DNA from: Rugalucina vietnamica
Taxonomy: Eukaryota > Mollusca > Bivalvia > Lucinida > Lucinidae
Direction of reading: 5' to 3'
Assembly: GCA_964017185.1 (NCBI GenBank)
Contig: OZ024882.1
Coordinates: 36,318,488 to 36,382,487 of the forward strand
DNA length: 64,000 nucleotides
Every line of letters begins with the position of its first letter. Within the stretch, counting starts at the first letter, position 1. Under the pieces are notes generated by a model. That model had not been told where the DNA came from. It worked only from the letters and a program-made list of their open reading frames with translations, and made no database searches. Shown here piece after piece: positions 1 through 64,000 of this stretch. The translations under genes and the position numbers were made by a program.

Positions 1-108
1 TGGTTGGACAACCTTAATAATGTTACTGTGATGGGAGGAAAGTGGTTGGTGGATTTTCCCGTTGACATTGATGAACTAGCATACTTTACTTACGTCGGTG
101 ATGTATAA
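1..108 (+). CDS. GH31 family glycosidase, C-terminal end of last exon (partial)
   Basis: The first 36 codons in frame 1 are open and end at TAA (106-108). The tail contains DELAYFT followed by YVGDV, matching the C-termini of the two complete GH31 genes further right (DELAYFTKIV and DELAYFTRIV). The preceding stretch diverges strongly, so this is an older paralogue and lies on the opposite strand to the other two. In this family the segment belongs to the C-terminal beta-sandwich, not the catalytic barrel. The rest of the gene is off the left edge. It could be the end of a functional gene or of a pseudogene; the visible part cannot decide. Confidence 0.72.
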   Translation, partial: WLDNLNNVTVMGGKWLVDFPVDIDELAYFTYVGDV

Positions 109-270
109 AATGACTTGAATGTGAATCGTATGAATGTCTTAGAGTAACCCATGTTATGACAATTATAATTACTTTATGTCATTTATGAACATGTCTTTCT
201 GTCGATCCCGTATTATGATGAATTTATTTCAAGAAAGCAAGAACCGACTCAGCCAAACAGAATTAAGTGA

Positions 271-276
271 AATAAA
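271..276 (+). promoter_or_regulatory. Poly(A) signal AATAAA for the left-edge GH31 gene
   Basis: A canonical AATAAA lies about 165 bases after the GH31 stop on the same strand. Position fits a 3' UTR; use is inferred. Confidence 0.35.
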
Positions 277-1282
277 GAGACAATATATGATAAAACACTA
301 CTACGTAAATATTGAAACTTCTTCACAATAAGTCAGAACATGAGTTAAAATCATATCGATACCACTGTGTACTTCTCGACATATGCATATCAAATACATT
401 CGAGGAGTCACGTATTATGTTATGGTTATATTGTCTACAAAAATAAGGAAAATGCCATGTTTGAGGGCTAACCTCATATCATAATGTTGTGCTTTTATCT
501 TTAAAATGGGCTCTTATTTCAGACGATAACACTTACGGAAGCTTAGGAAATCAATGTCAACGTCGAGTGATCGTCCTTCCATTTTTTCACAAAATTGTCA
601 CTGTCATTGTTTGGCTCGTGTAACAATTATCACTGGAGCTTTGTCACACAATTACCCTTTCTCTACAGACATATTTTTGCAACACTTGCGCAGTGCACAA
701 ACTTGGTATGAGCAGACCTGATGTTAAGTCTTTTCAGCACCATGCCATTGTTGACACAGAATGACAATGCCAGAAGACATCGCTCCAGGATCATCAAAGA
801 TTAGCTAAATCAGAACAAATGTTTGACATGCAACACACTCACCAGACGTACCTCCCGCTGAAAAAAAAAAGTGTTATACATACTGGGACGCGCTGAGAGG
901 GTCTGTTGAGGAATACTGTCACCAAGAACTTTCCGAGTTCTTGCTTTGGATCTTCAGGTGGAAAGGAGGCTCAGCACCCAATTGTTGGTCGGATTAAAGA
1001 TTTGTTGGATGGTTGAGGTGCGTTGCTGCCTAGCATTGCCGTCTAAGAACCGATGCTGGTACAGACAAAGTATCATGGCAAACCTTTTTATGCATTGGTC
1101 AGCTATCATGAGAAAACTTTTCATTAAAATGTATGATTTTATGGCAAAGGCCTACATTGTCACTTTTTACTCAAACCAAACAATATTGCAATTTTCCCAG
1201 CCACTGCAGGCGCTATAAGTTTAAACAAGGCCTCATTTGAAAGTTAAAAAGACATTTTATAAAATTCTGGAATTTGAATTAC
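277..1282. other. Intergenic, no gene recognised
   Basis: No long open frame, splice-flanked exon or repeat of the families listed here is recognised. A short open stretch at about 881-1000 (+) reads as a plausible peptide rich in Trp, Glu and Leu before a stop, but has no match I can name. Confidence 0.4.
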
Positions 1283-1288
1283 TTTATT
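1283..1288 (-). promoter_or_regulatory. Poly(A) signal AATAAA for the TRIM-like gene
   Basis: TTTATT on the plus strand gives AATAAA on the minus strand about 68 bases past the stop of the TRIM-like frame, a normal distance for a short 3' UTR. Confidence 0.5.
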
Positions 1289-1355
1289 ATTAACTTTTTT
1301 TTAGATCTCTTGTAATAAACACTTGAACGCATTTCCTTAACATTTTTACGATCAA

Positions 1356-3137
1356 CTAAAGATCATATTCAAGTTTGCACACCAACATCTCATCACTGTC
1401 TTTCATTGTGACAACAAGTGTCCTGTCGGCTTCTCGAAAGCTGACACCACATGGGTTATTGAGACCTGTTAGAATGTCTGGTCCTTTACTACCGTCGTTG
1501 TTTATCATGGTAACTTTGTCAGAGTTTTGGTAACATACCAGCACTGAAGCATCATCACAAACGTGAATTCCCGTGGCACCTTCTAGCTCTGGATCGGAGA
1601 AAGTATATCTGCAAACAACTCTATTTTTACCGCCCTCTTCTGTGAAACATTTTACTTTTGATGCAGTACCACCATATGGGATGGTGTAACTGACAAAGAT
1701 TAAACCACTTGCGTGTATAGCTAGTCCACATTCAGTGAGCGACGTATCTTTGGGCAGGCTGATTCTTCTCTTCTCGTTTCCGTCACGATCCAGAACCGAA
1801 ACGTGTGCGAAATTATACCGCCCCCGTTCACGCACCATTAGCACGTAGATTTCCTGATTCAGAGAAGCAATGCCTCTGCATCTTGTACCAGAATCGGAAG
1901 ATAGTTCGAAAGTGTTCTCCCGTCTGATTGTTTCATACTTATAAGCGTTCTCCATTGTATAAATAAGTACCTTGTCAGGCACCTCTGCTCGCTCGGATAT
2001 ACAAACAGCGAGGGTGCTGTCATCTACTGTACAGCAGTGTACAAAAAATATCCTACCCAATCTTTCTTGGATCACCGCGTACTTAAATGCAGGGTCGCAC
2101 ACTAAAAGCATTTCACAATTTATGTCACAAAGAATAAGGGCCCCACTGGGTAAAAAGTTGGGACTGCGCTTCCGAGATTGTCTTGAGGAACCGATTTGAA
2201 TGTTTACATAACGCTTTGAAACAATTTTCATCTTAGTAGAGAATCTCTGCGCATGTCCAAATAGATTATGGTAGACATCACCGCATATGTAAGTTTCATT
2301 CTTTAAGATATGGTTTAAATTGATATCATCGTCCATTTGAAAAGAAAGACATGGCTTATAACCCCTACTTTTCACGTGATGCAGTACTGCGTCAAAGTCA
2401 CGGAACGCATATTTTAATTTTTCATTTGTGAGGAACCTTTGATATTTATTCCCGGATTTAACTGCAATCTGGTGATTTTCGCTTTGGGCGGAAAAAGCTG
2501 CCAAAGATACATTGCACATTGAAATGTTCTGTTCCAAAATATGTAAATGCGGTTCTGCTGTTAGCTTTAGGAGGTTCATTGTTTGTACTTCCATTTTCTC
2601 AAAGCGCTGTATAACTTTTGTTTTAAATGATTCGATTTCTTTCTTGTATGATTCTATAGTTGAGGATAGCTGCTTTAAATTATTTTCTTGAGTTTCTTGT
2701 AGTTCTGTAAGTTTCTCTTTCCTACCATTTGCCTCTTTAATTGTCTCTGCGTCATAGTCGTTTCCTATATTGTCAATTATTTCATCAAATTGTGCAGTTT
2801 TGCATTGATTGTGTTTCCATTTGCAAACAGAAAACATCAATGTGGACTTTACAATAAAATTCCGCATCATTCTTACCACAAGGACAATGTACTTTATTGC
2901 TACCATCATTAGTATTTTCTAGTTCTTTTTTCATTTCTGTTAAAGACACCACCTCGTGGTTTCGCGTAATTTTGAATGTTTTGTGGGACGCCTCACACGC
3001 TGCGCAGAATTTGTCTTGACACTGCTTACAATAGTAGCTTCTTCTGTGCTACCGTCATTTTTACAAGGCACACATTTGTTTGTGTCTCCAGTATATGCTT
3101 CGGGTTGTGCGTTGTCAGGCGCTGTGGTCATTAGCAT
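1356..3137 (-). CDS. TRIM-like B-box / coiled-coil / beta-propeller protein, broken by two frameshifts
   Basis: Three frame segments make one protein. The first (from ATG at 3137) carries the start of a B-box, CVPCKNDGSTEEA. The second, in a different frame (about 3036 to 2830), continues it with YYCKQCQDKFCAACEASHK and then a second B-box-like motif CPCGKNDAEFYC. The third (to 1356) returns to the first frame with CKWKHNQCKT, a coiled coil (about residues 50-120 of the long frame) and a C-terminal half resembling the six-bladed NHL-type propeller of invertebrate TRIM56/TRIM45-like proteins. Such proteins act as ubiquitin ligases or adaptors; no RING is visible, as is common in molluscan B-box-only members. 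The two shifts are a 1-nt loss near 3037 and a 1-nt gain near 2828. They cancel, so this is either a recent pseudogene or two assembly indels. A possible 3' splice site (TTTTTCCAG) lies just upstream of the ATG. Confidence 0.72.
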
Positions 3138-3451
3138 GTATTTGGCACTGGAAAAATGTCACGTATTTATTGCTACTAAATGACATCAGTGAATAAGGAA
3201 TTGATTTATGAGACAGGATTTACGCCCCTCGCCCCCACCCTTCATCCCAATAATTCAGTTTGTTCAAAAGATACATGTAGAAAGTTGTTAAAAGAAAAGA
3301 GAGTTTGTTAATACGAAAAAGCAATGGTCAGGACATAAACTAAATGCGAAAAAAATAAGCAAGGTACAATAGTTTATCAAATTGTTAAATTTTCCCAAAA
3401 GATGGCTTCTCAGCAACATTGAGCGAATCAAGTATGATAATTTGGACATAT

Positions 3452-3456
<5 letters not shown>

Positions 3457-3498
<42 letters not shown>
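3457..3498. repeat. (GA)n microsatellite
   Basis: About 20 uninterrupted AG dinucleotides. Confidence 0.95.
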
Positions 3499-3501
<3 letters not shown>

Positions 3502-3990
3502 CTTCCTATCGATTTTACATATAAATTTTGCAGCTAAAATTTTGTTTTTTAAGAAGAAATGTCTTACTTCGCTGACGAGGAAGTCCTCTACTGTTAAATT
3601 TCGGTATTTGATAAAGGTGTTCACTTTGTTCTCTGATAAGTGAACGAAATCGTATCAAATCACTCCGCAGATATCAATCTCTTTTGCGTCTTGGGTTCAA
3701 TTAAGATACAGTAAACATTTTCTTTATCTTGGGAGTAAATTGTGTAAATTGTAAATTTTTAGTGTAAATCGTCATGTGGTGGGATTTTCTCAACGTAGCT
3801 TGCATGTGAGTTCCAAAAAATAATTCTGCAAAGAACCACGTGAAAGACCGTGCCGCTAGTTAATATATGATCCAAAATTGTGTCATGGGAACTAGATAGG
3901 CGTTGCTTCACCATGACCCGCTTTCAGCTGAAAACATTTAGGACACATTTAGTCCTAGATATGTCACAATTACACTGCTCGAGCCATAAC

Positions 3991-4182
3991 CATCAGGAAA
4001 ACATGTCCGTGCAACGTATACCCCCTTAAACCCCACCCTCGGCGAGGCGGTTCTAACGTGTACCCACAATTTATTTTTGAGCAAAAATAAGAAAAATATC
4101 AAAATAATTCTACTGAAAATTTTCATTTTTTTATACAAATTTAAAAATCACTGTATATTGTACGGGCATGTTTTCGTAATGA
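3991..4182. mobile_element. Palindromic MITE, family 1, copy 1 (internally deleted)
   Basis: Ends are CATCAGGAAAACATGTCCG and an inverted CGGGCATGTTTTCGTAATG. The core holds half of the family palindrome (GGCGGTTCTAACGTGTACCC, then TTTTGAGCAAAAATAAG). Copies at 5237, 8642, 20960, 33176 and 44204 share this layout. The left inner part is shortened here. Confidence 0.75.
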
Positions 4183-4493
4183 CTAGGAAGTTTTTTTTTG
4201 TCTGGTTTTTGATTACAGAAAGATTTAGCCATATTCACTACAAATATATAAAATGTATATTTCAATCAATGCAAAATTCACGAACCGAAGATTATGATTA
4301 GTCGTGTTTAATTAAACGCGTCTCCACCCCCACCCCACCCAAACCCTTGGGGCTGTGAAAACTAGGTGGACTGCCTATCCCCATACGCGAAGAATATAAC
4401 ATATTGACCGACTACCAGATTACTGGTTAGCCGAGTAGTAGCCTGTTTCAGTTAAACCATCAATACATATACGCCTTTGTTGTTAACTGTGCT

Positions 4494-4704
4494 GAGCCGC
4501 GACGCGAGAAACCCGGTCTTCGGGGTTTCCGACCAGGTCTGACACAAACCGGCCTGTACAATCACAGAAGAAAGCCAGAATCTTGAAATTTTGTCTTTAA
4601 GTAGAGGAGAAATTGTACTATCCGTGTAGCGAAAACAAAGGCGCTGATCATCTTCGCCTTTGTTTTCGCATAGGCAAAAATCCGGTTTTCTCATGACGCG
4701 GCTC
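4494..4704. mobile_element. MITE, family 2, copy 1
   Basis: Termini GAGCCGCGACGCGAGAAACC and its inverted partner GGTTTTCTCATGACGCGGCTC. The centre is a perfect 15-bp hairpin, GCGAAAACAAAGGCG facing CGCCTTTGTTTTCGC (4629-4670). No coding content. A second full copy lies at 6566 and partial ones at 9084 and 55300. Confidence 0.75.
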
Positions 4705-5005
4705 ATTTTAAACATGCCATGACAAATCAAAGTTGAGAAGAAATCCCATAAAATGGAGACAACGTCCCGACATGACCATAGCTGTGGACTGGGACGTTAG
4801 GCAACAAACAAAGAAAGATGATGTTCGATCATCTGCACTCGAAAAACAATACACCCGGTAAATTTGAACCGTCGGTGGTCAACGTAAATAAAGTTGACTT
4901 ATATCCGGTGGTACTCTGAGCGTTTCGTGGGATTCACTGAGGTGAAAGGTAAGATGTTTTTGATGGACAAAACTTATTATAAAGGTCAGAGAATGCCAGG
5001 TTATC

Positions 5006-5007
<2 letters not shown>

Positions 5008-5094
<87 letters not shown>
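5008..5094. repeat. Poly(T) followed by (GT)n microsatellite
   Basis: About 29 T residues run directly into about 29 GT units ending at 5094. Confidence 0.97.
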
Positions 5095-5095
<1 letters not shown>

Positions 5096-5236
5096 CGCCC
5101 TAGAATGTCTACCCGAAGTGATAGTTGAAAAAATCCGTTTCACTACAATAAAACGAAAGTAGAATCTGGACACTTACATATTTGCAAGAGAGGTCAAATA
5201 TGGCATAATTTGGTGATTTTGAGATGCCCTTCTCAG

Positions 5237-5480
5237 TACATTACGAAAATTTGCCCATACAATAAACAGAGATTTTTAGCTCTAAAAATTGAAAATTTAC
5301 AGCTGAAAAGAATTGATATTTTTTCTTATTTTTGCTCAAAACATAGATTGTGGATACACGTTAGAACCGCCTAACAGGAGCAAAGATAAGAAAAATAGTC
5401 ATACCCTTGCATTCCCCAGTTTTGCTGTATAAAAGTGGGGTTCAAGGGGGTATATATTACACGGACATGTTTTCATGATG
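5237..5480. mobile_element. Palindromic MITE, family 1, copy 2
   Basis: Termini CATTACGAAAATTTGCCCAT and inverted GGACATGTTTTCATGATGG enclose ACATAGATTGTGGATACACG and TTAGAACCGCC. The second arm of the core palindrome is lost. Confidence 0.72.
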
Positions 5481-6565
5481 GTAAAAGTTACCCTTATGTG
5501 GCATTGTGTTTTCACTACCGGTGGATTAAGTTTCTGTACGTACTTTCCTATGTAACGAAAAGCAACTCATGTAGAAATAAAAATATGCCCAATATACATC
5601 CAAAATGAAAATACGGCAAATGAAAAGTCATTCTATTTTCATAAGCATATTAAAATTCCTGAAAAAAAAAGTTAGGATTTGATTTCACCCATATGATTTT
5701 GTAATATCAAACTCATTACCATCAACCGTAGAAAACCTTATCATTTTTTTATTTTTAACCGTGAAGACAATAGGTCAATTTAGCAGTAATTTAGACGATG
5801 CGCTTTTGCATATGTGCTAAATGTTACATATTCATTTACCTGTCTAACATTTCATGGAAAATCACAACAAAAAGAGGAGACTACTGTTTAATGAACTAAC
5901 TTCTACAGAATGTGCTAATGTGTACAAAACACAATTAGACGGATTGCCATAGAAAACCATAGAAAACCAAAATCACTGAATCTGGTAAAATACAGAGAAT
6001 TATGACTGAAAAAAAGAAGATAATTTTTTATCTTTGCGTGTATGCAAATAGATGAATAATAATTCCGACATCAACGTTTTTTTGCATTGTCAGGTCTTCT
6101 ACCACCACTGAACTCTCTGTTGACTGGCCAAAAGCGTATGCTTAATAGCATAATGATAGAACGTGTTCGGTATGTTTTGCTAAAACAAAGCAACAACTAA
6201 CTCAATTTAGATGGGTTTTTTTCCACACTATGCACAGAAAGAAAATGTATGTAAAGCAGATTATCTAACTGATTCGATTTTCATCGAGTTTATTTCAGCT
6301 ATCTATAAATTTTGTGTACGATTAAAAATCATAACGTTAGCTGTCGATATAACAGACTGTATGTAGTGACCGGTAGAAAATCGATCTAAGGCGTTGAATG
6401 CTCAGCAAATACAGTACAGAGCACCGGATACAAACACATCGCGATCTGTTGACAAAGCAAACAAAAGCAACAATGACATGGAAACACCAGGTGTCGGGGT
6501 TATACCAAGGTGACAACAGCTTAAGCCTTGTATAACAGACTCCCTGAAAGCAAAAAGCAATAATG
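5481..6565. other. Non-coding AT-rich stretch, nothing recognised
   Basis: No supported frame or recognised repeat; only short homopolymer runs. Confidence 0.4.
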
Positions 6566-6781
6566 GAGCCGCGCCATGAGAAGACAAACATTTTGCTTAT
6601 GCGAAAACACAGGCGCAGATCAGCTTCGCAGTTAGCGCCTTTGTTTTCGCTACACGGAAAAATTCTTCTACTTTCTAAATCCAAATTTTCCAGTCTTTTA
6701 GCCATCTTCTGTGCTTTTACAGCTCGGTTTGTGTCGGACCTGTTCGGAAACCGCATTGCTTGTTTTCTCTTGAGGCGGCTC
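6566..6781. mobile_element. MITE, family 2, copy 2
   Basis: GAGCCGCGCCATGAGAAGAC at the left and an inverted GAGGCGGCTC at the right. The centre carries GCGAAAACACAGGCGC opposite GCGCCTTTGTTTTCGC (6600-6650), the same hairpin as the copy at 4494. The open frame across it is incidental. Confidence 0.75.
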
Positions 6782-7560
6782 AATTATATAAACTTTACGT
6801 AAGAAGTGGTGGCATTAAGTTATAGACTAGGCTACATATCAAATTATGCTTTGGTTACACAGCAATGTCATAATCTGGACCTGGGTTAGAGGTTTAGCGA
6901 GACAATTACAAACGCCCTTGTCCTACCTTTTTGCTTCACATATTGGTATTAAAGTATGAATGTTGAAAAACTATTGCATAATCACAACGAAAAAACGGTC
7001 AAAATTATAAAGTGTTTTGATGCAATGTCACAGCTTTAGTGTCAACGATTCTTTAACATTTTAATGTTACGAACATTGTTTAAAGTCAAATGTCGTGCTT
7101 CTTCATAATAACCGGGTCACATTGCATTAAAACCGGTTTTATGCAATGATGAGCATATGCATTCACGCTTGCCGACCATAGCCTTTGGCGTTATTTCCTA
7201 GAAACTGTTTAGAGACAAATGGAAGCAGAGTGTGAAGCTTAAAAACTGTTTTCGTTTACAGTCAAACCTGTCCTAAGCAAGCGGCCAGGAGAAACACTAA
7301 AACCGCTTGCTTAAGAGAGGTGCTTGCTTAATAGAGGGTCTGTTCTGACACTAGGGTCAGTGTCCTATCAAAACCCTGTTAACTAGAAATAAATATAGAT
7401 ACTGTCCTGTCTACAAATGTTTAATTGCATAGTACAATCATCCTCTTGATTAGCCCCTGGTTTTTGAACATGTTGAAAGTAGCACTATCTACATTGTAAT
7501 GATGTTCCAAAAGTTATAAATCGTGAACAATTTAAACTTTTTGACAAGCAGTTTGTTTGT
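6782..7560. other. Non-coding stretch with a short inverted repeat
   Basis: At about 7275-7340 AAGCAAGCGGCC is followed by an inverted CCGCTTGCTTAAG and a further GCTTGCTTAATAGAGG, probably a degraded interspersed repeat. Nothing else is seen. Confidence 0.35.
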
Positions 7561-7563
7561 TTT

Positions 7564-7598
<35 letters not shown>

Positions 7599-7665
7599 TT
7601 GTTTTTATTTTATTTTGTTTTATTTTTATTTCATTTTATTTATTTTTATTTTATTTTTTATTATT
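7561..7665. repeat. (TTTA)n-type low-complexity tract
   Basis: A run of TTTA tetranucleotides degrading into TTTTA and TTTTATTT variants. Confidence 0.9.
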
Positions 7666-8090
7666 TAAACCAGTTTAGACTTCAGTTTTGTTTGTTTTGT
7701 TTGAGAAGTAAAAAGTGCTTTTAGGGATGAAATTGGCAAAGTAAAGATAAGAAATAATGTTGCATTTTAATGTATTTTGATAATGGCTATTTCACATCTT
7801 TATTTTGACGCTGATTGTGTTTATTCATGTGTATTGCTTTTAAATACTTCTTATATAGTCTCTATGTTGAATAGGCAAGGCTGACCTTTAAAAAAGATTA
7901 TAAAAGATTACATTACACCCCTTGTATAATTATGATTGTTGCATAAATAGCCGTGTCACACGATATTAACAGGCATATATTAACGAAGAAAAAAGCTGCG
8001 TATTAATGTTGCAATCCACGTGTGCACGTGCTGTTAATACACTGCATTTATTTATGCTCGTCACCGGGAGCCATGCAAAACATGTGCTAC

Positions 8091-8239
8091 AATATAGAGA
8101 TCAAACATGATTTTCCATTCATTAACATTCGGTAGGTCTCTCAGGTAGTGTTGAAAACCTTGGGCTACGCCCTCGGTTTTCAACACTACGGGACCTATCC
8201 AATGTTAATGAATGGAAAATCATGTTTGATACCTATATT
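8091..8239. mobile_element. Short foldback MITE, family 3, copy 1
   Basis: Two arms of about 60 bp are almost perfect inverted repeats (ATCAAACATGATTTTCCATT on the left, its complement on the right) around GGGCTACGCCCTCGG. A diverged relative lies at 28420-28545 with GGCTACGCCCTCAG. Confidence 0.82.
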
Positions 8240-8641
8240 GTTGCTAGCAGCGCTTGATTTATTTAAAATTAAGAATTGGGGTGAGAAACCCCTTCTTTAA
8301 AGGATCTTAACAGGTAGTTTACAAAGCATCCTGTACAGCATGAAGTTTACCATGACACTGGGTTCATTTGATCGAGAAACATCAGAATATAATACTATCA
8401 TGGCAGCAAAATGAGTTCATCACACTGCACTAGCACAAAATCTATTCACTGTTATACTTTGTTGTTTTTTCTTTCACCCACATCTGACAAAAAATGGTGT
8501 GTCTTCAGCAAACTGTGAATACAGACTACGAGTTCGTATATTTCTTAATTCTCTTGAGTCACTCGATGCCACTAGATCAAATGCTGAGATTTAGAAGCAA
8601 AGCAGAGTATAGCACAGAAGTACACTTGTCTTTAGGAACAA

Positions 8642-8922
8642 CATCATGAAATCATGTCCGTGAAATGTACACCCCCTTTAATTCCACTTTTATATAGTAA
8701 AACCGGGGTATACCTGTTTTTCTCATTTTTTAATCCAAAACATAAATGGTAGGTACACGTTAGAACCGCATCAGCGAGGCGGTTCTAACGTGTACACACA
8801 ATCTACATTTTGAGAAAAAAATACTAAAATCATCGTTTTCTTTTTTCCCAATGTAATTTTCAATTTTTGCAGTTCAAAAAAAAAATCTCTGTATACTTCA
8901 TAGGCAAGCTTTCGTAATGAGA
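8642..8922. mobile_element. Palindromic MITE, family 1, copy 3
   Basis: Left end CATCATGAAATCATGTCCGT, right end GGCAAGCTTTCGTAATGAG. The core is nearly intact: GGTACACGTTAGAACCGC then GCGGTTCTAACGTGTACAC, a hairpin of about 17 bp. Confidence 0.78.
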
Positions 8923-9083
8923 TGATTTTTTTTACCTAATGACGACCTGTATTATGTGAGATTCAGTATTATATGCGAAAAACAAGGCACATATTATAAG
9001 CCACGCAGCAACCGTGTAGCTTAAGGTTTTGCTGTATAGATAGAATGATCACTCTACCTTTCAAATATAAAATTTCAAGCCTC

Positions 9084-9170
9084 TAATTGTCTGTGGCTGA
9101 ACCTTCCAATTTGTGTCGGACATGGTCGTCAACCCAGGAGATGAGTTTTTCGCGTCGCGGCTCAACATAG
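9084..9170. mobile_element. Partial family 2 MITE
   Basis: TTTGTGTCGGACATGGTCG and the terminal TTCGCGTCGCGGCTCAAC match the right half of the family 2 copies. Confidence 0.5.
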
Positions 9171-9538
9171 GTATAATGCTTTGAGACTCATCTCGAGAAT
9201 TTTGCCTTTCTGAATCAGAACTCATTGACAAAACAGTGACTCTCAATAAACTGTATCATCTAAAGTGTTGAAAAACTGGAAACCAGGCGGATCGCAATAA
9301 GGGCTGATTAGGCGTAGAGCCAGCGAGTAATTCTAATCTGAGCCGCTACGCTACCAAGTCCAAAAACTATAGATTTTCTCGAGCTGGGGAGGTTTCTCTT
9401 TATTCCAACACACCTCTGTGCTATATTGCAAAGGTCATTTCACAGTGGCTGTTGTTCGCATTAATACGGAGAAAAATACGAACTCCTATAACTGCTGGAG
9501 CTAATCATCGTCAATTAATTAGTTCGGCCTTACGCTTT

Positions 9539-9545
9539 TATAAAA
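9539..9545 (+). promoter_or_regulatory. TATA-like box upstream of the SLC5 gene
   Basis: TATAAAA lies 27 bases before the predicted ATG. If used it would give a 5' leader of only a few bases, so its role is uncertain. Confidence 0.25.
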
Positions 9546-9572
9546 ACAGCAAGAAGGTCTTTGAATACAAAC

Positions 9573-11438
9573 ATGGAGGCTAGTTTGGGAAATAACACTT
9601 TTGCTGTTGGGGATTACGTTGTTTTTGGATTACTGATTCTGATATCTATCGGCATTGGAGTGTTTTTTGCGTGCTATGGAAAGGGACAAAACACGACTCT
9701 GAACTATTTTTTAGGGGACCGCCAACTGAAGGTGTTACCAGTTGCGCTGTCCTTTGTAGTCACGTTTCAAAGTTCGATCATCATCCTAGGCTTCCCTGCC
9801 GAGGCGTATGCTTATGGGATGCAATATTGTATTCAAACAATTGGAGTCACAATTGCTTATCTCCTAGCAACAATTATTGTTGTTCCGGTATTCCATCCAA
9901 TGAAAGTAACCAGCGTGTATGAATACTTCTACAAACGTTACGGCAACAATATAGTGCGCTTCGTCGGCGCGACTTTTGGAGTTATGCATTACACGTTCTA
10001 CATGGGGATTGTGACATACGGCACAGCCCTCGCCCTAGAAACAGCAGCAGGGTTTCCATTCTGGGCGTCAGTGACTATATTCAGCTCCGCAGCAGTTCTG
10101 TACACATCCATAGGCGGGATTCGCGCTGTAATATGGACTGATGTTTTCCAGTCAGTCGTCATGCTGGCAGGTATTATGGCAGTCCTTATAAAATGCTCAA
10201 TTGAAACTGGGGGATCGGGAGACGTGTATGAACTAGCGAAATCTCGTTTCAACTTTTTCGATTTTAATCCAGATCCAACCCAAAGGCATACATTTTGGAC
10301 ACTGGTTGTCGGTTCAGTCTCACAGTTCTTGTATCTCACACTAACACAATCTGGGGTGCAACGTATCAATTCAACTCCGAGTCAGCAAACCGCAAAGAGA
10401 ATTATGTACATTGCTGCGCCAATCTACTCGATTGTATGGATTGTTGTAATGTTTGAGGGATTGGCTGTGTATGCCTACTTTGCTAACAAAGGCTGTGACC
10501 CTTTAGAAGCAGGAATAGTGGGAAATTTGAACCAGATTATTCCATACACAGTAATGGAACTGTTTCGTTCGTTGCCAGGACTTCCGGGACTATTTATCGC
10601 CGCGCTTTCCGCCGCATCACTCAGCACCATATCTTCTGGTCTTAGCAGCCTTGCTGCCGTCACATACGAAGATGTTATCAAAATACATTTCCCGCACATG
10701 GAAGAAAAACGAGCGACAAATGTATCAAAAGCTGTTGTCGTTTTATTTGGGGTGATATCGGTCGGAATAGCTTTCCTTTTGTCAAATGTTGAGGGACCTC
10801 TTGGACAGATAATGGCAAGTTTTATGGGCGCCATTAGTGGACCGATGACCGGACTTTTTTTATTGTCTATATTCTACCGCAGAGCAACAACGAAAGGCGC
10901 AGTTACTGGGACATTAATAGGATTTAGCATCGTGATTTGGATAAGTATAGGTCAGAATTTCAGTGGCGCCGTCGAGAAGGCTCCATACTTACCTCCGGGA
11001 CCAATAACACAATGCCCGAATGCAAATGTAAGCATTATAAACACGAGTTCAACCATTCAGTATTACAACATCAATGGATCGATCAATGAAACCGACGCCA
11101 TTTATGTCACCCAGCCACAAGAAATTCCCAAAGAAACACGTGAAAAGTCTGTTCTTCAAGTGATCTACTCCATATCCTACATGTACTTCAACCTCATCGG
11201 CGCAATAATCACCCTTGTCGTCGGCCTAATCACCAGTCGTTTCACTCAGCCGGAAGTTCCAATTACGCTCGACAAAAATTGTGTTCTTCCGCTGTCTATC
11301 CTAGTGCCCAGTTTCTTGCGGAATAGAATTCGGAAAAGTAGAAACAATGAAAGAAAAAATATGGCAGAAAATGGTGAATCCCATGCCATGCTTCAAAACG
11401 GAATTTCGCATGATGACAAAAGAAATACGTATGAGTAG
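9573..11438 (+). CDS. SLC5-family sodium-coupled solute (monocarboxylate-type) transporter, intronless
   Basis: One uninterrupted frame of 621 codons, close to the usual 600-640 of animal SLC5A5/A6/A8/A12 transporters. The first ATG is at 9573 in a good context (A at -3, G at +4); the four codons before it begin with TTG and are not a plausible animal start. About 13 hydrophobic segments are seen. The first core helix holds FVVTFQSSIIILGFPAEAY. The conserved Na2-site region appears as SAASLSTISSGLSSLAAVT (near residue 350), preceded by LPGLPGLFIAAL, a hallmark of the SMCT/SMVT branch. A large loop with several N-glycosylation sequons precedes the last helix, and a charged cytoplasmic tail ends in NTYE. 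Likely role: Na+-driven uptake of monocarboxylates or related anions at the plasma membrane; the substrate cannot be set from sequence. Most animal genes of this branch are split into many exons, so the absence of introns suggests a retrocopy that has stayed intact. Confidence 0.9.
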   Translation: MEASLGNNTFAVGDYVVFGLLILISIGIGVFFACYGKGQNTTLNYFLGDRQLKVLPVALSFVVTFQSSIIILGFPAEAYAYGMQYCIQTIGVTIAYLLATIIVVPVFHPMKVTSVYEYFYKRYGNNIVRFVGATFGVMHYTFYMGIVTYGTALALETAAGFPFWASVTIFSSAAVLYTSIGGIRAVIWTDVFQSVVMLAGIMAVLIKCSIETGGSGDVYELAKSRFNFFDFNPDPTQRHTFWTLVVGSVSQFLYLTLTQSGVQRINSTPSQQTAKRIMYIAAPIYSIVWIVVMFEGLAVYAYFANKGCDPLEAGIVGNLNQIIPYTVMELFRSLPGLPGLFIAALSAASLSTISSGLSSLAAVTYEDVIKIHFPHMEEKRATNVSKAVVVLFGVISVGIAFLLSNVEGPLGQIMASFMGAISGPMTGLFLLSIFYRRATTKGAVTGTLIGFSIVIWISIGQNFSGAVEKAPYLPPGPITQCPNANVSIINTSSTIQYYNINGSINETDAIYVTQPQEIPKETREKSVLQVIYSISYMYFNLIGAIITLVVGLITSRFTQPEVPITLDKNCVLPLSILVPSFLRNRIRKSRNNERKNMAENGESHAMLQNGISHDDKRNTYE

Positions 11439-12300
11439 ATCAAATCTAAGTTAGAACAAAAGTGAATTCGCAGTACAAGTTCGACTTTTCACTTCTTTTA
11501 ACTGTTTGTTGTGTTATGTTTGTGCTATGATATGCGATTTTCTTTACAAGTCTAATTTTACTTGAAAAATGGATCCCACTTTTAGGGTTGCATAGTTGTA
11601 TGATAATATCACATATCATCAGAATAACTTTGTACTGAACGTTTCTTTTGTTACTGCACAAACCTGTGAGAACTTGAATGTACCAGTTTTCAATATAGTA
11701 GATATTGTTATGATAGAGCCCTGTTACGTTAATTCATGTCCCGTTACTTTGCCCCCCCCCCCTCCCCAACTGTTAATCGTGATTATCGATGCGACGTGGA
11801 ATGCTAATGCATGCTATTAAAGTTTCGTATGCGTCGGCGAGATCGTTACGAATGCGACATTCCACATACCCTGCCCTTGGACGGTAAGAACCACATGTTT
11901 TGCTCTCGAGATAATAAACAAAGCCGAGTTTACAAAATCGGCGTCCACTTTGATCTGCAAAATTCTTCTGTGTTCCCACTTGAAGTCAATTGGAATACTT
12001 ACGGCACTTGTGTTTTTCAGCTAATGGTTTATAAAGTTGACCAGTAGATACAACGGTGCCACGGAAACTCATTACATTCTTAAAGTCCTTTTATTTTTCC
12101 TTTGTCTTGGTCCTAAACTTAGAAGTATAACACAATCCTGTGGGTGTCTTTATTGAAATAATTGAAATATGTATCGGCTTTGTAAATGCACATTTATCTA
12201 CTGAGCGTGAAAAACAGTCTTAAGGTTAAGCATCTTTTGTATGTTAAAATTAAATATGCGACACAGAAATGCATCGTGGAAGAATGAGACCGATGAATGA
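11439..12300. other. SLC5 downstream region, no gene
   Basis: A C-rich run lies at 11753-11765. A loose inverted pair, GCGACGTGGAATGC and GCGACATTCCAC, lies at about 11790-11870. No second gene and no clear AATAAA directly after the SLC5 stop. Confidence 0.4.
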
Positions 12301-12579
12301 GGGTCTGGATGGGGTATAATGATTAATGAATAATGGCCTCAAATTTTTAATGAGAGTGTATAAAGAGCCAAAAATTTAATGATTAGTGAATAATGAGGTC
12401 CTAAAGAATAATGAATAAATGTAAATTTTTAATGAATAGCAGAGTAATCAAGTGAATAGTGAATAATAACATTTTAAAGAATAATGAATGTGCTAAAACT
12501 TGGCTATGGAATTGTCTTATATGGCCTCCATGACATTCCAGAATTTATTTTTTTCTGGCGTCTGGACGCCCCCAGACCC
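12301..12579. mobile_element. MITE, family 4, copy 1 (GGGTCTGG ends)
   Basis: Starts GGGTCTGGATGGGG and ends with inverted CGCCCCCAGACCC. The interior is an irregular tandem of TTAATGATTAGTGAATAATG-like words. A second, opposite copy lies at 27240-27368. Confidence 0.65.
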
Positions 12580-13156
12580 GATTTAGTTCAAATGTTGTAT
12601 TCATATTTCTGAAATCCTTGAATGTTTGGAAAGGCATATGTCTGGAAGCCAAGCATGTCATGGACCAATTGAAAAGGAAATGTGTCATTAAGGCAGAGAA
12701 AAATAAATTAGATCATTCCAGATGTTTACTGAGCCAGATACTATTTCACTGTTTTGTTTGCTTATGTATATGACAGTGTGTTTTCTTTTTTGTCGAAGAC
12801 ATCTCAGATCATTTTTGACCTGCATCCGGGTTTTTTCCATATGGAAGATGAAAAAGGCAACAAACTGCATCTCTTTAAAAAGTACTTTAAGATAGTGTTT
12901 TTTACTATACAAGTCATCATTGATCCTTATTGTTATTCATTTTAATCGCTTTTTGTGTGACGAAAGCTTTAGCAAAGAAAAATTAAAATAATAAATCTGT
13001 GGACTTTGAAATTTTATGATCCATGCAGGCCATCGTAGATAAGATGCGTTCGGATTTTCTCCATTGCATATAGGCGTGTTCGGATCAAAGGCTCTGCTTC
13101 AAAGAACGAGTTGTTTCCGCCAGTAAGGGCTCACCGCACAATAACGATATTTTTAC

Positions 13157-13192
<36 letters not shown>

Positions 13193-13490
13193 ATCAGATT
13201 GATTTGCATCAGATTGATATCCAGGAATTTTGGGGTAGGTATGTATGCATTAAAACTGTCAACGTTCAAACGAATAGGTACAGTTTTTGTCACTGAGCGT
13301 TTAGCTGTCAGGCTAAGGTAGTGATGTCATTTCAACAACAGAGCAAACTAGTCTTGTGTCCGTCAAAAATGGATTTCAGTCACAAAACTATATATCTTGT
13401 GCTTAGGTTTCACTACTACATCACTGAGCTTCTATGCACTGTCAACAATTTATATTTTAGAATAAAGCATAAATAAAATGTACATCATGC
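12580..13490. other. Non-coding stretch with poly(T) at 13160-13190
   Basis: No gene is recognised. The poly(T) run is followed by a short direct duplication, TGATTTGCATCAGATTGAT. Confidence 0.4.
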
Positions 13491-13495
13491 ATCCT

Positions 13496-16400
13496 CACCC
13501 AGGATTACCTGTTACAGCGAACTCGGAGGTTCGGGGAACTCGGAGGTAAACAATGGAAGGCGCCTTAGACTAGGGTCAGTATAATATCATTTTTAATATC
13601 ACATAACGGTAAAATCAGAACTTATTGGTGTTTTGGGCTAAGAGTTATTATAATAAGCAAACAATTTATGAACAGTGTAGCCGCCTTTGTCCTCACATTA
13701 ACATGCTAAAGTATTTCGAACTCAGAATTGTGCTCACGCAGCAAGAAAATTTTTATTATCAGGTAAATAGTGGACGACCAATAACATTTGTCAACAAACT
13801 GGCAGCTAAATTTCAAAATTTAGGCTTTCTCCTCGAGATTTTAAGCATCCTTACACATGATTACAAAAGGATAAACTCCACAGGCTTAAAAACATGAAGA
13901 TGGTGTCACATCTTTTGATACGGGAATTCTCGGAGTAATTTTGAAATGTGATATTGGGAACTCGGAGGGACGGTTTTGGAGATTCGGAGGTATTTTAACA
14001 TTTAAAGAGCTGTTTTTCCTCTCTTTTTTTCTTGATAATGCTTATCTGAGAGTATATTTGTTTGAATCACTTCCATTTGCCTACGAATTAAGGAAATGTA
14101 AGCACAAAACGTTTATTCTGATTGTTGTTACACGGTAAGTATGCGTATGCGCACATGCGTATTGGGGAGGGGGTGTTTGATGTATACCAGGAAAGGAGAT
14201 GACCAACAAGCAAGCTACCGTCTATGCAATCTAAACCCCTTACATCCCATCTTGTGTGCATTATTTATTTTTATTCACATTATCGACTGTGGGTACTCGG
14301 TAGAATCTTTCAATGATGCACATGAAAAAAATGTCATTTTACAGCTTATAAAACGGCTGCCATGATGCTAAATTTTCTTGGCCAACTTTCGATTGGGAGA
14401 AATACGGAGAGGGGAGGATATTTTTGTCAGTACCCTCGTCTGCGTTTGAACTCGATCGACCTGGAAAATCTTATGCACACGTTTTTACTTGAACATACAG
14501 AATACGGATTTTCTTTTAAGAGCTGATGATACTTTATGCACGTTTTCATAGTTTTAGTTTAAGTTATGGTAACTGAGTGGCCGCCTATTGGGCAATAGCT
14601 GCTCACTCGGCTTACGATATGTTCTCTCAGTATAAGTACCTAATTGTCAATTTGGTTTTTTCCTGCCTCGGTTTCGTTGGGGTCGGAATTTCTTTCTGAT
14701 TGCTCCTTTTCCTGATCATTGCCAAGTTACTTGTACCAACTTGTACCTTTTTATATCAAGATCTCCCTTTTTGACACTTTGAATTATGAGATTATAACAG
14801 ATTTTGGCAAACTGTTTCAGACGAGTTAAGCTAATTGTGGGACGGTTTTCTGAAGCGGTCGCTCATTTTTTATTATTATTGTCTGATGTCCCTAATTTCA
14901 CCTTGTTTCAGAAATATCGAGACGACTCCATCAATAGGTTGGGCCCCAGAATAAACTGATTCCTGACACACGCGCAAGCAGAACTTGGCTTGCTCCACTT
15001 GTTACCCTGAGAGTGGATTGAACACATGCGGTTAGTGATTGAATGATTAAGAGTGCTTAAATGAGACAACATAATAATCATGCCAAATTATTATACTCTT
15101 AAATATGTTAAGAATAAGTTCATGCCATACATTTAGGTTAGAGTAACATGCATGTAGGTTAGAGTGACATATTAATGTATACTTGGTACTTTACATATTA
15201 ACTGGACTGTATGTCATAAAATTAAAGTCTAGTTTGCTCCAGAAGCAAAATCATGAGTCATTTTCAATGAACTGACCCTCCGATTTCCCTGTATCCTAAA
15301 TTTGACGTTACTCCGAGTTATCCATATCATACCTCCGATAATTACCGTACCCAAAATTGTGATACCTCCTACATTTACCTGGGTAAAAACACTGGATATT
15401 TTGCATATATGAGGCTAAAATTTTGCATGATGCTCATTAAGACACTGTATTTTTAGAAACCAGCCGCTGTTTAATGCGAAAATATCGTAAATACTCAAAA
15501 TTAAGTGGTCCGAATTGAAAGTGCTTGGACGTGACGCGCAAAGTTCGTACAAATTTTAAAATAATGCTTGCTGTATCAGTAAAAACGCAATAGCAAACTC
15601 AGTTTCGGCTCAATATCTATGTTTTATATATCGAAATAATCCGCTTCGTATGGGCAATTGCATCACAACAATCATGCATGTTTTTGATTGCGCAAATTAT
15701 AACAAGATACAAATAAAAAGCAATTTTTACGTCAAAACAGCGTGTCACGCGTAACAAAATCGCATTGCTAAAAAGGTTTGAAAAAGTATATCTCCGAAGT
15801 TTTTCAACCAAATCCCATCAAAATACGGCGGGATAATAACAATACATGTAGATATCGCTGACATAATTTTAGTTACTTTCGGACCGCATTTCCATTTTTG
15901 GCAGTTAAAAAACCGTCGGTGCCAAAAGTGTCACGCTTTGGGGAAAATCAAGGGTGCACTTTAAAATAAAATAAACGATTATTACACATATTTAACGAGT
16001 AAGACAATTTGTATACCAAACAAATGCTCATATAAGGCTGATTGCAATGTATGCAGAAATATTAATAAAACTATGAAAATTTCACCCTTATGATTTTTTA
16101 CTTTTGGCTGAAAAAATGTCACACATGCGATTTTGCGTTGTTTTTGTGTGGGTTATCTTCCTTATTGTAAGATAAAGATATTTTAATGCAAGAAAACAAG
16201 ACATACGATACTATTACTAAAATGCTCATGTTCTAAGCTTTAAAACCATATTATTTTCATTGCCGTGCGACAAATAATGTTATTTTTACAATTATTTTAA
16301 CATGGCTGAATTTTTGTCACACTTGACGTAAACGCGTGTTAATGTACGTCACAGAACGCCGTGATACCTAACTTTAATTAGAACACACATTTCAGCTTCT

Positions 16401-16861
16401 TAAAATAGAACTGCGCAGTTTAGATAGATAAAAATAGTTTAGGATGATCACTTGAAAGAAGAAGAAATATTAAAACTCTCGAAAGTACAAACATGCAAGC
16501 GAACAATCAAATAACCTGACACCTACGTGCATCGCTCAGCGCAAAATAAATCAAACTGAACGTGAACGTCGTGTTACACGGCAAATTTGTACGAACATCG
16601 CGCGTCACGTCTTTACAATCATGCAATTTCCAGTTTATATTATTTATTTTTGATTGAAAATTGACGTGCCAGCTTAAACTGATGGTGCATGCAGGGGCTT
16701 CCTCTTCTAAACTTTGTATGTGCGATATGTTAAAATTTCTAAAGTGGACGTAAGTTGAAAATAAAATAGGATAAATACTGCCCCTAGTCGGATTTGCCTT
16801 CCATTGTTTACCTCCGAGTTCCCCGAACCTCCGAGTTCCCTGTAACAGGTAATCCTGGGTG
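13496..16861. mobile_element. 3.4-kb DNA transposon with about 67-bp terminal inverted repeats and 5-bp target duplication
   Basis: Left end CACCCAGGATTACCTGTTAC and right end its inverted complement. The arms continue almost perfectly through GGTTCGGGGAACTCGGAGG to AACAATGGAAGGC. ATCCT flanks both sides directly (13491-13495 and 16862-16866), a target-site duplication. Extra GGAACTCGGAGG-like words sit inside near both ends (13955-14000, 15276-15360), as subterminal binding sites would. The interior has no frame I can link to a transposase, so it looks non-autonomous. The CAC start and 5-bp duplication recall Transib or Chapaev-like elements, but the assignment is open. Confidence 0.8.
15531..16608. 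repeat. Internal inverted repeat inside the 3.4-kb transposon
   Basis: GTGACGCGCAAAGTTCGTAC near 15531 and GTACGAACATCGCGCGTCAC near 16588 match inverted at 18 of 20 bases. The interval between contains repeated TTTTTGTCACAC-like words (16128, 16315). Confidence 0.5.
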
Positions 16862-17403
16862 ATCCTGTACCCTATTGCAGAACAGATATTAATTTTCGAC
16901 AATTATCTTTTTTAAAGATGTTTCTTGTTATTCTATTACCCCACTTTGTTCTTATTATGTATGTTCCAATCCTATAATTATAACATTTTCTGTGGATGGA
17001 CATCATCTTGCTTTTATGCACGTTCTTGTCATAGCGCAATAGAGGAATTATTCGTTTACTTTGCAAAAAATCCAAGAATTTTCTTTCCATACAAATCAAT
17101 GCAAACTGCAGGGTTTTTATGATTAGTTTACATGAATGTTTTGGTCCGAAGTCGTTTATTCATTGAGAACGATCAGATTCAACATTTTATTCCTATTTTG
17201 CATTTGAAAATTGAGTTTTCCGGAGTGCAGAAGCAAAAAGGCAAACTCATATTCAGTAAAAATGTAGTTTTTCATATTGGCATAGTATATCCTCCGTAGC
17301 ACATGGGCAAAATGTTGTGACTTTCCATAAATTGGCCTGAAGCTAGGCCAAAGTATGAAATACATGTGAAAAAAAATTCAGTATCGCCAGAAAAACGGAA
17401 AAC

Positions 17404-17404
<1 letters not shown>

Positions 17405-17457
<53 letters not shown>

Positions 17458-17458
17458 C
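17405..17458. repeat. Poly(T) tract
   Basis: More than 50 T residues in a row. Confidence 0.97.
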
Positions 17459-17902
17459 TTTTCAATCTTTTTCCAAGAGCTAAAAGTGTTCCCTACCGTA
17501 TTTCCATGTGTATACTTTTTTTCCTCACTCGCTTCGCTCGCTCGGTATTTAAGACATTAATAAAATGTATGGTACAATCAGGCACAAGTACAAATCCATA
17601 CATTACATAGGACTCCAGACCTATGCTAATTATACAGTTTACTAAATAAAAACAACAGCATTTTTATTTTTATATTTTTAATTTTTACCCCTGAAGTTAC
17701 AGTTTTTCTTAAACATAATTGAAGAGAAAGATTAGGGCGTATTCAGTATTATGGTGGAGGGGATTATACTCCCAACAAATTTAAAAGGGGATTTGCTAAA
17801 GAAAAATCGGTATACTTTATGAGGCTTTGTGGTCTAGCAGAGTATATGTGCTTCTCTCAAGATGTTAATATCATTATGAAGGTTGCACTCAGCAGTCTAC
17901 AT

Positions 17903-18100
17903 AAGATAAGATAAGATAAGATAAGATAAGATAAGATAAGATAAGATAAGATAAGATAAGAAAATTTTATTATGGTGACATGTGTTATCATAATACAAAA
18001 GAAGTGAAATAAACGTGCTCAACACTCGGCCGCATTGGGCCTATATGTCACTTAGCTCATAAATATTAACATAATTTACACAGTATAAATACATTTGTAC
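17903..18100 (-). mobile_element. 3' tail of a CR1/L2-type LINE with (ATAAG)n terminus
   Basis: Eleven or so ATAAG units (17903-17960) are followed by AAAATTTTATTATGGTGACA. Read on the minus strand this is a 3' end of the form ...AATAAAATTTTCTTATCTTATC, typical of LINEs ending in short tandem repeats. A related end lies at 53423-53640. The 5' limit is not resolved. Confidence 0.5.
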
Positions 18101-18193
18101 AAAAAGTTTATTAGGCATGCTCGCGGTTTATGCTGTTAGTATTGAATAAGTTTTCGTTCATCTTTGAATAATGGAGGGGAAGTAAATCGTGCA

Positions 18194-18480
18194 TGATCAC
18201 CTAGCTTCATATTAGACATTTTTCACTTTTGAACGTAAATTTTGCTGGCGCTTGCGGTTACGACTTTGTGTGTGATGGGCGACGACTCGTGAGGGCATAT
18301 TTGAGATGAAGGCGAGGGGCGATATGAAGAATTACTTAGTCAAAACTACCAACAGCCCACCGGAGGTTTATTAAATGAGACACGCAAAAAACGAATGTCC
18401 AGGACGCCTAGCTGAATAGTTCAGTAGGTAGCGTGTAAGACATAGAATCGAAAGGTCCTGGGTTCGAGTCCGGGTAGGAC
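18194..18480 (+). mobile_element. Composite repeat ending in a tRNA-like domain, copy 1
   Basis: About 200 bp of unique-looking sequence (including TGCTGGCGCTTGCGGTTACG) leads into a tRNA-like fold at 18397-18480 with A-box-like TAGTTCAGTAGGTAGCG, B box GGTTCGAGTCC and terminal GTCC/GGAC pairing. The same structure occurs inverted at 24112-24398. The tRNA-like part is at the 3' end, unlike ordinary SINEs where it is the 5' head. Confidence 0.7.
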
Positions 18481-18559
18481 AAAAATTATTTTCCTTTTCA
18501 ATCTTTGTTACTTCCTTTTTTCGCAACTGTGACAATAAAGCTTATAAAATCAAAAAGAA

Positions 18560-18665
18560 ATGAAAAAAAAAGCAAAAAAAAAAAAAAAATAAAAAAAAAA
18601 AAAAAATAAATAAATAAATAAAAAATAAATAAATAAAAAAAAAAATAAATAAATAAAAAATAAAA
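18560..18665. repeat. A-rich low-complexity tract (AAAT/A runs)
   Basis: Poly(A) mixed with AAAT units. Confidence 0.95.
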
Positions 18666-18955
18666 TATTTTATCTATTGTCAAGTGCAAGAATCACAAAA
18701 TTCACTGCTGCATTTAATACTAAAATCGTAAGTTTCTGGATCAAACTGTCTAGTGAAGGCAGACCGCATGTATAGGTTTTTATAGTTCTTGTTGATTTTT
18801 CACCCATTGAAGCCGAGAACTCGATCGTCATTTTCGGCAGAAGAACGGATCAGCGACCGATCCTAACGTCAACATTTATTTCCTGACTTTCTGGTACAGA
18901 TAATGTGGATAGGATAAGCTGACCACCTCTACTGACTAAAAAAATACGCAAGCGT

Positions 18956-19196
18956 CCCCCGTGGCCGAGCAGTTAAGAGCGCTGTTTCATAATTACTTAA
19001 TCATCTCACCGTTGTGTCTGGTGTGGGTTCGAGTCCCGCTCTGGCCACATGTGAGACAGGCCAACTTCTGCTTGCGTGTGTGCCAGGCGGTTTTTCTCGG
19101 GGTACTCCCATTTTCGCCCCACCTACTGTTTGGTGCTTTTCATATGAGCTGAAATAATCTTGAAAGGGACGTAAAACTGAATTTTAACAAATACAC
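18956..19196 (+). mobile_element. tRNA-derived SINE (Ser/Leu-type head)
   Basis: The head reads GTGGCCGAGCAGTTAAGAGC (A box) and later GGTTCGAGTCCCGC (B box) with a long variable region, as in tRNA-Ser/Leu. The body follows with CGGGGTACTCCCATTTTCGC and a conserved tail CTTGAAAGGGACGTAAAACT. The same tail recurs inverted at 36548-36598, which shows it is an interspersed element and not a tRNA gene. Confidence 0.82.
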
Positions 19197-20740
19197 AAGA
19201 CACCAAATCAAAAAGTACAGTGTACATGTTCAGATATATGTGTATTATTAGATGTAAAACTACAGTTTCACGTGCTATCTCGTGAGCGAACGATGTTTAT
19301 TTTGTTGATGTCTCGTTTTGAGTCCATTCGACAGTAGGAAGAGCGATGGGGGCAATACCCTACATGTAGCTACAATATGCCTAGCCACACGACTGTTTTT
19401 GTTTATTGAAGACTTTCAACAGTATTTCTGCCATATCGAGTGCGATGGTTACGATGTAGAAAATTAGTTTGGCAAGACATAAGCTTTCGTTCTGATCCTC
19501 ATTTATTCTGTGTGATAGTATGCGTGCTGTTTCACCTGGTTGAATTCAAGTAAATAAATTAAAATCAAACTAACACAATTATATTATTTTCACGAGTTTC
19601 TAAAGTATTTCCGTAGAGGACGCACAGTGTTTCAGTCGCCCCGTAAAGCGGGTCGCGCGTCACTTCGCCGCAGTTTTCTTTTCATGTTCGCCATTTTCAC
19701 ATACACGTAGAAGCAATTTTGGACACTATATATTCTGTCAAAGTGCACAAATTATTCATTTGTTTCACAAATAATGGTGTATACAGTCTTCACATATACA
19801 AATGTGTTTTCTTAAGATTATTGCCTCGTGCATTGTCCCTTTTAACAGAATGGACGCTGGTCTTGTTTGGAAAGAGCTAGTAATTTTGTTTTTTTTTATG
19901 CGTGTTGTTAAATTGCTTGTGATGTGTTGCACCGCCATGTCTCTCCCGCCTGGTGTCTATGTTAGGATGGGAAATTCAGTTGTATAGATTCTTGGTCATT
20001 CTATTGTTACTTGATTACAGATAAGGGTCTGATTGTGCTCATTTCTGATCATAATGATGCGTTTTTTATACAGTTTTCGGCCCGTTCAAGATTATTTTAG
20101 TTTATATGAGACGGGTAAATCAGTAACAGGAGGAAAAGGGGAGATTCCTGAGAAAACGAACTTGCACACCCACAAGCAGAACTTGGTTTGTGTCACCCGT
20201 GATTGTAAGACTGATCAATTGGGCAGCAACCTACGGCGAAGAGTTCATTGTCTTGGTGTTGGTAGTTGCCAAAGCGATATTGCTGCGCTGAAGGTTGTTT
20301 TAATCCATTTTATCACACGTTGTGTGATGTTGCATCAATATTTGTTGTAAGGACTTTGATTGTATCGCAAGCGTATACGATGGTGCTGACACTGATAGAC
20401 AATACCCGAATACACATATTCATGTACACTATACCACGCAGACATTTCACGTGTCCATTTACCGACCTTTTATATCTAAACAAACGAACCGCCATTCATG
20501 ATTCTAAAATATATACATGTAACAGGGGAAATTTAATTGTGATGTGTTTGGCTATTGAAATTTTGTCCTAGGGCCCATCGACAAAACAAAGATCATATCA
20601 AGCCGGATCAATTATCAAACCACATTGCTGCTTGGCAAGCCGAACGCAGTTGGTGTTAAGGGCATGCGTTCTTTTGTCCTTTTTTAACATTTAAAAGTAC
20701 GATTTCTAGCATGATAAAGTTTATACTGAACCTATTAGCA
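19197..20740. other. Non-coding, with remnants of a SINE-like repeat
   Basis: At 20085-20215 words such as CAAGATTATTTTAGTTTATATGAGA and CAAGCAGAACTTGG resemble the SINE tail region and stretches at 14650-15000. Nothing else is supported. Confidence 0.4.
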
Positions 20741-20830
20741 AGCCTCCATGGTGCAGTGGTTATTTCACGTGCCTTATAAACCAGAGATCGCAGGTTTTTA
20801 TTTAAATTCAGATTGAGTAAGAAGCTTATG
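20741..20830 (+). mobile_element. Degenerate tRNA-like SINE head
   Basis: CCATGGTGCAGTGGTTA resembles an A box, and CAGAGATCGCAGGTTT a decayed B-box region. Confidence 0.4.
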
Positions 20831-20959
20831 TGCTTATATGCTTGCCCGATTCCGGACGCAAAGATGGGCCCTAATGAGTAAGGTTAAGAATGATCAAATG
20901 TTGTATATCTGTCGTCAGCATGTGTAAAACATGTGCACTAAAACGGTACCCTGTATCAT

Positions 20960-22016
20960 GACGATATCATTACAAAACCTTAACAAGCAAAATACAGTGT
21001 GTTTTTTTAAATGAAAAAATAAATAAAAATTTTCAGTTCAACAGTTTTGATATTTTCTCATTTGCTCAAAACATAGATTGTGGACACATGATAGAACGAA
21101 TACTCACAATCTATGTTTTCAGAAGAATAGGCAACCTAAGTTGACCTTGTCCTATAATAGGTTAATGTCATCCCTGGGTCATATATAGACTTTGTAGATG
21201 CTTCATGCCAAGTTTCAAAATCATAGGCCTACTGGTTCTGAAGAACACTTTTAAAGGTTTTTCAATTTATAGCCATGGCGACCATTTTGGTCAAGTTACC
21301 TTGACAATTAATACAAACTTGCGTTCCCCTTCCACGAAGTTTGGCTTTGATCGGCCATGCGGTTGCAGAGAAGATGTTTAAATATTATATAGTCATATAC
21401 ATGTATATATCCCCCAAGCAGGAGCAGACAACCACCTGGGTCTTAATGTTTTCATAAAAATAAATCTGCCCATTTGTATTATCATGACAAGTTTCCACCC
21501 ATTTAATTACATTTAACTAATTTCCCCATTTAAATGCATGGGCGACCTACATGTAAGTTGATCTTACCGTAAAATAGGTCAAGGTCATCCCAGCGAAATG
21601 ATTTGTACAAACTTTGTAGTGCTTTTAATATTGTTTGACGCTTCATGCCAAGTTACAAAATCATAGGCCTTCTGGTTCTGGAGAAGAAAAAAATTAACGG
21701 TTTTTGCTAGCCAAGGGGGCCATCTTGGTCGTGTGACCTGGACCATTTTATGCAAATTTCGTTCCCCCTTCCTAAGAATGCTCCGCAAACAGTTTTAACT
21801 TTGATTGGCCAAGCTGTTTCAGAGAAGAAGATCATGGAAATTGTTGACAGACGACGACGGAGGGACGATGGGGCATGGCCATCCTATAAGCTCACCTTTT
21901 GAGCCGAAGGGCTCATGTGAGCTAAAACTAGGTATACCCCTGCATACTCAAGTTTTGCTTTATAAAAGCGTTGTTCAATGGGGTAAACATGTCACGGACA
22001 TGTTATCCTGATGAGG
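20960..22016. mobile_element. Family 1 MITE, copy 4, split by a nested repeat
   Basis: The left half (to about 21128) has the family end and the palindrome around ACATAGATTGTGGACACATG. The right half (from about 21931) resumes with GGTATACCCCTGCATACTC and ends CGGACATGTTATCCTGATGA. The interval between is a different repeat, so this copy was inserted into. Confidence 0.7.
21129..21930. repeat. Two tandem, diverged units of a GTGAGC-ended interspersed repeat
   Basis: Unit 1 (about 21129-21390) and unit 2 (about 21545-21900) share TTCATGCCAAGTT, AAAATCATAGGCCT, TCTGGTTCTG and GTTCCCCTTCC-like blocks. Unit 2 ends GCTCACCTTTTGAGCC, then GGCTCATGTGAGCTAAA, a small terminal hairpin common in bivalve repeats of this kind. 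Confidence 0.65.
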
Positions 22017-22811
22017 ATAACAGACCATGCTCGATGTTACTTGAAATGTGTCAAAACGTTGTAAGACTTAGAATAAAAAAACTGCACATAAAATTAAAGA
22101 TCAACTAAATGTTTAAAATCGTAAATCTTGCCATGTTTACATGTAACAAAAATTCTGTGTGTTCACGAAAAACACGTGAAATGTAGCTTAACAGAACCAA
22201 TGTACGTATATACATGCACCAGTATGTTAAAAGTCACATGGCGATAACAAATAGTTGATAGTTGTTTTCCCACCAACAGTTATCGTCATATGCAGACGGG
22301 ATCTCGGTTTATAGTGTCACCATAAAGCCATGGGCAGCTCAGAATTGAACTAGTGATCCCTAGTTATACACACGAGTGTCTAAAAAAATAATATTCTGCA
22401 CTGGAAGCTGTTTTATTCGCGCCAAGCATTTGTAAGGCCGACTCGCATTGAACGCGTAATGTTGTATCTTTAATGGCAAACATGACGGTTTGTAAAATGT
22501 CGTGTCAGAGGCCACTTCTGGTTCATTGTTCCATTAGAATCAGACAGTTCAACAATAATCATTGTTACCATTGCATATGATAACATTGTTTACGATTTAC
22601 ATGTATATGTTTAATCGCTGTCTGGATTACTTTATTTTTGCATTTTACCAATGCTTATAGGTTTTAAGTTTTTATTTTTTTATTATTTTTTTTTCTACGC
22701 AGGAATATTGTCAAAGATGCGAAAAAAAAAAAATAAAAATAATAATTCCAATAAAAATAGGCGTTTCCTACTCGCGCTCAACCTCCTGAGCTAACGAGTC
22801 AGATGCTCTTA

Positions 22812-23018
22812 TCAAAATCATTTTTATTAAGGCTTTATGTCCCAATCAACATTTTTTTCAGTTATGTCGGGACGGAACCAACGCTTCCTGGGTTTAACCA
22901 GTTAGTAAGGAGTTAATGTGTCTTGCTCAAGGACACAACACGGTGGCGCCTGCGGGGATGGAACCCTGGACCTCTCGATTCGGAGTCAGACGCCCTACCA
23001 CTACGCCACCGCGCTCCC
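22812..23018 (-). mobile_element. tRNA-Arg-derived SINE
   Basis: On the minus strand the head reads GGTGGCGTAGTGGTAGGGCG then TCTGACTCCGAATCGAGAGG and GGTTCCATCCCCGC, close to tRNA-Arg with a TCG/CCG-type anticodon loop. The body contains GTCCTTGAGCAAGACACATT, a motif shared by many metazoan SINEs, and the end is AGCCTTAATAAAAATG. Confidence 0.82.
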
Positions 23019-23131
23019 TGAAAATATTTTTGTTCCAGTTTTATATCAACTACATGTACGTATTTATTCTCCACATGTGATTTTACGAAGCGACTGACTG
23101 AACCACTGCGACATGAAGTCATCTACGGAAC

Positions 23132-23132
<1 letters not shown>

Positions 23133-23202
<70 letters not shown>
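23133..23202. repeat. (GCGT)n / (GT)n compound microsatellite
   Basis: About eight GCGT units merge into about eighteen GT units. Confidence 0.95.
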
Positions 23203-23204
<2 letters not shown>

Positions 23205-24111
23205 CGCGTAAAGAATATTGTCATCCTGTTTTAGGGTTAAGCAAGGTACGCGGCACGTTATGAAAAAAAAACGAACTGTATGTTTCGCAGTCTATAAACA
23301 TTCCTTTTCTTGAAAATAATATTGTTTTATTTTGAAGTTTAATTATATTTATTTGAATTCAACCAGATAAACACCACGCATGATTCAAGAGAATAAATGA
23401 GGATCAGAAAGAAAGCCTTTGATTTAGAAAAAAAAACATCCCAAAAGTCGTAATTATCGCATTCAAAATGCTGAAATACTGTGGAAGGTCTACAAAACCT
23501 CAACTTATTTGTATGGCTATTCAAAATGTAGCTAGGATATCGCACTTATGACTTGCAGATGATTGTCTAATGGACTCAAAACGAAACATCAACCAAATAA
23601 ATAACATCAAGATTTCGAGTATCTGTTTGAAATACATGTATAAACATGCCAAAATAAATTATGTTCTCTCACGAGACAGCACGTGGAACTGTAGGTTTTA
23701 CACCTAATAAATATACATATATCTTTACATGTACACTATACAGTGTACTATTTGAGTTAGTGCCTACGTCCGCGGAAAACATTTTTAAGTCGTTCAGGGT
23801 GGCTAACTTATCCTAGCCACATTACATCTGTACAAGCCTTCAGTATATTCATATTTTCATGTCTCCCAGAAAGAAATATTGACGTGAGGATAGATCAGCT
23901 CTTATACCAAAAATACGATCGAGCTTCCAATACAAGAGAAAACATATATGTGGGCTGCCGTTTCAAACTTTTACGATTTAAGAATTTAATGTGGTAGGGC
24001 ATTTCATGATTCTTGCATTTGCCAAAAAATATAATCAGGCTCAGCTGATGATATGTATATGTTTTATTTCCAAAGCTTTTTTTGTCACAAGAGAGACAAA
24101 TAAAGAAAAGA

Positions 24112-24398
24112 AAAAAAGTGATCCGTCCGGGACTCGAACCCAGGACCTTTCGCTTTCAATTCCAAGCACGCTACCTACTGAGCTACACAGCTACACGTCC
24201 TAAACTATTTCATTTTTTGACTCTCTTATTTAATTCGTCTTCGTCGGGCTATTGGTAGTTTTGACTAAGTAATTCTTCATATCGTCCCTCGTCTTCGTCT
24301 CAGATATGCCCTCACGAGTCGTCCCCCATCACACGGAAAGTCATAACCGCAAGCGCCAGCAGCATTTACGTTCAAAAGTGAAAAATGTCTATTATGGT
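24112..24398 (-). mobile_element. Composite repeat with tRNA-like domain, copy 2 (inverted)
   Basis: Complement of the 18194-18480 copy. It shares TAGTTTTGACTAAGTAATTC, CGTAAATG next to AAAAGTGAAAAATGTC, and a tRNA-like end with GGACTCGAACCCAGGACC and TACCTACTGAGCTAC. Confidence 0.7.
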
Positions 24399-24519
24399 AT
24401 CACTCAGGTGCCCACGACACCACTCCCGTATCGGATCGAAGCCGGATTTCTCCCTCTACGACACAAGACGGGACCGGTGCTAAAATGGGGCCCTGGTGCA
24501 TAAAAAAGAATACGCCTAA

Positions 24520-27136
24520 TATCTTTTAGTATAGCTTTGGAAACTGTGATAAGCTATTGTATAAAAGTGATTTTCTTCTAGACATTGCTTTGACTAGATA
24601 CCTGGCGCATTCCCTTTCTTCGTGCGTTAATATGAATCTAAGTTTCTCTGAATCATTCATTGTTATAAAACTGTTGTCCCGTCTTTCTGATTTATCAAAC
24701 ATTACTCTCCGCAGGTCGTCATAAACATTGCAATGCAACAGAAAATGAGTTTCACTTTCAACTGTATGTTGGTCGCAAACTTGGCACAACCTATCTCCGA
24801 TGGCTAGACCTGAAAACCTCCCTGTTTCAATTTTTAAAGGTAAAACTGCACACCTAAATTGCGCTAAATGAGACCTTTCATTTTTAGCTATGTTAAGTTT
24901 AAGATACCTTTCAACCTTGTAAGTCGATTTGAAAATAACGTAAGTTCTGAGTTTCGACACTGTATGCAATTTTTCGTTCCAGTCTCTTTGATATGTAGTG
25001 CCAAGTATGTTTTCAACATGCCTTAAATTCACAATCCGCTTATTTTCAAAGTATTGTTGCATATTAACGTGGTCAAGAATGGATTTTACCTCCGAACACC
25101 AGGTTTTACCCGGTGCATAGTAGTCAATATCGAAAACACATTTAGTTAAACGATTATTGTCCATACAGATAAGCCGATTCCAAAGTCTGAGCATATTGGC
25201 CCAACGCCTATGCATACTAATAGTCCAACCCATTTCGCCATTTATAGCCAATAATGGAGTGAATCTATGAACTCCTAGAAAGTACCTTATCGCTCTGTTT
25301 TTCACAGTATCTATTTTATTAAATTGCTTAAATCCCCATACACCTGAACAGTAATCTATCACTGGAGCTACACAAGAATTGAATAATTTAGAATATGTGT
25401 TATATCCTACATCTTATAAGTATGTATTTTGGATATCATAGCACCTAAGGCTCTACCCCCTGCCTGTTTCAGTGAAATCTAAATTTTCATGCATATGTAT
25501 GCCCAAATAGCGATAGACCGTTGCATAATCCACTGGCTGGTTCCCAATATGAAATTCGAAAGTACTGCGTTCTTTCCCCTTGTTTCGAAAATGTAAAACA
25601 TTTGATTTTGCATAATTTATACGCAAACGCCATTATTTACACCATTCATGTACAAAATCTAACATGGTTTGCATATCTTCTTCAGTTTCTGACATAAGCA
25701 TTATATCGTCAGCATAAAGTAAACAGCATATCTCAATATTGTTGAACTTAATGCCATGCCCTTATGTAACCTCTTTTGTTCCTTCTGCTAGGTCGTTTAT
25801 GAAAAATGCAAAAATTGTTGGCGAGATACTGTCCCCTTGCCGTACTCCTGTTGATACTGGGAACCAGCTAGTTAGCATACCGTTTAATTTGAGACATGAT
25901 GTGGTATCTAAGAACATAGCTTTAATCGAGTTGTAAAATTTACCATCAATGCCACTGCTAAGCAAACGATAAAGCAATGCATCTCGATCGACTAAATCGA
26001 ACGCCTTTTGTAGGTCGATGAATGTGGCGAACGTGTGCTTCTTATCGAGTAACCGATTTCGAATGACAGTGCTCGCAGTATACACATGGTCTTGACATGA
26101 TCTGTCAGGACGAAATCCATTTTGCTCATCCACAAGCATATTTTCATTATCAAGATATGTCAAAAGACGCTTATTTAGAATTGACGAGTATAGTTTGCTT
26201 ACGACGGACAAAAGGCTAATGCCACGGTAATTCAGAGGTATTCTTTTGTCTTTAGTCATATCCTTTGGTAATGGTGTTATAATAGCTTTTCTCCAGATAC
26301 TTGGGATTATGCCGGTGTCGAAACAGTAGTTAAATAATTTGTGCAGAATATCGATTATAACAGGATGCTTCAAGACCTCGTACGGAATTTTATCCGGCCC
26401 GACTGCTTTTCCACTCTTCGCACCAAATACAACATGTTCAACTTCACTACGATCGATCGTATAATTTAAAGAAATATTTTCTTCGTAAAGAGGGTCAAGC
26501 ATGTTATCTTCTAGCAAACGTTTATTTCGTAATATTTCATTGTAGAAATTTTGATCAAAATGCTCATCGGTTTGATCGGGGTTGTATAACGATGAAAAAT
26601 CTGTAGACCATTTTTCAAAGACGGTTTCATGATCTGTTGTGATATTTCCGGTGTCATCGTACGTTTCAAATGGTATATCCTGTTTACGTTTGGGGCCAAG
26701 GGATCGAAGATGATCCCAGAATTTTCTTGGATTGTCTGTACAGGCAGTTTCTATATCTATAGAGAGATCACGTTTATATGATCTTTTGGCATTTCGTAGG
26801 GCCTTGTCGAATGAATTTTGGGCTGTTTTAAAGCTTAATTGTAACCGCCGTTTGGCTGTTCCATTTTGTTTACATTTGGTAAAAGCATGTTCTTTTTGTC
26901 TCGTATCCTTCCACAGGGATTCTAATCGGTCATTCCAGTAGGGTTTGTACGTTTTATAACGCTTCCTAGATCTCTTTGAGCAATCAAATGAGGGAATAGT
27001 GGTATTCATTTCCTTAATCAAAGTATCGCAAAACTGGTCATAGATGGAATCGACATTTTCCCGTGTTTCTCTACTTAATTCAATACGATTGATTAAGTCG
27101 AGAAAAGTTCTTCTGACCAAATCTGAGGCTACAATT
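24520..27136 (-). pseudogene. Non-LTR retrotransposon reverse transcriptase (5'-truncated, stop codons)
   Basis: The long N-terminal part (27120-25762) carries a linker region and reverse-transcriptase motifs: GPDKIPYEVLKH, IITPLPK, NYRGISLLSVVSKLY, EQNGFRPDRSCQDH, FIDLQKAFD and STGVRQGDSISPTIFAFFIN. An in-frame TAA interrupts it just before the catalytic box, which is still present in the same frame as CLLYADDIMLMSE (about 25690). Another TAA follows after HEWCK. The C-terminal frame (25362-24526) holds a Cys/His cluster CQVCDQHTVESETHFLLHC typical of LINE tails. The endonuclease domain and ORF1 are missing at the 5' end. It resembles the jockey/CR1 superfamily used as a default name in mollusc annotation; the clade is not settled. 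No activity is expected. Confidence 0.88.
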
Positions 27137-27239
27137 TAATATCACAGAACTAGTCCTTGTGGATTGAGATAAGGGATGCCTTAGGTGGGGAACACCTATT
27201 TGCTTAAATGGATATTAGCTGGGTGAAGAAGGCGTGACA

Positions 27240-27368
27240 AGTAATTATCATAATTATTTTAATGAATAATCGAGCTAATTTTAATGAATAAGCCAAAAAT
27301 TTAATGACAGTGAATAAATGGCTAAATTTTTAGTGATTAGTGAATACCAGGACCCCCCGTCCAGACCC
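27240..27368. mobile_element. MITE, family 4, copy 2 (inverted, partial)
   Basis: Ends CCCCCCGTCCAGACCC, the inverted form of the 12301 terminus, after several AATGAATAA/AGTGATTAGTGAATA words. Confidence 0.6.
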
Positions 27369-27839
27369 TCATGAATCAGTAAAATAAAATAGCAAATGTT
27401 ACGATATGGAGACAGTGATGCATTTTCTTCTATTAATATTTTCTGATACATGTTAAAGGGGTCAACCATGGTTTTTGTACTGTGTTCGAGTTGTGTCCCT
27501 CGAATGTTGACAAAGCTGAATCATACGGCAGAAACTTCGTATTGGTATTACTAAAAAGTGTCAGTAAGATAAATAGGGCAATGTTAAAGTTTTAATAAAT
27601 AATCTTTAAGGTGCAAATGGTTTTAAATAGACAAAATATTCAGCTTTAATATGATGTTTTTATGTTTAAGATAGCACAACTAAAAATTAGTCTTTATGCG
27701 TGCATTGTCTAGGTTCTATCAAAATGTTTGAACAAATAGAAAAATGCCGAAATTAGGAAAGGGTTCAGTTTTTCAATTTGCCGTTTTAACTGTTATTCAC
27801 AAACATATACCTGGTGGTACATGTAACTGCTTCTCATAA

Positions 27840-28372
27840 ACTACGAGATTTCTGACCCACGCAGAAACCCTTTCCTGTAACCTCGTTCAAAATAAAAGTG
27901 GATAATACTAATCTTTGTATCGCCTATCTTAATGAACGTTGCAAAATTACTGTAATTCTCGCTGGCACCATGTTGCCAAATGTATAGGGCCACTGACGAA
28001 GCTTATGTAGTCGAACCCACTTCTTTCTTATCAATATGTTCACGGCTCTTTATGGATCTCAGTTTTGATTTTTTAATTTTTGTTTGCTATCACTGCAGCT
28101 GGTGTTATGCCGTGTGGCGGCACTAAAAAGTCTCCCTGTGCATCATTCATAGTGCAGACTATATCTCCGTTCGGTCCTTTGAGAACAGCGCAGATATTCT
28201 GAGAACTTATATGTATTATCGGTTTATATTCAGTTTGGATGATGACTATCTAGTAGTAAGTTGTAAAATTAAAGTATTATTCTCTTTGACTCCATGTTGT
28301 CAAAAATGTATAGGGCCACTGAGGAGGCTTCGGTAGTCGAAACCGCGGTATGGTCCATCCCCTTTCTCATTT
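27840..28372. repeat. Interspersed repeat, family 5, two related copies
   Basis: CCATGTTGCCAAATGTATAG followed by GGGCCACTGACGAAGC (27968) and CCATGTTGTCAAAAATGTATAGGGCCACTGAGGAGGC (28293) are two copies. The second continues CGGTAGTCGAAACCGCGGTATG. A third, inverted copy interrupts the ORF1 pseudogene at about 38736-38945. Confidence 0.65.
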
Positions 28373-28419
28373 ATATGTGCGCCATTATTCATTTCATTTT
28401 CGCAGAATGCATGCAATAA

Positions 28420-28545
28420 ATATGATTTATTCTATCACCCATAAACATTCGCAAGGTCCCTCGGCTACGCCCTCAGTTTTGATACTTTTCCCGGGACCCA
28501 GCGAATTTAAATGAATGCAAAATAATTTTGACCATTCTATACTAT
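28420..28545. mobile_element. Diverged family 3 foldback MITE
   Basis: GGCTACGCCCTCAGTTTTGA and GGGACCCAGCGAATTTAAAT mirror the family 3 copy at 8091. The arms are more degraded. Confidence 0.5.
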
Positions 28546-28559
28546 ATTATGGATCACAC

Positions 28560-30328
28560 TGGTCAACCTATACGTCGATTTGTGGTGTTTACGACGGTTA
28601 GCGGGTATTTACGCTGATTTACTGGAGACAAAAAATGGCGGCGACCAGTGAATAAATTATTCATTTTTAATCGTGTTGATGATGTATAGAAAAACATACA
28701 ACATGTCAAAGGGACTATAGAGTTATGTTATTTTTAAGAACAGTATTCTCTCTTTCTCTCTAACCATGCATTTTGAAACCCAACACCTGAATTTCTGATA
28801 AAAATTCTGCTGTGGCAGACGAAAAAATCTACTGGATCCCCAAAAATCAATACTTGATATCTCCAAACCAGCTTAGCAAAAAGTGGGGACCAGTACATGA
28901 AATTTGGTAAAAACACACATTTTTTACAAGAAAATGGGTGATTCATTTTGCTATAACATTCCTTAAACTGCACCCAGGACTGCAAAACATGTCTTATAAT
29001 GAACTTCTGTTTATCTACATTGCATATACAGAGTTTAACTACAGCTGCGAGCTGTGAATCAATCAGATCATTAATTAATTTACATGTACTCAAATTCTTT
29101 ACCCTAAAGAGCCCCATTATTAACTGCTTTTTTGACACCTTCATTCTGAAATTAACTCATTTAACTATGGCTAGATCACATGTACATAGATACAATTTAA
29201 CCTTGTAGTAAATTCCATTCAGCTGTGTAATCTTATTTTAGAGAAATTCAGGACAAAAGGCGGTCCATAATAGAGGAAATTTCTTTGATCACCACCTTCA
29301 AACTGGGGCCTCTGTATTCATTTAATAAAGGCAACACCCACATTTTTAGCTAACATGTAGTTACATCTATGTATTCTCTGTCAGTTAGTCAAATAGCTCC
29401 GCCTCAGACACCCATGAACCAGCCAGATCATTGATAATTAATGAATAACGGTACCAGAAAGATGCCCACTATCTATGTAGGTCATGATGTTTTTGGTTTT
29501 ATTTATTTACTTAATGGTACTTTTGGGTATTTATGTTTGAGATCTTCAAAAGATGTATCAAATGCAGTTGAAAAAAATAAAATTGCAATTATTATTTAGA
29601 TGCAATTGCACAAAAAAGATCAATAACAACATACCTGATGACGTCAGAATTCAGTATTGTTAGTGAGGTCCAAACAAGTAGGGGTGTAGTAGCATTATGT
29701 TATCAAATTCTGTTGTATCTCATAAAAACATAGGTAATTTATACTTACTTCATTTATCTTAATAAGATCAACATACTATTTTCTTAAAACAAATAATATA
29801 AGCATTAATTAAAGAAATCAATACAAAGTACATTAGTAACCATCACCATGGAATGTGGTTTTCTGCTAGCCGGGAATATAAGTGAAAGTGAGGCTCTAAT
29901 TTAGGTCATTAATGTTTTGATTTGTACTAGGTGGAAGACTGGAATACGACATGCACCTGCTGATTGATGTTAGCAGTTAGGGATGATTTCGAGTACCGAC
30001 CCAAAGGGTCAGTCGTTTTGTTTTAATCATCTGCCTCCTCGATCGGTACTCGAATATATTCTTCAATGCATACATAGATCGACCGCATTCACTAAGTATA
30101 CATATTTCTTCAGTCCTTTTAGCATATGGCATGCTTTTCCATGGAGTATATATGCAAATATAGACGCTTCCAAGTTTTAAGCACCACCAAACCTGCGCAA
30201 AACCCACCAAATAAGCGTAAAGGTTGACCAGTATGGAGGATGGTCATTTCTTGTGATCTTGGACCAGGAGCAATGTTAAATTTTTAAGACTTAAAATACA
30301 TTGTCAATACATATGTACGAGCGTATGT
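28560..30328. other. Region 3' of the first tandem GH31 gene, no gene recognised
   Basis: Only short frames without recognisable domains. No canonical AATAAA was found close after the GH31 stop on the minus strand. Confidence 0.35.
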
Positions 30329-33300
30329 TCAAACGATCTTTGTAAAATAAGCCAGTTCATCAAGCGCAACCGGATATCCCCTGATCTTTAACGGACCAGT
30401 ATACATTTCATTTCGCAACTCATCATGCCAATTTCCGGGAGGCATGTAAATGTCACGTGCTTTAGCTCCCCGCTTAACAATGGGAGCAACAAGAATTAGG
30501 TCACCCACTAGGAACTCATCTTCACAGGTTAAAGCGTCTTCACTATCCGGATCAATCCACCAGATCGGACGAACGATTGGATAACCAGTAATGGTGGCCT
30601 CTTCGGCTAGTTTGATAAAAAGAGGTGCAAGTTGCTCGTGCAATTGAATATAATGGCGAGCAATTTTAACGACGCCATCACCGAATTTCCAGGGAACCAG
30701 AGAAAATTGCATGCTGGGTAGGAATGTATTCGCTTCGATCCATCTAACATAAAGTTCCGAATCATTCATTTCCTTCAAATTTCCACCAATCATATCAGGA
30801 AGAATAAATGGATATCCGAGTAATCCGAATGTTAAGGCCGCTGGTATCAACGACTGGAGGCCATTATTGTGGTCCCATTGCGAATATTTATCCATTATGC
30901 GCACGAAAACAGGATGCTGTTGAGAGTGGTATCCGGCGCGGACCTCTAAATGACGAGATACATCAGATTTGACCACCATTTTTACGTAGGCGTTTGGATA
31001 AACGTCATTCGGATCGCGTTTGTCTTGGTATGAGCTAAATACTGGCGGTAAGAACCCAGCTTCCCCCGCATCAAATTTAAAAGATGAAATATTGTATACC
31101 GTCTTGAGATTTTTAAGTTTATTAAGATACCAAAGACTTGCATTGGGGTTGGTTGGGTCCAATATGGCTGAATAATTTCCATCCCACCACTTTATCAGTG
31201 CAGGTCTGGTTGAGTTATATCCGCGAATGAAATAAGCCATTGAGGCGCCTTCTGTAAACGATTTGGAATTTATGTTGAAGAAGGGATGCACCCATAATGT
31301 AACTCTGAAACCCATACTGTTAAGCATTCTCATCGTTTCAACAACACTTGGAAATTTCTTTACGTCAAATTCATAATCGCCATATGCGGGTGTCCAGTTG
31401 TCATCTATTTCTAGCTGAGCATGAGGAAACTTGTTGGCCAAAATTTCCCGCGCAAATTTAACGACATCTGGTTGGTTAATGTCTTTTCTAAACTCCGCCC
31501 ACGTTGACCATATAGGGTACTTGAACAGTTTCACGTCCGGTATACCTATTGGCTTCGGAAGAAACATGGCGGCCATCTTTGTGTGAATGTTTTTGACGTT
31601 GTCAGATTGACAAATTTTGTATTTCAGAACTGGGTACCTGCTATCAAAATTATTAAAACCCACAGTTCCGTATTTCGCAGAAAAGCACATCCAACCTTTC
31701 GGGTGATTCATACTGAAGTAAAATGGCACTTCACCGTCTATATAAATGCCAGTCCCTTTTGAAGAGAAAAAATACCTTTCAAGTACATCACCTATGGAAC
31801 CCAAAAATATATCATGCGATATAAAAGGCGTCATTGATACTGTGTTCCTGCTCAAAGGCCAGATTTGCTGTTTATTTTGGAACCCGCCATACCAGTGAGT
31901 TGTACCAATATCGAAGCAATCCGTAAATACCTGATCGACGCACTTCAGTGCAGTCCATTCAATGTCAAAACAGTCAATGTCGTGATTTTCACTCCGATTC
32001 AAAGTCATTGTTAAACGAGCCTCGTTTGGCCACTCAAAGCATGCATCTGCATTAGACCATCTTGAGCAATCTATTGGCGTGCCTTCAAAAGAATTATCGC
32101 TGTTTAATTTTCCAGTTAGGACAGGACTTTCCTTAAAATTTATTGTCATGTCAAAGTCTTTACTGAAGTGAGCAGTTACCGCGTCGCCTTTCAGCTCAAT
32201 GTCTTCAGCTTTCATTGTCGAAGTATAACTCGTCGACTTAGGATCGACATGTTTAATAACCGCAAGATCATCTTCGTCACCTCGCATTTCGTTTCGGTTG
32301 ACTCTTCGGTTTGGCCTGATATGTCCACCTTTCAACGTCGACGTCGAACCAGAAGCATGATAGATGGATTCAAAAGCGATGACACGTGACATACAAACCG
32401 CAACGACCAGAAATACACAAACAATCAAGATAGATTTTAGTTTCTTTCTAGTGCACCAATGCTGTAGTCCTTTGCGAGTCGTATTCTCTGCAATTTAAGG
32501 AAGACAACAAACGTTAAACATAAGGTACAATTATTTAAAGCAATAGCGTCTCTTGTAAGACCAGAGGACGACCACATAAACATAATACCAAATACAAATC
32601 TGCCGCTGGCTAATATATCTGGAGGTCGCAACCAACTATAAGTGTTTCTTCCTCAATAACTTACCACTCGACACAAGCACTTTTGTCAGCGACAAAAATG
32701 ACAAAACATGCACATGGTTAAAGCCTCCCCCACCCCCACCCCCACCCCCACCCCCACCCCACCCCCGGCATGATAGGGACTCAGAGGGCGACCAGTTAAT
32801 GGGGATGGCAAGGTGTTTTTTATTTATACTTTTACCTCGTCTTAGATATTGTTTTGGGCCAATTTTTCAGATATCTTCCAACACCACCTATTGAAACTCA
32901 AATGGTCCCTCTCTTATTATACACATGTAGATACACCATGCACTTTTAGCAGTCATATGCATGCCGTTTGAATAAAAATGCATTCAAGCAACATGTATGC
33001 ATTTCGCTTTTAAAGCTTCGCGAATATGTCACCAATATTCCGATTTCCATTTCGCGGATATTTGAAGCATTGTAACTGTTGTCTATCCGGATCGTTTATT
33101 TGAAGAGCCAGCCCTACAGCAACTGCTCCTTTGACGGGCATTTTGTGCATGTGGCTCTACAGTGATCTACAGTGCCATTACGAAAACATGCCCATGCAAT
33201 GTATGTATATTTTTCTTGAGCTGGAAAAAATAAAAAAAAAAAAGTTCAGTTTTTTTTCTCAATTTTACTCAAACATAGATTGTGGGTACACGTTAGAACC

Positions 33301-33484
33301 GCCTCGTTTATGTTTTGGATAGAAAATAAGAAAACATTTAACCATTGCAAACCTCATGTTCACTATATTAAAGTGGGATTGAAGGGAGGATTTATTACTC
33401 AGACATATTTGCGTGAAGCTTACCTCGCTCAGGGTTTCCAGTAAAGCGCGGAGCCAGCCCCATCTCCTGGTTAACCGCCGTCAT
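30329..33484 (-). CDS. GH31 glycosidase, MYORG-like type II membrane protein, tandem copy A
   Basis: Two exons: 33484-33424 and 32487-30329. Exon 1 starts at ATG, encodes MTAVNQEMGLAPRFTGNPER and ends GAGCGAG|GTAAGC. Exon 2 follows a pyrimidine-rich tract and TTGCAG. The join keeps frame and gives 739 residues (human MYORG: 714). A basic segment (TRKKLK) precedes one hydrophobic anchor (about 38-59), so the catalytic domain faces the ER/Golgi lumen or outside; many N-glycosylation sequons agree. GH31 signatures: LEIDDNWTP, nucleophile Asp in FKFDAGEAGF (about residue 493), and general acid/base Asp in RIMDKYSQWDHNNGL (about 553). The spacing is near that of MYORG D463/D520, a reported alpha-galactosidase. 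Likely role: hydrolysis of alpha-linked sugars on glycoconjugates; the substrate is inferred. The ORF alone would begin at a non-ATG codon, which is why exon 1 is needed. Confidence 0.88.
32726..32767. repeat. (CCCCCA)n tract in GH31-A intron 1, G-quadruplex-prone on the minus strand
   Basis: Six or more CCCCCA units, so the transcribed-sense strand (minus) is (GGGGGT)n. Confidence 0.9.
33176..33416. mobile_element. Family 1 MITE, copy 5, at the 5' end of GH31-A intron 1
   Basis: CATTACGAAAACATGCCCAT at one end, CAGACATATTTGCGTGAA at the other, with ACATAGATTGTGGGTACACG inside. Copy B reads straight from GATTTACAGTG into CTTACCTC at this place, so the insertion is specific to copy A and starts within about 10 bases of the splice donor. 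Confidence 0.75.
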
Positions 33485-33549
33485 TCGAATACCTGAACGT
33501 GCGTATAGAAGTTTGCGGATTTAACTCCTCAGTATAAAGAATAAAACTT

Positions 33550-33566
33550 ATAAATAATCTGCGCCA
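33550..33566 (-). promoter_or_regulatory. Conserved TATA-like block upstream of GH31-A
   Basis: On the minus strand TGGCGCAGATTATTTATAAG, 66 bases before the ATG. The same block with one change lies 51 bases before the ATG of copy B (43005-43021). Conservation and position suggest a core promoter. Confidence 0.4.
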
Positions 33567-34286
33567 CGTTGTAAATTAAATCGATTTAAAACAACATTAC
33601 AAACAATGTAAGATAAGTGAAGATCGATGGATATAATGGCGACCGAGAAGATATAATTACAGCGGATTTGACCCGGGGGTGTTGAACTTGCGTGAACCGA
33701 AGAAGTGCTACATATTGTTATCTTTTTAATCTTTGAAAATCAATTAATGCATATCAAGTGGCATATAAGCGCTTATATGCCACTTGTGCATATAAAATTA
33801 CTGTTATATAGGCGATCAAAAACAAAATAAACAGGTGCTTGCTGTTAAGGTCGGGGAAAATTTACTTTTTTACCTACATGTACTATGTGTAAAACTTGAA
33901 GTCATTCTACTAATGCCCCCATTTTAACAAACGGTTTTCGTCAATGGCTGTTCCTCGCAATACCATTTCATATATCAAAAAGGGCTTGGCATGAACATGT
34001 CAACAATTTAATATCCTTTCATATGCAAGTAAGTTTTGTATACTCATGCCTTCCGTCTGTACCCCGGAAGCCCCAGTTCCACAAACGCAATCAGATCAGT
34101 GAAATTCACATACACAGAAGTGAAGCAAAGACTTTTTGTGTATGAAATGGTTGTAAAGAGCTATGATAAGATGCATCTTAGTAAAATACACTTCCGTTCT
34201 ACCTAGGACCTAAACAAATCAATGGATCATGTTCGACGAAGAACGTTACTACAACGTACTAAAAATGCCATCCCAGAAAACCGAAA

Positions 34287-35033
34287 TTAAGGGGATGCCA
34301 ATTGTCAAAATCTAATACTTGTATAATATATAACTGTTTAAAGAAAAATGACAATTTCACCTAGGAGGCTGGATATTTTTGAAACATATTTGTATGAGTC
34401 ATTCAAACATCAAATACAGATTATTTTAAGCCCAAAAACTCAGCTCTGGAGGGCTCAGCAACACGCTTATCAGCATTGTTCAAGTTACTTCCTGGTTTGA
34501 TTCCGTTTTCATCTGTCTGGCATGTTGGATAAATTTTACTAAAAGCTACCACCATAAACATGAAATCCAAAAGCCTGACTACAATCTTTGAAAGTTTTAT
34601 CCACTCAGAGATTATTTCTTCTTGAGGAAAACATGGTATTTATCATATGTGCTGAAAACCTTTTACAGCAGATACTGTAAATAGTATGATTTCTCCAAAA
34701 ATATTGACTACTTGTTCGAAATACCTTCAAAGATTGTAGTCAAGAAGTTGGAGATCATGTTTATGGCGATAGCTTTTAGTAAAATTTATCCAGCATGCCA
34801 CACGGATGTAAACAGAATCAAACCAGGAAGTAACTTGAACAATGCTGATAAGCGTCTTGCTGAGCCCTCTGGAGCTGTGTATTTTTGGGCATAAAATAAT
34901 CTGTATTCGATGTTTGAATGACTCATACTAGAATGTGTCCAGAAAACCCAGTCTCCTTGGTAAAAATGTCATTTTTGTTTATACAGGTAAAAATTATACA
35001 AGTATTAGATTTTGACAATTGGCATCCCCTTAA
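34287..35033. mobile_element. TTAA-flanked foldback element (about 740 bp)
   Basis: TTAA at both ends. The left end GGGGATGCCAATTGTCAAAA mirrors the right end exactly, and the arms stay complementary for about 300 bp each (CTGACTACAATCTTTGAA against TTCAAAGATTGTAGTC, GGCATGTTGGATAAATTTTA against its complement). The TTAA target fits piggyBac or Kolobok-type mobilisation. No transposase frame. Confidence 0.85.
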
Positions 35034-35482
35034 TCGAAAATGGTTTACAAGAGGCGACCAAAGAATATGATCTGTTTGTTAAAATGTTACCCCCTGTGTG
35101 CAGCTCTTACAAAAGATGTGCATTATTGTCGATTTGACTTTTGCCCTTGGTGCACATATTTATTACAGACATTTCAAGTACTAAAAGTGTGTATTGATAG
35201 TTTTCGTCTAACGAATTCCAAGACACAAGTTATCAGCATGTGCATAGACAGATTGTTCAACGTTTTTTCATTTAATGAACAGGCATGCTGTAGTCTAACC
35301 TGGTCTGGGCCTAAAACTTCAGATAGTTTCCTATGATGCGGTATTTCACTAAAACATGCACGTGAAAGGCCTCCCGGGCCCTGAAAATGAAGGCACCTAG
35401 ACCGATAAACAAGGGATACAGGAGCGCGTTGGCTTCTTGATCCTCAATTTACAATCTCTAATCTTGACAGTGCGCTTTTTCA

Positions 35483-36179
35483 TATATACTGAACAAAGAA
35501 AGAAACGCAACAATTATATTTCACAAAATTTTGAGCAAACTATGATAGAATCAGAAATAATTGCATTTTCTACTTCGGCATTAGATTTCAGGCTTCCGAA
35601 TGCAAGAAACCGATTTTCATTTTGATGCGTATTTACGGAGTTATTCGATGCCGACCATGGGCATGCTGAAAGTTGAAAACCACAAAGTGCGCATGCGCGA
35701 GCATTAAAACAATGGTACGATTTAAATCCGCTCGAAACCCGCATTCAAAATCACAATGTACCACTCAGCAGATAACTCACACGCTAAAGAAATAAAATGA
35801 ATAAAATTGAAATTATCCCCCTTTCAATTAAACATATAGGGATTTTGATGGTTTTAATTACGAGCTTGTGTGTCGTTGAACTTTATTTCTTCTTCTTGAA
35901 TTTTAATTAGGGAGCAGCTGACATTGTTTCTTGGTGATTTGGAGTTTCAAAAGTGTGCGCATGCGCAGAACAGATCTGTCACAATTTGCATTATTTAAGA
36001 CGACACAAATTTCTCATTCAATTTTTATCGAAATGAAAATCAGTTTTTTGCATGATATACCCTAATATCCCATGAATTGGAATCATACAGCAACAGACCT
36101 GAAATTATCAACGTTTTACCCTTAAACTCGAAAATCCTCGGTGGTCTCTTGTTGCGTTTCTTTTTTTGTTCAGTATATA
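35483..36179. mobile_element. Tc1/mariner-like MITE (about 0.7 kb)
   Basis: TATATACTGAACAAAGAAAG at the left mirrors CTTTTTTTGTTCAGTATATA at the right, and both continue as AAACGCAACAA inward. TA flanks each end. The interior has GCGCATGCGC-like words and no transposase frame. Confidence 0.82.
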
Positions 36180-36547
36180 TTCTCGTTATGAACCTGCATC
36201 GAGCAAGGTGGGAATGTAGGTAAAGAGCACAAGCCCAAGGTGCATGCTTGAAGGATATGTCAACGACAATATGCAAGTTTTCGTGTTGCTGTATAGGAAT
36301 ACGTTTATTGTAAACCTGTCATTAAATTTTTGACAAAGTCGATATATAGGTCAGCCACACAGGGTCAAATAGTGTGGTTGAAGAGTATGCTCGCACGATT
36401 ACAAGAATGCCTGGGTATTCCTGTGTGTGTCAGGTAACTTTTATTGACCCGGATAACTATCGTTTAACTCACCTAGCGGTAATTTATACGCATCGATAAG
36501 AGTGAAAAAAAAAAGCCTTAAAAGAAGCGTAAAGCTTACTCAAGACA

Positions 36548-36598
36548 TTTTATTCAGTTTTACGTCCCTTTCAAGATTATTTCAGCTCATATGAGTTG
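36548..36598 (-). mobile_element. SINE tail fragment
   Basis: Complement of the 19140-19190 SINE tail, with CATATGAGCTGAAATAATCT and CTTGAAAGGGACGTAAAACT preserved. Confidence 0.75.
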
Positions 36599-38440
36599 GC
36601 ACCTCGGTTTTTGGAGTTGGGATCTTTTTCTGATTGCGCCTTTTCCTGATCTTTGCCTACTTGTACCTTTTTTTTTTCAAAATAAAACTAAGAAAATTTT
36701 ATCGAGCCGTTAAAATCGCCGTTGGGGTCGGTATCATCCTTAATGATTAAGAATGCAAATGTACACCAAATCCGGGAATTATCTGTGAAAACGCAAAGCG
36801 CTTCCACGTTAAGTAGGTCTACAGAGTTATGGGCGATTGAATGGTCGTTAAAGCAGGCCGTTGTTACAAGTTTACAAGCCGATTTTTAGATAAAATCGCT
36901 GCGTAAATCGGTACCACGCTAAAATGAGACGCAGTAAAATATAAATTCAACATTATTGAATTGCGTTTTGAATTTCAAAACGAGTATTTTGTTGAAATTT
37001 GAGCAGAATCCCACCACAAATAAGCATGTTACACGTAGATTTATAAACTGTTATATCGCCTTTTCCGTACGAGACGTCCGTCTGTTCTCGCAAAGATTTG
37101 GAATAGGCAGCAATGGTGGATGTGCGGCTTGTTTTCTATCTGTTAACGTGGAAAGGGGGGTAGAGGTACAACCAGGATAGAAAGCGGTAATGAAAATACG
37201 GAAACCCCAACTATTTAAACCTCAGAACTTTGGTGATCCATTCGAAAATATATTTTATGGGACAGAAACTGAGGCATCTCACACAGTATTTCACTGTGTA
37301 TCAAAGGTCTGCTATTTGCTCTTAAGAAATAAAATCGCCTCTGACTTTTCCCTGACTATGAATGATAATGTAATACACTGTACGACCCTTTTCCGAGGTC
37401 TGAGGTGTGATATGAAAACTGAAAACTCCTCATCTACCCTGACAGTTTCCGGCGTTTGGACATAAGATTTGGCGAGATGAGTTCTTCCCTGTGGTCGCGA
37501 GAATCCTCTTACCACAGTATGTACAACTAGCAGAAAGCCAAGTATTCGACTCGATGAACGAAGGTGCTGACGGGAGAAGCCGGGCCGATGAATGCACAAA
37601 GGCTCCAACCAGAAGACCGCCACCAGCCGAAATCATACAACCTCTATCACGCCGCTTATGATTCGCCGGTCAATCCCAAACACAACAGAACAGCATCAAC
37701 ATGCCGCAGGCGTATGATGAAAACATGACGAAAATTGACAAAATTAATTCAGAAATGAAAATGGTCAAACAATCAATCCTAACAACTATGGAGAAACGGA
37801 TGCTAGAATTAAAATCATATGTAATGGACATTATTGAAAAAATAAATCCTCGTCAGCCGTATGCCACTGTAGTTAAAAAGCTCAACCCCAAGCCAGTCTA
37901 CGGAGGAAAACTTGATGTTTCACAGGAATGATGTGTGTGCGCCGCGAATCAAGAACGACGATAAACAGCCATGCAGTCTAATGGATCGTTCACGTGACCA
38001 GTGTATGGATGAAGGTTTTTGTAATAACACCCACAGCTTATTTGAATCGTCCCAGACATTCGTTAAGACCGTTTACCCAGGAAGTTATAACACAAATTCT
38101 ACAGAGGCTGTCGGACAACCCGTGCCAGTAATAATCACCAACAGAAACCCGGAACCAGCGATCGAACGGACACCTCTGAATGCAACTCAACAGTCAAACC
38201 AGTATTCAGTACCGATGGCTCGTAAGGAAGCATCTTCCAGGGGAAAATTGTTATTAATTGGGCATTAATGCAAAAGGGATGGTAAAGGGCGTTCAAAAAC
38301 ATGCAAATGGAGGAGCTACATGTATAGTGAAAGATCTGCTAGATGAAATATCGGTCTATGATAAGACGAATTTTTTGGCTTACATAATCTATTTTGGGGG
38401 AAACGACTGTTCAAACAACGTGAACATTGATAAGTATGAC

Positions 38441-38704
38441 AAGCTTATAAGCGGTCGTTCGTCTCTCACTAATGAGAAAGACCATCATTATTTTTGAATA
38501 GGTTCGTGTGTGTTGATGAGTTCTTTGATGGCTGACTAGGCCAATTTTAGCTCTAAACGGTCGGTTGCAAGTAGAGCAAGTCAGTGTCATTGAATCAGCT
38601 GATGGCCCATCGGTGTTGGCTTTGCGTTCTCTGCGCTTTCTTTCAGCTTCACAGATTCTCTTTTTTTCATAGAGAGCTGCTCCTTTGTCACCAAAGCTTA
38701 TAAG
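38441..38704 (-). mobile_element. 5'-truncated LINE 3' end inserted in the ORF1 pseudogene, 11-bp target duplication
   Basis: AAGCTTATAAG occurs at 38441-38451 and again at 38694-38704 as direct repeats around 242 bp. Read on the minus strand the insert encodes the C2H2 tail found at the end of RTE/jockey-type ORF2s, CSTCNRPFRAKIGLVSHQRT, then a short 3' end. Removing it restores the esterase frame from KYDKLIS into IIKITNPSC. Confidence 0.85.
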
Positions 38705-38735
38705 TATCATAAAGATCACCAACCCTTCTTGTATG

Positions 38736-38945
38736 AGATACTTCAAGAGATGAGTGAGCATATTAATGAGAAAGGGGATGTGTCATACCGCGGTTTCGGC
38801 TACTTAAGCCTCTTCAGTGACCCTATAGATTTGGCAACATGGAGCCAAAGAGTATCACTGTAATTGTGTATCTATTAACAGGGTAGTCCATACAAAGACT
38901 AGTATTTATAAGCTGGATTGGGCAAAATGTATTGAACGTTGGTTA
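38736..38945 (-). repeat. Family 5 repeat, inverted copy inside the ORF1 pseudogene
   Basis: The complement reads AACCGCGGTATGACACATCC at one end and GGCTCCATGTTGCCAAATCT inside, matching 27968 and 28293. It separates NPSC from the rest of the esterase. Confidence 0.65.
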
Positions 38946-38995
38946 GAAAATGAATCTTAACCTAACATATTTTTTCTGATTTCTCAGAATACCTT

Positions 38996-39177
38996 TGTCA
39001 AGACGCAAAATGTTAAAACGACGAAAAATATTATAATAACATTTTAAAACATTCTCGACGCAAGATGTAAAACATGTAATTACAACATTTTAACATTTTG
39101 CTTTGTGACTGATCGACGCAAAATGTTAAAATGTTATTATATCATTTTGCGTCGTTTTAACATTTTGCGTGCTGTGA
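38996..39177. mobile_element. MITE with TGTCAAGACGCAAAATG ends
   Basis: About 180 bp from TTTGTCAAGACGCAAAATG to ACATTTTGCGTGCTGTGA, full of alternating CGCAAAATGTT / AACATTTTGCG words. The same termini bound the giant element at 44759-63855, so this is a small relative. Confidence 0.7.
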
Positions 39178-39532
39178 TTTCAAAGGACCAAAAGGAAAAT
39201 TATAAAGTTTACACGTGTGAAATCGCCCCTAGAGGAGATGTCGATGTATCAGAGTTCAACGGAAGTTTTGACAAACTATTGAAGCATTGGGAGCATCGAA
39301 TCTCGAACACTCATGGCTATTTCCTGGATAAGAACTATGTCCCAACAAGACGATACTACAGCAATGACGGTATCCATTCTGGGATTAAACGTTTCTTAGA
39401 TGCCATGGATACATCAGTGAAGATAGTTGTTGGCGACGAACTATGTGTGTTCTCCAACTCCAAGAAGCACAAAAAGAATAGTAACATGAACACAGTTGGC
39501 AGTTTACTGTTGTCTCTACTGCTGGTAGTTGG

Positions 39533-39538
39533 CAGTAG

Positions 39539-39590
<52 letters not shown>

Positions 39591-39762
39591 ACACACACAC
39601 ACACATAGTCATCGGTACACACTTATAATATGGATAGCCAGCAGTGTATTGCCAGTAGGCACACACACACACACATACACACACATGCATGTAAAGTCAT
39701 CGGTACACATTTAGTATAATTATGGTTAGCCAGCAGTAAATTGCCAACTGCTGGCAGTACAG
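39533..39762. repeat. Two (CA)n microsatellites within a tandem duplication of about 120 bp
   Basis: AGTAGGCACACAC..., GTCATCGGTACACA and TAGCCAGCAGTRWATTGCC occur twice in order, the second from about 39655. The CA tracts lie at 39539-39605 and 39659-39689. After the second unit CAGTA-type words follow (39730-39785). Confidence 0.85.
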
Positions 39763-39825
39763 CAGTTTACTGCCTACTGCTACTGCTGATTTCATATATA
39801 GCGATAACTTACAACAGGAACAATT

Positions 39826-42800
39826 TTACACGATGCGTGTAAAATATGCCAGTTCATCAAGCGCAACCGTATATCCTCTTATTTTCAACGGACCTGTATA
39901 CATTTCATTTCGCAACTCGTCATGCCACTTCCCGGGAGGCAGGTAAATGTCACGTGCTTGGGCTCCCTGCTTAACAATGGGAGCAACAAGAATTAGGTCA
40001 CCCACTAGGAACTCATCTTCACAGGTTAAAGCGTCTTCACTATCCGGATCAATCCACCAGACCGGCCGAATGATTGGATTACCAGTAATGGTGGCCTCTT
40101 CGGCTAGATTGATAAACAGAGATGCAAGTTGTTCGTGCATTTGAGTATAATGGCGAGTAATTTTAACGACGCCGTCACCAAACTTCCAGGGAACCAGAGA
40201 AAATTGCATGCTGGGCAGGAATGTATTCGCTTCTACCCATCTTACATAAAGTTCGGAATCATTCATTTTCTTCAAATTTCCACCAATCATATCAGGAAGA
40301 ATAAATGGATATCCGAGTAATCCTAATGTTAAAGCCGCTGGTATCAACGACTGGAGGCCATTATTGTGGTCCCATTGTGAATATTTATCCATTATGCGCA
40401 CGAAAGCAGGATGTTGCTGAGAGTGGTATCCTGTGCGGACCTCTAAATGACGAGACACGTCAGATTTCACCACCATTTTTACGTAGGCGTTTGGATAAAC
40501 GTCATTCGGGTCGCGTTTGTCTTGATATGAACTAAATACTGGCGGCAGGAACCCAGCTTCACCCGCATCAAATTTAAAAGATGAAATATTGTATACCGTC
40601 TTGAGATTTTCAAGTTTATTAAGATACCAAAGACTTGCATTGGGATTGGTTGGGTCCAGTATGGCTGCATTATTTCCATTCCACCACTTTATCAGTGCAG
40701 GTCGGGTTGAGTTATATACGCGAATGAAATAAGCCATTGAGGCGCCTTCGGTAAACGACTTGGAATTTATGTTGAAGAAGGGATGCACCCATACTGTAAC
40801 TCTGAAACCCATACTGTTTAGCATTCTCATCGTTTCAACAGCACTTGGGAATTTCTTTACGTCAAATTCATAATCGCCATATGCGGATGTCCAATTGTCG
40901 TCAATTTCTAGTTGAGCATGAGAGAAATTGTTGGCTAAAATTTCCCGCGCAAATTTAACGACATCTGATTGGTTAATGTCTTTTCTAAACTCCGCCCACG
41001 TTGACCATATAGGGTACTTGAAAAGTTTCACGTCCGGTATACCTATTGGCTTCGGAAGGAACATTGCAGCCATCTTTGTGTGAATGTTTTTGACGTTGTC
41101 AGATTGACAAATTTTGTATTTCAGAACTGGGTACCTGCTATCAAAATTATTATAACCCACAGTTTCGTATTTCGCAGAGAAGCACATCCAACCTATCGGG
41201 TGATTCATACTAAAGTAAAACGGCACTTCACCGTCAATATAAATGCCAGTCCCGTTTGAAGAGAAAACGTACCTTTCAAGTACATCCCCTATATGATCCA
41301 AAACTATATTATGCGAAATAAAAGGTCTCATGGGCACTTCGTTCCTGCTCAAAGGCCAGAATTGCTGCTTATTTTCGAATCCGCCATACCAGTGCGTTGG
41401 CCTTATATCAAAGCAATCCGTAAATACTTGATCGACGCACTTCAGTGCAGTCCATTCAATGTCAAAACAGTCAATGTCGTGATTTTCACTCCGATTCAAA
41501 GTCATTGTTAAACGAGCCTCGTTGGGCCACTCAAAGCATGCATCTGCGTTAGACCATCTTGAGCAATCTACTGGTGTGCCTCCAAAAGAATTATCTCTGT
41601 TTAATTTTCCAGTTAGGACAGAAGTTTCCTTAAAATTTATTGTCATGTCAAAGTCCTTACTCAAATAAGCAGTTACCCCGTCGCCTTTCAGCTCAATGTC
41701 TTCATCTTTCATTGTCGAAGTATATCTCGCCGACTCTGGATCGACATGTTTGTTACCCGCAAGATCATCTTCGTCACCGCGCATCTCATTTCGGTCGACT
41801 CTTCGGTTTAGCCTGATATGTTCATCTCTCAACGTCAACGTCGAACCGGAAGCATGATAGTTGGATTCAAAAGCGATGGCACGAAACATACAAACCACAA
41901 CGACCAGAAATACACCAACAAACAAGAGAGATTTTAGTTTCTTTCTGGTGCACCAATATTGTAGTCCTTTGCAAGTCTTATTCTCTGCAAGTCAAAGTAG
42001 ACACTAAACGTTGAAGTATAAGGTAAAGCATGCGCGCCTCTTATAATACAAGGAGGACCACATAAACCAAATATAAAATCTACCGCAGGCTCATATATCT
42101 TTATGCTTTCAAATCGAGGCTAGTCACCTTATTTCTACAGCTGAAGGTAGCTTCTAATTAGTGTTTTTATAAAATTTATCCAACAACTTCCCACGGCACA
42201 AGTACTTTTGTCAGCGACAAAGATTTGAAACATGCGCAGCGTTAAAGCATGATAAAGACTTTTAAATATTGACTGGGATGTGAAGGTGTTTTCGGACCTG
42301 GATATATATATTTTTTCATCTTGTCCTAGATATTGTTTTTGGAGAATTTTTCAGACATCTTCCAACACTACACATAAACTTTCAAATCTACAGATACACC
42401 GTACATTGTAAGCAGTCATATGCATATCGATTGAATCAAAAAGGCTACATGTATTTCGTTTTTAAAAGCCTCGCGAATCTGACCCCCTGAATTTTCCGAT
42501 TTCCATTACGCGGATTTTAAAAAGCAGCTTAACTGTTGTCTCTCCGGCTTTTTGAAGAGTCACCGTGAATATGCAAGTGCTCCTTTGAGGTGCATGTGGC
42601 TCTTTAGTGATTTACAGTGCTTACCTCTCTCAGGGTTTCCAGTTACGCGGATTTTAAAAAGCAGCTTAACTGTTGTCTCTCCGGCTTTTTGAAGAGCCAC
42701 CGTGAATGTGCCTTGCTCCTTTGAGGGGCATGTGGCTCTACAGTGATTTACAGTGCTTACCTCTCTCAGGGTTTCCAGTTACGCGGATTTTAAAAAGCAG

Positions 42801-42954
42801 CTTAACTGTTGTCTCTCTGGCTTTTTGAAGAGCCACCGTGAATGTGCCTTGCTCCTTTGAGGGGCATGTGGCTCTACAGTGATTTACAGTGCTTACCTCT
42901 CTCAGGGTTTCCAGTAAAGCGTGTAGCCAGCCCCATCTCACTAACCTCCGTCAT
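39826..42954 (-). CDS. GH31 glycosidase, MYORG-like type II membrane protein, tandem copy B
   Basis: Two exons: 42954-42897 and 41984-39826, joined in frame to 738 residues. Exon 1 encodes MTEVSEMGLATRFTGNPER and ends GAGAGAG|GTAAGC. Exon 2 is preceded by TTGACTTGCAG. The protein is collinear with copy A and very similar across the whole length, with the same anchor segment (CTRKKLKSLLFVGVFLVVVV), nucleophile motif FKFDAGEAGF and acid/base motif RIMDKYSQWDHNNGL, so both copies look catalytically competent. Differences cluster in the stalk after the anchor (for example HIRPNRR versus HIRLNRR) and around the WPLSRN loop. The pair is a head-to-tail duplication on the minus strand that includes the promoter region. 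The donor end of exon 1 is repeated twice more downstream in the intron (see the separate entry). Confidence 0.88.
42487..42915 (-). repeat. 136-bp tandem repeat that triplicates the exon 1 splice donor of GH31-B
   Basis: GCTTACCTCTCTCAGGGTTT (complement of the exon end plus donor) occurs at 42619, 42755 and 42891, exactly 136 bases apart. Only the 42891 copy is attached to the complete exon 1; the other two have the last about 18 exon bases and an intact GTAAGC donor, then ACGCGGATTTTAAAAAGC. Confidence 0.88.
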
Positions 42955-43004
42955 TCCAATATGCGTATAAACATGATAAATATTTGATTCACTTCGTTAA
43001 ACTC

Positions 43005-43021
43005 ATAAATAATCTGCGCCA
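43005..43021 (-). promoter_or_regulatory. Conserved TATA-like block upstream of GH31-B
   Basis: Minus-strand TGGCGCAGATTATTTATGAG, 51 bases before the ATG, the counterpart of 33550-33566. Confidence 0.4.
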
Positions 43022-43218
43022 TGTTGCAAATTGAATCGATTTTATCTAAAACATTAAAACATTACAAGTATAAGCTTTAACAAAAAGCTTGGTCTACGCT
43101 TCGCATATATAAACTAGAATGTCAAAGAATCTGACCGTACTCCCATTTCATCGTGGTGCATTTGACTAAACAGAAATAAATCGCTGTGCGGTGAAAGCAT
43201 TCATACCTGACAATCGAT

Positions 43219-43753
43219 CGTCACGATACTGTCGGTTCATTTCATTCCGTTGTGGCTTGGATAGAATGTAATTGGCTACACGGCAAGTGGGGCGCGGTCA
43301 AAGCTTTCATACCTGACCATATAGCGTCATTGACTTGTACCTGCCCTATACGTATATAGGGACATGTATAGGCTAATGGAAAACGGGCAGGATTCTGCCC
43401 GTGAGACTTCAGCGAGATTTCACGAGATTTCGATTAAATTGCATGTTTCTTTAAGTTAATTTCATTATTTCGTAACGTAAGTCTTTGGAATGACGATTAA
43501 ATAAAGAATGAATGATGAAAATAACAATTATGGCTAAAAATCAATAAGAAAACATATCTTAATGATTTGCCTAATATTTGAAATTATGTTACGCTAGGTT
43601 TGATTGGAATATCGATTTTTTGAATAAGCCAATGAAAACCAAGGAGACAGTTACCTATGCCAGTTGTCACTTTTGGTGATAACGGGGTACCAGTTTAATA
43701 GCGTCACAATACCGTCGGTTCATTTCATTCCGTTGTTGCTTAGATAGAATGCA
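43219..43753. repeat. Direct repeat pair upstream of GH31-B
   Basis: CGTCACGATACTGTCGGTTC followed by ATTTCATTCCGTTGT at about 43219-43273 recurs at about 43699-43753 (CGTCACAATACCGTCGGTTC). Between them a short hairpin, GGGCAGGATTCTGCCC, lies near 43386. A further hairpin, GTCTACGCGC TG GCGCGTAGAC, is at about 43992. Confidence 0.65.
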
Positions 43754-44203
43754 ATCATGCACCAGTTCCACGAATTTAACAATTTGTCCCATTTTTGGTA
43801 CCTACTGCACCATTGGTACAAACGTTACCAACCAAAGGGAGGTTTGCATGGGTGTTTACACGGTCCTTGGCGAAACGACCCGGAATCCTACTAACACGAT
43901 GGTCAAGCCACTAGACTCAAACGTGCAGTTGCAGTTGTAGAGATGTGTACGAGTTGTCTTGTAAGTAAGTCAATCTCAAACCTTAGAGTAGTCTACGCGC
44001 TGGCGCGTAGACAACAAAAAAAGTTGAGTAAAGTATGATCGATGAAATGCAACCGGGAAGATATACGGTTAAAGTCGGGGCAAATTTACTTCAGTTTTAC
44101 TTACATAAACAAGGGGTTCCACAATAAAAGTTTCTTGTTTTGATAACTCGTAAACGGTTTCTTGAAATTAGATGAGAAAAAAATGATTTATGTTTTCATA
44201 TTA

Positions 44204-44453
44204 CATCAGGAAAAGATGCCCAAGTAATGTATACCCCCTTAAACCCCACTTTTATATAGCAAAACTGGGGTATGCAGGGGTATATATATTTTTCTTATTT
44301 TTGCTCAAAAACATAGATTGTGGGTACTCGTGTACCCACAATCTATGTTTTGAGCAAAAATAAGAAAAATATCAAAATTTATCTACTGAAAACTTTCATT
44401 TTTTTACAACTCTAAAAATCTCTGTATATTGCACGGGCAAGTTTTCGTAATGA
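44204..44453. mobile_element. Palindromic MITE, family 1, copy 6 (most complete)
   Basis: CATCAGGAAAAGATGCCC at the left, GGGCAAGTTTTCGTAATG at the right. The core palindrome TTTTTGCTCAAAAACATAGA ... TCTATGTTTTGAGCAAAAA has arms of about 38 bp that meet at GGGTACTCGTGTACCC. Confidence 0.85.
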
Positions 44454-44758
44454 CATAATGAATCAGTAGAAAACCTAGGTGAATCGCCAATATATTTCAA
44501 AAGTTATGACCATTTACCTGACAGCGCACCCGGGCATGACCAGCGCACGTTGCATTTATTCTGATCCATTTTTGATGAGGAGTGGAAAATATTTGCTTTT
44601 ATTTGCTCCATAAAGTCATAAAGATAACAAAATCCACCATTTTCATGTTGCACAAGCCTTCTTAGTTTAACTAATGGTCGAATTTTCTGTTTAGGTATTA
44701 AGTAAAACGGTAGATTATAGATGTTATATGTGAAACTAGTTTTTCCTATTAAAAGTTT

Positions 44759-45477
44759 TGTCAAGACGCAAAATGTTAAAATGTTGTAATAACATTTTTA
44801 ACATTTTGCGTAGACCAGTCACAACGCAATATGTTCAAAATGTTAAAACTTCATCCTCGATCTTTGACTATAAATAAGACAAAGCTATACCCTCTCTGAA
44901 CCATTTCCTGGTTTTCTGATACCTGAGATATTAAAAATTTTAACTTTTTGGCATTCCGAGACCCTAATTCTACATATTAAAGCCATTTGTGCCTTATTTC
45001 AGCATTCACGCAGACTTTCAGGATTCAGGTGACAATGTACATAAACTCTGTTTTTACCTTCAAATACCCTCAAAAGACTTTTTGGATCGTTCTGCAATAC
45101 TATCTGACCATTCTCAGACTTCCTGAATAAGTTTAGGAGTTTTTAACATTTTTATAACATATTGCGTTGATCGCTGGCAACGCAAAATGTTAAAATGTTA
45201 AAACTTTTTTTTTTTGCCTAGCTGGATCTTTATGACTATCTGAATACCTGAGATGATACAATTTTAACTTTTTGACATTCTGAGACCCTAATTCTACCTT
45301 TTGGAGCCGTCTGTGACTTATTTTAGCATTCTCGCAGACTTTCAGAATTCCGGTGCCAATGTACAAAAACTCTGTTTTTACCTTTTAATACCCTCAAAAG
45401 ACCTTTTTGATCGATCTGCAATACTGTCTGACCATTCTCAGACTTCCAGAATAAGTTGAGGAGTTAAAATTCATTTC
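44759..45477. repeat. Left terminal inverted repeat of the giant element
   Basis: About 0.7 kb that includes two array units in reverse orientation (AACTCTGTTTTTACCTT, TCTCAGACTTCC). Its complement is 57560-58170 plus 63703-63855. Confidence 0.75.
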
Positions 45478-46132
45478 TACAACAGACTTTACGTACATTG
45501 GCATCGGAATCCTGAAAGTCTGCGAGAATGCTAAAAAGTCACAGGCAGCTCCAAAAGATAGACAGGTACAAGTAGATCATGATCAAGAAAATGCGCAATC
45601 AGAAAAAGCTTCCCACTTACAAAAACCAAAATGGAAAAACATGAACTAACAATCAGGTACTTGCAAGTTATGAATACATATCGTAAGCAGAGTGAGTAGG
45701 CATTTTCCAATATGTGGCCTCTCAGTTACCTAAAACTAACTAAAAGTATGAAAACGTACATAAGAATAGGGGTCTCAGAATAGCAAAAAGCGAAAACATT
45801 TCCCAGGGTATCCTGAAAGAAATGTTTTATCATTTTTAACATTGCGTTTCCAGCGATCAACGCAAAATGTTATAAAAATGTTAAAAACTCTAAAACTTCT
45901 TCTTTGGAAGTCTGAGAATGGTCAAAAAGTGTTGAAAATGGATCCTAAACGTATTTGGGGGATATCAAAAGGTGAAAACAAAGTTTACGTACATTCGCAC
46001 TGGAATCCTAGAAGTCTGCGAGAATGCTAGAATAAGTTGCACACAGGTCCAAAAGGTAGAATTAGAGTCTCACAATGCCAAAAAGAGGTTATATTTAATA
46101 AACTATCCTGATAGTAATTAAGATCAAGCCAG

Positions 46133-46169
<37 letters not shown>

Positions 46170-47832
46170 TTTAACATTCAGCGTCGCCAGCGATCAACGC
46201 AAAATGTAATTTAATGTTAAAAACTAAAGTTTCTGGAAGTCTAAGAATGGTCAGAAAGTGTTGCAGATCGGTCCAAAAGGTATTTAAAGATAAGTTACAG
46301 ACAGTCAAAAGTTAGAATAACGGTCTATGAATGCCAAAAAGGTGAAACTTCATTTTCTCAGGTATCCTGAATCATAAAGATCAACCAAGGCGAAAACAAA
46401 AGTTTTAACGCAAAATGTTGTTAAAATGTTAAAACTCAGAATGGTCAGAAAGTATTGCAAATCGATCCAAAAGGTCTTTTGAGGATATTAAAAGGTAAAA
46501 CAGAGTTTTTGTACATTGGCACCGGAATCCTGAAAGTCTGCGAGAATGCTGAAATAAGAAGTCACAGACGTCTCAAAATGTAGAACTTGGGTCTCGGAAT
46601 GCCAAAAAGTTGAAATTTTATTATCTGAGGTATCCTGATAGTCATAAATTTAGATCCAGCTAGGCGAAAAAATGTTTTTACATTTTTTACATTTTGCGTT
46701 GCCAGAGATCAACGCAAAATGTTATAAAAATGTTAAAAACTCCTAAATTTATTCTGGAAGTCTGAGAATGATCAGAAAGCGTTAAAGATCGATTCAAAAA
46801 TACTTATGAGAATATCAAGAGGTGTAAACATGGTTTACGTACACATCTGATAGTCATGAATTTAGATAAAGCTAGGCGAAATAAATGTTTTCATATTTTA
46901 ACATTTTGCGTTGCCAGCGATCAACGCAAAATGTTATAAAAATGTTAAAAACTCATCAATTTATTCTGGAAGTCTGAGAATGATCAGAATGCGTTACAGG
47001 TCGATTCAAAAATACTTTTGAGAATATCCATAGGTGTAAACGTGGTTTACGTACACTGGGAGCGAAATCCTGAAAGTCTGCGAGAGTACTAAAATACGTC
47101 ACAGACGGCTCCTAAAGGTAGAATTAGGGTATCAGAATGCCAAAAACTTAAAATTTTATTATCTCAGGTATCCAGATAGTCATAAAGATCCAGCTAGGCA
47201 AAAAAAAAAGTTTTAACATTTTGCGTTGCCAGCGATCAACGCAAAATGTTATAAAAATGTTAAAAACTAAACTTATTCTGGAAGTCTGAGAATGGTCAGA
47301 AAGTATTGCATATCGATCCAAAAGGTATTTTGATGGTATTAAAAGGTAAAAACAGAGATTTTGTACATTGGCACCGGAATTCTGAAAGTCTGCGAGAATG
47401 CTAAAATAAGTCAAATGCAGCTCCAAAAGGTAGAATTAGGGTCTCAGAATGTCACAAAGTTAAAAAAAAATATTTTTCATGTATCCTGATAGTCATAAAG
47501 ATCCAGCTAGGCAAACAAAATGTTTTAACATTTTAACATTTTGCGTTGCCAGCTATCAACGCAAAATGTTATAAAAATATAAAAAACTTCTAAACTTATT
47601 TTGGAAGTCTGAGAATGGTCAGAAAGTATTGCAGATCGATCCAAAAGGTCTTTTGAGGGTATTTGAAGGTAAAAACAGAGTTTTTGTACATTGGCACCGG
47701 AATTCTGAAAGTCTGCGAGAATGCTAAAATAAGTCACAGACGGCTCCAAAAGGTAGAATTAGGGTATCAGAATGCCAAAAAGTTAAAATTTTATCATCTC
47801 AGGTATCCAGATAGTCATAAAGATCCAGCTAG

Positions 47833-47885
<53 letters not shown>

Positions 47886-48918
47886 TAACATTTTAATATT
47901 TTGCGTTGCCAGCGATCAACGCAAAATTTAATAAAAATTTTAAAAACTCCTAAACTTATTCTGGAAGTATGAGAATGGTAAGAAAGTATTGCAGATCGAT
48001 CCAAAAGGTCTTTTGAGGGTATTAAAAGGTAAAAACAGAGTTTTTGTACATTGGCACCGGAATTCTGAAAGTCTGCGAGAATGCTAAAATAATTCACAGA
48101 CGGCTGCAAAAGGTAGCATTTTTCCAAATGCCAAAAAGTTAAAATTTTATCATCTCAGGTATCCAGATAGTCATAAAGATCCAGCTAGGCAAAAAAAATA
48201 AAATAAATAAAAAATAAGTTTTAACATTTTAACATATTGCGTTGCTAGCGATCAACGCTAAATGTTATAAAATGTTAAAAACTCCTAAACTTATTCTGGA
48301 AGTCTGCGAATGGTCAGAAAGTATTGTAAATCGATCCAAAAGGTCTTTTGGGGGTATTAGAAGGTAAAAACAGAGTTTTTGTACATTGGCACCGGAATTC
48401 TGAAAGTCTGCGAGAATGCTAAAATAAGTCACAGACGGCTCCAAAAGGTAGAATTAGGGTCTCAGAATGTCAAAAAGTTAAAATTGTATCATCTCATGTA
48501 TCCAGATAGTCATAAAGATCCAGCTAGGCAAAAAAAATGTTTTAACATTTTAACATTTTGCGTTGCCAGCTATCAACGCAAAATGTTATCAAAGTGTTAA
48601 AAAACTCCGTAACTTATTCTGGAAGTCTGCGAATGGTCAGAAAGTATTGCAAATCGATCCGAAAGGTCTTTTGGGGGTATTAAAAGGTAAACACAGAGTT
48701 TTTGTACATTGGCACCGGAATTCTGAAAGTCTGCGAGAATGCTAAAATAAGTCATAGACGGCTCCAAAAGGTAGAATTAGGGTCTCAGAATGTCAAAAAG
48801 TTAAAATTTTATCATCTCAGGTATCCAGATAGTCATAAAGATCCAGCTAGGCAAAAAAAAAATAAGTTTTAACATTTTAACATTTTGCGTTGCCAGCGAT
48901 CAACGCAAAATTTAATAA
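45478..48918. repeat. Tandem array of about 325-bp units (left block, about ten units)
   Basis: The junction word CGTTGCCAGCGATCAACGC recurs near 45850, 46185, 46701, 46913, 47228, 47548, 47908, 48244, 48566 and 48892. The last six are spaced 320-360; the spread is due mainly to poly(A) length. Each unit runs from CGCAAAATGTT through GAAAGTCTGCGAGAATGCTA and GATCCAGCTAGGCAAAA to AACATTTTGCG, so each unit looks like a small inverted-repeat element. Confidence 0.9.
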
Positions 48919-48934
48919 AAAATTTAAGGAAGAG

Positions 48935-49125
48935 TCTATTTACAGTCAACTGTCACTAGCCAAAAAACGTTAAAATGGCTATTACCAGTCAACTGTCACT
49001 AGCCAAAAAACGTTAAAATGGCTATTACCAGTCAACTGTCACTAGCCAAAAAACGTTAAAATGGCTATTACCAGTCAACTGTCACTAGCCAAAAAAACGT
49101 TAAAATGGCTATTTACAGTCAGACT
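48935..49125. repeat. 43-bp tandem repeats at the left end of the nested transposon
   Basis: Four units of the type GTCAACTGTCACTAGCC / AAAAAACGTTAAAATGGCTA, almost identical. The inverted counterpart is at 56745-56880 (three units). Confidence 0.93.
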
Positions 49126-50693
49126 TGAAATTTTATTTTTGCTTGAAAAGTGTTCTTTTGGCTCTTATCTTCTTTCACCATTAAAATAATGTGACAAATT
49201 AATTCAGCTTCCAATGACGGAACCCAGTCCTCGTGGATTTCGGCTAAACTCAAGTCAGATGACGGACTGGCTGAAATTCGAATTAATGTTTTATCATTTG
49301 AATAATTACAATTGCTAACCACGGTTAACAGCTGATCTCATGCCCGGGTGTTCTGCTATACCAACCACAGTGTTCCTGTATAAACCGTTCGGAGATTACC
49401 AACAATTAGATCACGAATTGGCAGCAACTCGTATTGCAAAGCAGGAGAGAAAGAATGACTTGAGATATTGAGAGTATACATGTACATGACTAAATCTTAA
49501 CGCAGAAATCAGCAGTTCGTTCCTTGAGTAAATGTACACGTATCTAGGACAATGCGAAGCGTCAGTTCCCAGTCAATGCTACTAATATATGAACAAGCAT
49601 GCCTGGTTTGTGTTGGTTATATTCAAGCACGAACGTGCGGATAGTGCCTTCATTGCTGACATTTTTCGTAACTGGACGCTTACTTGTAGCATTTATAATG
49701 TGTCTCCTTACCAGGACGACTTCGTATAATTTAGAAATAAGAAGGGAATATCTCTGAACCATTTTAAGAGTAGCATGTTCGTGTAACACGGAAGTCAGTG
49801 TATTACGTAAACACCACAAAACTACGGTGATAATCAACTTCCAAAGAAAACGGAATACGTAAAATACGATTTTCAAATATTTTGCCTGTATCCTTAGACT
49901 TCAATGCACTGCCTAGCTTGTTGTTAGTACTATTACCATGTGTTTTAAGACAGACCCTACTAGAATTTGTTTACTGTGAAAACTCATGTCTTCCCTCTTT
50001 CTAAGTGCAAACATTTCAATATTCCAGAGTTATGATTTTTGTGTTCTGTGCATTGTCGCGGATGTAAATAATGCTATAAAGTTTCAACACGAAACTTTGA
50101 TTGGTTTCCAAGTTCCATTTTAAAGGGCCATAACTAAAAATACGCAATCCAGAGTTATGGTTCTTGTGTTCTGCACGTCGTCTTATGTTGGTTAATAATC
50201 CTGTGAAGTTTCATTACTTGAGATACCTAAAGAGGAATGACATAAAAATGAAATCTTGGCACGTATGCCAGTTCTCAAATGTAATACTCAACAAAATCAG
50301 GACTGAATTTTTAAGTTTTTCATAAAAACTCTTTCTTTTTTTTCTTTTATCCGCATTTGTTCAAATACGTAGCAGCTCTAGGGGATTGACAACATTTTCA
50401 ACAACGATACATACGAGAGATAACCCTTATAAATCGTGAAATTTGTAAGTACTGTAACGATGGTGTCCGATCAAACTTGAGTTTTGAAAGACAAACAACA
50501 CTGATTTAATTTCACAAGCTTAGATAATGCAATGAATATCAAAAATGCAGTTAAAAGAAAGAAAACTAGTGAAGCCGATTTGATAATCATGTTAGAATAG
50601 AAAATGTAATTACTTGCCCAAAAAGTTGCCTGCCTTGTGCCCACGGATGTAATTATTCATTATTTTTGCATTTCTAATCGCTGTTTACATGTA

Positions 50694-50747
<54 letters not shown>

Positions 50748-51060
50748 CTTTAGTAAGAAAATTAACTTCTTTATTTTTAACTTCCTCAAATACATATACG
50801 AGTGGCTCTATAACAACAAAAACATTTGAGTTCAAGACACACACAAAAAAAAAACACAACTAAAATGCAATGTTAAAAACAAAATAAAAACAATCAACCA
50901 AAGTGTCATTTTGACCTTCCGCATGAATTCACTGGTAAATTAATTTGTAATGTGACGCGTGTTGATCATTAATCGATTACCACACTCGATAGCTGATTTT
51001 GTGAACGTGTGTAGTTGCGAAAAGGCGTGAACGTAATAATTTTTCAAACTTTTTCAACAC
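49126..51060. other. Interior of the nested transposon, no gene; poly(A) 50695-50744
   Basis: At 50001-50250 two related stretches (CCAGAGTTATGATTTTTGTG and CCAGAGTTATGGTTCTTGTG, with AAAGGGCCATAACTA between) form a repeat known widely in bivalve non-coding DNA. A 104-codon minus frame at 49562-49876 has no recognisable domain. Confidence 0.45.
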
Positions 51061-51066
51061 TGACAC

Positions 51067-51180
51067 AGGGGTAAACAAGGGGAACCGCTCTCCCCGGTGC
51101 TGTTCATATGTTTCATAAATGATATCATTCATAACACCAACGATGATTATGGCGAACCATTGACTATCAATGAAATTAAT
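51067..51180 (+). pseudogene. Reverse transcriptase fragment (non-LTR)
   Basis: An open stretch reads KQGEPLSPVLFICFINDI, the conserved RT block that follows the VRQG motif. Only about 40 codons remain, between low-complexity sequence on both sides. Confidence 0.7.
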
Positions 51181-51405
51181 ATGTCTACAGCTGTATACTC
51201 ATGTATGCATACATGTATGATGCTGAAAGAAAGAAAGAAAGAAAGAAAGAAAAAGTAAGAAAGAAAGATGAATTAATGAATGAATACGATTGTTTCCGAT
51301 TGCTTGAAACATACAAACATGTAGCGCTTTCTTTTCAAATGAATGAATGAAGTGGGAAGTTCTTTTCTTCTTAATTCTACGTTTTTCTTTTTTTTTTTCG
51401 GAAAC

Positions 51406-51807
51406 ACATATAAGATTGCCATAGACTTTAATTTCTAAGAAAAAAAGGTAGCTGTTCATTGCAATCGTTTATGGCCCCTAAGGTAGTCGCTTATCGCAAT
51501 TAGGTAGCTGTTTAGTGTAATCAGTTACATGAAAGAAACACTTTTATTTTGTGGTCTACAGTAGTCGCCTATGGTAAATGTATGAAGCAGAGACGTCAAC
51601 GCACCTCCAGATATTTTAATTGAATTAACTAATGTTACTTTATGTTAGGACAATATTAGCTAAATAACATTGGTGTCATACTTGTACACGCGTGCCATTC
51701 AATGGCTACCGAGAAAATTTACACCTACAGATCAAAGGTGCTCTGCCTTCGTGCTATCAAAACATTTGGTAATAACATAGGTGTCATCTTTTCATAGGTG
51801 AAGCAAT
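51406..51807 (+). repeat. 402-bp direct repeat, first copy
   Basis: Begins ACATATAAGATTGCCATAGA and ends AGGTGAAGCAAT. It is about 95% identical to 52964-53365, 1558 bases further on. The two could be long terminal repeats of a gutted element, but TG...CA ends and a primer-binding site are not seen. Confidence 0.85.
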
Positions 51808-52963
51808 TTTTTTTGTTTGTTATTCTTTGAATAATTTTGAACTATTGTTTGAAAAAAAGTGTTGTGTTTAAGCTACTTTACGGTCCTTTACAACAGCACA
51901 ATGAAATAGTGCGCCATTTTTATTCTGATAAGCAAACTGCTAACAAAAATAAATTTACTCTTTATGCGTCCGAATGCTAAGTTAAGGACGCGATTACGTG
52001 AACCCCAGTGTTTATTATAAATTCTTTATAATTGTTACAACACACCCCACCCCCCTTAACATGGATATGTAGTTTTCAAATTAAAATTCTAGTGGATGGA
52101 AAGTTTCGACTTTCATGTACACCACATTGCGACATCAAGCATTTTATCGCATTTTTAAAACTTCACGAATGAAATGCTTTTTAAAGAACAAAAATACCCT
52201 AAATACAACATTTTGCAATATTTATGAAATCTGGGTTGTTTTAGAAAATAAACAAAGCAGTTGAGCGTAGAAAATATTTATTTCATAATAAATCACTTGG
52301 ACCAAATCATAATGCAACAATAAATCATCCTCTGATCTCTACAGTCAAGGACATATTTCGCAATTTGCTGTCAACGATGCATTTTATTATTCTAATGTAG
52401 ACCTTGAGGGTTCAGTACCCGAAATTTCGCAATATAGCCCATAATGCTTGGATCAAACGTTTATATTGTATTCATTCGTTTGTGTACCCGACAACATTGT
52501 TGTTTCGGAAGCGACATTACAATGATGTTTTCAGTATGAAAACAGGTACAATTTTACGAAATCGAATAAAGAACCCTAACAGTTTTTGTCTTGTCTGATT
52601 GAATTGGTGCGTAATAACGTTCAGGTCAACAATGATTTAGTCATATTGAGACATTTGATACTTTACATGTACTTTACGACTACATCTATCTGAAAAGGTC
52701 AAATATAAGACTTGCGAAATCAGGGTTTGTTCAAAGCTGGTTTTTCTGGGTACCAGGATACGCAAAGAATCAAGAAGCTAGTCATCTTCACGTTATCAAT
52801 GCAAAAGTACTTCACCAAGCAACCGTAACGAGAAATTCCCCCATATAGTAAACGTGCTATTTTGAATAAATCCTATTCGCCCGAACGATTTTGTGTATAA
52901 CTGAATCCGGTCATAAATGTCTGTAATCTGCTGCTGGGTAATTCAACATGGCTAACTATAGCT

Positions 52964-53365
52964 ACATATAAGATTGCCATAGACTTTAATTTCCAAGAAA
53001 AAAGGTAGCTGTTCATTGCAATCGTTTTTGGCCCCTAAGGTAGTCGCTTATCGCAATTAGGTAGCTGTTTAGTGCAATCAGTTACATGTAAGAAACACTT
53101 TTATTTTATGGTCTACAGTAGTCGCCTATGGTAAAGGTATGAAGCAGAGACATCCATGCACCTCCAGATATTTTTAATTGAATTAACTAATATTATTTTA
53201 TGTTAGGACAATATTACCTTAATAACATTGGTGTCATACATGTACACGCGTGCCATTCAATGGCTACCTTGAAAATTTACACATACAGATCAAAGGTGCT
53301 CTGCCTTCGTGCTATCAAAACATTTGGTAATAATATAGGTGTCATCTTTTCATTGGTGAAGCAAT
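52964..53365 (+). repeat. 402-bp direct repeat, second copy
   Basis: Collinear with 51406-51807. It is followed by GAATAAACTTTCTGTATTC, resembling a retroelement 3' end. Confidence 0.85.
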
Positions 53366-53422
53366 ATACGACGATGGGCTATTATGCCTAAGTCTGAATA
53401 AACTTTCTGTATTCTGTATCAA

Positions 53423-53640
53423 GGATAAGATAATTTTATTTCAAAATTTCATAAGGCTGACAAGCCCATGAGATATAATACTTACATAGATATTTGATGG
53501 CATACAGTACAGATACATGCAACTAAATTATATATTCAATCGACAACTTGTAACAATGCAACATATAAATGTACGTAGTATATTGCATTTAGGTATAATT
53601 AGTAGGGTTTCAGTAGCAATTTATCTCATGGGCTACTTAG
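53423..53640 (-). mobile_element. LINE 3' end remnant
   Basis: On the minus strand it ends AAATAAAATTATCTTATCC, the same kind of terminus as at 17903-17970. Confidence 0.4.
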
Positions 53641-53664
53641 TTAGGTTTCTTTTATTTCGTTAAT

Positions 53665-53846
53665 AGCATGCGCGGATCCAGAGGGGGGACCGGGGGTCCG
53701 GACCCCCCCTGGAATTTGAAAATTTTACCTAAAAAAAGGTAATTTCGGGATTTTGGGGGGGGGGGTTGGACCCCCCCTCGTCTGTGACCAAAAATTACCA
53801 TTTTCGTTGGACCCCCTCTCATGAAAATTTCTGGATCCGCGCATGA
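53665..53846. mobile_element. MITE with perfect CATGCGCGGATCCAGA ends
   Basis: CATGCGCGGATCCAGA at the left and its exact complement at the right enclose G-rich then C-rich blocks (GGGGGTCCGGACCCCCC). The interior is itself largely palindromic. Ends of this type are common in marine invertebrate genomes. Confidence 0.88.
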
Positions 53847-53899
53847 ATAGAATGTACAGTAATAACGAAGTACATGAGAAGTTGATTGGGCTGACACCT

Positions 53900-55790
53900 T
53901 TTGTATAATGAGAGTCATTTAAGAAAACAAAAACACGTGTTCACACCGCCGTTAAGAAAACAAATAAGCATGTTCGCACAATCGAAGATAAACTTGATAA
54001 TTATGTCAATTTTTTCGGTATGGCCAGAAACTTTTACATGGAGTGAGAACACACTGCTTATGGATTCACGGAGATTGTCGAAAGTTATGATTACTTATCA
54101 GCGAATGCAAAGACATTAGTAAGACCAGACTGCGCGATAGCATATTAAACTCTGTACACAAGTGCACATGTATGAATTGCAAGATCCATACCAAAACACA
54201 ACATTCTGAATACTTCTTATGTATTACAAACCATAATACCTGATCACGAAAATCAGCACATCAGCAAATGCGTTTCAAGTTTCTATGTGGTATGATCGCG
54301 CACACTGCATTATAAATGTTTGTTATGAAATAAAATAAATGAATGCTCTAAAATAATTATTGTAAGAAATATGCATCATCCGATAGCAGTTTTCATAATG
54401 CTTCTAATGATTTGTAGCAATGCCCCATTTTTTCAACAGTATGCATATGTTCTACCGAGAAAGGAGCCACACTAACGATGGTAACAGAATGCTTAGAGTA
54501 CATGTATAAAAGTCTGAAATATTTTATGCCGAACAAAAGAGCAATGGTGGGATGATATAGCATCTTTAATTGTTAGGTATGAATTATCACGGTACATGTA
54601 GGTGTAGATTGGCACGTGCACATATACTGTCCTATGACAACTTTGTTATTTACATTCTGTTGTGTCTATATCATCGTAATCGTGATAGTCATTCTTTTTT
54701 ATTTAATGTGTAGTTAATATTTTGTATCAACATTATGTATGCAAAACAAAGTTTAAAATTGACAACGAGCAACAAATCAGCAGTTCAGTATTTCAGCGTT
54801 TTAGTATATTTCTGCTGATCAGTCAGTTGCTGAATTCAGCAGAAAATTCAGCGTTTTAGTCTGTCCCGACTTCAAGTGGTTAAGTACACCTGATATGCGT
54901 TCAGTCAGTCAGTCAGTCAGTTCCAGCTGTTCATGGACCAAATAAAACTCGAATACATTTAATGTTTTATACGCGGCATGCGTACCTGATTTTAAATCTT
55001 TAAAATACATACAGTGTATTTAGTCAAATTCTATAATTCTTGGCGGTTTATCAAAGATTGGCGCACACGAATACACCTCAAAGATAAGTTGTCATAACAA
55101 TGCCTCAAGGTGTGAAAAGAGAAGCTCAACCACGCGTACTGTAAAAACATTTTATGGGTATTCTTGTGTTTTATGACACCTGAGCCGCACCAAAAGAAAA
55201 TATATTTAACTTTTTTTAATCAAAACAAAAGTGCATTTTATACAGCTTTTAGCCCACGCTCCTGTTTTGTTATTTATTTATCACAATGCATTGTCTGTGT
55301 CTGTTAATCCTGATTCTCAAACCGCCATACATTACTGTGTCTGTCCTGTCCGGCTTCAGAGCTAATCAGAAATCCCGAAGGCCTTTTTATCATGACGCGG
55401 CTCTACAGTTTCATGACGTGATCGCATATAGATGTGTCATTGAATCAGTAAAGGACACACAAAAAGACGTTCGATACACCATGTTGCTTCAAATAATAAC
55501 ATAATTGGCATGTTAACCGCTCTGGTCCGATCCTGCCCAGGAAAAGTGGTTAATGTCAAACCATCCATATGTATAAAACTTTTGTGGCTTAGTTAGATGG
55601 TTATGTTTCAAGCACTTGTTGTTTGTCATCAACATGTTGGGTAAAACGTCCCGACATTATCTTAGCTGTTGACAGGGACTTTAAGCATCAATTAATACAA
55701 AACCTTCATCTTAGCAGACTGCCAACTTAGTGCACATTAGACCACCGATCTTGGACCAGGGGAAGAGGAAAAATGAATATACATTGTAAA
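53900..55790. other. Nested transposon interior, no gene; (CAGT)n at 54900-54921
   Basis: No domain-bearing frame. A partial family 2 MITE (GCCTTTTTATCATGACGCGGCTC) ends near 55404. Short GTCA and TCAGCAG-type repeats lie at 54770-54921. Confidence 0.4.
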
Positions 55791-55819
55791 TATGTTCATA
55801 AACAAGTTTGCGCAATGCG

Positions 55820-56337
55820 CATGGTTGTCGAGCGCGATCTCGGATTCGATGTCGAATCGGACACACTGCCTGCCGTCTAGACATGTTTTCAATTTGGCAA
55901 CACACATGCAAGCACACGCGCGCACATGTTATGACTTTTTTACAGAAAGTTTGATGCGGTACTCATAAACGTTTCCAGCTAGTTCGCATGTTTTTTCTCA
56001 GTCTACAATTGCAAAATTCTTATGCACATGTATATAAACATGTACAATTAGTTTGAACTATAAATGAAAAATGTGCGGACATGGTTGTCGAGCGCGATCT
56101 CGGATTCGATGTCGAATCGGACACACTGCCTGCCGTCTAGACATTTTTTCAATTTGGCAACACACATGCAAGCACACGCGCGCACATTTTATGACTTTTT
56201 TACAGAAAGTTTGATGCGGTACCCATAAACGTTGCCAGCAAGTTCGCATGTTTTTTCTCAGTCTACGATTGCAAAATTCTTATGCATATGTATATAAACA
56301 TGTACAATTAGTTTGAACTATAAATGAAAAAAAATAC
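55820..56337. repeat. 260-bp tandem duplication
   Basis: CATGGTTGTCGAGCGCGATC begins at 55820 and 56080. The two units stay nearly identical to AACTATAAATGAAAA. Confidence 0.92.
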
Positions 56338-56744
56338 ACTGTTGCTCTTTCTTTCAAACTAAACTATGCAATAATCTTTATAATTTGATCAAGTTTTTAG
56401 TTAAAAAAACTCACTTAAAATTGTAGCTGGCAAGTCATTTTTTCAGCAGTTTGGGGATGAAGAAAAATAATTCAACGCCTCATTATGAAAGTCAATGTTG
56501 CTTGGTCCTAAACACGCGACCAACGAAACAAGAGCAACGTAAATATCATAACTAATATATATAAAAATTGTATTGCATTGCCAGGCAATGCATTCCTGGC
56601 AATGCATTCCCAATAAGTTCATATAATAAAATAAAATATTAAAAATACAAATACAGCTTAGATCTAATGTTCAAAACATGGTTTCAGTCCCAAGTTTGTC
56701 AGAAACATGTTACCACATACTAAGTAAATAATTATTTTTGAATT

Positions 56745-56880
56745 TGACTGTAAATAGCCATTTTAACGTTTTTTGGCTAGTGACAGTTGACTGGTAATAG
56801 CCATTTTAACGTTTTTTGGCTAGTGACAGTTGACTGGTAATAGCCATTTTAACGTTTTTTGGCTACTGGGTAATAGCCAC
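56745..56880. repeat. 43-bp tandem repeats at the right end of the nested transposon
   Basis: Three units, complementary to those at 48935-49125: ATTTTAACGTTTTTTGGCTA then GTGACAGTTGACTGG. Confidence 0.93.
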
Positions 56881-56893
56881 TCCGAAAATTTAA

Positions 56894-58163
56894 ATACTCC
56901 TAAACTTATTCTGGAAGTATGAGAATGGTAAGAAAGTATTGCAGATCGATCCAAAAGGTCTTTTGAGGGTATTGAAAGGTAAAAACAGAGTTTTTGTACA
57001 TTGGCACCGGAATTCTGAAAGTCTGCGAGAATGCTAAAATAAGTCACAGACGGCTCCAAAAGGTAGCATTTTTCAGAATGCCAAAAAGTTAAAATTTTAT
57101 CATCTCAGGTATCCAGATAGTCACAAAGATCCAGCAAGGCAAAAAAAAAAAAAAAAATAAAATAAAATAAATAAATAAAAAAATAAGTTTCAACATTTTA
57201 ACATATTGCGTTGCCAGCGATCAACGCAAAATGTTATAAAATGTTAAAAACTCCTAAACTTATTCTGGAAGTCTGCGAATGGTCAGAAAGTATTGCAAAT
57301 CGATCCAAAAGGTCTTTTGGGGGTATTAAAAGGTAAAAACAGAGTTTTTGTACATTGGCACCGGAATTCTGAAAGTCTGCGAGAATGCTAAAATAAGTCA
57401 CAGACGGCTCCAAAATGTAGAATTAGGGTCTCAGAATGTCAAAAAGTTAAAATTGTATCATCTCATGTATCCAGATAGTCATAAAGATCCAGCTAGGCAA
57501 AAAAAAAATGTTTTAACATTTTAACATTTTGCGTTGCCAGCGATCAACGCAAAATGTTATAAAAGTGTTAAAAAACTCCGTAACTTATTCTGGAAGTCTG
57601 CGGATGGTCAGAAAGTATTGCAAATCGATCCGAAAGGTCTTTTGGGGGTATTAAAAGGTAAAAACAGAGTTTTTGTACATTGGCACCGGAATTCTGAAAG
57701 TCTGCGAGAATGCTAAAATAAGTCATAGACGGCTCCAAAAGGTAGAATTAGGGTCTCAGAATGTCAAAAAGTTAAAATTTTATCATCTCAGGTATCCAGA
57801 TAGTCATAAAGATCCAGCTAGGCAAAAAAAAAAGTTTTAACATTTTTACATTTTGCGTTGCCAGCGATCAACGCAAAATGTTATAAAAATGTTAAAAAAA
57901 ACTCCTAAACTTATTCAGGAAGTCTGAGAATGGTCAGATAGTATTGCAGAACGATCCAAAATGTCTTTTGAGGGTATTTGAAGGTAAAAACAGAGTTTAT
58001 ATACATTGGCACCTGAATCCTGAAAGTCTGCGTGAATGCTGAAGTAAGGCACAAACGGATTTAAAAGGTAGAATTAGGGTCTCGGAATGCCAAAAAGTTA
58101 AATTTTTTATTATTTCAGGTATCAGAAAACCAGGAAATGGTTCAGAGAGGGTATAGCTTTGTC
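56894..58163. repeat. Tandem array of about 325-bp units (right block)
   Basis: Junction words at 57213, 57537 and 57860 (spacing 324 and 323). The first unit completes the one cut at 48918. The last part is the inverted counterpart of the left terminus. Confidence 0.9.
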
Positions 58164-58170
58164 TTATTTA

Positions 58171-59495
58171 TTTTAGGATGGGCTTGTTCTGTATCAACGC
58201 AACACCAAATAAAATATAACTATTCTTTTATTTAATGCTCTTAGTATATCTGGCATAAATAAGGGTTAAAAGCAAATTGATAATTGTTTCTGGATGGAAC
58301 TGATTGGCCGCAGAGCAGAAATGAAGTCTGCTTGGTTATACCAAGTCGGACTTGCATTGAAATTTTAGCTCCCCAGAAGTTGTTCAAGCACTGAAACTTC
58401 TTGGGGGCTAAAATTTATTTAGAATTTCCGCCTACTAAACAATGAAGAGTTATAACAAAACCATGAAAGCTGTTTTTCCGCTCTGCGACAAGTCAACTCA
58501 GTGGTAAAAGTTTTCTTGTGAAATACTCCTTAGTGATCATATTCATTCACTTCAAATAGATGTACTCCTTAAAATGAAACTGTCATTGTCCATTTTAGGC
58601 TCATTGATAATTATTCCATTTTATATAATAATTGGCCAGAAAATATTTTTCTGGTTATTGTCCATGGCCTTTGTCCTATGCATATTTAGTTTGTAATCGG
58701 TTTTGTCCGATTTTGTCCTGTCTTTTCAAGGTTTAAAATAAGTTGTTTGAGCATGGTAAAATCCTCCACTTAGCATGGTAAAATCCTCTGGCAAGTCAGC
58801 TTCATCTAGCACTCACCCACTGACCCTTCATCTGAAAGTACATATCTAAAAACAGTATCTGGAATTCCAGTATGAAAATGATGATGTTAACTCGCCTAGG
58901 GTTTATAACTGGCCGTTCTAAGGTGGTAGTACTGTTGTGGCATATTTATTTCTCTTTTCAATGCGTGTTTCATCGATGTTAACGTATTAAGTCATTTTGT
59001 CCTGTTATATTCAGCTCGGATAGTGCATCTGGGTGGACACCATCTGGGAAAGAGCTGCTCCTGGGTGTTGAAGATATGCTTGAAATGTCTATATATCAAC
59101 TTTATTTCACCTTTTGGTGTCGCAAACATGTTTGTGCTTGTTCCTGGTCATTGTTTATTGTTATTGTAATAAGGGAGTGGTGGGTGGGTTTTGCTTCTGA
59201 GAACTGGATCTCCACAGAACAGGAGGGTCACATGGTATATTGATGACATCAGAGGACCAGCATGACATCACACCTGATCATGTGATTTGCACTGTCAGTC
59301 ATGTGACTTAGATCATGTGTCCTCAAAGATGTATTATTGATTGACAGTCAGGAAAACACTTAATTGAATTGATTATCATTTCTTAAACCAATAGAATGAA
59401 ATGATGTGGAGGTACTTACGAAAAGCTGAAAACAAGAACAGAAGCAAGCCCGACCAAAATAAATACAAAATACTGCTTAAGGCAGTATTTATTCT
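58171..59495. mobile_element. Inverted-repeat element, short copy (1.3 kb)
   Basis: Begins TATTTTAGGATGGGCTTGTT and ends near AGCAAGCCCGACCAAAATAA, which is the inverted form with a few changes. The first 263 bp are repeated at 59496-59758 and the last about 309 bp at 63402-63710, so both ends match the longer element that follows. The interior lacks a coding frame. Confidence 0.75.
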
Positions 59496-62400
59496 TATTT
59501 TAGGATGGGCTTGTTCTGTATCAACGCAACACCAAATAAAATATAACTATTCTTTTATTTAATGCTCTTAGTATATCTGGCATAAATAAGGGTTAAAAGC
59601 AAATTGATAATTGTTTCTGGATGGAACTGATTGGCCGTAGAGCAGAAATGAAGTCTGCTTGGTTATACCAAGTCGGACTTGCATTGAAATTTTAGCTCCC
59701 CAGAAGTTGTTCAAGCACTGAAACTTCTTGGGGGCTAAAATTTATTTAGAATTTCCGCCACGAAAATATTTAAGAAAATATTTTCCCCCAAATTCTAAAT
59801 TATTTTTATTTTATCTAAGGAAAATGTGGCTTCTTCTCATGTGGGTAATACCTTTTTAAAGATTCATTTTAGTGTTAAGTTAGTAATTAACCATTAAATA
59901 AATACTGTAAAGGTAATTAAACTCTGCGGCCATTAACAAAAAGTTTTTCCCCCACGTGAAACTGGAATATGTAATTAGTATTACAGCCATTTCGGAAAAT
60001 CTTTTGGTCATTTACAGGGTTTATTATGAGACTATAGTTCATAATAACACTTATTCTTGCACAAACTTTATCACTTTGAAAAAGATGGATACATATTTGA
60101 ATAATAGCTAAAATTTCAAGGCATTCCAAGGCTTTATTTCGCTGTGCTTATAAATCTTTGTATATGTAAATGAGCAGTCAAATGTGTGTGTGTGTGTTTT
60201 TTTAAAAACTGTTAAACTTTACTTCACCTTTGTTAAGGGTATGACAACTAGGGCCTGAGAGTGCCTTGCTGTTCTTGGATTTAGGACACTCCTGTTGCAT
60301 CATCATTCTGGTAGGAAGTGGCCTTCTCTATGCAGTCCCCACTTCTGTATGTCTGGGACTCTCCAGGAAAATAGAATAGCTGAAACTCAATATACTGGAT
60401 ATTAATTGTGGTGTTAATCAAGGTGTATTATTTGTTATTTTTGAAAATTTTCCCACTTTGGGTTATAGACTGGTTTAATATTTGGTTCTGCTTGCGCTTG
60501 ATCTGGTATCATGCTTGTACATTTGCTTTCATTTCGGGCAAGGCCTCTATTCTAATTATGGCTATTCCTTTAAATTTGTTTGCCATAAATGATTTATGGA
60601 CAAGGCTAGCTAGAGGTTTGTTCACAACCCACGGTTAAATAAATGTTGTGAGCCACTGACAAGTCCAAGGTCATAGTTCTGTTGTTGTTGATTGTGCCAG
60701 GACAACTTTAATAGATAATAAGAGCTGTTCTTTGATAATTCATATTTACTTTTATCTATCTTGGTTTTGCATCAGGGGTTAATTTTGAGTGTTACCTTCA
60801 AGCCAATTAATAGAAAGTATTGATCGGTACAACACACTTGTAAACTTCGCTTAAGTATTTTCAAAATTGAAAATATTAACATTCAGTTTAAAGTAAAACA
60901 GATGTATGCCGCAATCTATTCTAATGCGACCTTATGATTCAAATGTGCCCATATAAAACCAAAAGGTTTAGGGATTTGACTGGGTGCAAGGCTGATCGAT
61001 TAAAAGAAGACTGCGAGGTCCAAACCATGTCTGTCTTTATGTGGGGAATCCCAGCCCCCCACGAGGCCGGCAAATATTTTTTCTTTAATGAGCTGTCACA
61101 GTGTGTAATGAGTTCCAAGACATATTTTGCAACTTCACCTCGTGCTTTGCAAAACTTACTTTTGCTATCACTTATTGATATGCAACACTTGTCCATTTCA
61201 TGTATAACTATCTCCCTCAGGCTGAGGCACCAAGGTGGCAATGACATAGATGTCGGTCTTTCTCACTCCCTGCAAGATTTTACTTGCTACTTTTTAACCA
61301 TTTCACATTAAACCGACGGCCAAAGCACCTCGCCTCCGAATGCAAATATATCTGTGACCTTTTCTACTTTTCTATTTGTCTGTAAGCAACCATTCAAACG
61401 GGCGAATTTACTATTCCAGACTTCCATGCTGTTATTAAGTAAAGTTATGCCGGGCTCATGGGGAGCTGGATTTCTTTACTGCTCCCATCGTTGGGAATTG
61501 ATGAGCCACAATGCGGAAAGGAATTGACTACCATTTCATGTGAGAAATAACAGCGCTCCGTAATAGAAGCCATCCAGGTTTTATTTATAGCCACAATTTT
61601 TCCCAACATTTTTCATTCACATATACATAGGCAGAGGCACCAAAGTTGCATCCACTAGAAGAGGATATGGGTGCATCTCAAAAAACCTGGCAATACTTAG
61701 ACAAACTCATGCAGAGCGGTCTTGTAAATTTGTAAATGGGATTTGACTGGCCGCAAGGCAGAAAGAATAATTTAAGACTGCATGGTTGATTCCAGTGTCA
61801 GTCTTATGTGAGAAATCTGCATGGTTGATACCATGTAAGTTTTATGTGAGAAATCCCAGACCCCCATGAAGCCTGCAAGTATTTTATCCCTAAATCAAAT
61901 GCGTAATACTTAGTATTTCCAGTCATCTTATGCAACCTTTGCATCATTTAATTTTCAACATTTGCAATCACTTGGACTAGGCGATCTTTGCATAATTTCA
62001 TGTAAAACTTTTCACTCACTTCATACTCAGACAGAGGCCCAAGGTGGCATCGACTGGGGTCTGTATCTCACTCACAACTCATCAACCTTTAAATATTTCA
62101 CATTAAACAGTACCCTTTGGCCAATGCCCCTCGCCTCAAACCGGCAATCTTTGTGACTCTTTGAAATTTCTATTTATCTTAAAGCAACAATTTAGATTGA
62201 TTAAATTTACTATTGCAGACATACATGCATTAAACTTATGCAGGCTTCAAGGTGAGCTGGAATATCTTTAGAATTTTGTCTAAATATGTTCCACCTTGCG
62301 ACAAATCATATGGTGCCAAATACATCCCTTTAATGATAGTTTCTGTGACCTCGCTGTGACTGAATGATAGATATTTTACTGACCAGTTTTGGTGCGTGTC

Positions 62401-63709
62401 AAAACAAACTGATTTAGGAAGATGTCACTTGAAGTTCTGGGTTCGATCCTGATTAAAACTATGCCAAATGCTGATTGACACTACTCTTGGCTAATAAATG
62501 TTCGAAGTTCTGGGTTGGTCCCAATTAAAGAGATGCCAAATGCTGATTGACACTACTCTTGGCTAATAAATATCATTTGAAGTTCTGGGTTCGGTCCCAA
62601 TTTTAAAAATAATTGACAGTACTCTGGGCTAATAAATCATGTCATTAGAATTTCTGGGTACGGTCCTGATTAGAGATGACAAATGCTGATAAAGTGATCA
62701 ACTGATCGACACTTGTCTTGCAGACTTGAAATGGACAAATAAAATTATAAATGTCACTTGAAGTTCTGGGTTCGGTCCCGACTAAACAGACGCCAAATGC
62801 TGATTGTCACTACTCTTCTTGGCTAATAAATGTCATTTGAAGCTCTGGGTTCGGTTCCGGTGGACACCATCTGGGAAAGAGCATTATAGAGGTGCCAAAT
62901 GCTGATTGACGGTACGCTTGGCTAATAAATGTCACCCTAAGTCCTGGGTCCGGTCCCGATTAAAGATGCTGATTGACAATACTCTTGGCTCAGTTCTGAC
63001 ATAGATGCTAGAAAAATTGTTGCAAAAGTGGTGAGTTAAAGGGGGCATGACTGTTTGGGAGTGGGTGGGGTTGCACTTAACCCTTGGCCATTTGAACTCT
63101 TATTTTGACATGCTATCTCAAAATCTGCACAAGTTTGAGGACATTCTACTTACCATATCCCTACCTACTCAACCTTTTACCTAACCTAGACACTTTTTTA
63201 TTTTTTCATCTTGGCTTCAAAACTGCTTGCCTCCTCCCACATGGCTTCTGTTTGGCAAGGCCCCAAAAGCTGAATCAGCACTGTCATCTGTCAATTCTTC
63301 TGTAGTTTTCTTCTCTGAGACTAGCTGCAGTTTATTCTTTGAATTTGTCCTTTGCAATAGATCTGATGCCTGAGATTTTCAAAGATTTATGCAGCTCAAT
63401 TTTTTGCTTCTGAGAACTGGATCTCCACAGAACAGGAGGGTCACATGGTGTATTGATGACATCAGAGGACCAGCATGACATCACACCTGATCATGTGATT
63501 TGCACTGTCAGTCATGTGACTTAGATCATGTGTCCTCAAAGATGTATTATTGATTGACAGTCAGGAAAACACTTAATTGAATTGATTATCATTTCTTAAA
63601 CCAATAGAATGAAATGATGTGGAGGTACTTACGAAAAGCTGAAAACAAGAACAGAAGCAAGCCCGACCAAAATAAATACAAAATACTGCTTAAGGCAGTA
63701 TTTATTCTT
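59496..63709. mobile_element. Inverted-repeat element, long copy (4.2 kb), head-to-tail with the short one
   Basis: Same termini as the 1.3-kb copy, sharing only a TTCTTATTTT junction with it. Internal matches include GGTGGACACCATCTGGGAAA (59034 and 62860). Within it, about 60930-61510 and about 61740-62290 are a diverged duplication (CCTCGCCTC, AATTTACTATT and GAGCTGGA words in order). No transposase recognised. Confidence 0.7.
62405..62995. repeat. Minisatellite of about 75-110-bp units
   Basis: GAAGTTCTGGGTTCGGTCC-like words recur near 62433, 62506, 62580, 62649, 62759, 62839 and 62938, each followed by ATGCCAAATGCTGATTGACA and CTTGGCTAATAAAT with variation. The GGTTCGGTCCC core resembles a tRNA B box. 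Confidence 0.85.
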
Positions 63710-63855
63710 ATAGTCAAAGATCGAGGATGAAGTTTTAACATTTTTAACATATTGCGTTGTGACTGATCTACGCAAAATGTTAAAAATGTTATTACAACAT
63801 TTTTAACATATTGCGTTGTGACTATTATAACATTTTAACATTTTGTGTTGTGACA
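63703..63855. repeat. Right terminal inverted repeat of the giant element (outer part)
   Basis: TAGTCAAAGATCGAGGATGA through to TTGTGTTGTGACA mirrors 44759-44875, with one extra CGCAATATGTT unit on this side. Confidence 0.8.
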
Positions 63856-64000
63856 AAGCTTGAATAAAAATGATACTGACAGTAAATATATATTAAAACT
63901 ACTTCTATGTCAGATTTTGCATAAAAAGAGTCATTACTTTACTGTGACATCATGGTTTAAGGCATTTGTAACATTGATGATTTCTATCTCATAAGTATAT

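Follow-up and report, generated by a model that had tools for sequence, protein, structure and literature searches.

A probable family of non-autonomous foldback DNA transposons with arms of tandem ~325-bp units in Rugalucina vietnamica

The 19,097-bp element at positions 44759-63855 of the window, the 64,000-nucleotide stretch of Rugalucina vietnamica contig OZ024882.1 analysed here, is very probably a non-autonomous foldback (long terminal-inverted-repeat) DNA transposon with arms made of unit arrays. It belongs to a transposon family and is no local oddity. The family is new; foldback elements are known as a kind, and what is unusual here is the length of the arms and the 6-bp target duplication. 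The birth of satellite arrays inside transposons often has to be deduced from remnants. In this single assembly, which has chromosome-sized contigs, copies ranging from 1.25 to 27.8 kb have readable ends and target site duplications (TSDs) and arms that can be followed unit by unit, so that array growth inside a moving element becomes directly measurable.

The terminal word, with up to two mismatches, has 67 matches in the 1.09-Gb genome and none for the reversed pattern. End pairs were sought by their likeness to the ends of the window element, and the 23 bounded copies with both ends read therefore do not sample decayed ends. Nineteen of them have an exact 6-bp TSD (14 of the 17 first tested and five of six further pairs); when right flanks were shuffled among the first 17 copies, exact TSDs numbered 1.1 on average and six at most. 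The excess of terminal words and of TSDs over these controls shows that the element is not a product of chance. Among the same 17 copies there are no exact duplications of 3-5 or 7-12 bp, and two of 2 bp. In the left TSD copy, positions 3-4 are GC in 20 of the 23 (15/17 and 5/6). Nineteen copies are polar, with an AAG-type end opposite an ACA-type end (16/17 and 3/6). The four copies without an exact TSD are the window copy and C1:90.9, agreeing at five of six bases, and E12 and E11, agreeing at four; E11 also has inverted-repeat flanks and two ACA ends. The first-pass annotation had proposed a genome-wide search with the end sequence and named a lack of other copies sharing both ends as its refutation; such copies exist, whereas the transposase-bearing relative it also hoped to find was not recovered.

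The window copy has TGTCA termini, its first bases being TGTCAAGACGCA and its last, in reverse complement, TGTCACAACACA, and its AAGTTT and AAGCTT flanks are a decayed 6-bp TSD (Table 1). Its right end is ~33 bp longer on the outside than the left. Further in, 44870-45465 matches the inverted 57574-58171 at 95% identity, with the partner lying beyond a 5.5-kb insertion. Whole or partial units lie in plus orientation at 45842-48878 and 56885-58123, and the two minus-orientation units at 44918-45465. Mirrored ends with these exact first and last bases had been described before and are present, but the ~0.7 kb given for each does not hold, since the right arm comprises all of the array in plus orientation; the ends look that short because the left arm of this copy has only two units. 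In the inner part of the right arm the innermost stretches are the most diverged from the unit consensus (79-89% identity, against 87-97% for the outer ones). In the centre lie a fragment of a unit in plus orientation (45481-45562) and a segment similar to 14534-14719 in inverted orientation. An Rfam search of the window found nothing. The copy would be an old one, its arms ~5% diverged, with a two-unit left arm and two nested insertions acquired later.

Table 1. Features of the window copy and of a related terminus fragment (window coordinates).
Feature	Position	Strand	Basis or remark
TSD left copy, AAGTTT	44753..44758	.	5/6 bases as in right copy
Left terminus, TGTCAAGACGC and palindromic ~58-bp terminal modules	44759..44869	+	44760-44873 95% identical to inverted 63708-63822
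Left arm, two minus units; outermost (44918-45190) of divergent outer subtype	44870..45465	-	unit matching
Centre, site of unit orientation switch	45466..45815	.	unit matching
Right arm, inner part, 11 matched stretches (whole/partial units)	45816..48918	+	unit matching
Insertion 1 TSD, 9 bp, AAAATTTAA, left copy	48919..48927	.	
Nested insertion 1, 7,957 bp	48928..56884	.	
Insertion 1 TSD, 9 bp, AAAATTTAA, right copy	56885..56893	.	
Outer right arm with subterminal sequence and four units, of which the outermost is of the divergent outer subtype	56885..58171	+	unit matching
Nested insertion 2a, 1,327 bp, shortened tandem copy of 2b	58172..59498	+	
Nested insertion 2b, 4,213 bp, longer tandem copy	59499..63711	+	
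Right terminus, terminal modules ending, in reverse complement, TGTCACAACAC	63712..63855	-	terminus reading
TSD right copy, AAGCTT	63856..63861	.	terminus reading
Isolated diverged terminus fragment of same kind	38991..39180	+	sequence match

The two insertions make up 13.5 kb of the window copy, and subtracting them leaves 5,600 bp, which bears out the ~5.6-kb original body put forward in the first-pass annotation. Its readable insertion history and its placing of a DNA transposon and a satellite-like array in one locus are supported as well. Insertion 1 carries inverted arms of 43-bp tandem repeats (48936-49121 and 56744-56868). The second insertion spans 5,540 bp in total (58172-63711), and its parts 2a and 2b share ends of 261 bp and 310 bp that are 99.6-99.7% identical; 2b has a hairpin, judged by eye, ~8 bp from its right end, and no clear TSD. 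Six-frame searches gave no Pfam match in insertion 1, in insertion 2b or, at E values up to 0.1, in the centre, in keeping with the earlier remark that no coding source of mobility is visible.

The unit arrays are themselves the inverted repeats, forming two foldback arms of unequal length. One minus block is followed by one plus block of units in 23 of 24 loci (19/20 and 4/4), and shuffled unit orders reach so few switches in less than 2% of trials at 14 of the first 20 loci, while the remaining six offer too few units, or a single arm, to tell. Aligned in inverted order, the arms stay collinear for as much as 3.7 kb, at 92% identity. The earlier proposal of a MITE amplified inside its own inverted repeats is not supported: each arm is one block of units, and orientation switches once. 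Terminus and unit boundary align with a score of 71, against a maximum of 25 in 300 shuffles, and the two are homologous, the boundaries being degenerate copies of the terminal dyad. Unit gain and loss in the arms is supported. E31 is without minus-arm units, and an arm of E22 reaches ~8.5 kb.

Three copies on three contigs (E18, E25, and E26) carry one 5.3-kb insert with identical junctions. E18 and E25 are complete copies with exact TSDs at unrelated targets (AGGCCT and ATGCTG), and because a single nested insertion is present in both, their arms and passenger moved together. For eight of the 11 units of E25 the best E18 match falls on one collinear chain; E26 has no clear unit order against either copy. 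Judged against the single end of E26 that could be read, which is ACA in place of the AAG of E25, the insert of E26 is reversed, and this suggests recombination between arms. The opposite end of E26 was not found in a further 5 kb. We considered the 5.3-kb core as the element's own gene region, but it has no frame longer than 109 aa and is taken as a passenger; the E25 copy has no Pfam match in six frames, and the first 0.5 kb of the core matches a very abundant dispersed repeat (40 scored of 4602 candidates). A passenger-bearing copy with several units per arm was still mobile at roughly 12 kb, assuming that its arms then equalled those of E18 today, less the other 2.1-kb insert of E18.

No transposase-bearing copy was found in the window insertions, the centre, the 5.3-kb core, the other copies or an integrase scan, and movement in trans and the superfamily of the transposase are thus matters that we infer. 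Since the copies may all be non-autonomous, missing Pfam matches exclude little with regard to a THAP/P-type transposase. A 915-aa frame in E28 is a reverse transcriptase by Pfam, and frames in E20, E22, and E15 are retrotransposon-like, as judged by eye only; all were rejected as transposases. The inner sequence behind four unit-less ends (L051-L054) contains no transposase by eye; L053 has LTR-retrotransposon-like pieces. The genome scan for PF13683 gave at least 139 matches among 150 scored of 1874 candidates, mostly in long frames that look like LTR retrotransposons, and one group of 384-aa integrase-like genes looks Polinton-like by eye.

Several other explanations of these structures have to be weighed. 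The inverted words CGCAAAATGTT and AACATTTTGCG bound each unit and the unit boundaries form a dyad, as might be expected of a true MITE array in which the 325-bp unit was itself mobile and was inserted or amplified head to tail, the outer inverted repeat being incidental. This is very unlikely, because unit orientation is fixed in each arm and a linker at the boundaries shares homology with the junction of the terminal modules. Moreover, among the 100 boundaries listed of 170 there are 23 clusters, which by eye all adjoin at least one listed terminus, have at most 12 exact boundaries each and, where both orientations occur, run minus-then-plus (15/15). A non-exhaustive look encountered no solitary unit with its own TSD. 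Even less probable is a segmental duplication or assembly artefact, with inverted arrays arising by recombination or misassembly. Arms that are repetitive and differ in length do favor both misassembly and unequal exchange. For 80 of 182 units, against 14.6 by shuffling, the closest relative is found within the same element, and the E11 flanks and E26 insert orientation point the same way; however, neither the exact TSDs with their target preference nor the one nested insertion common to three contigs fits such an origin.

We think it unlikely that the element is a Mutator-type (MULE) foldback like Tetris and Tm1, although tandem repeats inside foldback arms and short terminal motifs that are asymmetric occur there too (PMC3169594, PMC4079207), and most foldbacks seem to be Mutator members according to the Tetris paper (PMC4079207). 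Those families have 8-10 bp TSDs, whereas here 19 of 23 are exactly 6 bp and none of the first 17 copies matched at 7-12 bp. A non-autonomous Polinton/Maverick derivative has a similarly small chance of being correct: that group also makes 6-bp TSDs (PMC10045372) and has a retroviral-type integrase, and the 384-aa genes are present in the same genome. However, two such loci, of which 3.4-3.5 kb apiece was read, internal to their own ends, show no TGTCA..CGCAA terminus. Polinton termini start with AG.

For the non-autonomous foldback transposon that we favor, a transposase supplied in trans would recognise the TGTCA termini and mobilise the whole element, including arms, centre, and any passenger insertion, joining it to a 6-bp staggered cut with a preference for NNGCNN (GC in the middle). 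The ~325-bp unit array was probably born by duplication of the subterminal region, and unequal exchange or slippage in the arms would add and remove units and so give rise to the range of copy sizes. Unit boundaries may act as secondary binding sites for the putative transposase. TG..CA ends together with 6-bp TSDs suggest an integrase-type enzyme (IS3EU/GingerRoot-like) and not one of Mutator or P type, an assignment to which we give slightly less than an even chance. More tentatively, this could be the first foldback family with such a transposase, in which satellite-length arms with tens of terminus-like boundaries are functional transposase-loading platforms, growing and shrinking while the whole structure and its passengers keeps jumping. 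The GC-centred 6-bp TSD is suggestive of a transposase class that the reports compared here do not name for foldbacks, and among the titles and abstract openings listed for the terms used in open PMC text there is no foldback with 6-bp TSDs.

Tetris of Drosophila virilis is, like this family, a foldback without coding capacity or a recovered autonomous partner, with ~220-bp tandem repeats in variable number within long inverted repeats; a stretch of the repeat recurs in the outer domain, and two allelic copies differ by one unit (PMC4079207). Its TSDs measure 8-10 bp, its inverted repeats reach 1.7 kb at most, and three of its copies are structurally complete, as against GC-centred 6-bp TSDs, the E22 arm, and 23 two-ended copies here. 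Tetris units also form separate satellite arrays, of which we saw none among the 100 boundaries listed of 170, and larger arrays were suggested to disrupt transposition (PMC4079207). In Galileo, a Drosophila element of the P superfamily, inverted-repeat length likewise varies by internal tandem repeats and arms differ in unit number, and these repeats were proposed as secondary transposase-binding sites (PMC3573991); its 7-bp TSD (0/17 exact here), inverted repeats of up to ~1.26 kb, and known transposase have no counterpart in our family. Tm1 of Meloidogyne, classed as Mutator/Foldback by the title of its report, shares internally redundant foldback repeats and short motifs that differ from one end to the other (A1/A2, compared with AAG/ACA here); as a further likeness, the paired arms of one element are ~93% identical. 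It has, however, a ~14-bp repeat motif in place of 325-bp units and TSDs of 8-10 bp, mostly 9, without target preference (PMC3169594).

IS3EU and GingerRoot share the 6-bp TSD, and GingerRoot termini are occasionally TG..CA; IS3EU ends, however, are usually TA..TA as opposed to TGTCA..TGACA here, and the IS3EU inverted repeats in fungal families are given only as >30 bp (PMC10045372, PMC12730594). The likeness is a mechanistic lead and not membership. Ginger1/2 have 4-5 bp TSDs (PMC10045372) and hAT6, which was also considered, has 6 bp (PMC12730594), and Dada, which is without inverted repeats and targets RNA genes (PMC3706591), was rejected on the inverted repeats. Among bivalve arrays, which include the oyster satellitome (PMC8268682), repeats borne by Helentrons (PMC7492417) are also satellite-like arrays dispersed by a mobile element; here, in contrast, the two inverted arms consist of such arrays, in a TIR-type element flanked by TSDs.

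The isolated terminus fragment at 38991-39180, for which no partner end was seen, occupies a gap in the broken ORF1 of a non-LTR retrotransposon. Beside it, an SGNH-like frame recognised by eye (39192-39530) was considered as a partner gene and rejected. It has no Pfam match above the cut-off, no PDB match, and 128 genome matches. At two full loci the SGNH-like part is the C-terminal portion of a frame ending in a CCHC-like motif and followed by an endonuclease-like frame, which by eye identifies it as ORF1 of a non-LTR retrotransposon.

The outermost bases of the foldback element in the window lie exactly where the first-pass annotation had set them, and the flanks that abut them, AAGTTT on the left and AAGCTT on the right, resemble a target site duplication (TSD). 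The left end reads TGTCAAGACGCA and the right end, inverted, TGTCACAACACA. After removal of two insertions the element is 5,600 bp long, the bulk of it made up of ~325-bp units, and it belongs to a real, well-bounded transposon family with foldback architecture.

The 1.09 Gb genome was searched with the element's first 142 bp, and 40 of 425 candidates were scored, many as facing pairs. Exact 6-bp TSDs are present in 14 of the 17 copies with both ends read (the window copy counted), against a mean of 1.1 and a maximum of 6 when right flanks are shuffled among these copies. A whole-genome pattern search with the terminal word gave 67 matches and its reversed control none; two of the 67 sit 113 bp apart within one reiterated end (C4:24.3, contig and Mb). 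This search completed six further pairs, five with an exact 6-bp TSD and the other agreeing at 5 of 6 bases; for the pair at C6:19.0 both flanks, and for three others one flank, were already known before this search, leaving two pairs wholly new. The left TSD copy has GC at positions 3-4 in 20 of the 23 copies, a set that leaves out pattern-search termini with a distant or unseen partner; A is first in 13/17 and T last in 11/17. Copies range from 1,251 to 27,782 bp and, since they were recruited via window-like ends, the sample is biased to well-kept ends.

The two ends of a copy are not alike: in 19/23 copies (16/17 of the first set and 3/6 of the further pairs) one reads TGTCAAGAC and the other TGTCACAAC. 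Three copies (C1:90.9, C6:26.1 and C7:57.9) have AAG-type ends on both sides, and in these the match to the unit consensus is poorer for many units. A fourth, E11 (C13:16446100-16451300), has ACA-type ends on both sides and is bordered left and right by one and the same flank of some 20 bp in inverted orientation; it is therefore probably a recombinant, as if between two copies.

In the arms, one minus block followed by one plus block of units was found at 19 of 20 loci (three of them, E25, E26 and E27, covered only in part) and at 4/4 more, the exception being E31, with plus units only. At 14 of the 20 loci, two runs or fewer arise in under 2% of shuffled unit orders; the other six, with too few units or one arm, are uninformative singly. 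The two blocks are unequal in size (1/2, 9/4, 21/7 and 28/18 matched stretches, for example). The longest collinear inverted match inside one element, 3.7 kb at 92%, is in E22, whose left arm of ~8.5 kb consists of unit matches never more than 120 bp apart. The exact 44-bp unit boundary occurs 170 times in the genome, and the 100 boundaries listed fall into 23 clusters of at most 12; among these, all 15 clusters with both orientations run minus-then-plus. By eye every one of the 23 adjoins at least one known terminus, so no free satellite array was seen among the boundaries listed (100 of 170).

The terminus bears ~58-bp palindromic modules, and the unit-unit boundary aligns to the junction between them with a score of 71, compared with a maximum of 25 in 300 shuffles; every unit boundary is thus a degenerate terminus. 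This accounts for the observation in the first-pass annotation, which stands, that units and outer termini contain the same words. Among 182 aligned full units, mean identity is 94.1% for units of the same arm, 93.6% for units in opposite arms of an element and 93.1% across elements; the nearest relative lies in the same element for 80 units (14.6 by shuffling) and in another for 102, and along the unit tree the element label changes 93 times, compared with 137 after shuffling. These figures are best explained by arrays that were inherited together with their element and underwent some amplification locally. At the outer end of each arm the unit belongs to a divergent subtype (mean 89.6%, versus 93-96% further in). 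A further sequence common to several elements (see table), internally repetitive and 82-96% alike, adjoins units at differing unit positions; it is either one more passenger or a second repeat internal to the family.

Three elements, E25 (C2), E26 (C5) and E18 (C1), have in common a 5.3-kb insert at the orientation switch, with junctions the same to the base; its first 0.5 kb corresponds to a highly abundant repeat, and it is thus regarded as a passenger. The TSDs of E18 and E25 are exact and lie in unrelated targets, and the best matches of 8 of the 11 E25 units lie on a single collinear chain in E18 (1-1, 4-2, 5-3, 6-4, 7-5, 8-6, 9-7, 11-10). Of the remaining three, units 2 and 3 of E25 find their best matches in the E18 units paired with 5 and 6, which is what a duplication within E25 would produce, and unit 10 has an out-of-order match. 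Most simply, the element transposed when it already carried both arms and passenger, and the arms afterwards gained or lost units. In E26 no unit order in common with E25 or E18 is visible, and its opposite end was not found in 5 kb more of sequence. Relative to the sole readable end (ACA), its insert points opposite to that of E25 and E18, which have one orientation in common; recombination between arms, inverting the centre, would explain this.

Among TIR transposons, TSDs and inverted ends are the mark of a DDE-type transposase, and on these grounds the family would be mobilised in trans by such an enzyme. Among the published foldback elements consulted, TSDs are 7 bp in Galileo (PMC3573991), 8-10 bp in Tetris (PMC4079207) and mostly 9 bp in Tm1 (PMC3169594), whereas those of the window family are 6 bp; it is apparently a new foldback family, whose TSD is unusual and whose arms are very long. 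The association of a transposon with a satellite-like array, proposed in the first-pass annotation, is genuine, and Tetris provides an earlier case. By analogy with Galileo, the unit boundaries may be secondary binding sites, as argued in PMC3573991 and PMC4079207. TSDs of 6 bp are reported for IS3EU, GingerRoot and Polinton (PMC10045372), hAT6 (PMC12730594) and Dada (PMC3706591). The TG..CA ends favour the integrase-like group, in which GingerRoot ends are 'occasionally TG..CA' and Ginger1 and Ginger2 have 4-5 bp TSDs (PMC10045372). We tentatively suggest an IS3EU/GingerRoot-like transposase, giving this slightly less than an even chance.

In the window copy, insertion 1 terminates at either side in a tandem-repeat arm, the two arms being inverted to each other, and so looks like a second, distinct foldback-like element. 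The two copies in insertion 2 have near-identical ends (99.6-99.7%) and a hairpin close to one end, and no clear TSD was found; our guess is that this is perhaps a tandem insertion of a Helitron/Helentron-like element. The empty form of its site is visible in the left arm. Pfam searches in six frames (E up to 0.1) gave no match in insertion 1, insertion 2 or the centre.

Coordinates of features in the window and, where a locus is named, in other loci
Feature	Position	Remarks
Window element, outermost bases	44759 and 63855	
Inverted match, outer	44760-44873 / 63708-63822	95%; within-window comparison
Inverted match, inner	44870-45465 / 57574-58171	95%; across insertion in right arm
~325-bp units, minus	44918-45465	
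~325-bp units, plus	45842-48878 and 56885-58123	
Insertion 1	48928-56884	perfect 9-bp TSD AAAATTTAA; 43-bp tandem repeat in inverted arms at ends
Direct repeat in insertion 1	51406-51807 / 52964-53365	402 bp, 95%
Tandem duplication in insertion 1	55820-56331	260 bp
Insertion 2	58172-63711	two head-to-tail copies of one element, 1,327 bp (shortened) + 4,213 bp
Sequence common to several elements	L009 (E09) about 3129-4700; L018 (E18) about 2192-4313; L067 about 2033-3510; L028	0.23 kb in L028
GH31 frames	30329-32494 and 39826-41991	minus strand, 721 aa each
Non-LTR ORF1, interrupted	37873-38268 and 39187-39530	
Tandem repeat	42500-42915	136 bp, 3.1 copies, 96%
Dispersed repeat, ~250 bp	44204-44459	ends ~300 bp outside left TSD of window element
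Relatives of dispersed repeat	4057-4183, 5239-5480, 8641-8926, 20964-21119, 21924-22013, 33173-33416	71-90%
Polinton-like integrase (by eye)	L055:808-1959 and L056:823-1974	further frames downstream

Outside the element, the window contains a duplicated gene, seen as two open frames that are glycosyl hydrolase family 31 (GH31) by Pfam, alike by eye and starting 9.5 kb apart, and a sodium-solute symporter is among its gene content. These genes, together with the size of the genome, are in keeping with an animal, perhaps a mollusc. The non-LTR retrotransposon ORF1 has a C-terminal part that is SGNH-like by eye and 128 genome matches, many within open frames of 500-845 aa. The two Polinton-like loci, on two contigs, are 98.7% identical across 2.7 kb.
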